Assembly (NCBI RefSeq): GCF_902813185.1
Contig: NZ_LR778301.1
Location: 1,302,001-1,366,000 of the forward strand
Length of the DNA: 64,000 nucleotides
Reading direction: 5' to 3'
From: Denitratisoma oestradiolicum
Lineage (GTDB): Bacteria > Pseudomonadota > Gammaproteobacteria > Burkholderiales > Rhodocyclaceae
Under the pieces are notes generated by a model that made no database searches, was not told where the DNA came from, and saw only the letters and a program-made list of their open reading frames with translations. Of this stretch, positions 1 through 64,000 are shown in pieces. The position numbers and the translations under genes were made by a program. Positions within the stretch are counted from its first letter, which is position 1, and every line of letters starts with the position of its first letter.

Positions 1-903
1 CGCGTTCTGGCCCAGCGGCACGCTGAACCCTTTGGTCACTACGCAGTCAGTCGCTTCAAGCTGGCTACCCTGACCATCCACTGCATCGAGAGCGATCCGG
101 TTACGGTGTGCCGTCGGGACGAGGACATCCTCGCCGACCGCGTTTTCGACCTGCTGCTGCATGTGCAGTTGGAGGGGACTGCGGTGATCAGCCAGGGCGA
201 GCGGGAATTCACCCTGGGCCAGGATGCCTTCGCGATCGTTCCCGGCGGGATTCCCTACAGCGTGAATTACCCCGAGAAGGGCAGCAAGATCATCCTGCGG
301 ATTCCCCATCGGATTTTTCACGAGCGCGTGCTCGGGCGGGAAGTCCGTGATTTTGGCGCCGCAGTGTTTGATGGCGGTGGCCTGGTGCCCGTGGTCATCA
401 ATCTGTTGAAGTCCCTCACCCTGGAGGCGGAGGGGGATCTGACCGACATCGAGCAATACACCCTGTCCGAAAGCTTTCTGGCCCTGGTCGGTGCGGTGGT
501 TCGCTCCCGGGCCAAATCGAACTCCAAGGACAACGAAAAGAACCAGTCGGCCCGTCTGTGCCGAATCCTGTCCTATCTCGAGGAGCACTTCACCGACCAC
601 GAATTGACCCCGACCAAAATTGCCGAGGCCAATTTCATTTCCGTGCGCCACCTGCATGGGCTGTTCCAGCAAAGCGGCATGACCGTCAGCAAGTGGATCT
701 GGGATCGCCGCCTGAAGGCCGGTCGGGAGGATCTGCTGGACCAGGCCATGGCTTCCCTGACCATCTGCGAAATCGCCTACCGTCGGGGGTTCAACGATTC
801 CGCCCATTTCAGCCGGGCGTTCAAGGATCGCTTCGGCATTTCGCCCGGCCACCTGAGAACCAAAGCCCGCAATGGGGACCTGACGGACATCGTCGCCAAC
901 TGA
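1..903 (+). CDS. AraC-family transcriptional regulator, 5' end outside the window
   Basis: The reading frame is open from base 1, so this gene is truncated at its N-terminus; a GTG at 106 is available but homologous-looking residues (HAEPFGHYAVSRFKL) precede it, so I take the gene as partial. The first half resembles the cupin-like ligand-binding domain of AraC_binding_2 proteins (LLHVQLEGTAVISQG, then a PGGIPYSV segment). The last ~100 residues form the double helix-turn-helix of the AraC family, with the typical C-terminal signature around AYRRGFNDSAHFSRAFKDRFG. It is probably an activator of a nearby catabolic gene, but its target is not shown. A strong hairpin follows its stop codon. Confidence 0.9.
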   Translation, partial: RVLAQRHAEPFGHYAVSRFKLATLTIHCIESDPVTVCRRDEDILADRVFDLLLHVQLEGTAVISQGEREFTLGQDAFAIVPGGIPYSVNYPEKGSKIILRIPHRIFHERVLGREVRDFGAAVFDGGGLVPVVINLLKSLTLEAEGDLTDIEQYTLSESFLALVGAVVRSRAKSNSKDNEKNQSARLCRILSYLEEHFTDHELTPTKIAEANFISVRHLHGLFQQSGMTVSKWIWDRRLKAGREDLLDQAMASLTICEIAYRRGFNDSAHFSRAFKDRFGISPGHLRTKARNGDLTDIVAN

Positions 904-919
904 CTTCTGGTCTCGCTTC

Positions 920-957
920 AGGCCGGGTCTCCTCGGGGAGTCCCGGCCTTTGTACTT
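920..957. terminator. Hairpin terminator between convergent genes
   Basis: A 13-bp stem with one T-T mismatch (920-932 pairing with 937-949) closes on a TCGG tetraloop. It is followed on the plus strand by TTTGTACTTT. It lies between the AraC gene stop and the stop of the convergent reductase gene, so it may serve both strands, although the T-tract favours the plus strand. Confidence 0.7.
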
Positions 958-963
958 TCGGCC

Positions 964-1641
964 TCAGATGTCCTTGGTCGGGGTTCCCGTGACGTGAATG
1001 CCGGCGCCGGCGATGCCGTAGCGCTTGTTCAGGAAAATCAGCACGGAGGTAAGGGCTTCCGCCACGGCCGAGTTCTCTATCGGTCCCGCATGCCAGGCCT
1101 TGAAGCCGATTTCGGAAGCCAGGCGGACGACGGTGTCCCGGGCCTCCACATCGTTTCCGGTTACCAGCACGTCGCAATCCCCCAGGTGGGCTTCCTCGTT
1201 CTGAAGATGGGCGGCCGCCACGTTCTGGAAGGCGGACACGACTCGCACATTCTCTCCCAGGAAATCCTGGGTCTGCTTCGCCACGCAGCCGCTGGCGGGC
1301 AGTTGCACGCGAGTCACCTTGGGCGGCATCAGGGGAACCGTGGAGTCCACGAATATCTTTTCCTGGACGCCCTCCCGGATCGAAGCCAGGGTCCCTTCAT
1401 GGTTGGCGAAGGGAACGGTCATGAACACGATGTCGCCTGCCTGTGCCGCGTCGGCGTTGCTCATGCCCTGGACGGACAGGATTCCCCCCTTGCTCATTTC
1501 TGCCGCCGCAGCTTCCGCCTTGTCGGCGGCGCGGGAGCCGATGATCACTGGATAGCCGGCCATGGCGAAGCGCCACGCCAGTCCGGAGCCCAGGTCTCCC
1601 GTGCCGCCGATGAAAGTCAGTGAAGGTTTGCGCGCTGTCAT
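964..1641 (-). CDS. NADPH-dependent F420 reductase-like (NpdG/Fno family) oxidoreductase
   Basis: A 225-residue Rossmann-fold protein. The N-terminal GGTGDLG loop and the following IIGSRAADKAE segment match the NADP-binding site of the Fno/NpdG family. The later NVAAAHL and DVLVTGNDVEARD segments fit the same family. In archaea and actinobacteria these enzymes move hydride between NADPH and cofactor F420. Whether this organism makes F420 cannot be seen here, so another flavin, deazaflavin or small substrate is possible. The gene stands alone, convergent with the AraC gene, and faces away from the envelope operon. The start ATG at 1641 is preceded on its strand by a purine-rich AGGAGACTCAA stretch. 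Confidence 0.75.
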   Translation of the reverse strand: MTARKPSLTFIGGTGDLGSGLAWRFAMAGYPVIIGSRAADKAEAAAAEMSKGGILSVQGMSNADAAQAGDIVFMTVPFANHEGTLASIREGVQEKIFVDSTVPLMPPKVTRVQLPASGCVAKQTQDFLGENVRVVSAFQNVAAAHLQNEEAHLGDCDVLVTGNDVEARDTVVRLASEIGFKAWHAGPIENSAVAEALTSVLIFLNKRYGIAGAGIHVTGTPTKDI

Positions 1642-2076
1642 TTGAGTCTCCTAGTGGTTTCCGTCAAGTGGAGTGACCGTTCGCCTGTGGCGGGATCACC
1701 GGAATCGGGAGACTAGCAACGGGGAAAGGCGAGCTCTTGCCTCTAAGAGCGCGGGTATTGACTCCGAACGAAGCGGGGCTGTCGTGCAGCGGATCCTCGT
1801 GGAACCGCAGCCAGCGCGGGATGGCGACGATGGTGTGGCCGGGATGAAATTCCTTGCAGCGATGCATCGCCGGTCAATCGTTTCAGCGTGGGCGAGCAAG
1901 AATCCAAACCCCTGGAGCGACACAATCATCCCGAACGTATATGGGATAGCCAGGAAATGCAGGATCGGGTTTCGGACTGCCCCCTATCGCTGCAATAAGA
2001 CAGCCATGCCCGATGCGGCGATCCAGCGCCGACGATCGGGGAAGCGGACGTAAATCATGATGGAGGAAGTGGCGCT
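1642..2076. other. Intergenic region upstream of the envelope operon
   Basis: About 435 bases between divergent genes. Small open frames exist on both strands but none shows codon bias, a family motif or a good ribosome site. The only clear element is the Shine-Dalgarno GGAGGAAG at 2062-2069 that fixes the start of the YCF48 gene. Promoters for both neighbours are expected here, but I could not identify a convincing -35/-10 pair. Confidence 0.5.
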
Positions 2077-3129
2077 ATGTCACAAAGAGGCAGTTCAGGC
2101 GTGTCGATGGCACGACTGATCAAGTTCGGATTATCGGCAATGCCCTGGCTGATAATCGCCGGCCTGCTCTGGGCGGGCATATTCATCAAACCGAAGGCAG
2201 TGGGGTCTACTGTGGAGCCTCCCGTCATAGAGCGCAGCGACGCCTTCTTCGGTTTTGCTGCACCGGAATCCAGCCAGTTGTGGGCTGCTGGCAATCACGG
2301 AAAGATCATACACAGCAAGGATGGCGGCACCAGCTGGAAATCCCAGGGACCGAGCACGGCCCACCATCTCCAGGATGTCGCCGCCTGGGATACTCACCGG
2401 CTGCTGGCCGTTGGCAATGGCGGCATGGTGTTGCTGACCGCGGACGGTGGCGTGAAATGGGAGCAGAAAAGGATCGATTTCCTACCGGCTTCCCTGGATA
2501 AATTGCTGCGAGTGAAGGCACTGGCCGATGGTCGTGCCTGGGCCGTTGGTGAAATGGGCGCTCTGCTGTATTCCGGCGATTACGGCAAAACCTGGGAGCG
2601 GCGGCGCCCCGCCCAGGATACGGCGTTCAACGATATCGCCATGATGGATGAAAAATCCGGCTGGGTTGTGGGCGAAGCGGGGGCCATTCTGCGAACCACC
2701 GACGGCGGTATTCATTGGGACATGACCCCATCGGGAGTCAAAAGCAGCCTGATGGCCCTGGCATTCCGGGATGCCCAGAACGCTGTGGCGGTGGGCCTGG
2801 AGGGCGTCATCCTGGTCACCCGGGATGGAGGCAAGACCTGGAGACGGGCGGTTGCTACGCGCAAGGATGGCGCTCCATTGAAGCTTCACTTCTATGACGT
2901 GATCTGGGACGGTTCCCGGAAGCAGTGGCTCGTGGTGGGCGATCAGGGCGTTTATGCGAAAGCTGATGCCGAGGCGGCCACTTGGACTGGTGGTGGGCTG
3001 GATGCCATGGAACTGGCCTGGCATACCCGCATCGCATCATCCGGGGACCGCTTTTATCTGGCTGGCGCAACCCTTGGCGAGTGGTCCGGGGAAGACGGTT
3101 CCTGGCGCAGGCTGGGCGCTGGCAAATAA
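2077..3129 (+). CDS. YCF48/BNR-repeat beta-propeller protein, membrane-anchored
   Basis: A 350-residue protein with an N-terminal hydrophobic segment (about residues 17-40, MPWLIIAGLLWAGIF), probably an uncleaved anchor or signal, followed by a propeller. I count seven YCF48-like repeats of the form (A/V)VGxxGxxLxTxDGGxxW, for example SKDGGTSW, TADGGVKW, SGDYGKTW, TTDGGIHW, TRDGGKTW, then two degenerate ones, which fits a seven-bladed propeller. YCF48 proteins assist photosystem II assembly in phototrophs; in heterotrophic proteobacteria they occur beside RND pumps with unknown roles. The start is set by GGAGGAAG seven bases upstream. It is the first gene of an operon with the MMPL pump 24 bases later. 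Confidence 0.88.
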   Translation: MSQRGSSGVSMARLIKFGLSAMPWLIIAGLLWAGIFIKPKAVGSTVEPPVIERSDAFFGFAAPESSQLWAAGNHGKIIHSKDGGTSWKSQGPSTAHHLQDVAAWDTHRLLAVGNGGMVLLTADGGVKWEQKRIDFLPASLDKLLRVKALADGRAWAVGEMGALLYSGDYGKTWERRRPAQDTAFNDIAMMDEKSGWVVGEAGAILRTTDGGIHWDMTPSGVKSSLMALAFRDAQNAVAVGLEGVILVTRDGGKTWRRAVATRKDGAPLKLHFYDVIWDGSRKQWLVVGDQGVYAKADAEAATWTGGGLDAMELAWHTRIASSGDRFYLAGATLGEWSGEDGSWRRLGAGK

Positions 3130-3153
3130 ATCACGGAATGGCAGGGTACTGTA

Positions 3154-5493
3154 ATGATTGAAACAGGCTGGATAGCAAGGTTTTCCACATTCTGCATTCG
3201 ACGCCGGGCAGCGGTCGTCATCGTACTGGGACTGGCAACCGCCATTCTCACGTACTTCGCGGCCCTGGTGGAGGTGAAGACGGTCTTCGCGGACATGCTG
3301 CCGTCTTCCCATCCCTACGTGAAGGTGCACGAGAAATTTGCCGATACCTTCGGCGGCTCCAACATGGTCACCATCATGGTGGAGGCGGACAAGGGCGATA
3401 TCTTCGATCCCGCAATCCTGGAAAAGGTGCAGACCCTGACCCTGGAATTGCGCAAGGTTTCGGCGGTCAATCCGTTCCAGATCATTTCCCTGGCCTCCAA
3501 GAAGGCCAAGGAGGTCAGGGCGTCCACGGACAACATCGAGACCCGCCCCCTGATGTGGCCCGACGTGCCGAAGACAGAGGCCGAGCTCCAGGAGTTGAAG
3601 GCGGCGGTGGTCCGCAATCCTCTGGTTTATGGCAGCTATGTTTCCACCGATCTCAAGGCGGCTCTGATTACCGTGGATTTCATTGACCGGCTGGTGGACT
3701 ACGGCGTGGTCTTCAAGGAAATCAACGAAATGGTTGCCAAGGTCAAGGATGACCGGGTGCACATTCACGTGGTTGGAGATCCGATCCTGTACGGCTGGGT
3801 GAATCACCACCTGCCAGAGACCTTCCATCTGGTGCTGGCAACGGCTGCCCTGATTGCCGCTCTGCTGTTCTTCTTTACCCGGACCTGGCGCAACACCGTG
3901 CTGCCGATGCTGGCGGGACTGATCAGCGCCATCTGGGCCCTGGGCGTCATCAAGCTGGCGGGCATCCATTTCGAACCCCTGGTCATCGTGGTGGCGGTGC
4001 TGATCAGTGCCCGGGCCGTCTCCCATTCGGTACAGATCGTCAATCGCTTCGACGAGGAGGTGGATGCCATCGAATCCGGCCATGAGAAATGCGAGGATGC
4101 CGCCCGCCTGGCCCTGCTCGACATGTTCCGGCCTGGCATGCTGGGCATCATTGCCGATGCCGGGTGCATGGCTGTGGTGGCCCTCAGCCCCATTCCCCTG
4201 TTGCAGAAACTCACCCTGCTGTCGGTAGTCTGGGTATTCACGCTGTCCGTCAGCGCGGTGATCCTGACGCCGGTCCTGCTGTCCTGGGGGCGTCATCCGA
4301 AGGGTTTCGCCCATCCGGTTAACTCGGCCCCGGTATTGCACAAGTTCCTCGGCTTCTGCGCCTGGGTGGCCACTTCCCGGGCTCGCTATGTGGTGCTTTC
4401 CATGGCGGCGCTGGTATTCGGTATTTCTGCCTTCTACGCCTTCAATCTGAAGATAGGAGACGCCAATCCCGGATCTCCGATCCTTTGGTCGGATGCGCCC
4501 TACAACAAGGACTCAGCGGCCATCAACCAACGCTTCAAGGGCGTGGACCGCATGTTCGTGGTGGTGGGCGATGAAAGCGCCGGCTTCGTCAAGAGGACCG
4601 AGGTGCTGGAAAACATCAGCAAGTTCCAGCGCTTCATGACCGCCCAGCCGGAGATCGGCGGCTCCCTCTCCATTGCCGACGTGGTGCCCACGGTGAATCG
4701 CATCATGCATGAGGGCAACCCGCGCTATTACGAGCTGGGTGGCAACGAGACCGTCAATGGCTCCCTGATGTACCTGTTCGAGTCGGTTTCCGAACCGGGG
4801 GATCTGGATCGACTGGTGGATACCAGCTACCAGAACGCCTCGGTCACCCTGCTGTTCCGGGATCGCCAGGGGGAGACCATTCGTACTGCGGTCGCCCGGG
4901 TGAAGGAATTCATCGAGCGCAACCCCCTCAGCCAGGGGGCCTACTACCTGGCCGGCGGCGCGGTGGGCGTGATGGCGGCGGTCAATGAAATCATTCTTTC
5001 CGGACAGATCGAGGCCATCGCCCTGGCGCTCTTTGTCCTGGTGATCATCTGCAGCATCGTCTATCGATCGACGATTGCCGGCATGGTCTTCATGGTGCCG
5101 GTGATTCTGTCCAACACGATCACCTTCTCGATGATGGCCTACATGGACATCGGCATGAACATCAACACCGTTCCGGTGGCGGCCCTGGGGATCGGGCTGG
5201 GCGTCGACTACGCCTTCTATATTGCCGATCGCATCAAGGAAGAGCTGGCCCTGGGCAAGGATGCCGTGACGGCCACCACCATCGCGCTCCACAGCACCGG
5301 CTTCGGCGTGGTGATCACGGCCCTGGTGTTGATCCTGGCGGTGATGCTCTGGTGGGTGTCCTCCCTGCGCTTCCAGGCTGAAATGGCGCTGTTGATGGGT
5401 ATCTGGCTGGCGGTGTCGGCCAGTTCCGCCCTGTTGCTGATGCCTTCGATGTTGTTTGTTTTTCGGCCGGCCTTTGTGTTTGGTCAGAAGTAG
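3154..5493 (+). CDS. MMPL/RND-family transporter
   Basis: A 779-residue inner-membrane protein with the two-fold RND layout. TM1 lies near residues 17-37. A large periplasmic domain follows, then a first TM bundle around residues 225-375, a second periplasmic domain and a second TM bundle around residues 620-770. The proton-relay signature GLGVDYAFYIADR is in the second bundle, and ISARAVSHSVQIVNRF is its first-half counterpart. MMPL proteins move lipids and other hydrophobic molecules using the proton gradient. The operon with YCF48, DUF1302 and DUF1329 proteins suggests one envelope-spanning system for a hydrophobic substrate, import or export unknown. Confidence 0.9.
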   Translation: MIETGWIARFSTFCIRRRAAVVIVLGLATAILTYFAALVEVKTVFADMLPSSHPYVKVHEKFADTFGGSNMVTIMVEADKGDIFDPAILEKVQTLTLELRKVSAVNPFQIISLASKKAKEVRASTDNIETRPLMWPDVPKTEAELQELKAAVVRNPLVYGSYVSTDLKAALITVDFIDRLVDYGVVFKEINEMVAKVKDDRVHIHVVGDPILYGWVNHHLPETFHLVLATAALIAALLFFFTRTWRNTVLPMLAGLISAIWALGVIKLAGIHFEPLVIVVAVLISARAVSHSVQIVNRFDEEVDAIESGHEKCEDAARLALLDMFRPGMLGIIADAGCMAVVALSPIPLLQKLTLLSVVWVFTLSVSAVILTPVLLSWGRHPKGFAHPVNSAPVLHKFLGFCAWVATSRARYVVLSMAALVFGISAFYAFNLKIGDANPGSPILWSDAPYNKDSAAINQRFKGVDRMFVVVGDESAGFVKRTEVLENISKFQRFMTAQPEIGGSLSIADVVPTVNRIMHEGNPRYYELGGNETVNGSLMYLFESVSEPGDLDRLVDTSYQNASVTLLFRDRQGETIRTAVARVKEFIERNPLSQGAYYLAGGAVGVMAAVNEIILSGQIEAIALALFVLVIICSIVYRSTIAGMVFMVPVILSNTITFSMMAYMDIGMNINTVPVAALGIGLGVDYAFYIADRIKEELALGKDAVTATTIALHSTGFGVVITALVLILAVMLWWVSSLRFQAEMALLMGIWLAVSASSALLLMPSMLFVFRPAFVFGQK

Positions 5494-5560
5494 TACCCAG
5501 GTGGTTCAGTAGGAGTCGTAACCGGAAATTGTTCGATTCATTCATGTAACTGGAGGGATT

Positions 5561-7153
5561 ATGAGTAAAAGAAGAAAGTCGATCCGACGTAATGCCGGCA
5601 GGATGGCCAGTCTGCTTGCCGCGCTTGCGCCCTTGTGCGTGACCACTGCCCATGCTGAGGACACCAAGGTCTATGGTGATGTCAGCGCGGCGTTTTCCTG
5701 GAACACCCAGAACACGCTGAAGGACAATCTGCTTGGTTCGAACGTGGATACCAAGGGCAAGCTGTCCATGGCCCGGTTCACCCTGAAGCTGAACGTGGAC
5801 TCCACGATCAACGACAGCATCTCCTGGGCGGGCAAGTTCCGTCTGGTCAAGGATGCCTCCACCAGCTACATGCGGCAGCTCGAGAAGCTGGGCGCCGATA
5901 CGGCGGGGCACAACGACCTTTCCCGCTGGTACAGCGAAGGCGAGATCCGGGAACTGTATGTGGACTACAAGCCGACTTCCGACGTGCTGTTGCGCGTGGG
6001 CAAGCAGCAGGTGGTCTGGGGAGAGTCCGACTTCTTCCAGGCCATGGACATGGTTCACGGCTACGACTTCACCTGGCGCAGCTTCCTGGAGCCCGCCAAC
6101 GAAGACCTGCGCAAGCCTTCCGTCATGGCCAACCTGACGGTGCAGATTCCGGAACTCAACGGCAAGATCCAGGCCCTGGTACGGCCGGGCTCATGGAACC
6201 GGGACGACACCATCGGCAACACCTTCGACCTGCGGGGCGGCCGCTGGGCCAACCAGCCCCTGAAGGGTATCGACTTCCTGACCATCACTCCCTACAACTA
6301 CCGGGTTGAAGGTGCGGATGCCCAGAAGGACACCTGGGGCCTGCGCTGGAGCGGCATCGCCAACGAGATCAATTACTCCCTGTCCTATCTGAAGACCTTC
6401 AATCCGGTGCCGGTACTCAGCATGAGTAGCGATGCGGGTCCCCTGTTTGGTGCGCCTGTTGTGGTGCCGACCGGTGCAGTTCCCTTTGATGGCAGAGCGC
6501 CTTCGGGTATCGCCGGTGAAGTGCTGTATCCGGAGATATCCCTGTTCGGTCTGACTGCCTCGGGCTATTCGGAATGGGCCGATGCGGTTTTCAGCGGCGA
6601 GGCGGCTTTCATCCGCGACTTTGCCTACAACCACGGGCAGACTTCCCTCTGGTCCGCAGTGCTGGGTGGGCCTGGTTACGATGGCGTGAAGCGCAAGAAC
6701 GTGGTCCGTTCCATGCTGCGCATGGACAAGACCCTGGGCTTCACTCAGTCCCTGCTGGGGACCGAGAAGCCGGCGTTCTTCTCGGTACAACTGTTCGATA
6801 CCTGGATCCGGGATTTCAAGTCCGATGAGGACCTGGTGCAACTGGTGGGCTTTGGTCAGCGCAGCAAGGAGCACTCATCCCTGATCACCTTCATCTTCGA
6901 GGGCAGCTACTCCAATGGCACCGTTGTGCCCAGCATCGTGGCCGGCCGTGATCTCAGCTATGGCGGTGGATTCATCGTTCCCAGTGTGTCCTTCCAGTTC
7001 GGCAAGGACTGGCGTCTGAAGCTGGAATACGATCATTTCCTGACCCGGGGTGAACGAACTCCTGCCAACAACAACGTGGAAAGCAACACTGGTCTGTTCG
7101 GCTACTTCGCCAACAACAACCAGTTCTACGCCAAAGTCACCTACCAATTCTGA
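5561..7153 (+). CDS. DUF1302 outer-membrane protein
   Basis: A 530-residue protein with a long cleavable signal peptide (basic N-terminus, hydrophobic core LASLL...LAPLCVTTAHA, cut near residue 33). The mature part is rich in alternating aromatic strands and ends in a C-terminal phenylalanine (YAKVTYQF), the usual signature of outer-membrane beta-barrels. Segments such as VLLRVGKQQVVWGESDFFQ are typical of DUF1302. No biochemical function is established for the family as far as I know. It follows the MMPL gene by 67 bases and precedes DUF1329 by 17, so it is probably the outer-membrane part of the same system. Confidence 0.88.
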   Translation: MSKRRKSIRRNAGRMASLLAALAPLCVTTAHAEDTKVYGDVSAAFSWNTQNTLKDNLLGSNVDTKGKLSMARFTLKLNVDSTINDSISWAGKFRLVKDASTSYMRQLEKLGADTAGHNDLSRWYSEGEIRELYVDYKPTSDVLLRVGKQQVVWGESDFFQAMDMVHGYDFTWRSFLEPANEDLRKPSVMANLTVQIPELNGKIQALVRPGSWNRDDTIGNTFDLRGGRWANQPLKGIDFLTITPYNYRVEGADAQKDTWGLRWSGIANEINYSLSYLKTFNPVPVLSMSSDAGPLFGAPVVVPTGAVPFDGRAPSGIAGEVLYPEISLFGLTASGYSEWADAVFSGEAAFIRDFAYNHGQTSLWSAVLGGPGYDGVKRKNVVRSMLRMDKTLGFTQSLLGTEKPAFFSVQLFDTWIRDFKSDEDLVQLVGFGQRSKEHSSLITFIFEGSYSNGTVVPSIVAGRDLSYGGGFIVPSVSFQFGKDWRLKLEYDHFLTRGERTPANNNVESNTGLFGYFANNNQFYAKVTYQF

Positions 7154-7170
7154 GTCGAGGAGTAACACGC

Positions 7171-8436
7171 ATGATTACCAGACGTAAACTGCTCTCCACC
7201 GGCATCGCCCTGGCTCTGGCCGGTGCCTTCCCGATGGCCCATGCCGGTGAAGTGGCCGAGGGCACGGTGCTTTCCGCCGCCAACATCGACAGCCTGAAGA
7301 ACGAAACCCTCGACGGCAAGCCGATTGGCAGCCTGCTGACCGAGAAGATGGAATGGCGCATCCGCAACAATGGCTGGAAGCTGCCCCTCCACAAGGCCAA
7401 GGAAATTCCCCTCGACGCCAAGTGGGTGAAGGCCAGCAAGGCCAACGTGGGCAAGACCAAGATCAATCCGCAGACCCGCGAGATCGAGGGCTGGGAAGCC
7501 GGCGAACCCTTCCCCGACGTCCAGTCCAGTGATCCCCAGGTGGCTGAGAAGCTGATCTGGAACTATCACCTCGGCCAGCTGGCGGGGGATGTGGCCACCG
7601 CCAAGACCTGGACCCAGCTGCTGATCGACGGCAAGAAGGGCATCCATGCCGAACCCATCGCCGAATTCACCCGCTACAACATGAAGGGGCGGCTGGGTGG
7701 CAAGTCGGTGGAAGGGGATGGCAAGGAAAAGGCCCGTCAGCTGCTGTTCTTCAAGGAGCCGGCGGAAATGAAGGGCCTGGGCACCTTCACCATCATGTAT
7801 GACTCGGCCCAGGTGCCCGATGCCTGGGTGTATGTGCCGGCGGTGCGCCGCGTGCGCCGCCTCTCCGGTGGCGCCTGGATGGACCCGGTAGGCAGCTCCG
7901 ATCAGTTGCAGGACGACCTGGAAATCTTCAACGCTCGTCCCTCCTGGTACAAGAGCTACAAGCTGCTGGGCAAGCGCTGGGTACTGGCGGTCGCTCACGC
8001 CAAGACGCCGGCCTGGAACCCCAAGGGCAAGGCCTTCAACGAGCGCTATCCGGTGCTGGAGCAGGGTGAGCCCCACTGGAACATGAACAATGATCGTTTC
8101 GAGCCGAGGGAAGTCTGGGTGATCGAGGCGGTGACGCCGGATGTCCATCCCTACAGCAAGAAGGTGCTGTACATGGATACCAAGTACCCGCGGATCTACT
8201 ACGGTGAGGCCTTCAACCGCAAGGGCGAGTTCTGGAAGTTCATGGAATTCCATTCGTTCGCGGTCAAGGGCGAGGATGGATTCCAGAGCTATCAGACCTC
8301 GGGTGGCGCGATCATCGACTTCCAGCGCAACCACGCCACCGTGTTCCTGACCGATCCCACCCAGTGGTTCGTCAACCAGACCAAGGTGAAGTCCTCCGAC
8401 GTCTCCCTGGGACAACTGGAGGCCGCCGGCCGCTGA
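7171..8436 (+). CDS. DUF1329 periplasmic protein (outer-membrane lipoprotein-sorting-like fold)
   Basis: A 421-residue exported protein of the DUF1329 family, recognisable from the WVYVPAVRRVRRL, GGAWMDPVGSSD and WVIEAV segments. I recall that Pfam places this family near LolA/LolB, which carry lipids or lipoproteins in a hydrophobic cavity; this was not checked. The N-terminus reads MITRRKLLSTG before a hydrophobic core ending AHA, so export could be through Tat rather than Sec. It is the last gene of the envelope quartet and is followed by a good intrinsic terminator. A periplasmic shuttle between the MMPL pump and the DUF1302 barrel is the most natural role, but this is inference. Confidence 0.87.
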   Translation: MITRRKLLSTGIALALAGAFPMAHAGEVAEGTVLSAANIDSLKNETLDGKPIGSLLTEKMEWRIRNNGWKLPLHKAKEIPLDAKWVKASKANVGKTKINPQTREIEGWEAGEPFPDVQSSDPQVAEKLIWNYHLGQLAGDVATAKTWTQLLIDGKKGIHAEPIAEFTRYNMKGRLGGKSVEGDGKEKARQLLFFKEPAEMKGLGTFTIMYDSAQVPDAWVYVPAVRRVRRLSGGAWMDPVGSSDQLQDDLEIFNARPSWYKSYKLLGKRWVLAVAHAKTPAWNPKGKAFNERYPVLEQGEPHWNMNNDRFEPREVWVIEAVTPDVHPYSKKVLYMDTKYPRIYYGEAFNRKGEFWKFMEFHSFAVKGEDGFQSYQTSGGAIIDFQRNHATVFLTDPTQWFVNQTKVKSSDVSLGQLEAAGR

Positions 8437-8503
8437 AGCAATACGAAGTACCGCGGTGGCCGTTGCAAGCGGCCGCCGCAGCACCAATGAGTTCTCCTCT
8501 TGG

Positions 8504-8536
8504 CCCGGTTTCCCGTAAAGAAGCCGGGATTTTTTG
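8504..8536 (+). terminator. Rho-independent terminator of the envelope operon
   Basis: The stem CCCGGTTT/AAGCCGGG (8504-8511 with 8521-8528, one G-T pair) has a 9-base loop and is followed by ATTTTTT. It closes the YCF48-MMPL-DUF1302-DUF1329 operon. Confidence 0.85.
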
Positions 8537-8639
8537 ACGACCGTTGCTCAGATGGTAGGCGCGGTGCCGTCAGATATTTGTTTTCCGCATGAAAGGCTGC
8601 CGATTTTCATGCACCATTTCCTCCGATGGCGTGCCGGAG

Positions 8640-9563
8640 TTACTTCCCCAATGCCGGGGAGGCCGTGCCCCCGGCCTGGAGCAGCAGCCAGGCTCGGAAA
8701 TTCGCCAAGGCCTGGCGCTCCTCGCCGGATTCCGGCGTTACCAGGTAATAGCCACGGGCGCCCCGTAGCGGGCGGTTGCAGGCAATGCCGAGTTCCCCTC
8801 TTGCCAGTTCCGGCTCGATCAGCATTTTCGGTATCAGGGCCACGCCCAGGCCGCAGCTTGCGGCCATGGTGAGCATGGAGAAAAGTTCATAACGGGGTCC
8901 GTAGCGTACTGGGCTGGCACTCACTCCCATGGCGTCGAACCATTGCCGCCAGGCATCGGGGCGTGTGCTCTGCTGCAGCAGAGGCAGTCGTAGCAGGTCC
9001 CGGGGATGCCAGCGGCTGCGACCGGCCAGTAGCTGCGGGCTGGCCACCGGGACCACTTCCTCCTGCATCAGCAAGGTTGCACGGGTGCCGGGCCAGTTGC
9101 ACAATTGTTCCGCCGTGCCGGCGTAGAGAGCGGCATCGAAGCCGCTGTCGGCAAACATGAAGGGGCGGGTCTGGGTCTCGATGTGGACTGGGGTGTCCGG
9201 GTGCTGTGCCGCAAAGTCCACCAGTCGCGGCAGCAGCCAGCGGGTGGCAAAAGTCGGCACGGCGGCCAGTTGAATGGCGCCGCCGTTTTCCGGCATTGAC
9301 ATTACGTCGATGGTATCCCGCTCAAGGCCGTTGAGCCGCCCGGCGATCTGCCGCCCATAGGCGACGCCGGCGGGAGTCAAGGCGACACCATGGCGAGTGC
9401 GTCTGAACAGCGGGACACCGAGGAACTCTTCCAGGGATGCGATCTGGCGGGATACCGCGCCCTGGGTCAGGGCCAGTTCCTGGGCGGCACGGGTGTAGCT
9501 CTCGTGGCGGGCAGCCGCCTCGAAGCAGCACAGGGACTGGATGGTGGGAATCTTGCGCCTCAT
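8640..9563 (-). CDS. LysR-type regulator, GcdR/GcvA-like
   Basis: A 307-residue LysR-type regulator. The winged helix-turn-helix occupies residues 5-65 (FEAAARHESYTRAAQELALTQGAVSRQI); the rest is the periplasmic-binding-protein-like effector domain. A GTG at 9578 is upstream, but the ATG at 9563 gives the family-typical MRRKIPT start and has GGAG nine bases before it, so I chose that. It is divergent from gcdH. LysR regulators of this type beside glutaryl-CoA dehydrogenase control that gene in pseudomonads (GcdR), responding to glutarate or glutaryl-CoA; the same job is inferred here. Confidence 0.85.
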   Translation of the reverse strand: MRRKIPTIQSLCCFEAAARHESYTRAAQELALTQGAVSRQIASLEEFLGVPLFRRTRHGVALTPAGVAYGRQIAGRLNGLERDTIDVMSMPENGGAIQLAAVPTFATRWLLPRLVDFAAQHPDTPVHIETQTRPFMFADSGFDAALYAGTAEQLCNWPGTRATLLMQEEVVPVASPQLLAGRSRWHPRDLLRLPLLQQSTRPDAWRQWFDAMGVSASPVRYGPRYELFSMLTMAASCGLGVALIPKMLIEPELARGELGIACNRPLRGARGYYLVTPESGEERQALANFRAWLLLQAGGTASPALGK

Positions 9564-9624
9564 GGCATTGGGCTCCACTCAGGGTCTTTCGGCAGGCAGC
9601 ATGGTTACGGCAAGTAAGGTTAAT

Positions 9625-9643
9625 ATATTCTAAAAGCGCATAT
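9625..9643. promoter_or_regulatory. Candidate LysR recognition box (ATAT-N11-ATAT)
   Basis: ATAT TCTAAAAGCGC ATAT has the symmetric T-N11-A layout of LysR-type binding sites. Its centre lies about 64 bases before the transcription start predicted from the promoter at 9663-9691, the usual position of the recognition site for an activator of this family. It also lies just upstream of the divergent regulator gene, allowing autoregulation. Confidence 0.45.
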
Positions 9644-9662
9644 CTTGGTTCCGAAAATTCGT

Positions 9663-9691
9663 TTGCCTGGCGGCGGATGCGGGCCTACGAT
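9663..9691 (+). promoter_or_regulatory. Candidate sigma-70 promoter of gcdH
   Basis: TTGCCT (9663-9668) and TACGAT (9686-9691) are separated by 17 bases. The -35 matches TTGACA at four of six positions and the -10 matches TATAAT at four of six. A start near 9698 would leave a leader of about 70 bases before gcdH. Confidence 0.45.
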
Positions 9692-9768
9692 TCTGTCCAT
9701 CGGGGTTCCGGGCTCTGCGTCCGGAGCACCCCATCCCCCATTCAGACCAGACTTCAAGGGAGATTCAA

Positions 9769-10947
9769 ATGGCCAAGCCGGAATTCAACTGGAGCGAACC
9801 GCTGTCGCTTTCCACCCAACTGACCGAGGAAGAGCGCATGGTGCGCGATACCGCTTTTGCCTACAGCCAGGAGAAACTGGCGCCTCGGGTGGTGGAGGCG
9901 TTCCGCCATGAACGGACCGATGCGGCGATTTTCCGGGAAATGGGTGAACTGGGGCTGCTCGGCATCTCCATTCCCGAGGCCTACGGTGGCGCCGGGCTGG
10001 GGTACGTGGCCTATGGGCTGGTGGCCCGGGAGGTGGAACGGGTTGACTCCGGCTATCGTTCCATGATGAGCGTCCAGAGTTCCCTGGTGATGGTGCCCAT
10101 CAATGAGTTCGGCACCGAGGCACAAAAGCAGAAATACCTGCCCCGCCTGGCAACCGGCGAACTGATCGGCTGCTTTGGCCTGACCGAGCCGAATCACGGC
10201 TCCGATCCGGGCAGCATGGTGACCCGGGCACGGAAGGTTCCGGGCGGGTATTCCCTGAGCGGTGCCAAGATGTGGATTACCAACAGCCCCATTGCAGATG
10301 TGTTCGTGGTCTGGGCCAAGGACGATGGCGGGGCAATTCGTGGTTTCATCCTGGAAAAGGGCTGGAAGGGTCTGTCGGCGCCGGCCATCCACGGCAAGGT
10401 GGGCCTGCGAGCCTCCATTACCGGTGAAGTGGTACTGGATGAGGTGTTCTGTCCCGAGGAAAACGCCTTCCCGGATGTTCGTGGTTTGAAGGGGCCATTC
10501 ACTTGTCTCAACAGCGCCCGCTACGGCATCGCCTGGGGCGCCCTTGGGGCGGCGGAGGATTGTTACCAGCGTGCCCGGCAATACACCCTGGACCGGAAAC
10601 AATTCGGCCGGCCCCTGGCCGCCAATCAGTTGATCCAGAAGAAGCTGGCGGACATGCTGACGGAGATCACCCTGGGTTTGCAAGGCTGCCTACGTCTTGG
10701 TCGCATGAAGGAAGAGGATATGGCCGCCGTGGAACTGACCTCGATCATGAAGCGCAATTCCTGCGGCAAGGCCCTGGATATCGCCCGTACAGCCCGGGAC
10801 ATGCTGGGGGGCAACGGCATCAGCGACGAGTTCGGGGTGGCCCGGCATCTGGTCAATCTCGAGGTCGTCAATACCTACGAAGGTACCCATGACATTCATG
10901 CGCTCATCATCGGTCGGGCGATTACCGGGATCGCAGCCTTCTCCTGA
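9769..10947 (+). CDS. gcdH: Glutaryl-CoA dehydrogenase
   Basis: A 392-residue flavoprotein that oxidises and decarboxylates glutaryl-CoA to crotonyl-CoA and CO2, at the end of lysine, tryptophan and anaerobic benzoyl-CoA degradation. Acyl-CoA dehydrogenase segments are in order: [17 protein letters not shown] (FAD/substrate loop), [17 protein letters not shown], and the C-terminal [20 protein letters not shown], in which Glu371 is the catalytic base. The [12 protein letters not shown] ending is characteristic of GcdH rather than of short- or medium-chain enzymes. AGGGAGATTCAA precedes the ATG. The divergent GcdR-like gene supports the call. Confidence 0.92.
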
Positions 10948-11063
10948 ATGGGAGCGACCCATGGTCGGTGCCGGGGGGAGGGACTGATGAATCGCCCCTG
11001 TTCATGAATGGCAGCCCCGCTCGGCGGCTGCCTGTCCCGACGGGCGCCATCGGAGTGGCCGCG

Positions 11064-11954
11064 ATGTCTGGGTCGCTGTCCATGGATGAAATTCCGCATC
11101 CCACCCCCATGCATGACAGCCTCGCCAACGACGAGGACCGTGGTCGGTCTGTAGTGGGGTTTGCCCATGACTGGCCCCATAACACGCAGTTCGGAATCCC
11201 TGCCCATCATCACCTGCGGGCGCAACTGGTCTATGCCGCCGAAGGGGTGATCCGGGTCAGCACCTCGCGCTGCACCTGGGTCGTGCCTCCCCAGCAGGCG
11301 GTCTGGGTGCCGCCGGCCGTGGAGCATTCGGTCACCGCCGGTGGCGCCTTCGATCTGCGGACGCTCTATCTGCACCCGTCCGCGGTTGCCCATCTGTCGG
11401 GGGAATGCTGCGTGATCTCGGTTCCTCCCTTGTTGAGGGAATTGATCCTTTATGCGGTTCGGGTAGGCCGGAATTATGGGCCGGACAGCGCCGAGTCAAG
11501 GGTTCTTGCTGTCATCCCCGACCTGCTCGGCACCATCACGCCCGAGCCTCTGCAACTCCCCTTGCCCAGGGACAGGCGTTTGCGGATCATCACCGAGGCC
11601 TTGCTGAGCAATCCTTCCGACGAGCATCCCCTGGCCCATTGGGCGGGTCGGGTCGGCGCCAGCGAACGTACCCTGTTGCGGCATTTCAGCAGCGAGACCG
11701 GACTCAGTTATCACGAATGGCGCAAGCGGTTGCGGCTGTTCCACGCCATCACGCTGTTGTCCAAGGGAAATTCGGTCACTGCCGTGGCCTACGAGCTGGG
11801 TTATGAGGGTCCCAGCGCCTTCGTCGCCATGTTCCGCCGGGAGTTGGGGGCACCCCCCAGGCGCTACCTGGCCCAGCACGGCCACAGGGCTGAAGGGGGC
11901 GGTGGCAGCTCCCGTCAGGAGAGCGCCACCGGGATTTCGAAGGTTCAGGCCTGA
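11064..11954 (+). CDS. AraC-family regulator with cupin sensor
   Basis: A 296-residue regulator. The N-terminal half is a cupin (AHHHLRAQLVYAAEGVIRV, WVVPPQQAVWVPPAVEHSV) and the C-terminal half is an AraC helix-turn-helix pair (ASERTLLRHFSSETGLSYHEW; AVAYELGYEGPSAFVAMFRRELG). The frame is open back to an ATG at 10968, close to the gcdH stop, but GGAG eight bases before the ATG at 11064 and the lack of family similarity upstream favour the later start. Its last 10 bases overlap the convergent acyl-CoA dehydrogenase gene. It probably controls gcdH or the minus-strand operon beyond it. Confidence 0.85.
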   Translation: MSGSLSMDEIPHPTPMHDSLANDEDRGRSVVGFAHDWPHNTQFGIPAHHHLRAQLVYAAEGVIRVSTSRCTWVVPPQQAVWVPPAVEHSVTAGGAFDLRTLYLHPSAVAHLSGECCVISVPPLLRELILYAVRVGRNYGPDSAESRVLAVIPDLLGTITPEPLQLPLPRDRRLRIITEALLSNPSDEHPLAHWAGRVGASERTLLRHFSSETGLSYHEWRKRLRLFHAITLLSKGNSVTAVAYELGYEGPSAFVAMFRRELGAPPRRYLAQHGHRAEGGGGSSRQESATGISKVQA

Positions 11955-13141
11955 TACATGTCCATGGCCATGAATTGGCGCAGGACCTGATTGGTGCCAT
12001 CGTAGATCGGGATCACCATGGCGTCGCGCACATACTTCTCGGCCGGGTAGTCCTTCATGTAACCCGATCCGCCCAGAACCTGCAGGGCATCCTGGGTGAC
12101 CTTGCGGGCCATTTCCGATGCATAGACCTTGACCATGGAGTGATGGACAGTATCGCCGTGGATCTTGTTGTCCACCGCCCAGGCCACCCTTTGCACCAGG
12201 AGACGGGTGGTTTCGAGGTGCATTTTCATATCCACCAGCATGTTGCCGATGGTCTGGTACTGGGTGATGGGCCGGCCCCAGATGACCCGCTGCTTGGCGT
12301 AATCCACCGCCATGTCGTAGGCGGTTCGGGCCAGACCCAGGGCCAGGGCGCCCGCCCCCAGGCTGTTGACGCCCAGGGTCCCCGCCAGGATGGGGACGCC
12401 GTTGCCCTCCTGCCCCAGCATGTCGTCCCTGGAGAGCCTGACGTTGTCGAAGATCAGCTCGCCGTTGCTCATCAGGCGATGGCCCATCTTGTTTTCCAAT
12501 TTGCCCACGGAGAATCCTGGCGTGTCCGGCCCAAGGAAGAACACGCTGTTGGATTCGAAGTTGGCCTTGCTCTTGTCGCTGCGCATCATGCAGCCGTAGA
12601 GTTCCGAGCGGCTGGCATTGGTGATGAAATTCTTGGCGCCATTGAGCACGTAATGATCGCCCTCCCGCCGTGCCGTCGAGCGCGTCCCATACTCGGGGTT
12701 GGGTTCGGGACAGAAAATTTCCGTGCCACCGGAGGGTTCGGTGCCGCCGAAGGCCAGCAGGTGATGGGTGCTGCCGCTGGTGTCCACGTAGGGGCGCAGC
12801 CAGCGTTCGCACTGTTCCTTGTTGGCATGGTCGGCGATCATTTTGCTGATGGCGCAGCTGACGCCGAAATTCATGGCGAAGCCGATATCGGCGGCTGCCA
12901 GCTCCTCGATGACCAGGCAGAAGTCCATCATGCCCAGGCCCATGCCGCCATGCTCCTCCGGGACGAGCATGGCGTGGAAGCCCAGTTCGCAGGCCTTGCG
13001 CGATGCCTCGGCGGCAAAGGAATCCCGTGGGTCGGGGCGCCCGTCGTACTCGGCCGCGATGGGACGTACTTCCTTCTCGGCAAAGCGCCGGGCCAGATCC
13101 TGGAGCTGGCGCTGCTCCTCGGTGAATGTGAAGTCGATCAT
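11945..13141 (-). CDS. Acyl-CoA dehydrogenase with Asp at the catalytic-base position
   Basis: A 398-residue FAD enzyme of the acyl-CoA dehydrogenase family: N-terminal helical domain (DFTFTEEQRQLQDLARRFAE), beta domain (LLAFGGTEPSGGTE, KNFITNASRSELY) and C-terminal helices (DALQVLGGSGYMKDYP). At the place of the usual catalytic Glu (YEGT) it reads YDGT, with Asp381. I recall Asp as the base in cyclic dehydrogenases of the cyclohexane- and cyclohexenecarboxyl-CoA type, so a cyclic or branched acyl-CoA is plausible, but the substrate is not determined. It is the last gene of the operon starting at 17145, 14 bases after the cupin gene. Confidence 0.88.
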   Translation of the reverse strand: MIDFTFTEEQRQLQDLARRFAEKEVRPIAAEYDGRPDPRDSFAAEASRKACELGFHAMLVPEEHGGMGLGMMDFCLVIEELAAADIGFAMNFGVSCAISKMIADHANKEQCERWLRPYVDTSGSTHHLLAFGGTEPSGGTEIFCPEPNPEYGTRSTARREGDHYVLNGAKNFITNASRSELYGCMMRSDKSKANFESNSVFFLGPDTPGFSVGKLENKMGHRLMSNGELIFDNVRLSRDDMLGQEGNGVPILAGTLGVNSLGAGALALGLARTAYDMAVDYAKQRVIWGRPITQYQTIGNMLVDMKMHLETTRLLVQRVAWAVDNKIHGDTVHHSMVKVYASEMARKVTQDALQVLGGSGYMKDYPAEKYVRDAMVIPIYDGTNQVLRQFMAMDMYQA

Positions 13142-13155
13142 CGAACGGGTCCTTT

Positions 13156-13650
13156 TCAGTCAGCCAGGGGTACGGCAACCACAATGGAGTTGCCCTGATC
13201 GACGTTATAGGAGCCGTGTCCCTTGCCCTTGTGATCCTCCATCAGCAGCACCTGACCGGGGTGGAGAATGCGGGTCTCGCCGTCCGTGGCCGTGAAGGCC
13301 ACGGCGCCGGTCAGCACGATGAAGAACTGGCGGCGGGGGGGAGGATGATGGGCGCGACCATCCCAGCCTGTGGGCGCTGCCATGAACTGCACCGCCTTGG
13401 CCGGGCGCAACCCGGCCGACTCCACCCAGACCGGGGGAACGTCGTTGGCGTACTGGAACACCTTGAAGTTCACCGTGACCTTGTCGAAATGGGAGTCGCC
13501 GTTCTTGTCGGTGTAGATACGGTCATAGGTCAGCAGGTCGGCGGTTTTTGGGGCCGCATCAGCTGCCGCTGCCGGTTCGCCGGCCTGGCAAAAGGCCGAG
13601 GTGACGAGCAGCGCGGAAATGCAGAGCTTCTTGAACTGGGTGGTTTTCAT
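13156..13650 (-). CDS. Exported cupin-domain protein
   Basis: A 164-residue protein with a Sec signal peptide (LCISALLVTSAFCQAGE, cut near residue 23) and one cupin barrel. The conserved cupin strands are visible as HHPPPRRQFFIVLTGAVAF and PGQVLLMEDHKGKGHGS, which supply His and other candidate metal ligands. The cupin sits in the periplasm, as does the Tat-exported oxidoreductase encoded just upstream. It could bind or isomerise the product of that enzyme, or act as a binding protein. The function is unknown. Confidence 0.75.
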   Translation of the reverse strand: MKTTQFKKLCISALLVTSAFCQAGEPAAAADAAPKTADLLTYDRIYTDKNGDSHFDKVTVNFKVFQYANDVPPVWVESAGLRPAKAVQFMAAPTGWDGRAHHPPPRRQFFIVLTGAVAFTATDGETRILHPGQVLLMEDHKGKGHGSYNVDQGNSIVVAVPLAD

Positions 13651-13671
13651 GCTTCCTCCTGGTAATCGTTG

Positions 13672-15825
13672 TCAGATCTTCAGCGGCAGCGAACGCAGCC
13701 GTTTTCCTGTGGCCTTGAATACGGCATTACCCACGGCAGCAGCGACCGGTGCTACCGCGCATTCGCCCACGCCTACCGGACTGCGGTCCGACTCCACCAG
13801 ATGGATTTCCATCTTGGGTGTGTCGGCCATTCTGGCCAGGGGGTAGTCGGTGAAATTGCTTTGCTGGACATGGCCGTCGGCGATGGTGATTTCGCCCTGA
13901 AGACATGAACTCAGGCCCCAGACGATGCAGCTCTCGATCACGGTCCTGGCGATGTCAGGGTTGATCAGCAGGCCGACGTCGGCGGCACAGACAATCTTGT
14001 GCACCTGGATCTTGCTTCCCTTCACTGACACTTCGGCGGCCATGGCAACGATGGCCCCCTTGATCTTGTCCACTGCGAGTCCTATGGAGCGGCCCTGGGT
14101 GGGGTGGGCCCAGCGGGCCTTCTCGGCCACCAGCTTCAGCAGTCTGCTTTCGGTGGACCCGGCTTCGAGATGCTTCAGTCGGAACTCCAGACCATCCATC
14201 CTGGCCTTGTGGGCCATCTCGTCCATGAAGCTTTCCAGGAAGAAGCAATTGAAGGAGTGGCCCACGGAACGCCAGAAAAATACCGGCACGCCGCTTTCCA
14301 CGATGACCTGATCCACCTTGATCTCGCCGAGCTTGTACACGGGCTCGCTGACCGTCTCGATGTTCTTGTCATCAGTCTCGATTTTCTTCCGGGCGATCTT
14401 TTCCACCTCGGAGGCCGGCATCGATGGGGGGAAGATCGCCGGCCGGAGCACATGGAACAGGTTGTAGATCAGACTGTCACCGGCAATCCGGAAGCGCCAG
14501 GACTTGACCCTGCTGCCGTCCAGTTCGCCATACATGCGACTCACCACCGCCGGGCGATAGTGATCGTGCTGGATGTCGTCTTCCCGGCTCCAGATCACCT
14601 TGACCGGCTTGCCGACATGCTTGGCCACCTGGGCGGCGTCCGCCGAAACATCGGCGATCACCCGGCGGCCGAAGCCGCCGCCCAGGTAGCAGCCGTGCAC
14701 CGTGACTTTCTCGGGGGCGCATCCCAGGGACAGCGCGACGGCGCCTCGGACAATGTCGGGGGCCTGGGTGGATACCCAGACATCGACCTTGTCGCCGGCA
14801 ATGGCGACGGTGGCGTTCATCGGCTCCATGGGGGCGTGGGCCATGAAGCCCGCCGAGTACTCGGCGCTGATGCTGTCCGCTGCCACCGGCAGGGCGGCGG
14901 CGGCTTCGGCCTTGTCCAGGGCCTGACGCTGATTGCGGGCGATGGTCGCGCTCGATACGCCTTTCATGGCGCCGGCATCCCATTCGATTTTCAGCTTGCC
15001 GGCGGCCTGGCGGGCGTACCAGGTGTTGGTGGCCACGACGGCGATACCACTGTCAATCTGAAACACGTCCAGCACGCCGCGCATCTGGCGCGCCTCGCCG
15101 GCGTCAAGACTCTTCAGGGTGCCGCCGAAATGGGGGCAACGCACAATCACCGCCATTACCGCGCCCTTGGGCGTGATGTCGATGCCGTACTTGGCCGAGC
15201 CGTTGGTCTTGTCCCTGGATTCGATACGGCGGTTGTACTTGCCGACAAAGCGATATTTTTCCCTGGGCCTGAATTCCAGTTTCTCTGGCAAAGGCAGGGT
15301 TCTGGCGACGTCGACAAAGCTGCCGTAGCTGGCCTTCCGGTTGCTGGCGCGGTGATGGATCATTCCGTCACGGGCTTCAAGTTCGGTGGCGGGTACGTTC
15401 CAGCGCTTCGCCGCGGCACTGATCAGCAGCATTCTCACGGCAGCAGCGGCCTCACGAATGGGCTGGTAGCAGGTGATCATGGAACTGCTGGCGTTGGTGA
15501 TCTGGAGCTTGAAAAGGGGATTCAGGTAAGCCGGATGGATGCCGGAAAATTCCCGGACGATGGTCTCGGGCTCGACATTGAGCTCCTCCGCCACCAGGGT
15601 GACAAAACCGGTCATGATCCCCTGGCCCATCTCCGCCTTGTGGAACTGGAAAATGATGCGGTTGTCGGGGGTCACCTGCAGCCAGGCATTGGGCTGCAAG
15701 TCGGTGTTCGAGGCATGGGGATAAGGCACAACGGGTGCCTTTTCGTCCGCGAAGGAAATACCCACCACCAGGCCGCCAGCGGCGGCGAGGCCGGACAGGA
15801 TGAAGTTGCGTCGACTGATAGCCAT
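13672..15825 (-). CDS. Xanthine-oxidase-family molybdoenzyme, large subunit (IorB-like)
   Basis: A 717-residue molybdopterin subunit related to isoquinoline 1-oxidoreductase beta and periplasmic aldehyde dehydrogenases. It begins with a Tat signal (SRRNFILSG before a hydrophobic core), so it is exported folded. Family segments include KAEMGQGIMTGFVTLVAEEL, CYLGGGFGRRV and the C-terminal GVGECAVAPV, where Glu688 is the expected catalytic residue next to molybdenum. It is adjacent to its 2Fe-2S partner (stop and start abut). No cytochrome c subunit or FAD subunit is present nearby, so the electron acceptor is not evident. The substrate is likely an N-heterocycle or aldehyde, but this is inference. 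Confidence 0.88.
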   Translation of the reverse strand: MAISRRNFILSGLAAAGGLVVGISFADEKAPVVPYPHASNTDLQPNAWLQVTPDNRIIFQFHKAEMGQGIMTGFVTLVAEELNVEPETIVREFSGIHPAYLNPLFKLQITNASSSMITCYQPIREAAAAVRMLLISAAAKRWNVPATELEARDGMIHHRASNRKASYGSFVDVARTLPLPEKLEFRPREKYRFVGKYNRRIESRDKTNGSAKYGIDITPKGAVMAVIVRCPHFGGTLKSLDAGEARQMRGVLDVFQIDSGIAVVATNTWYARQAAGKLKIEWDAGAMKGVSSATIARNQRQALDKAEAAAALPVAADSISAEYSAGFMAHAPMEPMNATVAIAGDKVDVWVSTQAPDIVRGAVALSLGCAPEKVTVHGCYLGGGFGRRVIADVSADAAQVAKHVGKPVKVIWSREDDIQHDHYRPAVVSRMYGELDGSRVKSWRFRIAGDSLIYNLFHVLRPAIFPPSMPASEVEKIARKKIETDDKNIETVSEPVYKLGEIKVDQVIVESGVPVFFWRSVGHSFNCFFLESFMDEMAHKARMDGLEFRLKHLEAGSTESRLLKLVAEKARWAHPTQGRSIGLAVDKIKGAIVAMAAEVSVKGSKIQVHKIVCAADVGLLINPDIARTVIESCIVWGLSSCLQGEITIADGHVQQSNFTDYPLARMADTPKMEIHLVESDRSPVGVGECAVAPVAAAVGNAVFKATGKRLRSLPLKI

Positions 15826-16308
15826 TTAGGATTTATCTCCAGGAGCGGGGGTTGCGTGGAGTTGCCTGGCGGTGACGTGAATGGCGTTCTTGATGCGCTG
15901 GTAGGTGCCGCAACGGCAGATATGCCCACTCATCGCCGCCTCGATGTCCTTGTCCGAGGGAGTCGGATTCGTTGCAATCAGCGCGGCCGCTGTCATGATC
16001 TGTCCGGACTGGCAGTAGCCGCATTGCGCGACATTCTCGCTAACCCAGGCCGCCTGGAGGCTTTTCGCGATCTTGCCGACCAGCCCTTCGATGGTCGTGA
16101 CATTCTTGCCGACGGCCGACGAAACCGGCAGGCCGCAACTGCGCACCGGAACCCCATCGAGATGGACGGTGCACGCGCCGCAGGCGCCCACGCCACAGCC
16201 GAACTTGGTGCCGGTCATGACCAGCTCGTCGCGCAGGACCCAGAGCAAAGGCATTGCGGGATCCACGTCGAGAGTGCGTTCCTCTCCGTTGACTTTGATT
16301 TTCACCAT
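15826..16308 (-). CDS. 2Fe-2S subunit of the IorAB-type molybdoenzyme
   Basis: A 160-residue protein with two [2Fe-2S] sites. The plant-ferredoxin-type site is [21 protein letters not shown] minus its ends (C-x4-C-x2-C-x11-C), and the helical-domain site is CGYCQSG...CRCGTYQRI. It passes electrons from the molybdenum centre of the large subunit. It has no signal peptide, as is usual for IorA-type subunits, and probably travels through Tat as a complex with the large subunit. AAGGAAAA lies before the ATG. The next gene upstream is the racemase-like gene, 66 bases away. Confidence 0.92.
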
Positions 16309-16374
16309 CGTGTTTTCCTTGTAATGAGTGACGCAGACAGCGGCGCCGCCAGCGGCGGATATTGCGATAACTGA

Positions 16375-17145
16375 TCAGAACCTGGAGGGCACTGCGCTCA
16401 ACAGCCGATCATTTCGAAACTCGGGTTCGACGTAGCAGGCCTTGCTGTGGGATAGCGATAGATCCAGCAGGCTTTCGCAGGCTTGAACTCCGACCAGGGC
16501 GGGATTCACGACCGGGACATTCAGCTTTTGGGACAGGTATTGATGGGATTGATACATGGTCGTGGAACCCAAGACGATCACGTCGGCACCATCCTCATCG
16601 ATGGCCTGACGGGCGGCTTTTTCCAGGGTCGCGAAAACGACTTCTTCCTTTCCGGTGAGCAGCGCCTCCAGGTTGGGATGGGTATTGATGTGGCGTACCG
16701 AGGCCAGCCGTGCGTCGAGCTGATACTGTTTCAAGTTCTTGTAATAGAAGGGCACCCAGCGTTGCCACAGGGTGATGATCGAAAACCGATCCCCCAGGTT
16801 GCAGGCCAGGAGAAAGGAGCTCAGTCCGGCTCCCACAACGGGGATGCTCAGCCGGGAGCGCACTGCCTCAAGACCGGTATCGGTCATGGTGCTGATGCAA
16901 ACAGCATCAACGCCATCGTCTTCTGCTTGCTGCGCCTGTTCCAGGACAAACACCGTGGCCAGGGCACTGTCGTAATGGCTGTCCAGGAAATGGCCGCCTT
17001 CACGGGCAAAAGCAAACTCCAGGATGGTGCCCGGGCGTCGAGAATCTTCAGGAATTTGCCCGCAAAACAGCGGGTGCGCCTGGTGGGGGACGGGGACCGG
17101 TGTGATAACCCGGATCCTGCGCGGCCTCTTGCTTGAATGCGTCAT
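16375..17145 (-). CDS. Asp/Glu/hydantoin-racemase-fold protein lacking both catalytic cysteines
   Basis: A 256-residue member of the Asp/Glu/hydantoin racemase superfamily, shown by DAVCISTMTDTGLEAVRSRL followed by IPVVGAG, and DVIVLGSTTMYQSHQ. Racemases of this fold use two cysteines, one in an ACxxDPGL-like motif and one in a VLGCT-like motif. Here the aligned positions are Thr86 and Ser194. Cys83 is three residues away and is the only near substitute. Classical two-base racemisation is therefore unlikely; an altered lyase or isomerase, or a binding role, is possible. GGAGGAAG precedes the ATG. It heads the IorAB-cupin-acyl-CoA dehydrogenase operon and has a paralogue with intact cysteines at 27227. 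Confidence 0.8.
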   Translation of the reverse strand: MTHSSKRPRRIRVITPVPVPHQAHPLFCGQIPEDSRRPGTILEFAFAREGGHFLDSHYDSALATVFVLEQAQQAEDDGVDAVCISTMTDTGLEAVRSRLSIPVVGAGLSSFLLACNLGDRFSIITLWQRWVPFYYKNLKQYQLDARLASVRHINTHPNLEALLTGKEEVVFATLEKAARQAIDEDGADVIVLGSTTMYQSHQYLSQKLNVPVVNPALVGVQACESLLDLSLSHSKACYVEPEFRNDRLLSAVPSRF

Positions 17146-17423
17146 GGCTTCCTCCTGCGTTGTTGTCGCCTGGTCCCGGTTGCTGCGCTACTCGGGTGCC
17201 TGTGGGTGCCAGGTGAATCCTATTGCAGGGGGGGTATGGATTCTTGCTACAACAGGCCAAGGAATATCTAGAAGTCGACATGTGGGCTGTCATGCCGATT
17301 CAGGCCCCAGGGCGTGAATCGGATAGTGCTGCTGACGGGCAGCGTTTCATCGGTAGCAAACTGAAGGACAACTCCCCGATGGCCCGGATGGCCGAGATCT
17401 GTGCCGCATGCTGTTAGGGCCTC

Positions 17424-18434
17424 TCAGAACGACCCTATGGACGAAACCACCCGCGCCATTTCCAGCAACTTGTTGGCGTAGCCCCATTCGTTGTCATACC
17501 AGCAGACCACCTTGACGAAGGTATTGTCCAGAGCAATGCCGGCTTCGGCGTCGAAGACGGAGGTGCAGGAATCGCCGCGAAAGTCGGTGGCCACCACCTT
17601 GTCCTCCGTATAGCCCAGCACACCTTTCATGTCCCCCTCTGCGGCGGTCTTCATGGCCCGGCAGATTTCCTCATAACCGGCAGACTGGTGCAGCTCCACC
17701 GTCAGGTCCATTACCGACACATCGGCAGTGGGCACACGAAAGGACAGGCCGGTGAGCTTACCCTTCAACGCAGGCAGCACGGCGCCAAGGGCACTGGCCG
17801 AACTGGTCGAGCAGGGAATGATATTTTCGAGCATGGCTCGTCCACTGCGCCAGATCTGGGGCGACGGCCCGTCAACCACCTTTTGTGCGATGGTGGCTGG
17901 ATGGATGGTGGTCATCAGGCCACGCTTGATGCCCCAGTTGTCGTTCAGCACCTTGGCCACGGGGGCCAGGCAATTGGTGGTGCAGGAGGCATTGGAGATG
18001 ATGTCCTGGCCGGCATAGGTCTGGTCGTTCACGCCGAAGACGAACATGGGGGTGTCATCATCGGCAGGGGCGGACATGATCGCCTTTTTGGCGCCAGCGG
18101 TGAGGTGTCGAGCGGCTGCGCCCCGGGTCAGAAAACGACCAGTGGATTCGATCACGAGATCGGCACCGATCTCGTTCCACTTCAGCTCGGCGGGGTCCTT
18201 GAGGGCGGTGAGGCGGATCTTCCTGCCATTGACGATCAGGGTGTTGCCCTCGACGGCGACACTGCCCTTGAAGCGGCCATGGACGGAGTCGTACTTGAGC
18301 AGGTAGGCCAGGTGGCCGGGCTCCAGCAGGTCGTTGATGCCGACGATTTCGATGTCAGCGAAGTTCTGAACCGCCGCCCGGAAAACCATGCGGCCGATGC
18401 GGCCAAAACCGTTGATGCCAAGCTTGAAAATCAT
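17424..18434 (-). CDS. gap: Type I glyceraldehyde-3-phosphate dehydrogenase, divergent
   Basis: A 336-residue NAD-dependent [16 protein letters not shown]ossmann loop, GINDLLEP (NAD preference), the catalytic SNASCTTNC with its Cys, the partner His in TTIHPAT, and the [14 protein letters not shown] segment. Compared with E. coli GapA, the phosphate-binding residues are altered: Thr181 is Ala (HPATIAQK instead of HATTATQK) and Gly209 is Ser ([10 protein letters not shown] instead of SSTGAAKAVG). It may be a second, specialised GAPDH or have changed substrate use. It stands alone; 17146-17423 upstream of the racemase-like gene shows nothing recognisable. Confidence 0.9.
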
Positions 18435-18499
18435 TGATTGCTATCTGAAAGGTGGTGTGCCAGCCCACTCGTTCCAATCTCGGACTCAGGGGGCAAACT

Positions 18500-18523
18500 A
18501 AAAAAAAAAGCCCTCGCGGGCGG
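18500..18523 (-). terminator. Intrinsic terminator of the TonB receptor gene
   Basis: On the minus strand a short GCCC-GCGA-GGGC hairpin (18510-18521) is followed by ten consecutive T residues (18509 down to 18500). It sits after the stop of the receptor gene and before gap. Confidence 0.8.
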
Positions 18524-18625
18524 AAGGTCTCGGCTGAATAGCGTCATCCGATCAAGGGAGGATGCGACTGCATTCCGGTGAAGAGCGCCTTGCGGACAAC
18601 TCTCCACCGGACCATCGAGCGGCGA

Positions 18626-21037
18626 TCAGTAGTTGTAGATCACATCGATGCCGTAGGTACGCGGTTCACCCCAGGGGCTGCCGTGGTCGGTGGAATAGTT
18701 CACCACATCGTAGATTGTGTACTTCTTGTCGGTCAGGTTCTTGCCCCACAAGGCCACGCTCAGGTCGCCATTGCCGGCGGGCGGCACCTTGATCCGGGAT
18801 AGAGCCAAGCGGCCGTTCCAGACGCTATACGGCGGAACGATGAAGGAACTGGCAGGCCATGCCCCTGTCAGGTCAATCGGCGTGGACTGGGCACCCCGGT
18901 AGGAATAGCTGAGATTGCCATCCAGCTTGCCGGGCAGGCCAAGCGCCGGGAAGCGGTAATCAACACTGGCAGAGTAGGCCTTTTTCGGCACTACCAGCTT
19001 GCGTGTGGCCGCCACGTCCAGCCCGGTTACCAGATCCGTGAAGCGGGTGTACTTGTGGTCCATCCAGGCCGAGTTCAGGCTGAGGCGCAGGGCATCGGTC
19101 AAGGCCGCCGTCAGGTCCAGCTCCACCCCGTTATAAACGGAGCGGCCCACGTTCTGGATGATCCAGTCCGTGCCACCGGTAGCCGGGTTGGGCGTGGCCA
19201 CCGACTTCTGCTCGTTTTCGTACTTGCTCTGGAACAGCGCCAGGTTGGTCCGCAGGCGGCGGTTCAGGAACTCCCCCTTCATGCCGAACTCGGTGGAGGT
19301 GATGGTTTCCGGATCGTAGCCTTTGGTGAAACTTGCCGCAGAGCCGCTCGCCAGGTCGAAGCCGCCACTGGTGTAGCCCTTGGCCACCTTGCCATAAAAC
19401 ATTACGTCGTCGGTCCAGTGGTAGTTCAGGGACAGTTGTGGCGTGGTTTTGGAGAAGGTGTTCTTGCCATAGGCGCCGGCATAGCCGGCCGGCCAGGAGA
19501 ACACACCATTGACGACGCCCGGCGTGGCGGTCGGAGTCACGACGAAGCCCGAGAAAGACTGATTGAAGCCCGTCGCTTCCCGGGTATCCCGGGTATAGCG
19601 GATGCCGGGAACGATCTCCAGCTTGCGGGACAGCACATCGGGACGCCAGGAAATCTGGCCGAAGAGCGCCACAGAGGAGTTCTTTGCGGAGGAGATCCCG
19701 CGCTTTTCCATCATGGCGAGATCAGAGCCCAAAGGGCCACCAGCGCTGGAACCGAGGCTAGGCATATACATCACCAGATTGGGACCGCTATTCTGATGAC
19801 CCTTGTCCTCGGCATAGTAGATGCCCGTCGTGTACTTGAAGTTGGGGCCTGCATCACCGATCAACTGGAATTCCTGGGACCAGGATTCATTGAACAGAGT
19901 GATGGGTGAACTCTGGCCATTGAACGGCGTGGAGCCCAGGGGCAGGATGGTGAAGGCGCCGGAATCGGAGCGGATGTCGGCTACCCCGCGATAGGCCGTA
20001 TAGATGTAGCCGTTGGACGTATCCACCTTGCGGTAGCCGGTGATGGATCGGAAAGTCAGAGAAGGATTGATTTCCCATTCCACGTTCAGGGTATGCCCTT
20101 CCGCCTTGTTGCGGTTCTTGGGCATCGCGTAAGGGTAGTAAAGGGAAGTCAGCTTTTCGTGGGTACAGCCGGCGATGGCGGCGGCCACCCGGGGGTCGGC
20201 CGCAAAGAAGGACATGAAGCCGCCATACATCATGATGTTGGGCGGTTCAAGGCACTGGGCCGGCGTTTCATAGGATTCCGTGGTATTGGTGTCGAAACCG
20301 TAGTCGACGGTGACATTGTTGGCCGGCTTCCAGCGCAGGTCCAGACGCCAGGCATCGGCGGTCTTCTCGCCGAACTTTATGCCACCGGGGGCGGAGTTCC
20401 TGATGCCCTCGTTATCCCGGTCGCTGTGCAGATAGGAGACCTTCGCCGCCAGGGTGCCGGTCAGGGGCACATTCACCATGGTCTTGGAGAGAAACTGACC
20501 CCGCTCCGCCACAGTGATCTGCTGCTTGAAACTGAACTGCCCCAGTTCCGGCTTGACCGTATAGAGATTGAGAGCGCCGCCGGTCGCGTTGCGGCCGGAC
20601 ATCACGCCCTGGGGTCCCTTCAGGATTTCCATGCGTTCCAGGTCGGCAGCCGCCAGATTCATGCCCGCTGTCTGGGAAAGGTAGATGCCGTTGATGTGCA
20701 CCGCCATGGGCATGGAGGCCGCCACCGATACCATGTTGGGCACCACGCCCCGGATGGAGGGATACAGCACTTCGCTGCTGCCGGGATAGGGCTGGATACT
20801 CAGGCCCGGCACATAGGCGCCAACGTCCGACAAGGTGACGATGCTTTTCTGCTCCAGGGCCTTGGCATTGAAGGCCTGTACCGAGATCGGTACTTCCTGG
20901 AGGTTCTCCGCCCGTTTCTGGGCGGTGACGATGACTTCCTCAAGCTGACCTTCGGCGGCATGAATTGTCGGTGCCACGGCCATACCCGTCATTAGAAGGC
21001 CGGATACGGCCATGTGGATTCGATTCTTCTTGAACAC
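18626..21037 (-). CDS. TonB-dependent outer-membrane receptor
   Basis: An 803-residue receptor. A signal peptide ends near residue 27 (APTIHAAEG), then comes a TonB-box-like stretch (LEEVIVTAQKRAENLQ), a plug domain (VPISVQAFNAKAL to about residue 170, including MEILKGPQGVMSGRNATGG), and a large beta-barrel ending in an aromatic residue (IDVIYNY). The plug type is the one common in receptors for aromatic, steroid and other non-siderophore ligands, but the ligand cannot be read from sequence. It lies between gap and the Pad-like molybdoenzyme operon, all on the minus strand, and has its own terminator. Confidence 0.92.
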   Translation of the reverse strand: MFKKNRIHMAVSGLLMTGMAVAPTIHAAEGQLEEVIVTAQKRAENLQEVPISVQAFNAKALEQKSIVTLSDVGAYVPGLSIQPYPGSSEVLYPSIRGVVPNMVSVAASMPMAVHINGIYLSQTAGMNLAAADLERMEILKGPQGVMSGRNATGGALNLYTVKPELGQFSFKQQITVAERGQFLSKTMVNVPLTGTLAAKVSYLHSDRDNEGIRNSAPGGIKFGEKTADAWRLDLRWKPANNVTVDYGFDTNTTESYETPAQCLEPPNIMMYGGFMSFFAADPRVAAAIAGCTHEKLTSLYYPYAMPKNRNKAEGHTLNVEWEINPSLTFRSITGYRKVDTSNGYIYTAYRGVADIRSDSGAFTILPLGSTPFNGQSSPITLFNESWSQEFQLIGDAGPNFKYTTGIYYAEDKGHQNSGPNLVMYMPSLGSSAGGPLGSDLAMMEKRGISSAKNSSVALFGQISWRPDVLSRKLEIVPGIRYTRDTREATGFNQSFSGFVVTPTATPGVVNGVFSWPAGYAGAYGKNTFSKTTPQLSLNYHWTDDVMFYGKVAKGYTSGGFDLASGSAASFTKGYDPETITSTEFGMKGEFLNRRLRTNLALFQSKYENEQKSVATPNPATGGTDWIIQNVGRSVYNGVELDLTAALTDALRLSLNSAWMDHKYTRFTDLVTGLDVAATRKLVVPKKAYSASVDYRFPALGLPGKLDGNLSYSYRGAQSTPIDLTGAWPASSFIVPPYSVWNGRLALSRIKVPPAGNGDLSVALWGKNLTDKKYTIYDVVNYSTDHGSPWGEPRTYGIDVIYNY

Positions 21038-21203
21038 TGTCTCTTCCCCTTATTCGATTGGATTTCGTAATAAATTCGGGAGTAACCCGGCGGGAATTAT
21101 GGGTAGGGCACTTGTACAGGCAGAGGCCCAAAAAAATCATTAGAGGGACATATCGGCTCACTGGAATTAGATATGCCAACCACATTTACCAAAGGGGGCG
21201 ATT

Positions 21204-21253
21204 CTGAAAAACAATCGCCCATCGCGCTTTCCCGCAGAAAGCGCGATGGGCGA
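21204..21253 (-). terminator. Terminator with a perfect 17-bp stem after the molybdoenzyme operon
   Basis: Bases 21215-21231 are the exact reverse complement of 21237-21253, with a 5-base loop. On the minus strand the stem is followed by TTGTTTTTC. It lies 57 bases past the stop of the molybdopterin subunit, between that operon and the TonB receptor gene. Confidence 0.82.
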
Positions 21254-21309
21254 AGTCTCCCCCGACAGCCCCCAGGATTCAGGTGCCCACGGTGATGGCA
21301 GGGGGCCGT

Positions 21310-23895
21310 CTAGGCTGGATAAATCTTCACCCGGGCGGCGCATTCCGCCTGGAGGGTGGAGGGCCCCATGTATTTCAGGCCCCGGCCCAGCAGGCTGTTG
21401 AAGTTGCCCGGCCCGCGCCCCTTGGCCACCGCGGCGTCGGTGATGTGGCCCCAGCAACCGATGGTTCCCAGTACCTCGGGGTGAATGGTCTCGGTGTATT
21501 TCAGGAGGCCTTCGATACGCCCGTGGGGCGATTCGACGCAGACTCGCTGGCCGTCATCCAGGTTCTTTTTCCGCGCCGTGGAGGAATTGATCAGGATGCG
21601 GGCGAAATAGGGGTCCCGCTCCGCTGCCTCCAGCAACCAGGCATTGGTGGCTGGAACGGTGCCCGCGCCCACGCCGCCGATGGCGGTGCGCCAGTTGATG
21701 GCGTACAGATCGAATTCGGGGAGCTCGTTCTCGATCACGCTGGGATGCCAGAAGGGCAGGGGCGCGTATTCAAAGAACACCCGCTCCGGATCGAGGCCCG
21801 GTACCTTGGCGAAGACATCATGGGCTTCCATGTTGCGCCGCAGATCGTCGCCCACCTGCTTGAGCCAGTTGGAGTACAGGGGAATGCGATGGCCGCCGAA
21901 GCAGTCCGGCACATAACGCTTGAATGCCGGCTTGGACTTCAGGTTGTGGCCCTGTTTCCAGACTAGGGCCTCATCCTGGGGGGCCACTGCCCGCACATAG
22001 GTCTCCACGTATTCCTTCGCGCTGCGATAGCTGTGGGTGATGTCGTTGACGGTCGCCTGGCTCACCGCCTCGGTGGCGCCGCCGGTCATCTGCATCATGT
22101 TGAGGAAGGAGCTGAAGCCCAGGGGACCGGTCATGGTGCCCAGCCGGTTGGCCAGCTCGATGTAGATGTCGGCGCTATGGGGAATGCCATAGAGGGGCTG
22201 CACCACCGGCTGCTGGATCTGGATGCCCTCATCCTCCACGGACCACATGCCTTCCCAGGCCCAGCGTTCCAGGTAGGTGACATCCGGCAGCACCAGGTCG
22301 GCGAAGAGCGCCGTCTCGTCCACATAGAGAGTGATATCCACCATGTAGGGAATGGCCTTCAGGCCCTCGATGGTGGACTGGGTGTTCATGCCGGTGAGCA
22401 CCGGATTGCCGCCTTCGTTGATCAGCATCTCGATGGGCGTGTTGCCGTACTGCTCGGGATGGGCCTGGGTCTCGTAGCACAGGAGGCCCGCATCGAAGGC
22501 CACCGGGAAGTATTCCGGGATGCTCGACATCTTGGGTGGGAAGCTGAAGGCATGGGGCTGGAACGGCGTGAAGATCAGTCCGTCCGGTCCCGGCAGGGTG
22601 GTGGCAGGGGAGGTGGGCATCATGGTGCCGATCCAGGCCCGGGCGCCGCCCACGGCCCGGGTCGAGCCGATCAGGACATTGATCAGTTCCATTGCCCAGG
22701 AGGTGTGCAGGGCGTTGGTGTGGGTGCTCAGGCCCCGATAGCCGGACACGGAAGCCGGGCGATAGGGGTAGGTTTTGCCGTCGATCTCGATGGTCTCGCC
22801 GATGTGCGCGGCCTGGCCCAGCTCGTTGGCCAGGCGGCGGATGGTCTCGGCCGACACGCTGGTAATGGGTTCAGCCCATTCCGGGGTGTATTGGCGCAGG
22901 TGATCGTGCAGCAACTGGAAGCCCGGCTGGCCTTCCCCCACGGTGGTCTGGAATCGGCCCAGCAGGGCCAACTGGTCGGGATCGATGGCCGGATCGTCAT
23001 ACTCCCGGGCCTGATTGGTCGCCAGGTCCCACACCAGGGGTTTGCCGCTCTGGGCATGGCGCAGGGGATAGCCGTCGGCGCCGATCAAATACCCGGCATT
23101 GGTGTGCACCCGCAGGTAATGGGCGTCGTAGATGTTCGCCTCGTGGAGCAGGACGTGCATCATGGCCAGCAGCATGGCGCCGTCCGTGGCCGGACGGATC
23201 GGCACCCATTCTTCGGCCATGGCGGCGGCCCGGCTCTGTTGGGGATCTACCACCACCAGCTTGAACTTCTCCCGACCCTTGGCGTCACCCAGGATGCGCC
23301 CGTAGGCCACGGCGCTCTGATAGCACTCCCCCAGGGCGGCGCCGACGATCATGGTGAATTCGGCATACTCCAGGTCGGGGTGGGTGTTCATGGAGTTGTG
23401 GATCATCTCCCCCGCCGTGTGGGCGCCGTTGCCGCACATGTGACCCATGGCGCTGAACAGGTTCTTGCAGGTATTGCTGGTGCCGAAGGACAGACCGAAG
23501 GCATTTCCCCAATGCCAGGAATGGGTGTTGAAGCCTCCCATCGCCAGAAGATTGGGATCCTTATCGCGGACCGCCCGCAATTTCGCTTCCAGGATGTTCA
23601 GGGCCTTGTCCCAGGATATTTCCTCCCAGCCGGGATCGATGTCCAGGCCCTTTTCCGGGTTGGTGCGACGCATCGGCACCTTCAGCCGCTTGGGGTCATA
23701 GAGCCGCATGGCCCCGGCGTTTCCTTTGGGGCACAGGCGGCCCCGGGTGGCGGGGGCGGTGGGGTTGCCTTCGATCTTGACCAGCACGCCGTCCTTGACG
23801 TGGGCCAGGATTGGGCAGCCGTGGTAGCACATGCTGCAGTGGGAGGGCACCCACTGATCGGCAGGTGTGGAAGAGGTGGCGGCGGCGTGGGACAT
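21310..23895 (-). CDS. DMSO-reductase-family molybdopterin subunit, PadB-like
   Basis: An 861-residue Mo/W-bis-MGD enzyme. The N-terminal [4Fe-4S] motif is HCSMCYHGCPI...GRLCPKG (four Cys), and a likely metal-ligand region is GHMCGNGAHTAG. Molybdopterin-binding segments include KLVVVDPQQSRAAAMAEEWVPIRPATDGA and LPDVTYLERWAWEG. There is no Tat or Sec signal, so the active site is probably cytoplasmic. With the FeS (about 25 kDa), membrane (about 32 kDa) and this subunit (about 94 kDa), the set resembles phenylacetyl-CoA:acceptor oxidoreductase PadBCD, whose CoA-ester substrate is cytoplasmic. Thiosulfate/polysulfide reductase or acetylene-hydratase-like roles remain possible. Confidence 0.85.
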   Translation of the reverse strand: MSHAAATSSTPADQWVPSHCSMCYHGCPILAHVKDGVLVKIEGNPTAPATRGRLCPKGNAGAMRLYDPKRLKVPMRRTNPEKGLDIDPGWEEISWDKALNILEAKLRAVRDKDPNLLAMGGFNTHSWHWGNAFGLSFGTSNTCKNLFSAMGHMCGNGAHTAGEMIHNSMNTHPDLEYAEFTMIVGAALGECYQSAVAYGRILGDAKGREKFKLVVVDPQQSRAAAMAEEWVPIRPATDGAMLLAMMHVLLHEANIYDAHYLRVHTNAGYLIGADGYPLRHAQSGKPLVWDLATNQAREYDDPAIDPDQLALLGRFQTTVGEGQPGFQLLHDHLRQYTPEWAEPITSVSAETIRRLANELGQAAHIGETIEIDGKTYPYRPASVSGYRGLSTHTNALHTSWAMELINVLIGSTRAVGGARAWIGTMMPTSPATTLPGPDGLIFTPFQPHAFSFPPKMSSIPEYFPVAFDAGLLCYETQAHPEQYGNTPIEMLINEGGNPVLTGMNTQSTIEGLKAIPYMVDITLYVDETALFADLVLPDVTYLERWAWEGMWSVEDEGIQIQQPVVQPLYGIPHSADIYIELANRLGTMTGPLGFSSFLNMMQMTGGATEAVSQATVNDITHSYRSAKEYVETYVRAVAPQDEALVWKQGHNLKSKPAFKRYVPDCFGGHRIPLYSNWLKQVGDDLRRNMEAHDVFAKVPGLDPERVFFEYAPLPFWHPSVIENELPEFDLYAINWRTAIGGVGAGTVPATNAWLLEAAERDPYFARILINSSTARKKNLDDGQRVCVESPHGRIEGLLKYTETIHPEVLGTIGCWGHITDAAVAKGRGPGNFNSLLGRGLKYMGPSTLQAECAARVKIYPA

Positions 23896-23919
23896 GGGTA
23901 AAACCTCGATTGGTTTGGA

Positions 23920-24252
23920 TTAGCCGCTGGCGATGGCCTTCACCAGGATCAGCAGCACTCTGATCCGGCCTGAGGCGTCCACATGGGACTCGAGAGCCTC
24001 ATCCGCATCGTTGATGGCCTTGTCATTGACGAAAAGGTGCACATTCTTCAAGCGGCAGCCCGCGTCCCGGGCTGGACCCAAGGCCGGCACCAGGGGAGGG
24101 CCGAAACGATCCAGCAGAGCCTTGAAAATTCCCCTGCCGGTGAGAACGCCAGGTGCCAACTCCAGGTCGAGGGTCGGCCGGCTGCTGCCGCCCAGACACA
24201 GGTCCGGGAAGCCGTGCAGCATGACATTGGCGGTGATCCGTGGTTCGTCCAT
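23920..24252 (-). CDS. MoaD/ThiS-like beta-grasp protein without C-terminal GlyGly
   Basis: A 110-residue protein. The strand pattern PTLDLELAPGVLTGRGIFKALL, then VHLFVNDKAIND and the C-terminal IRVLLILVKAIASG fits the MoaD/ThiS ubiquitin-like fold. A true sulfur carrier ends in GlyGly, which is adenylated and thiocarboxylated; this one ends Ala-Ser-Gly, so it may not carry sulfur. It sits between the membrane subunit gene (7 bases away) and the catalytic subunit gene (24 bases away), so it is probably specific to this molybdoenzyme, as a cofactor-insertion factor, a subunit or a decayed carrier. The family call rests on pattern reading only. Confidence 0.65.
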   Translation of the reverse strand: MDEPRITANVMLHGFPDLCLGGSSRPTLDLELAPGVLTGRGIFKALLDRFGPPLVPALGPARDAGCRLKNVHLFVNDKAINDADEALESHVDASGRIRVLLILVKAIASG

Positions 24253-24259
24253 GGAGAGG

Positions 24260-25165
24260 TCAGGTCCTGGCGCGACCCTGGGCCATCAGGGCCGAGAGGG
24301 AGAAGCTCTTGCGGTAAAAATAGGCGGCGCGAGTGACCAAGGTGAGTTTCAGGGACCAGCCGGTCACGGCGGCGATCAGGCCCGCGGTGGCCGCCAGGCC
24401 GGTAGTGGCGGTGCCTCCCAGCAGCAGGCCGGTGACCAGCAGGGCCGCCGGCAGTCCATGGCCGGAAACCTCGAAGTTGCCGCTGAAATGGCCCAGCACC
24501 GCGAAGGTCTCACGGGGGATTTCGTCAACGCTCAACCCCTTCTGGTAGCGATGCCAGGCCAAGTAGCGTAAGGCTAGGGTCGCCAGCAGCAGGCCGGCCA
24601 GCGGGGACGAGACACTGCCCGGCACGAAAGCGGAGCACAAACTTGCCAGACCGATGCCTTCCGCCAGCCCGGTGCTGAGGATCAAGGGCACGATCCGGGG
24701 ATCGGACCAGGCGGGAATACCCTTGGACTCGCCCAGGATGCGGGCCTGGCAATAGAGGAAGAACAGGGCGGACAGGGTGGCCGCCACAGCCATGGCCCCC
24801 ACCTCGGACTGGAACAGGGACAGGGCGCCGCAACCGAAGAGGGTGGGCATGGCAAAGCCCTCCCGGGTCATCCAGGAGGTCTGCACGTGGCGGAAGATGT
24901 TGAAGGCCCGAGTGGGCCGGCCCATCTTGGCCATGATGCACAACAGCCCCAGGGCGACGATCACTAGTCCCAGGGCCGCCTGGACCCGGTAGGCCTGGAT
25001 CGAGGGGGCCAGCCAGGTGGCCGACAGCAGGAGGCCGGCGCCGGTGCCGCCACCGATGAAGTTGCCGACGGCGCGCCAGTCCCATTTGGTTTGCAGATGG
25101 GCGGTGCTGGACCATTGGGTCGCCGTGCCTTGCAGAAGCTCTGGTTGCGATGTCGTAGGGTGCAT
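24260..25165 (-). CDS. DmsC/NrfD-type membrane subunit, PadD-like
   Basis: A 301-residue polytopic inner-membrane protein with about eight hydrophobic segments (for example TGAGLLLSATWLAP, AALGLVIVALGLLCIMAK, VAATLSALFFLYCQARIL, AALLVTGLLLGG). The segments DWRAVGNFIGGGTGAGL and MAKMGRPTRAFNIFRH are typical of the DmsC-like anchors. It should connect the FeS subunit to the quinone pool. The frame opens with a TTG at 25189, but the ATG at 25165 has GGAG eight bases upstream and is the better start. It follows the FeS gene by 45 bases with this start. Confidence 0.85.
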   Translation of the reverse strand: MHPTTSQPELLQGTATQWSSTAHLQTKWDWRAVGNFIGGGTGAGLLLSATWLAPSIQAYRVQAALGLVIVALGLLCIMAKMGRPTRAFNIFRHVQTSWMTREGFAMPTLFGCGALSLFQSEVGAMAVAATLSALFFLYCQARILGESKGIPAWSDPRIVPLILSTGLAEGIGLASLCSAFVPGSVSSPLAGLLLATLALRYLAWHRYQKGLSVDEIPRETFAVLGHFSGNFEVSGHGLPAALLVTGLLLGGTATTGLAATAGLIAAVTGWSLKLTLVTRAAYFYRKSFSLSALMAQGRART

Positions 25166-25210
25166 TTTGAGGCTCCGATGCGGTATCAAGGTCAGAGGAG
25201 CAGAACAAGC

Positions 25211-25885
25211 TCAATCGTTCGCGAGGGGGGTATCCCCCGGGAGATAAAAGATGGACGGCTTGGTCCCTGCTCCGGGCAGCAGGGGGAAGCCCTTGCGCGC
25301 CTCGATCAGCCGGCTGATCTTGCTGTTGGGATCGTCCAGGTCACCGAACTCCATGGCATTGGAGGGGCAGGTATTGACGCAGGCCGGGGTGACCTCCCGG
25401 TCCACACCCGGGGTCAGGCCAGTGTCCTTGGCCTTGTCCAGACGATGCTGGCAGAAGGTGCATTTGACTACCGTGTCCCGCTTGGAGTCCCAATCATGGC
25501 CCGCCTCTCCGCCCTTCAGCTCGTGGGGGGTGAGACCGTCCTCGAAGTGTTCCAGCTTGTCGCCGACGAAATGGCGCTGCTCGTAGGGGCAGGAGGTCAT
25601 GCAATAGCCGCAGCCGATGCAGACATCCGCATCCACCAGTACCAGGCCGTCGTCCCGCTTGTAGGTGGCCTTGGTGGGGCATACCGGCACGCAGGGCGGC
25701 TCGGCGCAGTGGTTGCACTGGACCGGGGCGTGGATGCGCTTCGCCTTCGGATACTCACCCACCTCCTCGAACATCATGCGCCGGAAGTGAACTCCCGAGG
25801 GTGTGCTGTGCTCCTGCTTGCAGGCCATCACGCAGCCATAACAGCCGGTGCAGCGCTGTAGATCTATGGTCATGCCCCATCGCAT
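25211..25885 (-). CDS. Four-cluster ferredoxin-like subunit (DmsB/PadC-like)
   Basis: A 224-residue protein with the four [4Fe-4S] sites of the DmsB/PhsB family: CTGCYGCVMAC, CNHCAEPPCVPVC, CIGCGYCMTSC and CTFCQHR...CVNTC. It moves electrons between the molybdenum subunit and the membrane subunit. No signal peptide is present, in line with a cytoplasm-facing complex. AGGAG lies nine bases before the ATG at 25885. It is the first gene of the four-gene operon; the 235 bases upstream hold no gene and should carry the promoter, opposite the end of a LysR gene. Confidence 0.9.
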   Translation of the reverse strand: MRWGMTIDLQRCTGCYGCVMACKQEHSTPSGVHFRRMMFEEVGEYPKAKRIHAPVQCNHCAEPPCVPVCPTKATYKRDDGLVLVDADVCIGCGYCMTSCPYEQRHFVGDKLEHFEDGLTPHELKGGEAGHDWDSKRDTVVKCTFCQHRLDKAKDTGLTPGVDREVTPACVNTCPSNAMEFGDLDDPNSKISRLIEARKGFPLLPGAGTKPSIFYLPGDTPLAND

Positions 25886-26120
25886 AATTCACGTCTCCTC
25901 GAATCCTCCGGCATGTTCCATGCCGACGGTAGGCAACTCTCTGGGAGCCACCATTGGAGGCAATTATGGATAGCCCAAGAGATCCAGCAGAGGCTCAAAA
26001 CGCTCAATCAGAGGACGAATATGTTCATCCATTCTCAATCCTGGAGCGGGTCGCCGATGTCGATGGGTTTGTCAGGGTCAGGTCGAGAATGGCCTGCCGG
26101 GAGTCGGGACTACGGTTACC

Positions 26121-27065
26121 CTAATCCGGGGATGAGTTCCGATATCCGGTAAAAATCGAACACAGGGTGTTTCGCAGCCACAGATTTGCCGGATCTTCTT
26201 CCTTGGATTCGTGCCAGTAGAGGCGGATATTCATCTCCCTCGGTGTATTGAGGTCGGTGGGCAGGGCCACTAGACGGTTGCCCGGGAAACTTTCCTGCAT
26301 CAGGGCGAGGGTCGAACGGGTTGCGGTCAGAAGAAAATCCGTGGCCGCCACGGTTTTACAGGCGGTCCAGTAATCCTGGCAGCGCAAGACGATTTCGCGC
26401 TTCAACCCCAGGCGTTGGAACTCCAGGTCCACCAGGTTGGCATCCTGTTCGAAGGGTGCCACGACGACGTGGTATTGGCCCAGGTAAGCATCAAGGTCCA
26501 TGGTTCCTTTGCTCAGAGGATGCCCTTGCCGGACCATGATGCCCAGTTTTTCACAGTTCAGCAGGGTGCTGCGGATACGGCTGGAATGGGGGAACTCGAA
26601 CTGGATGGCTACATCGAACTTTCCCGCTGCCAGATGGGATTCAAGCTTGCCCAGGCTGTAGTGGGACACAGCGATCTCGTAGGGTGGGGTATTGCCCATG
26701 CTCGCAGTCAGTTGCGGCAGAAAGCCAGGTCCATAGGTTGCCAGCAGCATGCCGATATTCAGTCGGGGGCGGACTTTTTCCGGTTTGGCGGGATGGGCCT
26801 GATTGATGGATTGTTCCAGCAGACGCAGGGCGGACTGGACCGGTCCGATCAGGCGTCTCGCCATTGCGGTTGGGGTAATGATGTTTCCATTGCGTTCAAA
26901 GAGCGGATCGTCACACAGCTCTCGCAGCCTCGACAAGGCATGGCTGATGGCGGACTGGGTCAGGTGCAGCCGTTCACTGGCACGGGTAACTGATCCTTCT
27001 TCGTAGATCGCTTCGAAGGCAACCAGCAGGTTCAGGTCCACGCGACGGATATCGATGTTTTTCAT
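26121..27065 (-). CDS. LysR-type regulator (NodD/NahR-like group)
   Basis: A 314-residue LysR regulator whose N-terminus DLNLLVAFEAIYEEGSVTRA, followed by LTQSAISHALSRLR, is typical of the NodD/NahR/PcpR branch that responds to aromatic or related effectors. The ATG at 27065 has GAGG close before it; another in-frame ATG at 27074 is possible. It is divergent from the racemase gene at 27227 with about 160 bases between, and lies upstream of the molybdoenzyme operon on the same strand. It may control either or both. Confidence 0.88.
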   Translation of the reverse strand: MKNIDIRRVDLNLLVAFEAIYEEGSVTRASERLHLTQSAISHALSRLRELCDDPLFERNGNIITPTAMARRLIGPVQSALRLLEQSINQAHPAKPEKVRPRLNIGMLLATYGPGFLPQLTASMGNTPPYEIAVSHYSLGKLESHLAAGKFDVAIQFEFPHSSRIRSTLLNCEKLGIMVRQGHPLSKGTMDLDAYLGQYHVVVAPFEQDANLVDLEFQRLGLKREIVLRCQDYWTACKTVAATDFLLTATRSTLALMQESFPGNRLVALPTDLNTPREMNIRLYWHESKEEDPANLWLRNTLCSIFTGYRNSSPD

Positions 27066-27226
27066 GGGCCTCATGAAGCATTTTCACTAGGGGGGCTTGG
27101 GGTTTGGCCCTTACATTGTGCCGCAGTTCAGGTGGTCGAGAATAATCGGGCCATGCAGGAAATTCATCGGGGAAGGGACGCCCGGTCGTCCCTGGCCGGG
27201 GGAGCGGAAACAAGAGGAACAGTGAT

Positions 27227-28042
27227 TTGAATATCAAAGTCCATGTACAGTTTATTTCCCCCGAGGGGAAAAACGACAAGATGTTCGGGCCTGCCAAGGC
27301 TGCCGTGCACAACGGTGTCCTCCAGGTTGTGCGGGATGCTGCAGGTGCCAAAGCCACTGTGGTGGCCGGCTACAACGATCGCTCTGCCTATCACATGAGC
27401 CGGGGCTTCATGGAAGCCTACAACAACGTCGGAATGATGGAATCCTTGTTCCAGGCCCAGGAGCAGGGTGCGGACGTGGTCTTGATCGCCTGTGGTAACG
27501 ATCCGACGCTGTACAGCGCAAGAGAGGCCCTGGATATCCCGGTGGTGGGAATTACCGAGAGCGGGATGTTATTGGCCTGCATCCTGGGCAAACGTTTCGC
27601 GATGGTCGGAATCGAGGAGGGTTGCGCATCCCTGGTGGAGCGGAATCTCGAAACCTATGGTCTGGTGGATCGAGCTATTCGGCGGGATCCGGTGAGAACA
27701 GCCGACCTGGCGGAGAACACCATTCTCTGGTTCGAGCAGCCGGAACTGGTGCGGGAACATGTGATTCCTCGTTTTGAGGAAGCGGCCTTCGGCGCCATCG
27801 AGGATGGGGCCGAAGTGATCGTGACCTCCTGCGGTGCTCTCGCCGCCCTGACCTTGAACGGCTACAGCAAGGTGACCGGCACCGATGTCCCTGTGGTGGA
27901 GTCGGTACTGGCGGGTAGTTATATGGCGGGCATGTTGGGCATCCTGCGCAAGCGGCACAGCCTGTCCACCAGCAAACACCGCACCTTCAAGGGGCTGCCA
28001 CCGGAGGTGATTGCTCATTTTCTTGCGCCTTTTCGAGAATAG
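27227..28042 (+). CDS. Asp/Glu/hydantoin-racemase-family protein, both cysteines present
   Basis: A 271-residue member of the superfamily. Both catalytic cysteines are visible: Cys89 in LIACGNDPTL and Cys202 in VTSCGALAAL. The segment IPVVGITESGM is the usual substrate-phosphate/carboxylate loop region. Possible reactions are amino-acid, hydantoin or maleate-type isomerisation. The start is a TTG at 27227 with AGAGGAA about eight bases before it; no upstream ATG is in frame. It faces away from the LysR gene and precedes a TonB receptor gene by 156 bases. A paralogue without the cysteines is at 16375. Confidence 0.85.
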   Translation: MNIKVHVQFISPEGKNDKMFGPAKAAVHNGVLQVVRDAAGAKATVVAGYNDRSAYHMSRGFMEAYNNVGMMESLFQAQEQGADVVLIACGNDPTLYSAREALDIPVVGITESGMLLACILGKRFAMVGIEEGCASLVERNLETYGLVDRAIRRDPVRTADLAENTILWFEQPELVREHVIPRFEEAAFGAIEDGAEVIVTSCGALAALTLNGYSKVTGTDVPVVESVLAGSYMAGMLGILRKRHSLSTSKHRTFKGLPPEVIAHFLAPFRE

Positions 28043-28198
28043 CTTTCGGCCCCTTGTGCCACATCGCAAAGTGTGTATTTCCCACTCTCATGGAGTGGGG
28101 TCTGGCGATCAGTGTCGATGTCATCACCACCATCCCGGCTGACCGCAATCACGCGGATTTGCGCATACCGGGTTTTATAAATTGTAAGGAGGGTTGTA

Positions 28199-30661
28199 AT
28201 GCGTTATCAAAAGAACAGAACATATGTCATACGGGCTTTGCCGCTGTTGCTGGCGGCTGTCTATGCAGGCACAGCCAGCGCCGATGGGGCCAAGCTGGAA
28301 GAGGTCATCATTACTGCCCAGAAACGGGCCGAGCGCCTGCAGGACGTGCCTATCGCCGTCTCAGCCATCAGTGGCGCCCAGTTGGAAACCCGGGGCATCG
28401 AGGGCAGCAAGGATCTCAGCTCCCTGGCGCCCACCCTGATGGTGACCTACGGCAATTCGGGCAACAGCACCATGTCCATCATTTCCATTCGAGGCAGCGC
28501 CAGCGGCGCTCCCTCGATTTTCCTGGATACGGCGGTCGGCACCTATGTGGATGGCGTCTACGCCGGCAAGAACCAGGGCGGCCTGTTTGACATCGTGGAC
28601 CTGGAACGGGTGGAAGTGCTGCGCGGTCCCCAGGGCACCCTGTTCGGTCGCAATACCCTGGCCGGTGCGATCAATTTCGTGACCCGCAAGCCCAGCGGTG
28701 TGTTTGGCGGTACCGTCGGCATTGATGTTGGCAACTATGGTCAGAGTATCCAGCGGATTGCGGTCGATCTTCCCAAGATGGGTGCCCTGCGCTTGAATCT
28801 TGCGGCCCGCAACGAAACCCGAGACGGTTATGTCGGCAATCAGAATGGTCCCGACGCCGGCAAGGTGGACAAGCAGACCTATCGCCTGGCGGCCAACCTG
28901 GATGTCACGCCGAAGCTTCAGGCCTATTACGTCTTCGATCATACCAACGTGGACAATGTCCCCCTACCGGTTTCCTCTTACTCGACCTTTGGCTGGCGGG
29001 GCCCCGTGGCCACCAATTCGAGTTCCAATATCACTTATGGCGGGCGCGCCGCCATCATCGCCGGCGCCTCCGATGAGTTCCCGAGTTCCAGAAACACCAC
29101 CCCGGGTTTCGCGGAATGGGAAAAGATGAAGACCCACAACCATGCCATGACTCTGTCCTATCGGGTGAATGACAACAACACATTCAAGTACATCTTTGCC
29201 GATCGCAAGATGCACTGGGGCGACCAACTGGACATGGATGGCCTTCCCGCCAATATTTATTCCTACAAGCGGGACACCCACCTTGAGACCCAATCCCATG
29301 AGCTGCAGTGGGTGGGCAGCGTGGATCGTCTGAGTTATGTCCTGGGCTACTACGACTACAAGGAAGACAGCCATACCTACAACCCGATGATGATCAACGT
29401 GGCCAGCGGCACCATTTTCCAGGCGCCGGACTTTTACGGCAGCGTGGATGCGAAGGCTCTCTTTGCCCAGTTGGACTATGCTTTCAACGACAAGTGGTCC
29501 GGCAGCGTCGGCATCCGCCGCTCCATCGACGAGAAGGGGGTGGATTCGAGCGTTTATGGCACAGGGACTTCCTTCAGCGGATCGATGACGGCAGCAGGTT
29601 TGCCGGCGTTCATTTTCGCCCCGGGCCCGATACCGGTAACCACCAATGCAGGGGACATTCTCCAGGTGCTATCGCCGACGATGGCCCTGGATCTGTCCAA
29701 GCAACCCACCGGTGCCACTACTGTCGCTTCCCCAGCGGTTTTCCATGCGGCAGCCAAGCATTCCTTCGCCGCCACCACGCCGGCCCTGAGTCTGAGCTAC
29801 AAGGTGGATGAGGGGCTGAATGTCTACGGCCGCATCGCCAAGGGTTTTCGTTCCGGCGGCTTCCCCGCCGAAGCCGGAGGCAGTTCTGTGGCCCAGGTAA
29901 CGTCCGCCAGGACGACAGCCTTCCTGCCGGAAAAGTCCACCACGATGGAACTGGGTTTCAAGGCCAATTTCTGGGATGGCAAAGCCCAGGTGAATGGCGC
30001 CATCTACCAGAACAAGGTGGATAACATGCAAACCAACCGTTTGGTTCCCGGCACCACCAGTTCCATTGTCGTGAATGCCGGCAAGGGTACCTACCAGGGT
30101 CTCGAACTGGAAGGCCAGTTGGTGGTGGTTGATGGCTGGCGCGTCGGTGCCAGTTGGGGCTATGTGGACGCCAAGTACGACAAATACCTGGATGACCAGG
30201 TGTGCTTCACCGCTGCGGGCGGATACGGCCCTTGCAATCCCGCTGTCCAAGTGGACCGTGCCAGCAACACCAAGGTTGCCTATGCGCCCAAACACACCCT
30301 GAATTTCAATGTGGATGGGCGCCTGGCCAAGACCGCATGGGGCATCCTGCGTGGCACGATGGATATCAACTACGTTGCACAAATGTACAACGTTCCCTCA
30401 AATATCAATCTGGACGCACCGAACGCCGGGGGCTCTTACTGGGTGGGAACGACGACGATTCCGTCCCGGACCTTGATCAACGGACGCCTGATACTGGCTG
30501 GTGTGCCGGTGGGCGGGCCGGGTCGGGCAGATGTCTCCCTGTGGGTACGGAACCTGGCCGACGTCCGGAAGGTGGTCAATAACATCGACTTGGGCTACTA
30601 CCGTGTTGCCACTTGGACCGAACCCCGCACCTACGGCCTGTCCTTTGGCTATAAGTGGTAA
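28199..30661 (+). CDS. TonB-dependent outer-membrane receptor
   Basis: An 820-residue receptor: signal peptide ending near residue 29 (GTASADG), TonB-box-like LEEVIITAQKRAERLQ, plug domain with DLERVEVLRGPQGTLFGRN and TLAGAINFVTRKPSG, and a barrel ending in a C-terminal tryptophan (LSFGYKW). The N-terminal stretch is nearly the same as in the receptor at 18626, so both belong to the same receptor group, although the barrels differ. AAGGAGGG precedes the ATG. It is co-oriented with the racemase gene. Its ligand is unknown; the neighbouring molybdoenzymes point to a catabolic substrate rather than iron. Confidence 0.92.
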   Translation: MRYQKNRTYVIRALPLLLAAVYAGTASADGAKLEEVIITAQKRAERLQDVPIAVSAISGAQLETRGIEGSKDLSSLAPTLMVTYGNSGNSTMSIISIRGSASGAPSIFLDTAVGTYVDGVYAGKNQGGLFDIVDLERVEVLRGPQGTLFGRNTLAGAINFVTRKPSGVFGGTVGIDVGNYGQSIQRIAVDLPKMGALRLNLAARNETRDGYVGNQNGPDAGKVDKQTYRLAANLDVTPKLQAYYVFDHTNVDNVPLPVSSYSTFGWRGPVATNSSSNITYGGRAAIIAGASDEFPSSRNTTPGFAEWEKMKTHNHAMTLSYRVNDNNTFKYIFADRKMHWGDQLDMDGLPANIYSYKRDTHLETQSHELQWVGSVDRLSYVLGYYDYKEDSHTYNPMMINVASGTIFQAPDFYGSVDAKALFAQLDYAFNDKWSGSVGIRRSIDEKGVDSSVYGTGTSFSGSMTAAGLPAFIFAPGPIPVTTNAGDILQVLSPTMALDLSKQPTGATTVASPAVFHAAAKHSFAATTPALSLSYKVDEGLNVYGRIAKGFRSGGFPAEAGGSSVAQVTSARTTAFLPEKSTTMELGFKANFWDGKAQVNGAIYQNKVDNMQTNRLVPGTTSSIVVNAGKGTYQGLELEGQLVVVDGWRVGASWGYVDAKYDKYLDDQVCFTAAGGYGPCNPAVQVDRASNTKVAYAPKHTLNFNVDGRLAKTAWGILRGTMDINYVAQMYNVPSNINLDAPNAGGSYWVGTTTIPSRTLINGRLILAGVPVGGPGRADVSLWVRNLADVRKVVNNIDLGYYRVATWTEPRTYGLSFGYKW

Positions 30662-30670
30662 ACCCAAACC

Positions 30671-30694
30671 CCGGGAGCGGGTTTCCGCTCCCGG
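30671..30694. terminator. Perfect 10-bp hairpin after the TonB receptor
   Basis: CCGGGAGCGG-GTTT-CCGCTCCCGG immediately follows the receptor stop. It has no T-tract, so it may protect the transcript end rather than terminate by itself; a second hairpin with a T-tract lies 12 bases on. Confidence 0.6.
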
Positions 30695-30705
30695 CCAACA
30701 GGTCT

Positions 30706-30736
30706 GACGGGCGCCTCCGGGTGCCCGTCTTTTCTT
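30706..30736 (+). terminator. Rho-independent terminator
   Basis: A 10-bp stem (30706-30715 with 30720-30729, one G-T pair) closes on a TCCG tetraloop and is followed by TTTTCTT. It terminates the receptor transcript before the convergent aldo/keto reductase gene. Confidence 0.82.
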
Positions 30737-30749
30737 GGCGAGGCCTTGC

Positions 30750-31784
30750 TCAGGGCGCCCGGTGGTTGTCGAAACGATCTGACTGACCGCCTAGTACCAT
30801 GTCCCGGATCATCGGGGCCTGCAATATGGCATGAGGAAAGCCCAGGTCCGGTGCAGTGGCCTGCTCCAGTCGTTGCCACTGGTCCGGACTCAGGGTCACC
30901 GCCAGGCAGCCCAGGTTGTCCTGGAGCTGGGGCAAGGTACGGGCGCCGATGATAGGAGTTATGGTGCCGAACCGGTCTTGCTGGCGGATGAAGGCCAGGG
31001 CTGCCTGACCTGGTGTACAGCCGAGTTCCCTTGCAATCTCCACAACCAGCGCCGTTACCGTGCGCTGCCGATCCGTCATGGGTTGGTGCTGGCCCCGACC
31101 CTCGCCCTTGCCATCGAGGAACTTGCCGGTGAGCATGCCGCCGGCCAGGGGCGACCAGGCTGTGATGCCCAGGTCCAGGGCGTGGGCCATGGGGAGCAGA
31201 TCACGCTCCGCAGTGCGCTCCAGGAGGCTGTATTCCACTTGGATGCCAATGAAGGGCGCCCAGCCCCGCAGGTCCGCCAGCATGTTGCCGCGGCTGATCT
31301 GCCAGGCCGGTGTGTCGGAGATGGCGATGTAGTTCACCTTGCCGGCGGACACCAGATCGTCCAGGCCTCGCATGATCTCCTCGATGGGCGTGGTGTCGTC
31401 CCAGACGTGGAGCCAATAGAGGTCGATGCAATCGACCTTCAGCCGGCGCAGGCTCTGCTCCACACAGCGCATCATGTTCTTGCGACTGGTGCCGGATTTG
31501 GACAAGTCCCCTTCCAGGGAGGACGAGTACTTGGTGGCCAGGACGAAATGATCCCGGTCGGCCCGGACGAAGTCCCCCACCAGTTCCTCGCTACGGCCAT
31601 TGCCATAGACGAAAGCGGTGTCGATGAAGTTGCCTCCGGCGTTGGTGAAGGCGTCGAATATCTTCCGGCTTTCTGCGCTATCGCTGCCGAATTGCCAGAA
31701 ACCATCGTCGCGGCCGAAGGTCATGGCTCCCAGACATAGTTCGGAGACCCTGAGACCGGAGCGGCCAAAAAGCTTGTAGCGCAT
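30750..31784 (-). CDS. Aldo/keto reductase
   Basis: A 344-residue NADPH-dependent aldo/keto reductase with the TIM-barrel catalytic tetrad visible: Asp and Tyr in FIDTAFVYGNGRSEE, Lys in ATKYS, and His in LYWLHVWD. The C-terminal TPIIGARTLPQLQDNLG segment binds the cofactor phosphate. It resembles the general AKR group used on aldehydes and ketones of varied origin. It lies 158 bases downstream of the third molybdoenzyme gene on the same strand and may share its transcript, so it could reduce or oxidise a carbonyl intermediate of the same route. Confidence 0.88.
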   Translation of the reverse strand: MRYKLFGRSGLRVSELCLGAMTFGRDDGFWQFGSDSAESRKIFDAFTNAGGNFIDTAFVYGNGRSEELVGDFVRADRDHFVLATKYSSSLEGDLSKSGTSRKNMMRCVEQSLRRLKVDCIDLYWLHVWDDTTPIEEIMRGLDDLVSAGKVNYIAISDTPAWQISRGNMLADLRGWAPFIGIQVEYSLLERTAERDLLPMAHALDLGITAWSPLAGGMLTGKFLDGKGEGRGQHQPMTDRQRTVTALVVEIARELGCTPGQAALAFIRQQDRFGTITPIIGARTLPQLQDNLGCLAVTLSPDQWQRLEQATAPDLGFPHAILQAPMIRDMVLGGQSDRFDNHRAP

Positions 31785-31942
31785 GATGCTTGTCCGTGGT
31801 GAAGTTGATTTTGGAAAGTCCGGGTGGCTGCCAGGCGGCAGGCCGCCCTATGGGGGCTCCCGAACCGGAGGCAGCATAACCGATGCGATCGCGATCCAGG
31901 CGTCACCAGTCCAATTTTTACGAGGTGTGCCCCTACTGGATG

Positions 31943-34189
31943 TCAGTCGTTGACTGGTGTGATCCGGCAGATATGGGCACGCAGGTGATTGTCGCCGGCA
32001 AAGCTGGCAAAGTTATGATCGTCGGGAATGATGGAATTGATGTTCGACTCCCAGACCCCGGACAGATTGGGCTCGTAGGCCTCCTGCTCCGGATACCACC
32101 ACAGGCCATCCGCATGGACCACGTCGGGGTGCAGGGTGTCGTTGAGCTTGGCCCACTGCTTCACCTTGCCCATGGGGGTCTCCACCCAGACCGCGTCCCC
32201 GTCGCCGATGCCCAGGCTGGCGGCCGTTTCCGGATGGATCGAGGCGAAGGCCTTGGGATGCTGCCGGCGCATCTTGTCCAGTTGCTTGTGCTGGGACCGG
32301 TAGTAGAAGGGCGACGAGGCGCCGGCCGTCATCACCAGGGGGAATTCCTTGAACAGCTCCGGGGTGCGGACCGGACTCCAGCCCGGTTCCTCGCAGGGGA
32401 GAATGCCCGGGTAACCCAGCTTCTGCATCAGGCTGGAGGAGAGCTCCACCTTGCCGGAGAAGGTGGCGAAGCCGGTCTTCTCGTAGCGCTTCTCCTGGGG
32501 CGGTTCGGGGAACAGCCAGGGCATGTCCCGGCTGGCCAGTTCGGCAAAGGTGATCTTCGATGGCTCCAGCAGCTTGTCGAACCAGCCTTCCAGGGTATCG
32601 GGCCACTCACCCTGCTGGCCCAGCCGGTTGCCCAACTCCCGCCACAATTGGTAATCGTCCCGACGCTCGAACTGCGGCTTCACCGTGGGCATGGCGGCCG
32701 AAGTGACATTGCCGAAGCCCCACATGCCGCCCAGGTTGGCCCGCTCCAGGCCATCGGTGGCCGGTAGCACGTAGTCCGCCAACTGGGCCTGGGGCGTCAT
32801 CCAGTGATCCATCGCCACGTGCAAATCCAGGTTGGGACTGGTCAGGGCCTGATAGACCCGGCGCGAGTTGGCTAGGGCCACCATGGAGTTGGTGCCCTGG
32901 GTGATCACGGCCTTGATGGGGTAGGGGTCCTGGTCGATGATGGCGGACCAGATGGCCGACGGCGCCGTGCACATCATGTAGAAGGCCGGACCAGGGCCCA
33001 GGGGGTTCAGCTTGGCCATGGCCTCGCGGAAGGTCTTCATGCCGCGCACGCCGGCCACCGGCCAGAGATGGGCGCCCACGTTGTCCCGGGTGCGCAGGGG
33101 ATGATTGAGCAGGGTGTCCCACTTCAATTCCTGCCGGTACTGCATGAACTCAGGCATGTCGTCCAGCAACTGGCCGCCGATCAGGTCCAGGTTGCCGGTG
33201 ATGGCCCGCAGGTAGGCCTTGCCGAAAACGGTGGCGTTGGTGGCGTTGCCCAGCTCCACGGTGCCCAGGCCGAAGGAGATGTTGCCCGGCTTGTTGTTGG
33301 CGTAGTAACGGGCCACTTCGACGATCTGCTCGACGGGAATCCAGGTCAGTTCCGAGACCCGCTGCGGAGTGTAGTCCTTGACCGCTTCCTTCAGTTCATC
33401 GAAACCCAGGCACCACTTCTCGACGAATTCCTTGTCGTAGATGCCTTCGTGGATGATGACATTGAGGAAGCCATAGGCCAGGGCGCCGTCGGCGCCGGGC
33501 CGGATGCGCAGCCAGATGTCCGCCAGCTCTGCGGCCTCGGAGCGGCGTGGATCGATCACGATGATCTTGGTGCCCGCCTTGCGCGCCGCCTTGATGGCCT
33601 TCTCCGCCGCGATGCCCCCCGGTACCGGCGGATTGCCGCCCCAGAAGATGGCGGTCTTGGTGACGCCGGGTGTTGGCCAGTAGCCCACCACGCCGATGGT
33701 GCCATAGACGGACCACTCGGCCAGGTACTCGGCGGAACCGCAGTTCTTGCCCTGGTGCATCATGTTGGGGGTGCCGAACAGATTGCCCCAGCGCCAGCAG
33801 GCGGCGTCGCCCGGACCCTTGAAGGAGCCCCCCAGGGTCTGCACCGCTTCCGGCCCGTGGTCGTCGCGGATCTGCCCGAGCTTGGCGGCGATCTCGTCCA
33901 GGGCCTGCTCCCAGCTGATCTGCTGCCACTTGCCTTCGCCCCGCTTGCCTACCCGCTTCATGGGGTAGTTCAGACGATCCGGGTGGTTGTGATAGGTCTT
34001 GGCCTGGCCGGCCCGGGGGCAATCCGCCGGGTGGGGGGAGTTGTGGTCAGCCTTGATTCGAACCGGGATGCCATCCTGAATCTTGACCTCAACGAAACAG
34101 CCCATGCCGCAGATGGGGCAGGTTCCCTTCTGGGTCTCTTGGCTGTGATGAACCTCGCTTTCAAGGACCTTGGGGGCTCCAAACAGCAT
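31943..34189 (-). CDS. DMSO-reductase-family molybdoenzyme, acetylene-hydratase/formate-dehydrogenase-like
   Basis: A 748-residue Mo/W-bis-MGD protein without a signal peptide. The N-terminal cluster motif is CPICGMGCF...CPRAG (four Cys). Mid-protein segments such as DKEFVEKWCLGFDELKEAV are close to what I recall of acetylene hydratase, but the residue after the second Cys is Gly where that enzyme has its catalytic Asp, so acetylene hydration is not supported. GKNCGSAEY is a likely metal-ligand region. No partner subunits are encoded beside it; an aldo/keto reductase gene is downstream. A soluble cytoplasmic oxidoreductase or hydratase is plausible. Confidence 0.85.
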   Translation of the reverse strand: MLFGAPKVLESEVHHSQETQKGTCPICGMGCFVEVKIQDGIPVRIKADHNSPHPADCPRAGQAKTYHNHPDRLNYPMKRVGKRGEGKWQQISWEQALDEIAAKLGQIRDDHGPEAVQTLGGSFKGPGDAACWRWGNLFGTPNMMHQGKNCGSAEYLAEWSVYGTIGVVGYWPTPGVTKTAIFWGGNPPVPGGIAAEKAIKAARKAGTKIIVIDPRRSEAAELADIWLRIRPGADGALAYGFLNVIIHEGIYDKEFVEKWCLGFDELKEAVKDYTPQRVSELTWIPVEQIVEVARYYANNKPGNISFGLGTVELGNATNATVFGKAYLRAITGNLDLIGGQLLDDMPEFMQYRQELKWDTLLNHPLRTRDNVGAHLWPVAGVRGMKTFREAMAKLNPLGPGPAFYMMCTAPSAIWSAIIDQDPYPIKAVITQGTNSMVALANSRRVYQALTSPNLDLHVAMDHWMTPQAQLADYVLPATDGLERANLGGMWGFGNVTSAAMPTVKPQFERRDDYQLWRELGNRLGQQGEWPDTLEGWFDKLLEPSKITFAELASRDMPWLFPEPPQEKRYEKTGFATFSGKVELSSSLMQKLGYPGILPCEEPGWSPVRTPELFKEFPLVMTAGASSPFYYRSQHKQLDKMRRQHPKAFASIHPETAASLGIGDGDAVWVETPMGKVKQWAKLNDTLHPDVVHADGLWWYPEQEAYEPNLSGVWESNINSIIPDDHNFASFAGDNHLRAHICRITPVND

Positions 34190-34510
34190 GGAAGTTCCTT
34201 TCGTGATGCACTGGAATCGGGCCGATAGCGTTGCCTGGGGAAGGTTCCTCCATCGCTATGCCGAAATTATGGGAGGTAATAGTCCGCCGGGTGATGGCAA
34301 AAGTGCTCAAAAGGGGGGCCGATCTGATCGTATTGACCATACTTGTTCAGTCGGTCATGGATTGCTTGTGGGGTACCCAGAACTCTTCAGATTTGCTCAA
34401 AACTTGAGCAGTCCTCCGTGCTTACGCAGGAATCCATCTTCTGTCACGGTGAAACCCTCCAGATTCCTCGGGCGTGGGATTTTATGAGGAGGTCTTTTAT
34501 CTGTGCCCTG
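34190..34510. other. Intergenic region between the third molybdoenzyme and lon
   Basis: About 320 bases with no coding signal on either strand. It should hold the promoter of the molybdoenzyme gene, read leftward. It contains an operator-like palindrome (34394-34410) and a matching half-site TGCTCAAAA at 34304-34312, listed separately. I could not find a convincing sigma-70 or sigma-54 promoter. Confidence 0.5.
34394..34410. promoter_or_regulatory. Operator-like palindrome TGCTCAA-AAC-TTGAGCA
   Basis: A perfect 7+3+7 inverted repeat, about 205 bases before the molybdoenzyme start. The half-site with its next two bases, TGCTCAAAA, recurs at 34304-34312, 90 bases nearer the gene. This pattern fits a dimeric regulator, which I cannot name. 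Confidence 0.4.
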
Positions 34511-34548
34511 AAATGACAGGGGCCGGCATTTGCCGGCCCCTGTCATTT
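34511..34548 (-). terminator. Perfect 18-bp hairpin after lon
   Basis: Bases 34511-34528 are the exact reverse complement of 34531-34548, with only two bases between the arms. It starts 17 bases past the lon stop. On the minus strand only ATTTCAG follows, so there is no real T-tract; it may be a terminator that needs help or a barrier that protects the mRNA end. Confidence 0.65.
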
Positions 34549-34564
34549 GGCTTGCTGCTGTGGA

Positions 34565-36979
<2,415 letters not shown>

Positions 36980-37015
36980 AGGCTTGTCCTTTAGGTTGAT
37001 ACGCTGAAGCCACAG

Positions 37016-37041
37016 ATGGGGGCAGTCATCCGTGGTTCAAG
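37016..37041 (-). promoter_or_regulatory. Sigma-32 heat-shock promoter of lon
   Basis: On the minus strand CTTGAA (37041-37036) and CCCCAT (37021-37016) are separated by 14 bases, an exact match to the cores of the sigma-32 consensus. The expected start is about 30 bases before the lon ATG. Confidence 0.82.
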
Positions 37042-37135
37042 ACTACTACCTGAATATGGCGCTGTAAATTCCCGACGGCAGAAAGGCCATGGCGGCGCTT
37101 CTCGTTCCGATCGAATCGCGCTTCCGCCAGAGGTT

Positions 37136-38401
37136 TCAGTTGGAGCCGGAGACCTTGGGCTGGTCGGCGTAGATCAGGAGGGGAGGCGTATGGCTGTCGA
37201 TCATGCCTTCGTCGATCACGACCTTGGCCACGTTGTCCATGCTGGGCAATTCGTACATGGTGTCCAGCAGGACATTTTCCAGGATGGAACGCAGGCCCCG
37301 TGCGCCGGTCTTGCGCTGGAGGGCCTTGCGGGCGATGGCCTGAAGGGCTCCCGGTCGCACCTCAAGCTCCACGCCCTCCATGGAGAACAGCTTCTGGTAT
37401 TGCTTGATCAGGGCGTTCTTGGGTTCGATCAGGATTTCCACCAGGGCCACCTCGTCCAGTTCGCGCAAGGTGGCGATCACCGGCAGGCGGCCGACGAATT
37501 CAGGGATGAGGCCGAATTTGATCAGGTCTTCCGGCTCCACTTGTTGCAGGGTCTCGGTGATGCTCTTGGTGTCCTTGCTGCGCACCTCGGCGCCGAAGCC
37601 GATGCTGGAGCGTTCGGAACGGTTGAGGATCACCTTGTCCAGGCCGTCGAAGGCGCCACCGCAGATGAACAGAATGCTGGTGGTGTCCACCTGGACGAAA
37701 TCCTGATTCGGATGCTTGCGTCCGCCCTGGGGGGGGACGGAGGCCGTGGTGCCCTCGATCAGCTTGAGCAGGGCCTGCTGCACCCCTTCGCCCGATACGT
37801 CGCGGGTGATGGAGGGGTTGTCGGACTTGCGGGAGATCTTGTCGATCTCATCGATATAGACAATGCCCTGCTGGGCCTTTTCCACTTCGTATTCACACTT
37901 CTGCAGCAGCTTCTGGATGATGTTCTCGACATCCTCGCCCACGTAGCCGGCCTCGGTCAGGGTCGTTGCGTCGGCCATCACGAAGGGCACGTTGAGCAGT
38001 CGGGCCAGGGTCTGGGCCAGCAGGGTCTTGCCCGAACCGGTGGGGCCGATCAACAGGATGTTGCTCTTGGACAGCTCCACATCGGCATTGCCCTTCTGCT
38101 GATGGCGCAACCGCTTGTAGTGGTTGTAGACGGCAACCGAGAGAATGCGCTTGGCCTGGCTTTGGCCGATCACGTACTGGTCGAGAATCTCGCAGATCTC
38201 GCGGGGGGCGGGGAGGTCCTTGGAGGGGTTCTCCTCTTCGCCGACGCTGATTTCGTCACGAATGATGTCGTTGCACAGGTCGATGCATTCGTCGCAGATG
38301 AAGACGGACGGTCCGGCGATCAACTTTTTTACTTCATGCTGGCTCTTGCCGCAGAAAGAGCAGTAGAGCAATTTCTCAGCACTCGATTTCTTGTCCGCCA
38401 T
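37136..38401 (-). CDS. clpX: ClpXP unfoldase subunit ClpX
   Basis: A 421-residue AAA+ unfoldase that feeds proteins to ClpP. The N-terminal zinc-binding domain is [11 protein letters not shown]...CDECIDLC, Walker A is GPTGSGKT, Walker B is YIDEIDKI, and sensor and pore segments follow ([19 protein letters not shown]). It lies 13 bases after clpP, in the standard tig-clpP-clpX order. Confidence 0.98.
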
Positions 38402-38414
38402 GTTCCTCTCCTGC

Positions 38415-39077
38415 CTACTTGGAGGCTTCGCCGCGGTTGTTCAATACCTTGTCCACCAGACCGTACTCCACGGCGGCCTCGGCTGCCAGGAAGTTGTCGC
38501 GGTCGGTATCGCGCTCGATACGCTCGACCGCCTGGCCCGTATGCTTGGCCAGCATCTCATTCAGTCTTTGCTTGAGGAAAAGAATTTCCTTGGCATGGAT
38601 CTCGATATCCGAGGCCTGGCCCTGGAAGCCTCCCATGGGCTGGTGGATCATGACCCGGGAATTGGGCAGGCAGTAGCGCTTGTCCTTGGCTCCCGCCGCC
38701 AGCAGGAAGGCGCCCATGGAGGCGGCCTGACCGATGCAGAGAGTGGAAACATCGGGCTTGATGAACTGCATGGTGTCGTAGATCGCCAGTCCGGCCGTCA
38801 CGGAACCGCCCGGGCTGTTGATGTAGAGGTGGATGTCCTTGTCGGGGTTCTCCGACTCAAGGAACAGCAACTGGGCCACCACCAGATTGGCGGTAACGTC
38901 ATTGACCGGCCCCACCAGGAATACCACCCGTTCCCGCAGCAGGCGGGAATAGATGTCATAGGCCCGTTCGCCCCGGCCGCTGGTTTCGATCACCATCGGC
39001 ACCAGGCCCAGAGCCTGGGGGTCCCAGTTGTCACGGCGGTTCATTTGGCTTCCTCGCTCAAGCATCGGGGGCATCAT
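38415..39077 (-). CDS. clpP: ATP-dependent Clp protease proteolytic subunit
   Basis: A 220-residue serine protease that forms the tetradecameric chamber used by ClpX. Catalytic Ser is in [11 protein letters not shown] and His in [11 protein letters not shown]; the Asp comes later in the [10 protein letters not shown] region. Its ATG overlaps the tig stop by four bases (39074-39077), which indicates translational coupling. The N-terminus is a little longer than the mature family form, as expected for a processed propeptide. Confidence 0.98.
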
Positions 39078-40387
39078 GCCCCATCGCCCATCAACTCGTC
39101 AAAATCCACGGGTTTTTCGGTGACCTTGGCCTGGGCCAGGGCCCAGGCGACCACATTGCCCTCGATGGCCAGGGCCTCGGCTTCGGCCAGGCGCTGGGGC
39201 TGGGAGTAATACCAGCGCACCACTTCGGAGGGGTCTTCGAATGTCTGGGCGAAGTCGTCCACCACGGCCTTCACCTGCTCGGCCTTGGCATGGAGCTCCT
39301 TGGACTTAACCACTTCGGCCACCACCAGCCCCAGGCGCACGCGGCGAGTAGCCTGCTCGGTGAACCAGGTGGGATCCACCGGGATGTCCTTCACTGCCAG
39401 TCCCCGCTGCTTCAGATCCTCCAGGGCCTTCTGGGCCATCTGCTGGGACTCGGCTTCCACCAGGGCCTTGGGCACGTCAACGGGATGGGCGGCCAGCAGC
39501 GCGTCCATCACCTGGCTCTTGACGCGGGATTCCAGGCGTTTCTTGACCTCCCGCTCCAGATTGGATCGGATTTCTTCCCGCATCTTGACCAGATCGCCCT
39601 CGGCGATGCCCAGGACCTTGGCGAATTCGGTATCCACTTCGGGCAGTTGGGGGGCGTCCACCCGCTTACAGACCACGTCGAACTGCACCGTCTGCCCAGC
39701 CAGATCCTTGCCGTGGTAGTCATCCGGGAACTTGACATCGAAGGTCTTGGTATCGCCCGCCTTCAGGCCTTCCATGGCGGCGTCGAAGTCGGCCACCATG
39801 CGGCCGGCACCCACTTGCAGGGAAAAATCCTCGGCCTTGCCACCGTCGAATTCCACGCCATCCTTGCGGCCGGTGAAGTCGATGACGATACGGTCGTCCT
39901 TCTGGGCTGGGCGATCCACCTCGACGAAGGTGAGGCGCTGCTTGCGCAGGGCCTCGATGGTCTTGTCCACTTCCGCGTCGCCCACGGTCAGCACGGCTTT
40001 CTCGATTTCGCTGGCGGACAGGTCGGCCACGGTGATTTCCGGGTAGACCTCGAATACGGCGGAGAATGCCAGCTGGCCATCGGTGCCGCCGGACTGGGGT
40101 TCGACGCGGGGATAGCCGGCGACACGGAGCTTCTGTTCCCGCACCTTCTCGCCAAAGGCCCGTTCGACGGCTGCCTCGATGGCTTCGCCGCGGGCCTGAT
40201 AGCCATATTGCTGGGCCACCATCTTGAAGGGCACCTTGCCCGGGCGGAAGCCGGCCATCTTGACCGTCTTGGAAAGCTTCTTCAGACGACGATCGACGTC
40301 CTGGTCAATGTCGGCAAGGGCCACGGTCATGTCGATACGGCGCTCCAGCGCGGAAGCTTCGCTGGCTTGGGTCTGTTCCTGAGTCAT
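39074..40387 (-). CDS. tig: Trigger factor chaperone
   Basis: A 437-residue ribosome-bound chaperone and prolyl isomerase. The N-terminal ribosome-binding signature is [12 protein letters not shown], the FKBP-like domain spans roughly residues 150-250 ([16 protein letters not shown]), and the rest is the helical C-terminal chaperone domain. The frame stays open up to 40600, through the tRNA-Leu gene, but the ATG at 40387 has AGGAA eight bases before it and gives the usual length, so the longer start is rejected. It is 52 bases downstream of tRNA-Leu and is probably co-transcribed with it. Confidence 0.97.
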
Positions 40388-40439
40388 GAGAAATTCCTGG
40401 ATGGCTGCTTGGATGTTGAATTGAGGGCGGCGTGGGGCC

Positions 40440-40524
40440 TGGTGCGAAGGGCGGGACTCGAACCCGCACAGGTTTCCCCGCTGGAACCTAAATCCAGTGC
40501 GTCTACCAATTCCGCCACCTTCGC
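40440..40524 (-). tRNA. tRNA-Leu (anticodon UAG)
   Basis: An 85-base tRNA with encoded CCA. The acceptor stem GCGAAGG pairs with CCTTCGC, the anticodon arm is CTGGA-TTTAGGT-TCCAG with anticodon TAG, the variable arm is long as in class II tRNAs, and the T arm carries GGTTCGAGTCC. It lies directly upstream of tig. Confidence 0.97.
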
Positions 40525-40533
40525 CGACCCGCG

Positions 40534-40563
40534 ATTCTAACCGATTCACCCCTATACTGTCAG
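40534..40563 (-). promoter_or_regulatory. Sigma-70 promoter of tRNA-Leu and tig
   Basis: On the minus strand CTGACA (40563-40558) and TAGAAT (40539-40534) are 18 bases apart; each matches its consensus at five of six positions. Transcription would start a few bases before the mature tRNA 5' end. Confidence 0.7.
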
Positions 40564-40598
40564 GCTCCGTACCCGGCTGGCCATGGGCCTTCCCGCGC

Positions 40599-41429
40599 AT
40601 GGCTGTCGATCACTACGAAAATTTCCCTGTCGCCTCACTCCTCTTGCCATCCGCCCTGCGGGAACCGGTGGCTGCCATCTATGGTTTCGCCCGCAGCGCT
40701 GACGACTTTTCCGACGAGGGCAACCTGCCGCCAGCCCGGCGCCTGAGTTTGCTGGACGGTTACCGTCGGGAGCTGGACATCATCGAGGCAGGACGGCCCA
40801 CGGATCACCCGGTGTTTCGGCGCCTGGCTCCGGTGATTTGCGCCCATGATCTGCCCCTGGGCCTGTTTCGGGATCTCTTGGACGCCTTTACCCAGGACGT
40901 GACCAAGGATCGCTATGCCGATTACGCCGAACTGCTGGACTATTGCCGCCGCTCCGCCGATCCGGTGGGGCGCTTGCTGCTGCGGCTGTTCCGTCAGGAC
41001 AGCCCGGCCAATCTGGGTCGTTCGGACGCCATCTGCTCGGCCCTGCAATTGATCAATCACTGGCAGGACGTGGCGGTGGACCTGAAGAAAAACCAGCGGG
41101 GACGCATCTATTTGCCCCAGGAGGATCTGTGCCGTTTCGGCGTCGGCGAGGACTCGTTGCACGCGGGGCGCGTGGACGACAATTTCCGCGCCCTGATGGC
41201 CTTCCAGGTGGGGCGGGCGCGGGCACTGATGCTGTGCGGAGCCTCCCTGGGCGAGGACCTGCCGGGCCGGATCGGCCTGGAAATCCGCGCCATCATTGCA
41301 GGCGGCTTGCGTATCCTGCATAAAATCGAGGCCGTCGAGTACGATGTGTTTCGCCGCCGGCCCCAACTGACTCTCCGGGACGCTCCCGCCCTGGCCTGGC
41401 GTACCCTTTTCCCCCGAACCGCCCCATGA
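40599..41429 (+). CDS. hpnC: Squalene synthesis protein HpnC (hydroxysqualene synthase partner)
   Basis: A 276-residue trans-isoprenyl diphosphate synthase fold. The two Asp-rich regions are SADDFSDE (about residue 36) and NHWQDVAVDLKKNQRGRIY (about residue 155). In the HpnCDE route, HpnD makes presqualene diphosphate, HpnC converts it to hydroxysqualene and HpnE reduces it to squalene. An open frame reaches back to 40497, inside the tRNA gene; the ATG at 40599 gives the family length. It overlaps hpnD by four bases (ATGA). Confidence 0.92.
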   Translation: MAVDHYENFPVASLLLPSALREPVAAIYGFARSADDFSDEGNLPPARRLSLLDGYRRELDIIEAGRPTDHPVFRRLAPVICAHDLPLGLFRDLLDAFTQDVTKDRYADYAELLDYCRRSADPVGRLLLRLFRQDSPANLGRSDAICSALQLINHWQDVAVDLKKNQRGRIYLPQEDLCRFGVGEDSLHAGRVDDNFRALMAFQVGRARALMLCGASLGEDLPGRIGLEIRAIIAGGLRILHKIEAVEYDVFRRRPQLTLRDAPALAWRTLFPRTAP

Positions 41430-42271
41430 GCCAAGACGCCAGTCAAGCCGATTATTGCCAGCAGCGGGCCGCCGCCTCCGGCTCTAGCTTCTACTACAGC
41501 TTCCTGTTCCTGGAGCCCCACCGACGCCAGGCCATCATGGCCCTGTATGCCTTCTGCAGGGAAGTGGATGATCTGGTGGACGAATGCAGCAATCCCGAGC
41601 TGGCTGCCGCCAAGCTGGCCTGGTGGCGCACTGAGGTGGCCGCCCTCTATCAGGGCCAGCCCAGCCATCCGGTGACCCAGGCCCTGGCGGTCGCCCTGAA
41701 ACGCTTTGCCCTGCCCCAGGAGCACCTGCTGGAAATCATCGATGGCATGGAAATGGATCTGGAGCAGGCCCGTTATCCCGACTTCAAGGCCCTGCACCTT
41801 TATTGCTACCGGGTCGCCAGCGTGGTTGGCCTGCTGGCTGCGGAAATCTTCGGCTACCGGGACCGGCGTACCCTCAAGTACGCCCACGACCTGGGACTGG
41901 CCCTGCAACTCACCAACATCATCCGCGACGTGGGGGAGGATGCTCGCCGGGGCCGCATCTACCTGCCGGTGGAAGACCTGGAACGCTTCAATGTTCCCGC
42001 CGCCGATCTGCTCCAGTCCCGTTACAGCGACAACTTCAAGGCCCTGATGGAGTTTCAGGCCCGCCGTGCCCAGGAATACTACGAGCGGGCCCTGGCCCAG
42101 TTGCCGGCGGTGGACCGCAGGGCTCAGCGGGCCGGGCTGATCATGGCCCGCATCTATCGCACCCTGCTGGAGGAAATCACCCGGGACGGCTTCATGGTGC
42201 TGGACCGGCGCACCTCCCTGACACCCCTGCGCAAGCTCTGGCTGGCGACCAAGACCTGGATCAGGCCGTGA
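41426..42271 (+). CDS. hpnD: Presqualene diphosphate synthase HpnD
   Basis: A 281-residue enzyme that joins two farnesyl diphosphates to presqualene diphosphate. The substrate-binding Asp-rich motifs are CREVDDLVDE and LTNIIRDVGEDARRGRIYLP, with GSSFYYSFLFL near the N-terminus. The four-base overlap with hpnC and the close hpnE show one operon. Squalene is the precursor of hopanoids; the cyclase gene is not in this window. Confidence 0.95.
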   Translation: MSQDASQADYCQQRAAASGSSFYYSFLFLEPHRRQAIMALYAFCREVDDLVDECSNPELAAAKLAWWRTEVAALYQGQPSHPVTQALAVALKRFALPQEHLLEIIDGMEMDLEQARYPDFKALHLYCYRVASVVGLLAAEIFGYRDRRTLKYAHDLGLALQLTNIIRDVGEDARRGRIYLPVEDLERFNVPAADLLQSRYSDNFKALMEFQARRAQEYYERALAQLPAVDRRAQRAGLIMARIYRTLLEEITRDGFMVLDRRTSLTPLRKLWLATKTWIRP

Positions 42272-42281
42272 GGGGTGAGGG

Positions 42282-43568
42282 GTGAGGCGTAACGGCGTTC
42301 GCGTCGCTATCATCGGCGCCGGCTATGCCGGCCTCGCCGCGGCGGTGGCCCTGGCGGATGAGGGTATCCCGGTGGAGGTGTTCGAGGCTTCCCGCACCCT
42401 GGGGGGGCGAGCACGCAGCGTGGATATCGAAGGGGTGCGACTGGACAACGGTCAGCACATCCTGCTGGGGGCCTATCGCCAGACCCTGGCCCTGATGGAT
42501 AGGGTGGGGGCGGACCCCGCGGCCAGCCTGCTGCGCCATCCCCTATGCCTCGAATACCCGGGTCGCCTGCGTCTTGTCGCGCCCCGCCTGCCCGCGCCCC
42601 TGCATCTGGCGGCGGCCCTGTTCTGTGCGCGGGGCCTGAGTCCGGCAGAAAAGTTCGCAGCCCTGCGCTTCATGCAGACGCTCAAGGCCTGCCGCTACCG
42701 ATTGACCGAGGACCTGCCGGTGGCTGAGCTGCTGCGCCGCCACCGGCAACCGGAAGCCCTGTGCCGCTATCTCTGGGAGCCCCTTTGCGTGGCGGCCCTC
42801 AACACGCCGGTGGCCGAGGCGTCGGCCCAGGTCTTTCTCAATGTGCTGCGGGACAGTCTGGGGGCGGAACGGGCCGCCTCGGACCTGCTGCTGCCCAGGG
42901 CGGATTTCTCGGCCTTGTTACCGGAGCCCGCCGCCCGCTATGTGGAAGCCCGGGGCGGCCGGCTGGAACGGGAGCGCCGCATCCATGGCCTGACCCGGAG
43001 CGACAAGGGCTGGCGACTGGATCAGCAAGGAAGCTACAGCCATGTGGTGATCGCCACCGCTCCCTACCATGCCCGCCGGCTGATCGAGGGCTGGCCGGAG
43101 CTGCTTCCCCTGGCGGCACAACTGGACGCTCTCGATCAGGAGCCCATCGTCACCGCCTATCTGCAATACCCGGAGACGGTACGGCTACCCTTTCCCATGG
43201 TGGGCCATGCCGGCGACTACCTGCAATGGCTCTTCGATCGGGGCGCCCTGGGGGGGCCGGCGGGGCTGCTGGCAGCCGTCATCAGCGCAAGGGGCCGCCA
43301 TCAGGACTTGGCACCGGAGATCCTGGCCCGGCGCCTCCACGAGGAAATCGCCTCGATCTTGCCCGACCTGCCCGAGCCCCGCTGGCACAAGGTGATCGTG
43401 GAAAAGCGCGCCACCTTCTCCTGCCGTCCCAAGCTGAAGCGGCCGGAAAATCTGACTTCCCTGCCCGGACTGCTGCTGGCCGGGGACTACACCGCCGGCG
43501 ATTATCCGGCCACCCTGGAAGGGGCGGTGCGTAGCGGCCAGCAGGCGGCGCGGCTGGTGCTGGGGTAG
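42282..43568 (+). CDS. hpnE: Hydroxysqualene dehydroxylase HpnE
   Basis: A 428-residue FAD-dependent amine-oxidase-fold protein. The N-terminal dinucleotide-binding motif is VAIIGAGYAGLAAAVALADEG, and the C-terminal FAD segment is LLAGDYTAGDYPATLEGAVRSG. It reduces hydroxysqualene to squalene, completing the HpnCDE pathway. The start is a GTG at 42282 within three copies of GTGAGGG/C that also hold the hpnD stop. The gene ends four bases before the convergent glutathione transferase gene. Confidence 0.94.
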   Translation: MRRNGVRVAIIGAGYAGLAAAVALADEGIPVEVFEASRTLGGRARSVDIEGVRLDNGQHILLGAYRQTLALMDRVGADPAASLLRHPLCLEYPGRLRLVAPRLPAPLHLAAALFCARGLSPAEKFAALRFMQTLKACRYRLTEDLPVAELLRRHRQPEALCRYLWEPLCVAALNTPVAEASAQVFLNVLRDSLGAERAASDLLLPRADFSALLPEPAARYVEARGGRLERERRIHGLTRSDKGWRLDQQGSYSHVVIATAPYHARRLIEGWPELLPLAAQLDALDQEPIVTAYLQYPETVRLPFPMVGHAGDYLQWLFDRGALGGPAGLLAAVISARGRHQDLAPEILARRLHEEIASILPDLPEPRWHKVIVEKRATFSCRPKLKRPENLTSLPGLLLAGDYTAGDYPATLEGAVRSGQQAARLVLG

Positions 43569-43572
43569 GGGC

Positions 43573-44184
43573 TCAGCCCAGCAGCCCCTCGGCCTTGAGC
43601 GCTGCCTGCACGGCGGGGCGAGCGGCGATGCGCTGGACGAAGGATGCCAGGGTAGGCCAGGCGCTCAGGTCGAGTTTGAGGTAGCCGGTCCAACCCAGGG
43701 TGACGAAGAGATAGGCATCGGCGACGCTGAACCGGTCGCCCACGAGATAGTCCCGGTCCTGCAGGTGACGTGCGACATAATCCAGACGGTTGTGGAGGGT
43801 CTTGAGCGTCCCCGTCCTGGCTTCTGCACTGAGGTTGGGATTGAAAAGGGGGCTGAAGCCGCCCTTGTGCAGTTCCGTGGCGATGAAGCTCAACCATTCC
43901 TGGGTCTTGTAGCGCTCGAAGCTGCCTGCCGGTGCCAGCATTCCCGCTGCCGGCGCCTGGTCGGCCAGGTACTGGACCACGGCAGAGCATTCACCCAGGG
44001 TGCGGCCATCATCGAGCTGCAACAGGGGGACGAAGCCCAGGGGGCTGATGTCCTTGTAATTCTCGCCATGTTCGGTGACCGATTTGCCGAGGGTGACGCG
44101 AACCAACTGGAGCGACAGACCGCCCTCCAGGGCGGTGATGTGGGGGGCCTGGGAGCAGGCGCCGGGAGCGTAATAGAGTTTCAT
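43573..44184 (-). CDS. Glutathione S-transferase
   Basis: A 203-residue cytosolic glutathione transferase. The thioredoxin-like domain ([16 protein letters not shown], residues 1-16, then [11 protein letters not shown] and [14 protein letters not shown] for glutathione binding) is followed by an all-helical domain ending near LKAEGLLG. The YYAPGACSQ start with Cys10 and the overall length resemble the beta-class bacterial enzymes. A long upstream extension is open to 44346, but the ATG at 44184 has AAGGAGATCCC before it. It is divergent from htpG. Substrate unknown. Confidence 0.92.
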
Positions 44185-44244
44185 GGGATCTCCTTGCTTG
44201 GGAAAGCGGCATGCTAACTCAGTCTCTCTGTTGAATATGGCCCT

Positions 44245-44270
44245 CTTGAAATCCTGGATTTCGCCCCCAC
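44245..44270 (+). promoter_or_regulatory. Sigma-32 heat-shock promoter of htpG
   Basis: CTTGAA (44245-44250) and CCCCAC (44265-44270) are separated by 14 bases, the same spacing as in the lon promoter. This leaves a leader of about 30 bases before the htpG ATG. Confidence 0.75.
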
Positions 44271-44305
44271 CAACTGCCTTCGTCATGCTTTCTGGAGATT
44301 TTTTC

Positions 44306-46240
44306 ATGTCCGTTGATGCCACGACCGCTGCGAACCGGGAGACCATGGGTTTTCAGACCGAGGTGAAGCAGTTGCTGCACCTGATGATTCATTCCCTTTA
44401 CTCGAACCGGGAAATCTTCCTGCGGGAACTGATTTCCAACGCATCCGATGCCTGCGACAAGCTGCGTTTCGAGGCTCTGCACAATGGCTCACTGTTCGAG
44501 TCCGATCCGGATCTGAAAATCCGCGTCGCCTATGACAAGGCGGCCCGCACCCTGACCATCAGCGACAACGGCGTCGGCATGAGTCGGGACGAGGTGATCA
44601 CCAATCTGGGAACCATCGCCAAGTCGGGTACCCGGGAATTCTTCAGCCGGCTCAGCGGCGACCAGCAGAAGGATGCCCACCTGATCGGCCAGTTCGGTGT
44701 TGGCTTCTATTCCTCCTTCATCGTTGCCGACCGGGTGACCGTACTCACCCGCCGCGCCGGCGAACAGGCCAGCCAGGGGGTGCGCTGGGAGTCGGAAGGG
44801 GCCGGAGAATTCAGCATCGAAATGGTGGACCGGCCCGAGCGCGGCACCGAAATCACCCTGCATCTGCGGGAGGACCAGGACGACCTGCTTTCTGGCTGGA
44901 AACTGCGCGCCATCATCCGCAAGTATTCCGACCACATCGTCCAGCCCATCGTGATGCACAAGGAGTCCTGGGACGAGGAGAAGAAGGAACAGGTGGCCAC
45001 CACCGAAGACGAGACCGTCAACAAGGCCTCGGCTCTGTGGACCCGGGCCAAGAACGATATCGCCGAGGACGAGTACAAGGAGTTCTACAAGCACGTGGGC
45101 CATGACTTCGACGACCCCCTGGCCTGGGTCCATGCCCGGGTCGAGGGCCGTCAGGAATACACCCAGTTGCTTTATGTGCCGGGCCGCGCCCCCTTCGATC
45201 TGTGGGACCGCAACGCCCGCCATGGCATCAAGCTCTACGTGCGCCGGGTTTTCATCATGGACGACGCCGAGCAGTTGTTGCCCAACTATCTGCGCTTCGT
45301 GCGCGGCGTGGTGGACTCCGCCGATCTGCCCCTCAACGTGTCCCGGGAAATCCTCCAGGAATCCAAGGACATCGAGGCCATCCGCAACGGCTGCACCAAG
45401 AAGATTCTCGGCCTGCTGGAGGATATGGCCAACAGCGAGGAAGCCGAAGGCAAGGAGAAGTACGCGAAATTCTGGGGCGAGTTCGGTCGTGCCCTGAAGG
45501 AAGGGGTGGGCCAGGACTTCGCCAACAAGGCTCGCATCGCCGGCCTGCTGCGCTTCGCCTCCACCCATGCCGATACGCCGGAGGAAAGCGTGTCCCTGGC
45601 CGATTATGTGGCGCGCATGAAGGAAGGGCAGGACAAGATCTATTACGTGGCCGCCGATAGCTTCAATGCGGCAAAGAACAGCCCCCATCTGGAAATTTTC
45701 CGCAAGAAGGGCATCGAGGTGCTGCTGCTCTCGGATCGGGTGGATGAGTGGGTGGTGGGCAATCTCACGGACTTCGAGGGCAAGGCCCTGGCCTCGGTGG
45801 CCAAGGGGGACCTGGACCTGGGCAGCCTCAGCGATGAAGCCGAGAAACAGGAACAGGAATCCGCCGTCGGTGAGTTCAAGGAATTGGTGGACAAGATCAA
45901 GGCTTCCCTGGCCGATCGGGTCAAGGAAGTGCGGGTGACCCATCGCCTGACCGATTCCCCCGCCTGCCTGGTGGCCGACGAGCACGACATGTCCGCCAAT
46001 CTGGCTCGTCTGCTGAAGGCGGCTGGGCAGCAGGCGCCTGACATGAAACCGATCCTGGAAATCAACCCCAGGCATCCAGTGGTACTGCGCCTAAGATATG
46101 AGGATGGCAAGTTTGACGACTGGGCCTCGGTGCTGTTCGACCAGGCGTTGCTGGCCGAGGGTGGGCAACTGGACGACCCGGCCACCTTCGTCCGGCGGAT
46201 CAACGACCTGATGCTGGCCATGACCCAGGGCAAGGCGTGA
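44306..46240 (+). CDS. htpG: Hsp90-family chaperone HtpG
   Basis: A 644-residue Hsp90. The N-terminal GHKL ATPase shows [16 protein letters not shown] (Asn for Mg-ATP), [12 protein letters not shown] and [11 protein letters not shown]; the middle domain holds [12 protein letters not shown], and the C-terminal dimerisation domain ends near the stop. The ATG at 44306 has GGAG eight bases upstream; the longer frame back to 44183 runs over the promoter and is rejected. The upstream sigma-32 promoter fits heat-shock control. Confidence 0.97.
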
Positions 46241-46247
46241 TTGCACG

Positions 46248-46280
46248 GGAGAATGCGGCACAAACGCCGCGTTCTCCATT
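46248..46280 (+). terminator. Hairpin terminator after htpG
   Basis: A 12-bp stem GGAGAATGCGGC/GCCGCGTTCTCC with one G-T pair (46248-46259 with 46266-46277) and a 6-base loop ACAAAC, followed only by ATTAG. It begins seven bases past the htpG stop, so it is likely a terminator, though weak in T residues. Confidence 0.65.
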
Positions 46281-46375
46281 AGAATCGGTGCCGTAGAACC
46301 AGTGCGTAAACGGCATCCGCCCAGGGGCGCCTTGGCAAGCAATTTCGTCCATCCACATACATCAAGGTCGCCGGC

Positions 46376-47119
46376 ATGCGCATCCTGCTCAGTAACGACG
46401 ACGGATATTTCGCTCCAGGCATCGCAGCCCTGGTTAAGGCGGTTTCCGATCTGGCCACAGTGACGGTAGTGGCTCCCGAACAGGATCGCAGCGGCGCCAG
46501 CAATTCCCTGACTCTGGATCGTCCCCTTTCCCTGCGCCGAGCCGCCAACGGCTTCTATTTCGTCAATGGCACTCCCACCGACTGCGTGCATCTGGCAGTG
46601 ACCGGCATGCTGGACGAGCGGCCCGACATGGTGCTCTCCGGCATCAACCTGGGGGCCAACATGGGCGACGACACCATTTATTCCGGCACTGTGGCTGCCG
46701 CCACCGAGGGCTACCTGCTCGGTGTGCCGGCCGTCGCCGTGTCACTGGTGGGTAAGCATGGCGAGCATTTCGAGACGGCGGCCCGGGTGGCCCGCGAACT
46801 GGTGCAGCGTTTTCAGCGCCAGGACTTCGGCGGGCCGGTACTTTTGAACGTGAATGTGCCAGATGTTCCCTATGAGGAATTGAAGGGCTTGCGGGTCACC
46901 CGCCTGGGCCGGCGCCACAAGGCTGAACCGGTGGTCAAGCAGTTGAGTCCACGGGGCGAAACCGTCTATTGGGTCGGCCCTGCCGGCGAGGCCGCGGATG
47001 CGGGGGAGAGCACCGATTTCCATGCGGTGGCCGAAGGCTACGCATCGGTGACTCCCCTCCAGATCGACCTGACCCATACGGCCCAGATCGGCGCCGCCTG
47101 GGAGTGGCTGAAGGCATGA
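46376..47119 (+). CDS. surE: 5'/3'-nucleotidase SurE
   Basis: A 247-residue metal-dependent nucleotidase and survival protein. The catalytic N-terminus is [14 protein letters not shown] (metal-binding Asp-Asp), with the conserved [14 protein letters not shown] and [22 protein letters not shown] segments. It removes phosphate from nucleoside monophosphates. It heads the conserved surE-pcm-nlpD-rpoS stress cluster and its stop overlaps the pcm start (ATGA). Confidence 0.97.
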
Positions 47120-47775
47120 ACTCCCTGCAAGGCATCGGCATGACCTCCCAACGCACCCGGGGGCGCATGATCGAGCGCCTGCGGGAGCAGGGTATTCGGG
47201 ACGAGCGGGTGCTTGCAGCCATCGCCGCCGTGCCCCGGCACATTTTCGTGGAGCCGGCCCTGTCCCATCGGGCCTACGAGGACACGGCGCTGCCCCTGAT
47301 CCTGGGGCAGACCATTTCCCAGCCCTATGTGGTGGCCCGCATGATCGAATTGCTGCTGGCAGGCCGCGGGGGGTTGGGCAAGACCCTGGAAGTAGGCGCC
47401 GGCTGCGGCTATCAGGCCGCAGTGCTGGCCATGCTGTCCAAGGATGTTTATGCCGTGGAACGCATCGCTCCCTTGCTTTCCCGTGCGCGGGAGAACCTGC
47501 GCCAGTTGCGACTCTCCCAGGTCCGATTGAAACATGCCGACGGCAATCAAGGGCTGGTGGAAGCATCACCCTATGATACGATCATCGTCGCGGCGGCCGC
47601 TGCCCGGGTGCCTCAGACGTTGCTGGATCAACTGGCGCCGGGGGGGCGACTGATACTGCCCGTTGGTGGCGGGCAGGAGCAGGTCCTGTCCCTGATTGAG
47701 CGGACGCCGGAGGGGTTCAAGGAAACACGCTTCGATGCGGTACGCTTTGTGCCGCTCTTGCCGGGGGTCGAATGA
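47116..47775 (+). CDS. pcm: Protein-L-isoaspartate O-methyltransferase
   Basis: A 219-residue SAM-dependent methyltransferase that repairs isoaspartyl residues in aged proteins. It shows the family segment [16 protein letters not shown], the SAM-binding [15 protein letters not shown] and the later [16 protein letters not shown]. The ATG at 47116 overlaps the surE stop; a longer frame from 46969 runs inside surE and is rejected. It is translationally coupled to surE. Confidence 0.96.
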
Positions 47776-47842
47776 GCACCCCGCACGGCCGCCCGAAGGG
47801 GCGTGTTACACATTTCGGAGCCGCAGCGCGGCGGACCGTCGT

Positions 47843-47868
47843 CACCCCCTCCCTCGGGGAGGGGGGTG
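47843..47868. repeat. C/G-rich intergenic hairpin before nlpD
   Basis: CACCCCCTCC-ctcgg-GGAGGGGGGTG forms a hairpin between pcm and nlpD. A similar CTCCCCCGG...GAGGGGGG sequence is found at 53711-53727, between the DUF58 and MoxR genes, so it may be a short dispersed repeat. Confidence 0.45.
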
Positions 47869-47884
47869 GGGGGAGGGTAGTTCA

Positions 47885-48793
47885 GTGAGCTTGCGCCTGT
47901 TGTCCTGTGTTGCTGTCATCTTGCTGGCCGCCTGCGCCAGCCACGAGCCGGTGCCGGTGGAAGACCGGACTGCCGCCATCGCGTCCGCCGCGACACCTGC
48001 CCGCGCTGCCGTCGACCCCGTTGTTGTGCCGCCGGGTTACTACCTGGTGAAAAAGGGTGACACCCTCTACGGTATCGCCCTGGATCATGGGCATTCCTAT
48101 CGGGATCTGGCGGCCTGGAACAATCTGGAAGATCCCAACCGCATTCTGGTGGGCCAGCAATTGCGAGTTGCCTCCCCCGATAGCGCCGACCCCGTGGTGG
48201 AAGTGCGGCCAGTGACGGGGCCGGTGGCGGTGGAGTCCCGTCCCGTGGTCACGGCGGCAGCGGCGGTGGTGGAGGACAGCCTGGTGCGGGAACCCAAGGG
48301 TGGCAAGCAACCCTATTCCGAAGAAGTCCTTGCCCGGCTGCGCCAGCCGGAACCCATGCAGCGTGTGGCGGTGGTCCCGGCACCCGCCGAGAAGGCCATC
48401 GAAAAACCAGCCGTCGCCGTCAATGAGGAGACGGTCTGGGCCTGGCCGTCTGCCGGCAAGCTGCTGGCTGGTTTCAGCGAGGGCAGCAATAAAGGCGTGG
48501 ACCTGGCCGGCAAACCAGGGGATCCGGTGCTGGCGGCGGGGTCCGGTAAAGTGGTGTACGCCGGTACGGGCTTGCGGGGTTACGGCAAGCTGGTGATCGT
48601 CAAGCATGACGCCACTTTCCTCTCCGCCTATGCCCATAACAGCCAGATACTGGTCAAGGAGGGGCAGAGTGTAACGCGGGGACAAAAAATCGCCGAGGTG
48701 GGCAGCAGCGACGCCGACCAGCCCAAGCTGCATTTCGAGATCCGACGCCAGGGCAAGCCGGTGGATCCGACCCAGTATTTACCCAAGCGCTGA
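47885..48793 (+). CDS. nlpD: NlpD-like lipoprotein, LysM and degenerate M23 domain
   Basis: A 302-residue outer-membrane lipoprotein that activates amidase AmiC at the division site. The signal peptide ends in the lipobox LAAC (Cys18 or so). A LysM peptidoglycan-binding domain ([18 protein letters not shown] to VGQQLRV) is followed by a Pro/Ala linker and an LytM/M23 domain. The M23 H-x3-D position reads NKGVD, so the zinc His is missing, as in non-catalytic activators of the NlpD/EnvC type. The GTG at 47885 is chosen because it starts the signal peptide; the frame itself reaches back to 47696. Confidence 0.93.
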
Positions 48794-48806
48794 CCCGGGA
48801 GACAAA

Positions 48807-49739
48807 GTGACCGACGAGCCGTTGCCAGGAGACGAAGAGGAAGCCGCTGAAGTCGTTGGGAGCGGCGAGGTCGACGTGGTTGCCGCCGCGCAGGAACCTC
48901 ACGACTTCCTCGACGACATCACTCAGCTCTACCTTAATGAAATCGGCGCCCATTCCCTGCTCAAGGCAGACCAGGAGCGGGCCTTGGCACGGGCTGTGCA
49001 GGCCGGGGACTTCGCCGCTCGCCAGCGCATGATCGAGTCCAACCTGCGTCTGGTGGTCAGCATCGCCCGCCATTACCAGAACCGGGGTCTGCCCTTCGAC
49101 GACCTGATCGAGGAAGGCAACCTGGGCCTGATCCATGCGCTGGAGAAGTTCGATCCGGAGCGGGGCTTCCGCTTTTCCACCTATGCCACCTGGTGGATAC
49201 GGCAGAACATCGAGCGGGCCATCATGAATCAGTCCCGCACCATCCGCCTGCCGGTGCATGTGGTGAAGGAACTGAACCAGGTGTTGCGCACCCTGCGGCA
49301 ACTGGACGCCAAGGATGGTTCGGTGCATCACGGGCCGGAGGACGTGGCCATGCTGCTGGGCCGGCCGGTGGAGGAAGTGCGCCATATCCTGTCGTTGCCG
49401 GAGCGCACGGCCTCCCTGGACGCACCCCTGGATATCGATCCGGACCTGACCATCGGCGATGCGGTCGCCGACGAAAACGAACTGGGGCCGGAACTGCTGC
49501 TGGCCCAGCAGGAGGTCGAGGGCCTGATGGAGGGCTGGATCGAGGAACTCTCGGAACGCCAGCGCATGGTCATCGAGCGGCGCTATGGTCTCAACGGCCA
49601 GGAACTATCCACCCTAGAGAATATCGCCCTGGAAATGGGGGTGACCCGAGAACGGGTGCGCCAGATCCAGATGGAGGCCCTGCAAAGCCTGCGCCGCCGG
49701 CTAACGCGGGACGGTGTTGGCCGCGACGCGTTGCTCTGA
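48807..49739 (+). CDS. rpoS: RNA polymerase sigma factor RpoS
   Basis: A 310-residue stationary-phase sigma factor of the sigma-70 family: region 1.2 ([12 protein letters not shown]), region 2 ([53 protein letters not shown]), region 3 and region 4 ([19 protein letters not shown]). The nlpD-rpoS order is the usual one for RpoS; as in other proteobacteria a main rpoS promoter may lie within nlpD, but I could not identify it. The start is a GTG with GGGAG ahead. Its last 39 bases overlap the convergent mltB gene. Confidence 0.97.
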
Positions 49740-50720
49740 ACTCATTACCTGGCGCAGGGCAGCGGCCAGGTCGGCCACCACCGTGGCGTAGAAGCTGCTG
49801 CGGTTGTAACGGGTAATCACGAAGAAATTCTGGTAGCCCAGGCGGTATTCCGTTTCGGCCTGGGGCGTCACATAATCAATAAGGGCCGCCGGGGCTTCGG
49901 GCGCCCCTTCCACCTCCACGCCATAGTCGGACATCTCCCGGGGAAGGCGCCGGGGCGTGATGCCTTCCGCCAGCAATTCGGTGGCCCGCTCGCTGCGCAC
50001 CGCAGCCGGCGTCAGAATCGGGCCGCCCCGCTGCCAGCCATGTTCAGACAGGAAGCGACCGACACTGCCGATGGCGTCGGCGCTGCTGCCCCGCAGGTCC
50101 ACTGCTCCGTCCCGATCGAAATCCACCGCAAAGCGGCGCTGGCTGCTGGGCAGGAACTGGGGCATGCCCAGGGCGCCGGCATAGGAGCCGTGATAGGCCA
50201 GGGGTGAATGGCCCTCTTCCCGGGCCAGCAGCAGCAGGGCTTCCAGCTCACGGCGGAACAACTCGGCCCGGGGGGGGTAGTCGAAAGCCAGGTTGCTCAG
50301 GGCCGAGAAGGTCTCGAAGCGGCCCATGTGGCGCCCGTAAATGGTTTCCACGCCGATGATGGCGACGATGATCTCGGGCGGCACGCCATAGAGCGTTTCC
50401 GCCCGCAACAAAGCGTCCTGGTGCTGACCCCAGAACTTGATGCCGGCGGCGATGCGCCGGGGTTCCACGAACCGGCCCCGATAGGCCTGCCAGGAACGGA
50501 TGCCTGGATCCCGGGAGGGCTGGATGGCCTTGAGCACGGCCGGCAGGGGACGAACCTTGTGAAACAGTATGAGCAATTCTGTGGCGTCGAAATCATGGCG
50601 TCGGGAAATATCGGCGATGAAATCGCGAACATCTTCGCGCCGGGCGTAGTCGCTGGCGAGGGCTGAGCAGGGCAGCAGGTTGGCAGCCAGGAAAAACAGT
50701 ATGTGGGGCAGAAATTTCAT
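49701..50720 (-). CDS. mltB: Lytic murein transglycosylase MltB
   Basis: A 339-residue enzyme that cuts peptidoglycan glycan strands to anhydromuropeptides. It has a Sec signal peptide ([20 protein letters not shown]), without a clear lipobox. The catalytic Glu is in [15 protein letters not shown], followed by the family segments [33 protein letters not shown] and [10 protein letters not shown]. The 3' end overlaps rpoS by 39 bases on the opposite strand. Its ATG overlaps the stop of the TgpA gene by four bases. Confidence 0.94.
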
Positions 50721-52678
50721 GGGGAAAAGCGGACGATGCGGCGCTTGAGGTCGGGCAGGGCGGAGTCGTTACGGACTGTACCGTAGCGCAGGATCTCGTA
50801 AAGCTGGCAGATGGCCGTGATTTCGCCGGCCTTCCCGGGTATTGCCGTGACCAGACGCTGACCGTAGTCCCGGGGGCCTTCCCAGGATCGGCGCCCCAGC
50901 CCCCGCCCCCGCCGTTCCAGCTTGTTCTCGAAATGGCGCCAGGCGGCCTGTACCGGGTCCAGGCGTTGCCACTGGCGCAGATGCCAGGTGGTAAGCAGCA
51001 GCATCAGGATTACACTCAGGGCGGCCAGCAGGGATCCCATGGCGCGCCAGTCGGGGGAGGCCATGCCCAGAATGCGCATCAGCTCGGTCTGGCGCTTGCT
51101 GTCGTAACCCAGCACCCACTGGTTCCATCGATTCGACAGGGCTTCCCACTGGTAGCGCATTTGCCTCAGCCATGCCATGTCAGTCTGTCCCAGCAGGGGC
51201 CGGGATTCCCCGATGGGCAGGGCAGCAGCCAGATTGCCTTCCACCCGGTTGGGCGCAATGGTGGCGGTAGGGTCCACCCGCTGCCAGCCTTCACCAGACA
51301 ACCACACCTCAGCCCAGGCGTGGGCGTCGGACTGGCGCACCAGCATAAAACCGTCCACCGGATTGATTTCCCCGCCCTGGTAACCGGTGACCACCCGAGC
51401 CGGGATGCCGGCGGCACGCATGACGAACACGAAACTGGCGGCGAAATGTTCACAGAAGCCGCGCCGGGTCTCGAACAGGAATTCGTCCATGCTGTCACGC
51501 CCCAGGAGGGGAGGGGCCAGGGTGTAGACGAAGGGCTGCTCCTGGTAATGGGCCAGCATGGCGTTTACCACTTCGCGGTCGTTTCTGGCCCCGGCCCGCA
51601 ATTCCTGCCCCAGGACGCGGCTGCGGGGATTGAATCCGGCGGGCAGGGCCAGTGCCGCTCGCCGTGTCGATTCGGTTTCCTCCTCTCCGGCCCGTTGCGT
51701 CAGGTGAGAGCGCATCGGATAGCGCAGGCGGTTGCGCACCGGCTCCTTGCTGACCAGTTGATACTGACTGGTGATCAAGGCTCCGTCCGGTACCTGGCCG
51801 GGCAGCTCCAGAGCGAAGAGCCAGTGACGGTTATGGGCTTCCAGGGTGATTTCATAGTCCAGGGCAGGCCCCATCGGCCTGTAGGGTAGCGTGGCACTGA
51901 CGGCGGGTGGCGTGATATGCCAGGTCCGTCCATCGAAATATCCCAGCACCGGGCCACGCCAGTAGCGGGCCGACTTGGGCGGCGGGGAGCCTGAAAACTT
52001 GGCCCGGAAGGCAATCTCGTCGGACAGGGACAGTTCGCTGATGGCGCCCGGCGACATGCGTTCCGAAAGGCCGGTCAGGCCGCTGTAGGCATCGATCGGC
52101 AGGCCCCAGAGGGGGGAGGAGATTCGGGGAAAGAGGACGAACAGCACCACCATGAAGGGGAGGGCCTGGATCAGCAACACGCCGGCCCGGGTAATGATGG
52201 GCAGCGGGGTTTCCCTATCGTGGTTGAGGGCGATCATGGCGCCGATCACCACCACCAGGGTGATGATCATGGCGGCGGCGGTGGCGATGCTCTGGCTGTA
52301 GAAAAAATGCGCCAGCATCAGGAACAGGGCCAGCAGCAGTATGGCGTAGGCGTCCCGCCGGTTGCGCATCTCGAACAGTTTCAGGGCCAGGAACAAGGTC
52401 AGCAGGGCTACCCCTGGCTCCTTGCCGATGATGCTGCGGTAATGGGCGCCGACGCCGATCAGGCCCGTCAGGGCGATCAGATTGAGCAGCCAGGTCGGAG
52501 GCAGGGGAAAGCGGCGCCAGAGCAGCCAGGTTCGCCAGGCCAGAGCCAGACCGGCCAGACCCGAGAGCCAGGGGGGCAGATGGAGGCTGAGGGGCAGTCC
52601 CACGGCCAGGGCGGCGGCCGCCAGCCACAGGGTCTGGCGTTGGGTAACGGGTGGGGCATGGTGCTCAGTCTTGGCCAT
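50717..52678 (-). CDS. Membrane-anchored transglutaminase-like protein (TgpA type)
   Basis: A 653-residue inner-membrane protein: about six N-terminal TM segments (residues 15-190), a periplasmic transglutaminase-like domain and a last TM near residue 555 (LLAALSVILMLLLTTW). The Cys-His-Asp triad is in RRGFCEHFAASFVFVMRAA, SDAHAWAEVWL and RVDPTATIAP. TgpA is essential in Pseudomonas aeruginosa; its substrate there is uncertain. Here it is coupled to the DUF58 gene (14-base overlap) and mltB, which suggests a cell-envelope role. Confidence 0.92.
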   Translation of the reverse strand: MAKTEHHAPPVTQRQTLWLAAAALAVGLPLSLHLPPWLSGLAGLALAWRTWLLWRRFPLPPTWLLNLIALTGLIGVGAHYRSIIGKEPGVALLTLFLALKLFEMRNRRDAYAILLLALFLMLAHFFYSQSIATAAAMIITLVVVIGAMIALNHDRETPLPIITRAGVLLIQALPFMVVLFVLFPRISSPLWGLPIDAYSGLTGLSERMSPGAISELSLSDEIAFRAKFSGSPPPKSARYWRGPVLGYFDGRTWHITPPAVSATLPYRPMGPALDYEITLEAHNRHWLFALELPGQVPDGALITSQYQLVSKEPVRNRLRYPMRSHLTQRAGEEETESTRRAALALPAGFNPRSRVLGQELRAGARNDREVVNAMLAHYQEQPFVYTLAPPLLGRDSMDEFLFETRRGFCEHFAASFVFVMRAAGIPARVVTGYQGGEINPVDGFMLVRQSDAHAWAEVWLSGEGWQRVDPTATIAPNRVEGNLAAALPIGESRPLLGQTDMAWLRQMRYQWEALSNRWNQWVLGYDSKRQTELMRILGMASPDWRAMGSLLAALSVILMLLLTTWHLRQWQRLDPVQAAWRHFENKLERRGRGLGRRSWEGPRDYGQRLVTAIPGKAGEITAICQLYEILRYGTVRNDSALPDLKRRIVRFSP

Positions 52679-53633
52679 GAAGCGCCAGGGCCTGCAGGCA
52701 ATGATGGTAGTGGGCCTCGCCGCTGGCCGGCGCCAGGGTCCGCCCCGGCAGGCGCAGGCCCCAGATCAGGCCGGCGCCGTGGGCATCGCAGACCCAGCGG
52801 GCAAGCAGGGACAGGCGGGCTTCCTCGTCCAGCCCCGGCGGCAGGGCGTCCCAGGCCAGCCAGAGGGTTTCGGTGCTCTCGCCAGCGAACATCTTGGTCA
52901 ACAGTTCACCGTCCGGATGGCGGGCGGCGGCCTTCCAGGCTACATGCTGAAGGGGATCGGCCGGCTGGTGGCTGCGCAGTCCGGCGAAGTCGTCACTGCC
53001 GCCGGCCCGGCGCAGGCCGCCCTGATGGTCGCCGCTGCCCAGGGGCAGGGGCGGGGCCTGCCGGGCCGGTTGGGGGTAGACCAGGCAGGCGAGGGCTGGC
53101 GCCGCATAGGCCCAGGCCCGCACCAGCCCCAGGGGGTAGGTGGTTTCCAGGGTGACCCGGGGCAGATTCAGCCAGCCGCGCCGGATGGCGGGCACGGGCA
53201 GGCGCGCTTCTGCGCAGTCCTTGCCCGGCACGTCCATGACCAAATGGGCGCCGTTGCCAGCCCAGATTCGCAGGCAGGGGCGTTCGCCGGGACGCGGGTT
53301 GTGAAGCACTAGGCCAAAGAGTGCATGCTCGCCGGCGAAGACCGGCTCGGCCCGGCCGGGGGTGATGCGCAACTGGGCCAGATTGCGGAAGGTGGCCAGG
53401 ATGGTGGCGATGCCCAGGCCCGCCAGCAGGAAGACGAAGGCGTGGCCCAGGCTCAAGCTGTAATTGATGGCGCCCACCAGCATGACCACCAGGCTTCCTG
53501 CATAGGCCATGCCGGCCCGCGTGGGCAGGACAAAGACCCGGTGCCGGGTCAGAACGATGGGGACGGCCTCTGGTGCCCGTCCCCGCAGTGCCCAGCGGTA
53601 AAAGCTTTGGCGCAGGGTTTCAGCGAGATTCAC
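52665..53633 (-). CDS. DUF58 (von Willebrand-like) membrane protein
   Basis: A 322-residue protein with an N-terminal hydrophobic pair (MAYAGSLVVMLVGAINYSLSL, AFVFLLAGLGIATILATF) and a C-terminal domain with the DUF58 signature (GSGDHQGGLRRAGGSDDFAGLRSHQPADPLQHVAWKAAAR minus its ends). DUF58 proteins go with MoxR ATPases and transglutaminase-like proteins, and may be chaperone partners. It overlaps the transglutaminase gene by 14 bases and is separated from MoxR by an unusual 241-base gap. Confidence 0.9.
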   Translation of the reverse strand: MNLAETLRQSFYRWALRGRAPEAVPIVLTRHRVFVLPTRAGMAYAGSLVVMLVGAINYSLSLGHAFVFLLAGLGIATILATFRNLAQLRITPGRAEPVFAGEHALFGLVLHNPRPGERPCLRIWAGNGAHLVMDVPGKDCAEARLPVPAIRRGWLNLPRVTLETTYPLGLVRAWAYAAPALACLVYPQPARQAPPLPLGSGDHQGGLRRAGGSDDFAGLRSHQPADPLQHVAWKAAARHPDGELLTKMFAGESTETLWLAWDALPPGLDEEARLSLLARWVCDAHGAGLIWGLRLPGRTLAPASGEAHYHHCLQALALHGQD

Positions 53634-53707
53634 GGGAGCCGTTGTTAACGTGAAACAGCGAATTGGAACGGCAAATCAAATTTTCGAGCGTAGCGAGCCG
53701 GCATCGT

Positions 53708-53795
53708 CGCCTCCCCCGGAGAGGGGGGCGAAGGCGGGGTTTCGCAAAGCATTGCTTTGCGCCGCCGTAGCCGGCCGGCAGTGCAATGCCGGCCG
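53708..53795. repeat. Cluster of three hairpins between the DUF58 and MoxR genes
   Basis: The 241-base gap 53634-53874 has no gene. It contains a C/G-rich hairpin (53708-53730), a perfect 8-bp hairpin CGCAAAGC-ATT-GCTTTGCG (53743-53761), and a perfect 9-bp hairpin CGGCCGGCA-GTGCAA-TGCCGGCCG (53772-53795). None has a T-tract. They may mark a dispersed repeat or an mRNA processing region within the MoxR-DUF58 transcript. Confidence 0.6.
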
Positions 53796-53874
53796 TGGGC
53801 GGCTGGGCGGGGGTGGGCCTTTCTGCCTTTCGCGTGTTTCATGGACCGGGGCGAAAAATCGGCTTCCATGAGCG

Positions 53875-54807
53875 TCAGGGCAGGGGTACCGACTCGATCA
53901 GGCGCCGGGCCACTTCGCTGCTGGCAGGGGCGACGCCGGCACCGATGCTGGGACGCAGACGGTGGCCAGCCACCGCCGGCAGCACGGCCTGGATGTCTTC
54001 CGGCAGTACATGGCCTCGGCCCTCCAGCCAGGCCCAGGCCCGGGATGCGGCCAGCAGGCCGAGGGCGGCCCGGGGCGAAAGTCCTGCCTCGAAGTCGGCA
54101 CTGTGGCGGGTGTGTTCCGCCAGGGCTTGGACATAATCGATCAGGGCCGGCGCGGCATGAATGGCGGCGACTTTCTGCTGCAAGCCTTGCAGAGTTTCGG
54201 GCGCCAGCAGGGGCGCGAGGGCCGCCACCATGGTGTGGCGGTCGGCGCCGGCCAGCAGTTCCCGTTCCGCCGCCCGATCCGGATAGCCCAGTTCGATGCG
54301 CATCAGGAAACGGTCCAGTTGGGATTCGGGCAGGGGAAAGGTGCCGATCTGATGCATCGGGTTCTGGGTGGCGATGACGAAGAAGGGTTCCGGCAGGGGA
54401 CGGGTCTGCCCCTCCACCGTGACCTGGCGTTCCTCCATGGCTTCCAGCAGGGCGCTCTGGGCCTTGGGGGTGGCCCGATTCACTTCGTCGGCCAGGATCA
54501 GTTGGGCGAAGACCGGTCCCGGATGGAAGCGGAAGGCGCCGGCGTCCCGGTCGAAAACGGAAACCCCCAGAATGTCGGCCGGCAGCAGGTCGCTGGTGAA
54601 CTGGATGCGCTGGAATTCGAGGCCCAGCAGCCGGGCCAGCCCATGGGCCAGGGTGGTCTTGCCGACACCGGGGATGTCCTCGATCAGCAGGTGGCCACGG
54701 GCCAGCAGGCAGGCCAGGGCCAGGCGGATCTGGTGTTGCTTGCCGAGGATGATGCGGCCGGCGGCGGCGAGTACCTGTTGCAGGGAATCAGGCTGGGGTG
54801 CAAGCAT
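53875..54807 (-). CDS. MoxR-family AAA+ ATPase
   Basis: A 310-residue AAA+ ATPase: Walker A GVGKTTLA, Walker B LILADEVNRATPKAQSALLEAM with the MoxR signature, sensor 1 FFVIATQNPM, and a C-terminal lid (GLSPRAALGLLAASRAWAWLEG). MoxR proteins act as chaperones for maturation of metal-binding or VWA-domain partners. The DUF58 and transglutaminase genes downstream are its usual companions. It is divergent from the histone-deacetylase-like gene. Confidence 0.93.
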   Translation of the reverse strand: MLAPQPDSLQQVLAAAGRIILGKQHQIRLALACLLARGHLLIEDIPGVGKTTLAHGLARLLGLEFQRIQFTSDLLPADILGVSVFDRDAGAFRFHPGPVFAQLILADEVNRATPKAQSALLEAMEERQVTVEGQTRPLPEPFFVIATQNPMHQIGTFPLPESQLDRFLMRIELGYPDRAAERELLAGADRHTMVAALAPLLAPETLQGLQQKVAAIHAAPALIDYVQALAEHTRHSADFEAGLSPRAALGLLAASRAWAWLEGRGHVLPEDIQAVLPAVAGHRLRPSIGAGVAPASSEVARRLIESVPLP

Positions 54808-54866
54808 GGCGCAAGTTGTCTGGGAGATAATGGGAATGTCTTGGACGATTGTATGTCATCCCGTAC

Positions 54867-55790
54867 ATGCCTACCGCCTACATCACCCATCGCGATTGCG
54901 GGCTCCACAATATGGGCCCCCACCATCCGGAATGTCCGGAACGCCTGGCGGCCATCAACGACCGTCTGATTGCCGCCGGGCTTGATCTCTATCTCCAGCA
55001 TCACGATGCCCCCCTGGCCGGGATGGAGCATCTGTTGCGTGTTCATCCGCGTCCCTATATCGAGCAGCTCCAGGAGAGTTCGCCCAGCCACGGCATCGTC
55101 CATCTGGACCCGGACACGGCCATGAGCCCCGGCACCCTGAATGCGGCCCTGCGGGCTGCCGGCGCCGGGGTGCTGGGGGTGGACCTGGTGATGGCGGGCA
55201 AGGTGGCCAGCGCCTTCTGCGCTGTGCGGCCTCCCGGTCACCATGCAGAACGGGCACGAGCCATGGGCTTCTGCTTTTTCAACAATATCGCGGTGGCCGC
55301 CTGTCATGCCCTGGAGGCCTGGGGGCTGGAGCGGGTGGCAATCGTGGATTTTGATGTTCATCACGGCAATGGCACCGAGAATGTTTTCGCTGGCGATGAG
55401 CGGGTGTTGATGGTGGGCAGCTTCCAGCACCCCTTCTATCCCTATAGCGGTACGGACCATCCTGCGGCCAATATGTGCAACGTGCCCTTGCCGGCCGGGA
55501 CCCGGGGTGACGTATTTCGAGACATGGTGACTGATCGTTGGCTGCCTCGGCTGAGTTCCTTTTCCCCTCAACTGGTGCTTATCTCAGCCGGTTTTGATGC
55601 CCATTATGAGGACGATATGGCTTCCCTGGGCCTGCTGGAGGCTGACTACGCCTGGGTCACGGACCATATCAAGCAGGTGGCACTGGCCCATGCCGGGGGG
55701 CGCATTGTCTCCATGCTGGAAGGGGGCTACGCCCTCTCGGCTCTGGGCCGCAGCGTGGCGGCCCACATCAGGACGCTGGCCGGCCTGTAG
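54867..55790 (+). CDS. Histone-deacetylase-family amidohydrolase
   Basis: A 307-residue zinc-dependent deacetylase of the HDAC/acetoin-utilisation/acetylpolyamine amidohydrolase superfamily. The N-terminal [11 protein letters not shown], the central [20 protein letters not shown] with its catalytic His pair, the zinc site [12 protein letters not shown] and the final [11 protein letters not shown] are all present, as is [10 protein letters not shown]. The bacterial substrate is unknown; an acetylated small molecule or protein is likely. The ATG at 54867 starts the conserved region; a TTG 18 bases earlier is rejected. dapA follows 50 bases later. Confidence 0.92.
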
Positions 55791-55840
55791 CCGGGGCGCT
55801 TTCGGTTAGAATCACAGGCTCGTTTGTTTGGGCTTCCTTC

Positions 55841-56719
55841 ATGATTACCGGTTCCATCCCCGCCATCGTCACTCCCATGCATGCAGACGGCAGCCTCGAC
55901 CTGCCCGGTTTCCGGCGCCTGCTCGACTGGCATGTGGCCGAGGGTTCGGATGCCATCGTGGTGGTCGGCACTACGGGTGAGTCGCCAACGGTGGATGTGG
56001 AGGAACACTGTCAGATCATCGAAACGGCGGTGAGCCATGTGGCGGGCCGGGTGCCGGTGATTGCCGGCACCGGCGCCAATTCGACCCGGGAGGCCATCGA
56101 ACTGGGCCAGTTCGCCAAGCGGGCCGGCGCCGATGCCCATCTGTCCGTGGTGCCCTATTACAACAAGCCGTCCCAGGAAGGCCTGTACCAACATTTCAAG
56201 GCTATCGCCGAAGCGGTGGATTTGCCCTTGATCCTCTACAACGTGCCCGGCCGCACCGTGGCCGACATGTCCAACGACACCACACTGCGCCTGGCGCAGG
56301 TGCCGGGCATCATCGGCGTCAAGGACGCTACTGGCAGCGCCGAGCGGGGCACGGACCTGATCAAGCGGGCACCCCGGGACTTTGCCATCTACAGTGGCGA
56401 CGACGCCAGTGCCCTGGCCCTGATTCTGTTGGGTGCCCATGGCACCATTTCCGTCACCGCCAACGTGGCGCCCCGCCTGATGCACGAGATGTGCAAGGCG
56501 GCCCTGGCCGGGGAACTGCATCGTGCACGGGAATTGAATTTCCGCCTGCTGGGTCTGCACCGGCAGTTGTTTGTCGAAGCCAATCCGATTCCCGTCAAGT
56601 GGGCCGTGCAGCAAATGGGCCTGATTGAGGGGGGGCTGCGCCTGCCGCTGACCCCCCTGTCTGCGGAATTTCACGATCGCCTGCGCGCTGCCATGCGCGA
56701 GGCGGATATCCAGGTTTGA
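55841..56719 (+). CDS. dapA: 4-hydroxy-tetrahydrodipicolinate synthase
   Basis: A 292-residue TIM-barrel enzyme that condenses pyruvate with aspartate semialdehyde in lysine and diaminopimelate synthesis. The GTTGESPTV phosphate-like loop, the catalytic Tyr in [25 protein letters not shown] and the Schiff-base Lys in [10 protein letters not shown] are all visible. bamC follows after 19 bases; this dapA-bamC (nlpB) linkage is conserved in many proteobacteria. Confidence 0.97.
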
Positions 56720-56738
56720 TCACTTAAGGTAAAGACGC

Positions 56739-57881
56739 ATGAAGCCGAAGGCATTGCTGCTGACGCTGTCGCTGGGCCTGTTGTTGTCCGCTTGCAGCAC
56801 CTCGATCCTGGAATCGAAGAAGGTCGATTACAAGTCTGCGGGCAAGTTGCCGCCCCTGGAAATTCCGCCCGACCTGTCTGCCCCCAGCCGCGATGAGCGT
56901 TATGCGGTGCCGGATATCGCCAATCCCAAGGGGTCGGCCAGCTATTCGACCTACTCCGGCGAACGAGGCGGTCAGGTGCGTGCGCCCACCGGCCAGGACG
57001 TGCTGCCCAAGTTCGACAATATGCATATCGAGCATGCCGGCACCCAGCGCTGGCTGGTGGTGCCGGGGGCGCCGGACAAGGTCTGGCCCCTGGTGAAGGA
57101 GTTCTGGCAGGAAATGGGCTTCATCATCAGCAGTGAGCGGCCCGAGGCCGGTCTGATGGAAACCGACTGGGCGGAAAATCGGGCCAAGCTGCCCCAGGAT
57201 GTGGTGCGGGGCGTCATTGGCAAGGTGTTCGACGATCTTTATTCCACCGGTGAGCGCGACAAGTATCGCGCCCGGCTTGAACCTGGCGCAGTCGCCGGAA
57301 CTACCGAAATTTACATCAGCCACCGGGGCATGGTTGAGGTCTATATCAACGAAGCCAAGGAGCAGACCCGTTGGCAGCCTCGTCCTGTGGATACGGAGCT
57401 GGAAGCGGAGATGCTGCGACGCCTGATGGTACGGCTGGGGGTCGAGGAGGCTAGAGCCACAACGATGCTGGCGGAAAAGCCCCAGCAGGAGCGAGCCAGG
57501 ATTGTGTTGCCGAGTGCAGACAATCAGGGGGCGCTGGAGATCAGCGAGCCCTTCGATCGGGCCTGGCGTCGGGTAGGCCTGGCGCTGGATCGGGTCGGCT
57601 TCACAGTGGAGGACCGGGATCGCAGCCAGGGTGTCTACTACGTGCGCTACATGGATCCCGAGGCTGATGCCAAGAAGGCGTCAGGGGAACAGGGCGTTCT
57701 TTCGAAGCTGATGTTCTGGAAGAGCGACAAGGCCGTGACCATCGACAGTGCCCGCTACAGCATTCATGTCAAGGCCGGTGGCGATGTCACCTCGGTCCAG
57801 GTGCTGACTCGGGAAGGCGGCGTGGACAAGTCGGAGACATCGAAAAAGATTCTGAACCTGCTGTATCAGCAGTTGAAATAG
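56739..57881 (+). CDS. bamC: Outer-membrane assembly lipoprotein BamC
   Basis: A 380-residue lipoprotein of the BAM complex, which inserts beta-barrel proteins into the outer membrane. The signal peptide ends in the lipobox LSAC. The unstructured N-terminal stretch (VDYKSAGKLPPLEIPPDL) that contacts BamD is clear, followed by two helix-grip domains (about residues 105-220 and 270-380). It is longer than E. coli BamC (344). It is the second gene of a dapA-bamC operon ending at a bidirectional terminator. Confidence 0.93.
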   Translation: MKPKALLLTLSLGLLLSACSTSILESKKVDYKSAGKLPPLEIPPDLSAPSRDERYAVPDIANPKGSASYSTYSGERGGQVRAPTGQDVLPKFDNMHIEHAGTQRWLVVPGAPDKVWPLVKEFWQEMGFIISSERPEAGLMETDWAENRAKLPQDVVRGVIGKVFDDLYSTGERDKYRARLEPGAVAGTTEIYISHRGMVEVYINEAKEQTRWQPRPVDTELEAEMLRRLMVRLGVEEARATTMLAEKPQQERARIVLPSADNQGALEISEPFDRAWRRVGLALDRVGFTVEDRDRSQGVYYVRYMDPEADAKKASGEQGVLSKLMFWKSDKAVTIDSARYSIHVKAGGDVTSVQVLTREGGVDKSETSKKILNLLYQQLK

Positions 57882-57963
57882 CAGTCCGGCGGACCGTCCT
57901 CGTTTCTGCGACGGGGACGGAGATGATGAGCATTGCGAAAGCTCTTCAGGCCCCCCAGGCCAT

Positions 57964-57997
57964 AAAAAAAGCCCAGCCATATTGGCTGGGCTTTTTT
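57964..57997. terminator. Bidirectional rho-independent terminator
   Basis: A perfect stem AGCCCAGCCA/TGGCTGGGCT (57970-57979 with 57983-57992) is flanked by seven A residues on the left and six T residues on the right. It ends both bamC (plus strand) and the small lipoprotein gene (minus strand). Confidence 0.93.
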
Positions 57998-58013
57998 ATG
58001 CTGAAGCGCCTAA

Positions 58014-58226
58014 TTACTTCTTGGCGGCGTCGGCAGCGGGAGCAGCAGGAGCAGCAGCTTCAGCGGGGGCAGCGGCGGGAGCAGCAGCCTCAGGCGCGGC
58101 GGGAGCAGCGGCGGGAGCGGCGGGAGCAGCAGCGGGAGCCGGCGCGGGAGCGGGAGCTTCTTCTTTCTTGCCACAAGCGGTAACGGCCAGAGCAAGCAGG
58201 GCTGCAACGAGGAGAGACTGTTTCAT
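58014..58226 (-). CDS. Small Ala/Pro-rich lipoprotein
   Basis: A 70-residue predicted lipoprotein: signal peptide MKQSLLVAALLALAVTAC with the lipobox VTAC, a charged GKKEE, and then a low-complexity tail of about 45 residues made of Ala, Pro and a few Glu, ending ADAAKK. Such tails act as flexible spacers, so it may tether to the outer membrane or peptidoglycan. It has its own terminator shared with bamC. The 216 bases upstream (58227-58442) show nothing I recognise apart from the space for its promoter. Function unknown. Confidence 0.85.
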   Translation of the reverse strand: MKQSLLVAALLALAVTACGKKEEAPAPAPAPAAAPAAPAAAPAAPEAAAPAAAPAEAAAPAAPAADAAKK

Positions 58227-58442
58227 TTGTGTGCCTTTATCGATAGAGTCAAAATAGCCTGATTTTCACCAGACAGCCGGGTTCGAACGCCGACCAGCGC
58301 TGGATTCTAGCATGGGGAATTTTGACGTTACCGTATGCTGCATTGGATTTTTTGTGCGAAGTTTCCGCATGATTCATCGAGTGCCTAGAAGAGTTTTGGC
58401 TGCTGGGGGACAAGGAGTCCTGTTGCCTGGATGGGTGGTTGA

Positions 58443-59204
58443 TCAGGAGGTGGCGCACGGGTCCTGGCGGTAAAATTGCTGTAATTGTTCATAGACCTCC
58501 GGATAGTTGTTCTGGATCATCTTAGGTGTTTCAAAAAATACCTCGCTGAGGACAGCAAAGAACTCCCCCGGATGCTCGGCGCCGTAAGGATCAAGCGCGG
58601 TCTGCTCACCTTGCCTGACATCTCGTGAGAAGTCCTGGTAGGCGTTGTTCATGACTAGTTGCCAGTGTTTGCGGGACATGCCGGGATGTAGGGGTGGCAT
58701 GCCGTTGGCGACGCCGCCATGGAGCATGTCGAGCTTGTGGGCGAATTCGTGAATTACCACATTGATGCCTCGGGGCTGCTCCGTCGCAGGAAACCAGGAG
58801 AGCAGGAGCGGCCCGCCCTCCCAGGCTTCGCCAAGAATTGGATCCTCATATTCGTGTACCACGCCGCTCTCATCGATGATGGCACGGGGAATGACGAAGT
58901 CTCCCGGATAGATGACGATGCCAATCCAGCCTCGATACCAGTCCAGCCCCAGGTTGAGCACCAGTAGGCAGGCCTGCAGGGCAATGGACAACTGCATCGT
59001 CGAATTGAGGGTAAGCCCCTCTGTGGCCGTCCATTGCTTTTGGATGATGAAGGTCCGGGCCAATCTACGCAGACGTATCCGCTCGGATGGTGCGAGACGG
59101 GAAAGGCAGGGCAAGGTGGCCTCCACCCTGACCCAGGTCTCCTCGGGGATTGCCAGGCGCTCGGCAGCATTCTTGCCTAGCCTGTCGCGCAGCCATTCAA
59201 ACAT
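58443..59204 (-). CDS. mtfA: MtfA-like zinc metallopeptidase (M90 family)
   Basis: A 253-residue protein related to Mlc titration factor A, a zinc aminopeptidase that in E. coli binds the repressor Mlc. The zinc motif is VIHEFAHKLDM (HEXXH), and the third-ligand region GEFFAVLSEVFFETP follows. The ATG at 59204 with GGAG before it gives the family start (MFEWLRDRLG); the frame stays open to 59249. It lies after the ppiC terminator. In this organism the partner of MtfA is not known. Confidence 0.9.
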   Translation of the reverse strand: MFEWLRDRLGKNAAERLAIPEETWVRVEATLPCLSRLAPSERIRLRRLARTFIIQKQWTATEGLTLNSTMQLSIALQACLLVLNLGLDWYRGWIGIVIYPGDFVIPRAIIDESGVVHEYEDPILGEAWEGGPLLLSWFPATEQPRGINVVIHEFAHKLDMLHGGVANGMPPLHPGMSRKHWQLVMNNAYQDFSRDVRQGEQTALDPYGAEHPGEFFAVLSEVFFETPKMIQNNYPEVYEQLQQFYRQDPCATS

Positions 59205-59215
59205 TGGCCACTCCA

Positions 59216-59241
59216 ATGAAAACGGGGGCCAAGGCCCCCGT
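59216..59241 (-). terminator. Terminator of the msrB-ppiC operon
   Basis: On the minus strand the stem ACGGGGGC/GCCCCCGT (59222-59229 with 59234-59241) with a 4-base loop is followed by TTTTCATT. It sits between the ppiC stop and mtfA. Confidence 0.8.
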
Positions 59242-59264
59242 AACGACATTCAACGGCGAGGGGG

Positions 59265-60092
59265 TCAGTCAATCTTGGCTTTGGCCCGCAGCTCGCCGAT
59301 ATGGCGTTCCACCACCTGCTGCTGCAGGCGCTGGATGATCTGGGGTTTGGTTTCATCCATGGCAGGCAGCTTCAGCGCCCGGGTTTCCTCAAGCTCTATG
59401 ACATGCCAGCCAAAATCGGATTTGACTGGGGTCTCGGTGACTTTGCCATTTTCCAGCTTGATGATGGCATCGGCAAAGGGTTTGACGTAGTTCGACGGGA
59501 TGGACCAGCCCAGTTCGCCGCCCTTTTCCTTGGATCCAGGATCCTTGGACTGCTGGGCCAGGGCCTCGAATTTCTCGCCCTGCTTGAGCTTGGCGATGAT
59601 CTCCTTGGCCTGGTCTTCCGATTCCACTAGGATATGGCGCACCCGGTATTCGGTGTCACCCAACTGAGCCTTGATGGCATCGTATTCCCGGCTGACGGCT
59701 TCGTCGGAGATGGGATTGGCCCGCAGGTAGTCACTGATATAAGCATTGATCAGAACGCCCTGGGCGGCCAGATTGATCTGACCGATGATCTCGGAGCGCT
59801 TGTCGACACCTTTCTTGAGGGCTTCCTGAGCCAGAATCTCACGGCGAATGACTTCCTCCCGAACTGCCTGGCGCAGTTCCTCCGACTCGGGGCGTCCCTG
59901 GGCCTTTTGTATCGCCAGCAGAAAATCGGCCCGATGTTTCGGTACTGCCTTGCCATTTACGGTGACATAAGGCGCGACGGCTGCGATATCCGCCTTGGGT
60001 GCCGTCGTCTTGGCCGGGGTGGCAGCCAGGGCGGATGCGCTCAGGGATGCGGCCAGGGAGATCAGGGATGCCTTCAGCAGGGGGTGTTTCAT
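59265..60092 (-). CDS. Parvulin-type periplasmic peptidyl-prolyl isomerase
   Basis: A 275-residue exported isomerase and chaperone. A signal peptide (ASLISLAASLSASALAA) is followed by a SurA/PrsA-like helical N-domain (EELRQAVREEVIRREILAQEAL) and one parvulin domain (RVRHILVESEDQAKEII, GGELGWSIPSNYVKPFADAI, FGWHVIELEE). It helps outer-membrane or secreted proteins fold. It is the last gene of the msrB-yciB-yciI-bolA operon, 20 bases after bolA. Confidence 0.93.
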   Translation of the reverse strand: MKHPLLKASLISLAASLSASALAATPAKTTAPKADIAAVAPYVTVNGKAVPKHRADFLLAIQKAQGRPESEELRQAVREEVIRREILAQEALKKGVDKRSEIIGQINLAAQGVLINAYISDYLRANPISDEAVSREYDAIKAQLGDTEYRVRHILVESEDQAKEIIAKLKQGEKFEALAQQSKDPGSKEKGGELGWSIPSNYVKPFADAIIKLENGKVTETPVKSDFGWHVIELEETRALKLPAMDETKPQIIQRLQQQVVERHIGELRAKAKID

Positions 60093-60112
60093 AGGGTCCT
60101 CGGGTATGTGAG

Positions 60113-60379
60113 TCAGGTTTCGTCCGGTGTTCTTGCCGTGATGCTCAGGGCGTGGAAGCCCTGCCCCCTGAGGGAGCTCAGTGCATCATACACCATGCGA
60201 TGACGCTCCAATGAGCGCTTCCCGGAAAAGCGGGGGGATACGATTGTCATGATGAAGTGGCCGCCTCCGGCGGCGGCTCCCGCGTGTCCGGCATGCCGGG
60301 CGCTATCATCCGCAATTTCCAGGAGCGAGGGTTCCAGGCAGGCCAGTAACCGGCGCATGGTGTCGATGGTCGGGTTCAT
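60113..60379 (-). CDS. bolA: BolA-family protein
   Basis: An 88-residue BolA protein. The conserved core [26 protein letters not shown] contains the His that, with a monothiol glutaredoxin, binds a [2Fe-2S] cluster. BolA proteins take part in iron-sulfur traffic and stress-related transcription. It overlaps the YciI gene by four bases and is translationally coupled to it. Confidence 0.93.
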
Positions 60380-60678
60380 CGAGGAAATACCCGGTTGAAG
60401 GGGCGGACATTCACCAAGCCATAGACCCCGGCGGTCACATAGGGATCCGTTTGTGCCCAGTCTCGAGCAGCCTCCAGGGAATCGAATTCGGCCACGATCA
60501 GGCTACCAGAAAAGCCGGCCGGTCCCGGTGCAGGGCTGTCGATGGCAGGGAAGGGGCCGGCCAGCAGCAGCCGTCCTTCGGCCTGCAAGTTCTCCAGTCT
60601 GGCCAGGTGAGCCGGGCGAGCGGCAAGTCTCTTTTCCAGGCTGTTGGGCCGATCTTCGGCAATCACCGCGTAATACAT
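60376..60678 (-). CDS. yciI: YciI-family protein
   Basis: A 100-residue ferredoxin-like alpha/beta protein of the YciI/YCII family. The His-Asp motif residues lie in [17 protein letters not shown] and in the DPYVTAGVY segment. The family is related to chlorodismutase-type and muconolactone-like folds but its reaction is unknown. It starts on the last base of the yciB stop (TGATG) and overlaps bolA, so all three are coupled. Confidence 0.92.
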
Positions 60679-61223
60679 CAGGGCTTTTCCTCATTTTCCG
60701 ATTCGACGTATTTCCCCAGGAACAGGCTCTGGGCAATGACAAAGACCAGCATCAGACCCATGCCGCCGAAGAGTTTGAAGTTGACCCAGATATCGGTGGA
60801 AAACGAAAAGGCGATGATCAGGTTGAGACCGCCCATAGTGAGAAAGAAAATCACCCATGCGCCATTCAGGCGTGCCCAAATCTTGTCGGGCAGGGTGATC
60901 TGCTCACCCAGCATGGTCCGGATCAGGTTCCTGCGGAACAGTAGGGCCGATGCGGCCAGGGTGGTGGCGAACAGCCAGTAAAGCACGGTGGGTTTCCACT
61001 TGATGAAGATCTCATCATGGAGCAATAGGGTCGCGCCACCAAAAACCGTCACCAGGGCCAGGCTGACCCAGAGCATGGTGTCTACCTTGCCATGGCGCCA
61101 CCAGACCCAGGCCACCTGGAGCCCGGTGGCCGCGATGGCGACGGCAGTCGCGGTGAATACACCGGCGAGTTTGAAGGCGATGAAAAAAAGAATGATCGGG
61201 AACAGATCGAACAGGAATTTCAT
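60678..61223 (-). CDS. yciB: Inner-membrane protein YciB (septation protein A)
   Basis: A 181-residue integral membrane protein with five hydrophobic segments ([81 protein letters not shown]) and the conserved [16 protein letters not shown] and [15 protein letters not shown]. YciB is involved in cell envelope and division integrity. It overlaps msrB by four bases and yciI by one. Confidence 0.94.
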
Positions 61224-61624
61224 GGGGCCGGGTTCTTTTCCAATTTGAGGGCAGCCGAATTGATGCAGTAGCGCAGACCCGTGGGGGCGGGGCCGTCATC
61301 GAAAACATGGCCAAGGTGGGCGCCGCAGCCGGTGCAGGTAACTTCAACGCGGCGCATATTGTGGCTCAAGTCGACATTTTCGGTGATTTCGGCGGTTTCG
61401 GCCGGATGCCAGAAACTGGGCCAGCCGCAGCCTGCATCAAATTTCTGCGCCGAGGTGAACAAGGGCGCGCCGCAGCAGACGCAACAATATAGCCCCTCCT
61501 CGTCGTAGTTCCAGTAGCGGCCGGTAAAGGGGTATTCGGTCCCTTTTTCTCGGGTGACGTGATACTCGATCTCGCTCAGTTCCTCGCGCCATGCCGCATC
61601 GCTCTTGGTCGGGTATTTGCTCAT
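61220..61624 (-). CDS. msrB: Peptide-methionine (R)-S-oxide reductase
   Basis: A 134-residue MsrB enzyme that repairs the R form of methionine sulfoxide. Zinc ligands are in CVCCG and CTGCG, the family motif GCGWPSFW is present, and the catalytic Cys is in [13 protein letters not shown]. The frame is open to 61825, but the ATG at 61624 follows GGAGGAAA and gives the family length. It is the first gene of the coupled msrB-yciB-yciI-bolA-ppiC operon; its promoter is probably in the gap 61625-61712. Confidence 0.96.
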
Positions 61625-61712
61625 GGGGTTTCCTCCGAAAAATTGCCATGGCACCATGGGACTACGTGTACCCCGGAAGATTCCCTGCAATTCTGATCGG
61701 GCAGGCGAAGGC

Positions 61713-62885
61713 TCAATGCAGGTGCCTGGGAATTTCGCTGGTCCGACCCTCGGGAACCTCTGCATGCATAGGTTCACCGTCGGGATTGGGATAGAGCGGG
61801 GTACCGCAGTCGTCGCAATATTCAAGGGGGAAGCGGTGCTCCAGTTGCATCACCTGGACAACCCCGGCTTCCTTCAGTGTTGCTTCGATCTGGGCTGGTA
61901 TGTCGCTGCTTTCATCCTCGGCTTCCAACAGGGGCCAGACCACGCCATGTACAACCTGGGCGGAGTCACCCAGGGTCATCCCGATCCGGTATTCCTCCAG
62001 CCGTTGGTCATGGAAGGGCGCGATGACGGCTCGAATCTGGTCGGGCATCACGTTCAGCGTGGCCTGCAGGAAGGCCAGCGCCGCGCGCAAGGCGTGGGGA
62101 CGGGACTGGCGATCCGCGTCGCGGCAGGCGGCATGGTAGGACGAGGGGGGCAACAGTTCGAAGGCGCAGGCCGGCAGGGCCGGTTTCAGGGCCTCACCCC
62201 CCTGGGTTTGCCAGTGACGGAAAGCGATGTCCCGGTTACCGTCGGATTCCTGCCAGCGGAAGATTGCCTCTCCTCGTGGTACCGCTACTACACCCAGCAG
62301 ATAGCGGGTATCCGACAGAAAACTGATGGTCTCGGGCAGCGTTGCCGGGTCTATGTGGTCGTTTTGTTGCTGGAGGGCGGCCCGGCCGAGTTTTTTTGTC
62401 AAACGCAAGGTGTCGCAGTAGGTCTGGGGTAACTGGTCCGGGCTGAACAAAACATCGGCCAGGGTCAGCCGGACCTGGGTGGTCAGGATGTGGGCCTGCA
62501 ACTGGACCCTGAGATTGTTCAGTATCTCCGCCGACAGGGGGCCGGAGGGGATGCTGTAGCGGGACCAGGCCAGGATGGGGGCCGCAATCAGCAGCAGATC
62601 GAATTCCCCCGTGCTTTCCCCGGTACGGCTTTCGCTGCGGGATTCCACCAGGTCGGCCAGATTGTCATAGCCCCGTTCCCCGGTCTGGAACAGATGATCC
62701 AGGGCGGCATTGAGGGCGGTCTCCTCGTCTGCCTCCAGTAATGCGTCGATCAGGGCGATGAGCCGGGTCTCCCAGAAGGTGTCCTCGATGCGGCTCGACG
62801 ACAAGCCCAGGGCCTGGGCCAAGTTGCAGAGGGTTTCAACATCCGGGGTCTGCTTGCTGCGTCTGGAAAATCTGGATCGTTTCAC
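61713..62885 (-). CDS. DUF2863 family protein
   Basis: A 390-residue protein of a family found mainly in betaproteobacteria. The start I choose is a GTG at 62885, giving the family-like opening [10 protein letters not shown] (residues 1-10). The ATG at 63047 would need a run through the intergenic region and would overlap the divergent DUF47 gene. A C-terminal [16 protein letters not shown] resembles a small zinc ribbon. No Shine-Dalgarno is clear, which lowers certainty on the start. Function unknown. The msrB gene follows 88 bases later. Confidence 0.8.
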
Positions 62886-62997
62886 GAGGGGGGCGCAGGG
62901 AGAGTTGTCGTCCCGGGGATTGTAGCAACTCCATTCAGCTCGGCTGTTCCCAAGCTGATAGACTGCGCCCCGTTCCAACCATTTTGGCGACTCTGTT

Positions 62998-63636
62998 ATG
63001 TTCTCAAAGCTGATGCCCAAGGAAGGGAAGTTCTTTGAACTTTTCAACGCTCATGCGGAGCTGGTGGTGCTGGGGGTGCGCCAGTTGGCCGCTCTGGTGG
63101 CCGATGTCGGTAACGGGTCCGAAACCCTGGGGCGGCATGCCCAGGCCATTGACGAGACCGAAACACGGGCCGACAAGATCACCCATGACACGATGGCCTT
63201 GCTCCACACGGTATTCACCACGCCCCTTAATCGGGATGAGATTCACCAATTGATCACCCGCATGGATGACATCCTGGACCTGATCCAGGATGTGGCGGAA
63301 TCCATGTATCTGTACGACGTGCGTCAGCTCACCGAGGAAGCCAGGCGGCTTTCGGATATCTGTATCTCCTGTTGCGAACGGGTCAAGACAGCGGTTTCCC
63401 TGCTGGGAGACATGGGCCATGCCCAGGCGATCCTGCGTACCTGCCAGGAAATCGATCAACTGGAATCCGACGCCGATCGGGTGATGCGCCAGGGTATGGC
63501 CAAGCTGTTCCGGGAAGAGACGGATGTGCGGCAACTCATCAAGCTCAAGGGCATCTACGAATTACTGGAGTCGGTGACCGATCGTTGTGAGGATGTGGCC
63601 AATATCATCGAGGGCATTGTCCTCGAGAATTCCTGA
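62998..63636 (+). CDS. DUF47 PhoU-like protein, PiT partner
   Basis: A 212-residue all-helical protein of the DUF47/PhoU-like family. Features include the DETETRADKI and DQLESDADRV heptads and FTTPLNRDEIHQLITRMDDILD, which carry acidic metal-binding residues. DUF47 proteins occur with PiT transporters and are thought to regulate or assist phosphate uptake. The PiT gene follows 15 bases later on the same strand. Confidence 0.94.
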   Translation: MFSKLMPKEGKFFELFNAHAELVVLGVRQLAALVADVGNGSETLGRHAQAIDETETRADKITHDTMALLHTVFTTPLNRDEIHQLITRMDDILDLIQDVAESMYLYDVRQLTEEARRLSDICISCCERVKTAVSLLGDMGHAQAILRTCQEIDQLESDADRVMRQGMAKLFREETDVRQLIKLKGIYELLESVTDRCEDVANIIEGIVLENS

Positions 63637-63651
63637 CCGGGTTTCGCAATC

Positions 63652-64000
63652 ATGTCCAGTCTGGAAATAGGGCTGCCGGTCATCATATTGCTGGTGGTCC
63701 TGGCCTTGCTCTTCGACTTCATGAATGGCTTTCATGATGCGGCCAACTCCATCGCCACCGTAGTTTCCACTCGGGTTCTGAAGCCCCATCAGGCAGTGTT
63801 GTGGGCCGCTCTCTTCAATGTCATTGCCATTTTCATCTTCCAGCTCAAGGTGGCGACCACCATTGGCAAGGGCACCATTGATCCGGTCATTGTCGATCAT
63901 TATGTGATCTTCGGCGCCTTGGTAGGAGCCATTCTCTGGAATGTGATCACCTGGTATTACGGCATTCCCTCCAGTTCTTCCCATGCCCTGATCGGTGGTC
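63652..64000 (+). CDS. PiT-family inorganic phosphate transporter, 3' end outside the window
   Basis: The first 116 residues of a phosphate:cation symporter. The N-terminal signature FDFMNGFHDAANSIATVVST is characteristic of PiT proteins, followed by WAALFNVIAIFIF and YYGIPSSSSHALIGG. The ATG at 63652 starts 15 bases after the DUF47 stop. The gene runs off the window. Confidence 0.95.
   Translation, partial: MSSLEIGLPVIILLVVLALLFDFMNGFHDAANSIATVVSTRVLKPHQAVLWAALFNVIAIFIFQLKVATTIGKGTIDPVIVDHYVIFGALVGAILWNVITWYYGIPSSSSHALIGG

Follow-up and report, generated by a model that had tools for sequence, protein, structure and literature searches.

Here we describe a 110-residue MoaD-like β-grasp protein that is encoded within the operon of a Pad-like molybdoenzyme in Denitratisoma oestradiolicum, and which we judge, with slightly better than even confidence, to be a dedicated, operon-borne maturation factor of the MoaD type for that enzyme. 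The computed basis of this reading comprises a predicted β-grasp fold, a remote relationship to MoaD-like ORFs of Pad-like loci and by way of these to MoaD, the gene order, signs of purifying selection and an invariant terminal glycine.

The protein is encoded on the minus strand (positions 23920..24252, ATG start) of the analysed window, a 64,000-nucleotide stretch of a genome of 4293412 bases in 2 contigs, the larger of which has 4168563. As the preliminary description stated, its open reading frame (ORF) lies between the anchor and catalytic-subunit genes, 7 bases from the former and 24 bases from the latter. The C terminus, KAIASG, bears the Ala-Ser-Gly ending given there, with the codons AGC (Ser109) and GGC (Gly110) preceding a TAA stop (23920..23928, minus strand). 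Pad-like enzymes comprise a molybdenum catalytic subunit, an iron–sulfur subunit and a membrane anchor encoded in one operon, and this composition is found here, the anchor being recognized through a weak match only. The catalytic subunit (861 residues; 21310..23895, minus strand) is a molybdopterin oxidoreductase of the DMSO reductase superfamily (Pfam PF00384, PF04879 and PF01568), and inspection by eye found no Tat-type signal at its N terminus. It shares 38% identity with P0062 and P0064, both named phenylacetyl-CoA:acceptor oxidoreductase-related, which makes phenylacetyl-CoA at most a candidate substrate. The DmsC/NrfD-type membrane anchor (at most 309 residues; 24260..25189, minus strand) matches Pfam DmsC at E 2e-4, just below the cut-off. 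The 4Fe-4S electron-transfer subunit (224 residues; 25211..25885, minus strand; Pfam Fer4_11) has ArrB, DsrO and TtrB as its top NCBIfam matches, each under the cut-off. All four ORFs are on the minus strand with the iron–sulfur gene upstream, and a LysR-type regulator (26121..27074, minus strand; Pfam HTH_1 and LysR_substrate) lies upstream of the operon.

Several other genes surround this cluster. A second molybdopterin enzyme, acetylene-hydratase-like and 748 residues long (31943..34189, minus strand), has 2e7z as its best PDB match (E 2.5e-106); its relative in G838, a genome of the same genus (L026, 3583-5814; 94% identity), directly precedes the iron–sulfur gene (5862-6533) of one of the Pad-like operon copies there. 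Two distinct members of the Asp/Glu/hydantoin racemase family (PF01177) flank the cluster (16375-17145, minus strand; 27227-28042, plus strand), and TonB-dependent receptors stand on both sides of the operon (18626-21037, minus strand; 28199-30661, plus strand). Relatives of the receptor at 18626-21037, of a GAPDH (17424-18434) and of an aldo/keto reductase (30750-31784) are found near one G838 copy of the operon, L025.

A profile search retrieved 24 proteins, namely the 110-residue protein and 23 relatives at E ≤ 0.1, all of which score 5e-16 or better. In G838, the order iron–sulfur, anchor, MoaD-like and catalytic gene occurs twice, and these copies share with the window 76-78% identity in the small protein, 85-89% in the catalytic subunit, 73% and 80% in the anchor and 90% and 94% in the iron–sulfur subunit. 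One of the two G838 small proteins is identical to P0007, which is named as from Denitratisoma sp. DHT3. In the three comparisons among the window and the two G838 copies, dN/dS is 0.23-0.32 for the small gene and 0.09-0.13 for the catalytic gene. Because of the 23 relatives and these dN/dS values, the 110-residue ORF is, on sequence grounds, a genuine gene. Two shortened relatives, P0011 (78 residues) and P0143 (67 residues), match the Ser-Gly member P0008 over the first 37 residues and then diverge, P0143 departing somewhat later than P0011; they may reflect real decay or sequencing errors and were excluded from the alignment of 22 full-length family members.

The 110-residue protein is predicted to adopt the β-grasp (ubiquitin-like) fold of the MoaD/ThiS superfamily, both fold models having been built on alignments that include distant MoaD-like rows. 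Foldseek returned four chains at E ≤ 0.001 and placed ubiquitin-family chains on top, and therefore the modelled fold by itself does not point to MoaD specifically. Sequence searches of the PDB returned nothing usable for the single protein (one row at E 0.6, a de novo design) and no match at E ≤ 10 for the family profile alone, and Pfam ThiS (PF02597) matches none of the 22 family members at E ≤ 1. In the wider set A3, ThiS matches 10 of the 26 rows, all within its 16 non-family rows. A joint profile of the family and the distant rows reaches MoaD (1vjk) at E 7.5e-6, a match that depends on those rows; E-values in the profile searches are modest, and one copy is near noise. Profile and fold together suggest that the 110-residue protein is distantly akin to the MoaD-like ORFs of Pad-like loci and, through them, to MoaD. 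The MoaD likeness proposed in the preliminary description thus stands by profile and fold, and fails by Pfam and NCBIfam, in which no model matches the single protein at E ≤ 1; with the gene order, the picture of a MoaD-like β-grasp protein in a Pad-like operon holds.

The window protein lacks the Gly-Gly ending of the MoaD/ThiS superfamily and keeps its free terminal glycine, which is invariant in the family: all 22 full-length members end exactly there. Gly-Gly is the ending in 15 and Ser-Gly in 7, with no other penultimate residue (of the 11 proteins from the first search, 4 had ended in Gly-Gly and 7, including a shortened one, in Ser-Gly). The Ser-Gly set (the window protein, P0002, P0004, P0006, P0007, P0008 and P0132; all at least 67% identical) is interspersed with the Gly-Gly members P0003, P0005 and P0009. 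Among the 15 distant rows of alignment A5, 10 end in exactly Gly-Gly, two in Ala-Gly (L052 and L055) and three in Gly-Gly plus one residue, so that the aligned penultimate place holds Gly in 13 and Ala in 2. The additional residue is Q in L067 (4305-4604), N in L069 (5434-5793; first copy) and R in L079 (5476-5997), and these ORFs, if they encode carriers, would require trimming. The penultimate residue requires four changes on a 15-row tree of low resolution, in which one of the 12 inner branches is starred, and Ser codons AGC/AGT are a single base step from Gly codons GGC/GGT. Given the Gly-Gly majority, the interspersed members, the four changes and the single-base step, the Ser-Gly ending is most simply a local sequence variant within a mostly Gly-Gly family, and it therefore cannot establish that the protein is not a carrier. 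The preliminary description had taken the protein for a non-carrier and had named Gly-Gly homologues, with this one a simple variant, as evidence to the contrary; such homologues are what the family contains.

A MoaD-like ORF (E<1e-3) was detected in 16 of 80 Pad-like catalytic-gene loci, on the same strand and within 150 bases in 13. These are 80 loci rather than 80 organisms, since pairs such as L055 and L075, L049 and L064, and L054 and L104 come from a common contig or isolate. The 16 seeds of the model were selected in part for their position and C-terminal ending, which favours adjacency, before all 9102 ORFs were searched. The model matched 23 members, including 2 duplicates (21 distinct), and none of these matches is fused to a catalytic ORF. 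MoaD-like ORFs also lie farther off in L067, L056 and L031, and in divergent orientation in L087. Among 17 stretches from family genomes (own genome and genus included), the ORF is adjacent in L025, L026, L029, L030 and L032 and lies 4.5 kb away in L031. In L064 (5445-5807), the MoaD-like ORF has both ends of the domain and lacks its middle; this locus is included among the 16 and in set A3 and excluded from A4, A5 and A7. UbiD-family ORFs (PF01977) occur in three MoaD-bearing Pad-like loci (L052, 8607-10010, minus strand; L056, 11548-12990; L067, 1598-3061).

On a tree of the catalytic subunits (FastTree, midpoint root; 70 of 98 loci, 28 being dropped for a score <300 or a length <450 residues), the presence of a MoaD-like ORF is clustered, with 10 changes against a shuffled mean of 18.8 and none of 500 shuffles as low; L031 was labelled 'none' for its ORF 4.5 kb off, and L087 as MoaD-bearing although divergent. 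The window's catalytic clade is separate from the other MoaD-bearing clades, and L045, the closest relative of the catalytic subunit outside the genus among the 70 rows, has no MoaD-like ORF, which together argue against a simple single origin. The distances of the small protein and the catalytic subunit correlate (Mantel, 22 pairs; L031 and L064 left out), as would equally be expected from the shared descent of neighbouring genes. The dedicated partnership proposed in the preliminary description is therefore retained as regards gene order in one Pad-like operon, and the strict co-occurrence envisaged with it is contradicted by the 16 of 80 loci and by L045.

Searching genomes with the first alignment of the family gave a match at E ≤ 0.01 in one of 369 genomes of the class, the genome studied here, and at E ≤ 0.1 in 6 of 399 genomes of the order. 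The five besides our own (E 0.03-0.08) are partial alignments and were taken as chance rather than as relatives; this survey is incomplete, listing no match in G838 despite its two copies. A profile scan of genome contigs with the family confirmed none, near genomes perhaps being outside the set, and two weak matches in the own genome (E 0.157 and 7.3) were discarded because they overlap an unrelated ORF and a catalytic gene. We found no report of a MoaD gene within the operon of a Pad-like enzyme in the open PMC literature, to which, as opposed to subscription papers, the search extended.

The genome encodes an ordinary moaD adjoining moaE and a thiS adjoining thiG, and has two ThiS-model matches over the cut-off; three other family genomes, G803, G769 and G780, have 9, 8 and 8 ThiS-model matches at E ≤ 0.01, a few of which fall short of the cut-off or lie within long frames. 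A phmmer search of the scanned loci with the own genome's MoaE as query yielded no MoaE-like ORF at E ≤ 1e-3, and the E1-like family PF00899 has four places in the genome, none within the window. FdhD supplies sulfur to certain molybdenum enzymes. Next to the two tandem Pad-like paralogues of the genome lies FdhD (Pfam PF02634) rather than a MoaD-like ORF: in L028 (C1:1268000-1287000), catalytic, iron–sulfur and anchor genes occur twice, followed by fdhD, and no MoaD-like neighbour was found. L027 of G838 has two catalytic genes and one FdhD. Across the 98 loci, an FdhD-like ORF occurs in 7 (L027, L028, L033, L035, L036, L041 and L074) and a MoaD-like ORF in none of these, a mutual absence that is not significant (P 0.14), so that the two as alternatives are only a lead. 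FdhD resembles the small protein in its place beside Pad-like genes and, should the small protein be a carrier, as a sulfur donor, but the two proteins are unrelated.

As a maturation factor, the small protein would have its terminal Gly adenylated and thiocarboxylated by a housekeeping E1-like enzyme of the MoeB type encoded elsewhere, thiocarboxylate formation being a capacity predicted by analogy. This charging step would have to tolerate a Ser before the terminal Gly. For ubiquitin, a Gly75Ser variant is reported to retain activation by both NAE and UAE, with transfer from UAE to E2 unaffected and transfer from NAE to Ubc12 blocked (PMC3731359). The sulfur would then be donated to the building or insertion of the cofactor for the Pad-like enzyme, candidate targets being a sulfur ligand at the metal or, together with the housekeeping MoaE, the dithiolene sulfur, and the protein probably acts transiently rather than as a fixed subunit. 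Several results count against a maturation factor: no MoaE-like ORF in the scanned loci and no E1-like place in the window, no ThiS match among the 22 members and no PDB match for the family profile alone, a fold that does not single out MoaD, the block of Gly75Ser ubiquitin at the transfer to Ubc12, the restriction to 16 of 80 loci and the separate position of the window's catalytic clade. The Ser-Gly ending might also be inactive, by analogy with E. coli MPT synthase and mycobacterial MoaX, for which both C-terminal Gly residues are reported to be essential (PMC4326299). A bolder form of the proposal, which we hold to be rather doubtful, is that in several phyla a MoaD-type protein private to the Pad-like enzyme, rather than FdhD, brings sulfur or a half-built cofactor directly to the metal site, with the Ser-Gly of Denitratisoma functional and the penultimate Gly dispensable.

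The invariant tail also bears on a non-carrier role, in which a β-grasp chaperone or small subunit would bind the apo-catalytic subunit or keep it open for cofactor insertion, its C terminus taking no part in chemistry. The penultimate Gly missing from 7 of 22 relatives, the window's included, its repeated toggling on the poorly resolved tree, the lack of MoaE nearby and of an E1-like place in the window, and the faster evolution of the small gene relative to the catalytic gene would all suit such a partner. However, with a final Gly in 22 of 22 and only Gly or Ser before it (13 Gly and 2 Ala in the distant rows), a flexible tail free of chemistry is hardly to be expected, and we regard this role as unlikely. 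Alternatively, the Gly-Gly relatives could be carriers and the Ser-Gly forms impaired ones, tolerated because the housekeeping MoaD, whose gene is present in the genome, suffices. That Gly-Gly is commonest both in the family and among distant relatives, that E. coli MoaD is reported to need both Gly residues (PMC4326299), and that the shortened P0011 and P0143 track a Ser-Gly member, be it through decay or sequencing errors, are consistent with such a loss. By contrast, the Ser-Gly ORF is intact in the window and in both G838 copies with dN/dS well below 1, and the ending is common to 7 of the 22 full-length members, making an ongoing loss a slim prospect. A ubiquitin-like modifier that, like archaeal SAMP1, is attached through its terminal Gly to lysine residues and so tags the enzyme or some other protein for regulation is highly improbable, as the neighbourhood gives no hint of conjugation (deconjugating JAB peptidases being outside the search) and the fold match is a tie.

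The maturation-factor reading has its closest precedent in the MoaD-like genes linked to aldehyde oxidoreductases (AORs), described by Iyer, Burroughs and Aravind in 2006, in which a MoaD-like gene in the operon of a single Mo/W enzyme was proposed to serve its cofactor (PMC1779556); the aorD and aorE products of Aromatoleum aromaticum are reported to be absent from the purified enzyme (PMC6365974). Common to both systems is a MoaD-like gene in a one-enzyme operon, sometimes in addition to a distant cofactor operon (PMC1779556 and PMC6365974). The present enzyme, however, is Pad-like and of the DMSO reductase superfamily rather than an AOR, the neighbours being an iron–sulfur protein, a DmsC/NrfD-type anchor and a PF00384 catalytic gene; the window has no E1-like place, whereas AOR clusters often hold MoeB; and the close family falls outside Pfam ThiS, with Ser-Gly in 7 of 22. 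Unlike MoaD of the MPT synthases of E. coli, mycobacteria and human, the window protein is not encoded next to moaE, has a penultimate Ser and finds no direct PDB or Pfam sequence match, and it differs from SAMP1, Urm1 and CysO in its genomic setting and in showing no sign of conjugation or cysteine synthesis.

Dedicated MoaD genes are already known beside tungsten AORs, and here MoaD-like ORFs stand beside Pad-like enzymes of the DMSO reductase superfamily in several phyla, an observation that hints at private cofactor helpers in more than a single class of enzyme. The Gly-Gly, Ala-Gly, Ser-Gly and Gly-Gly-plus-one-residue endings provide a natural series for probing what the tail of such a protein requires.
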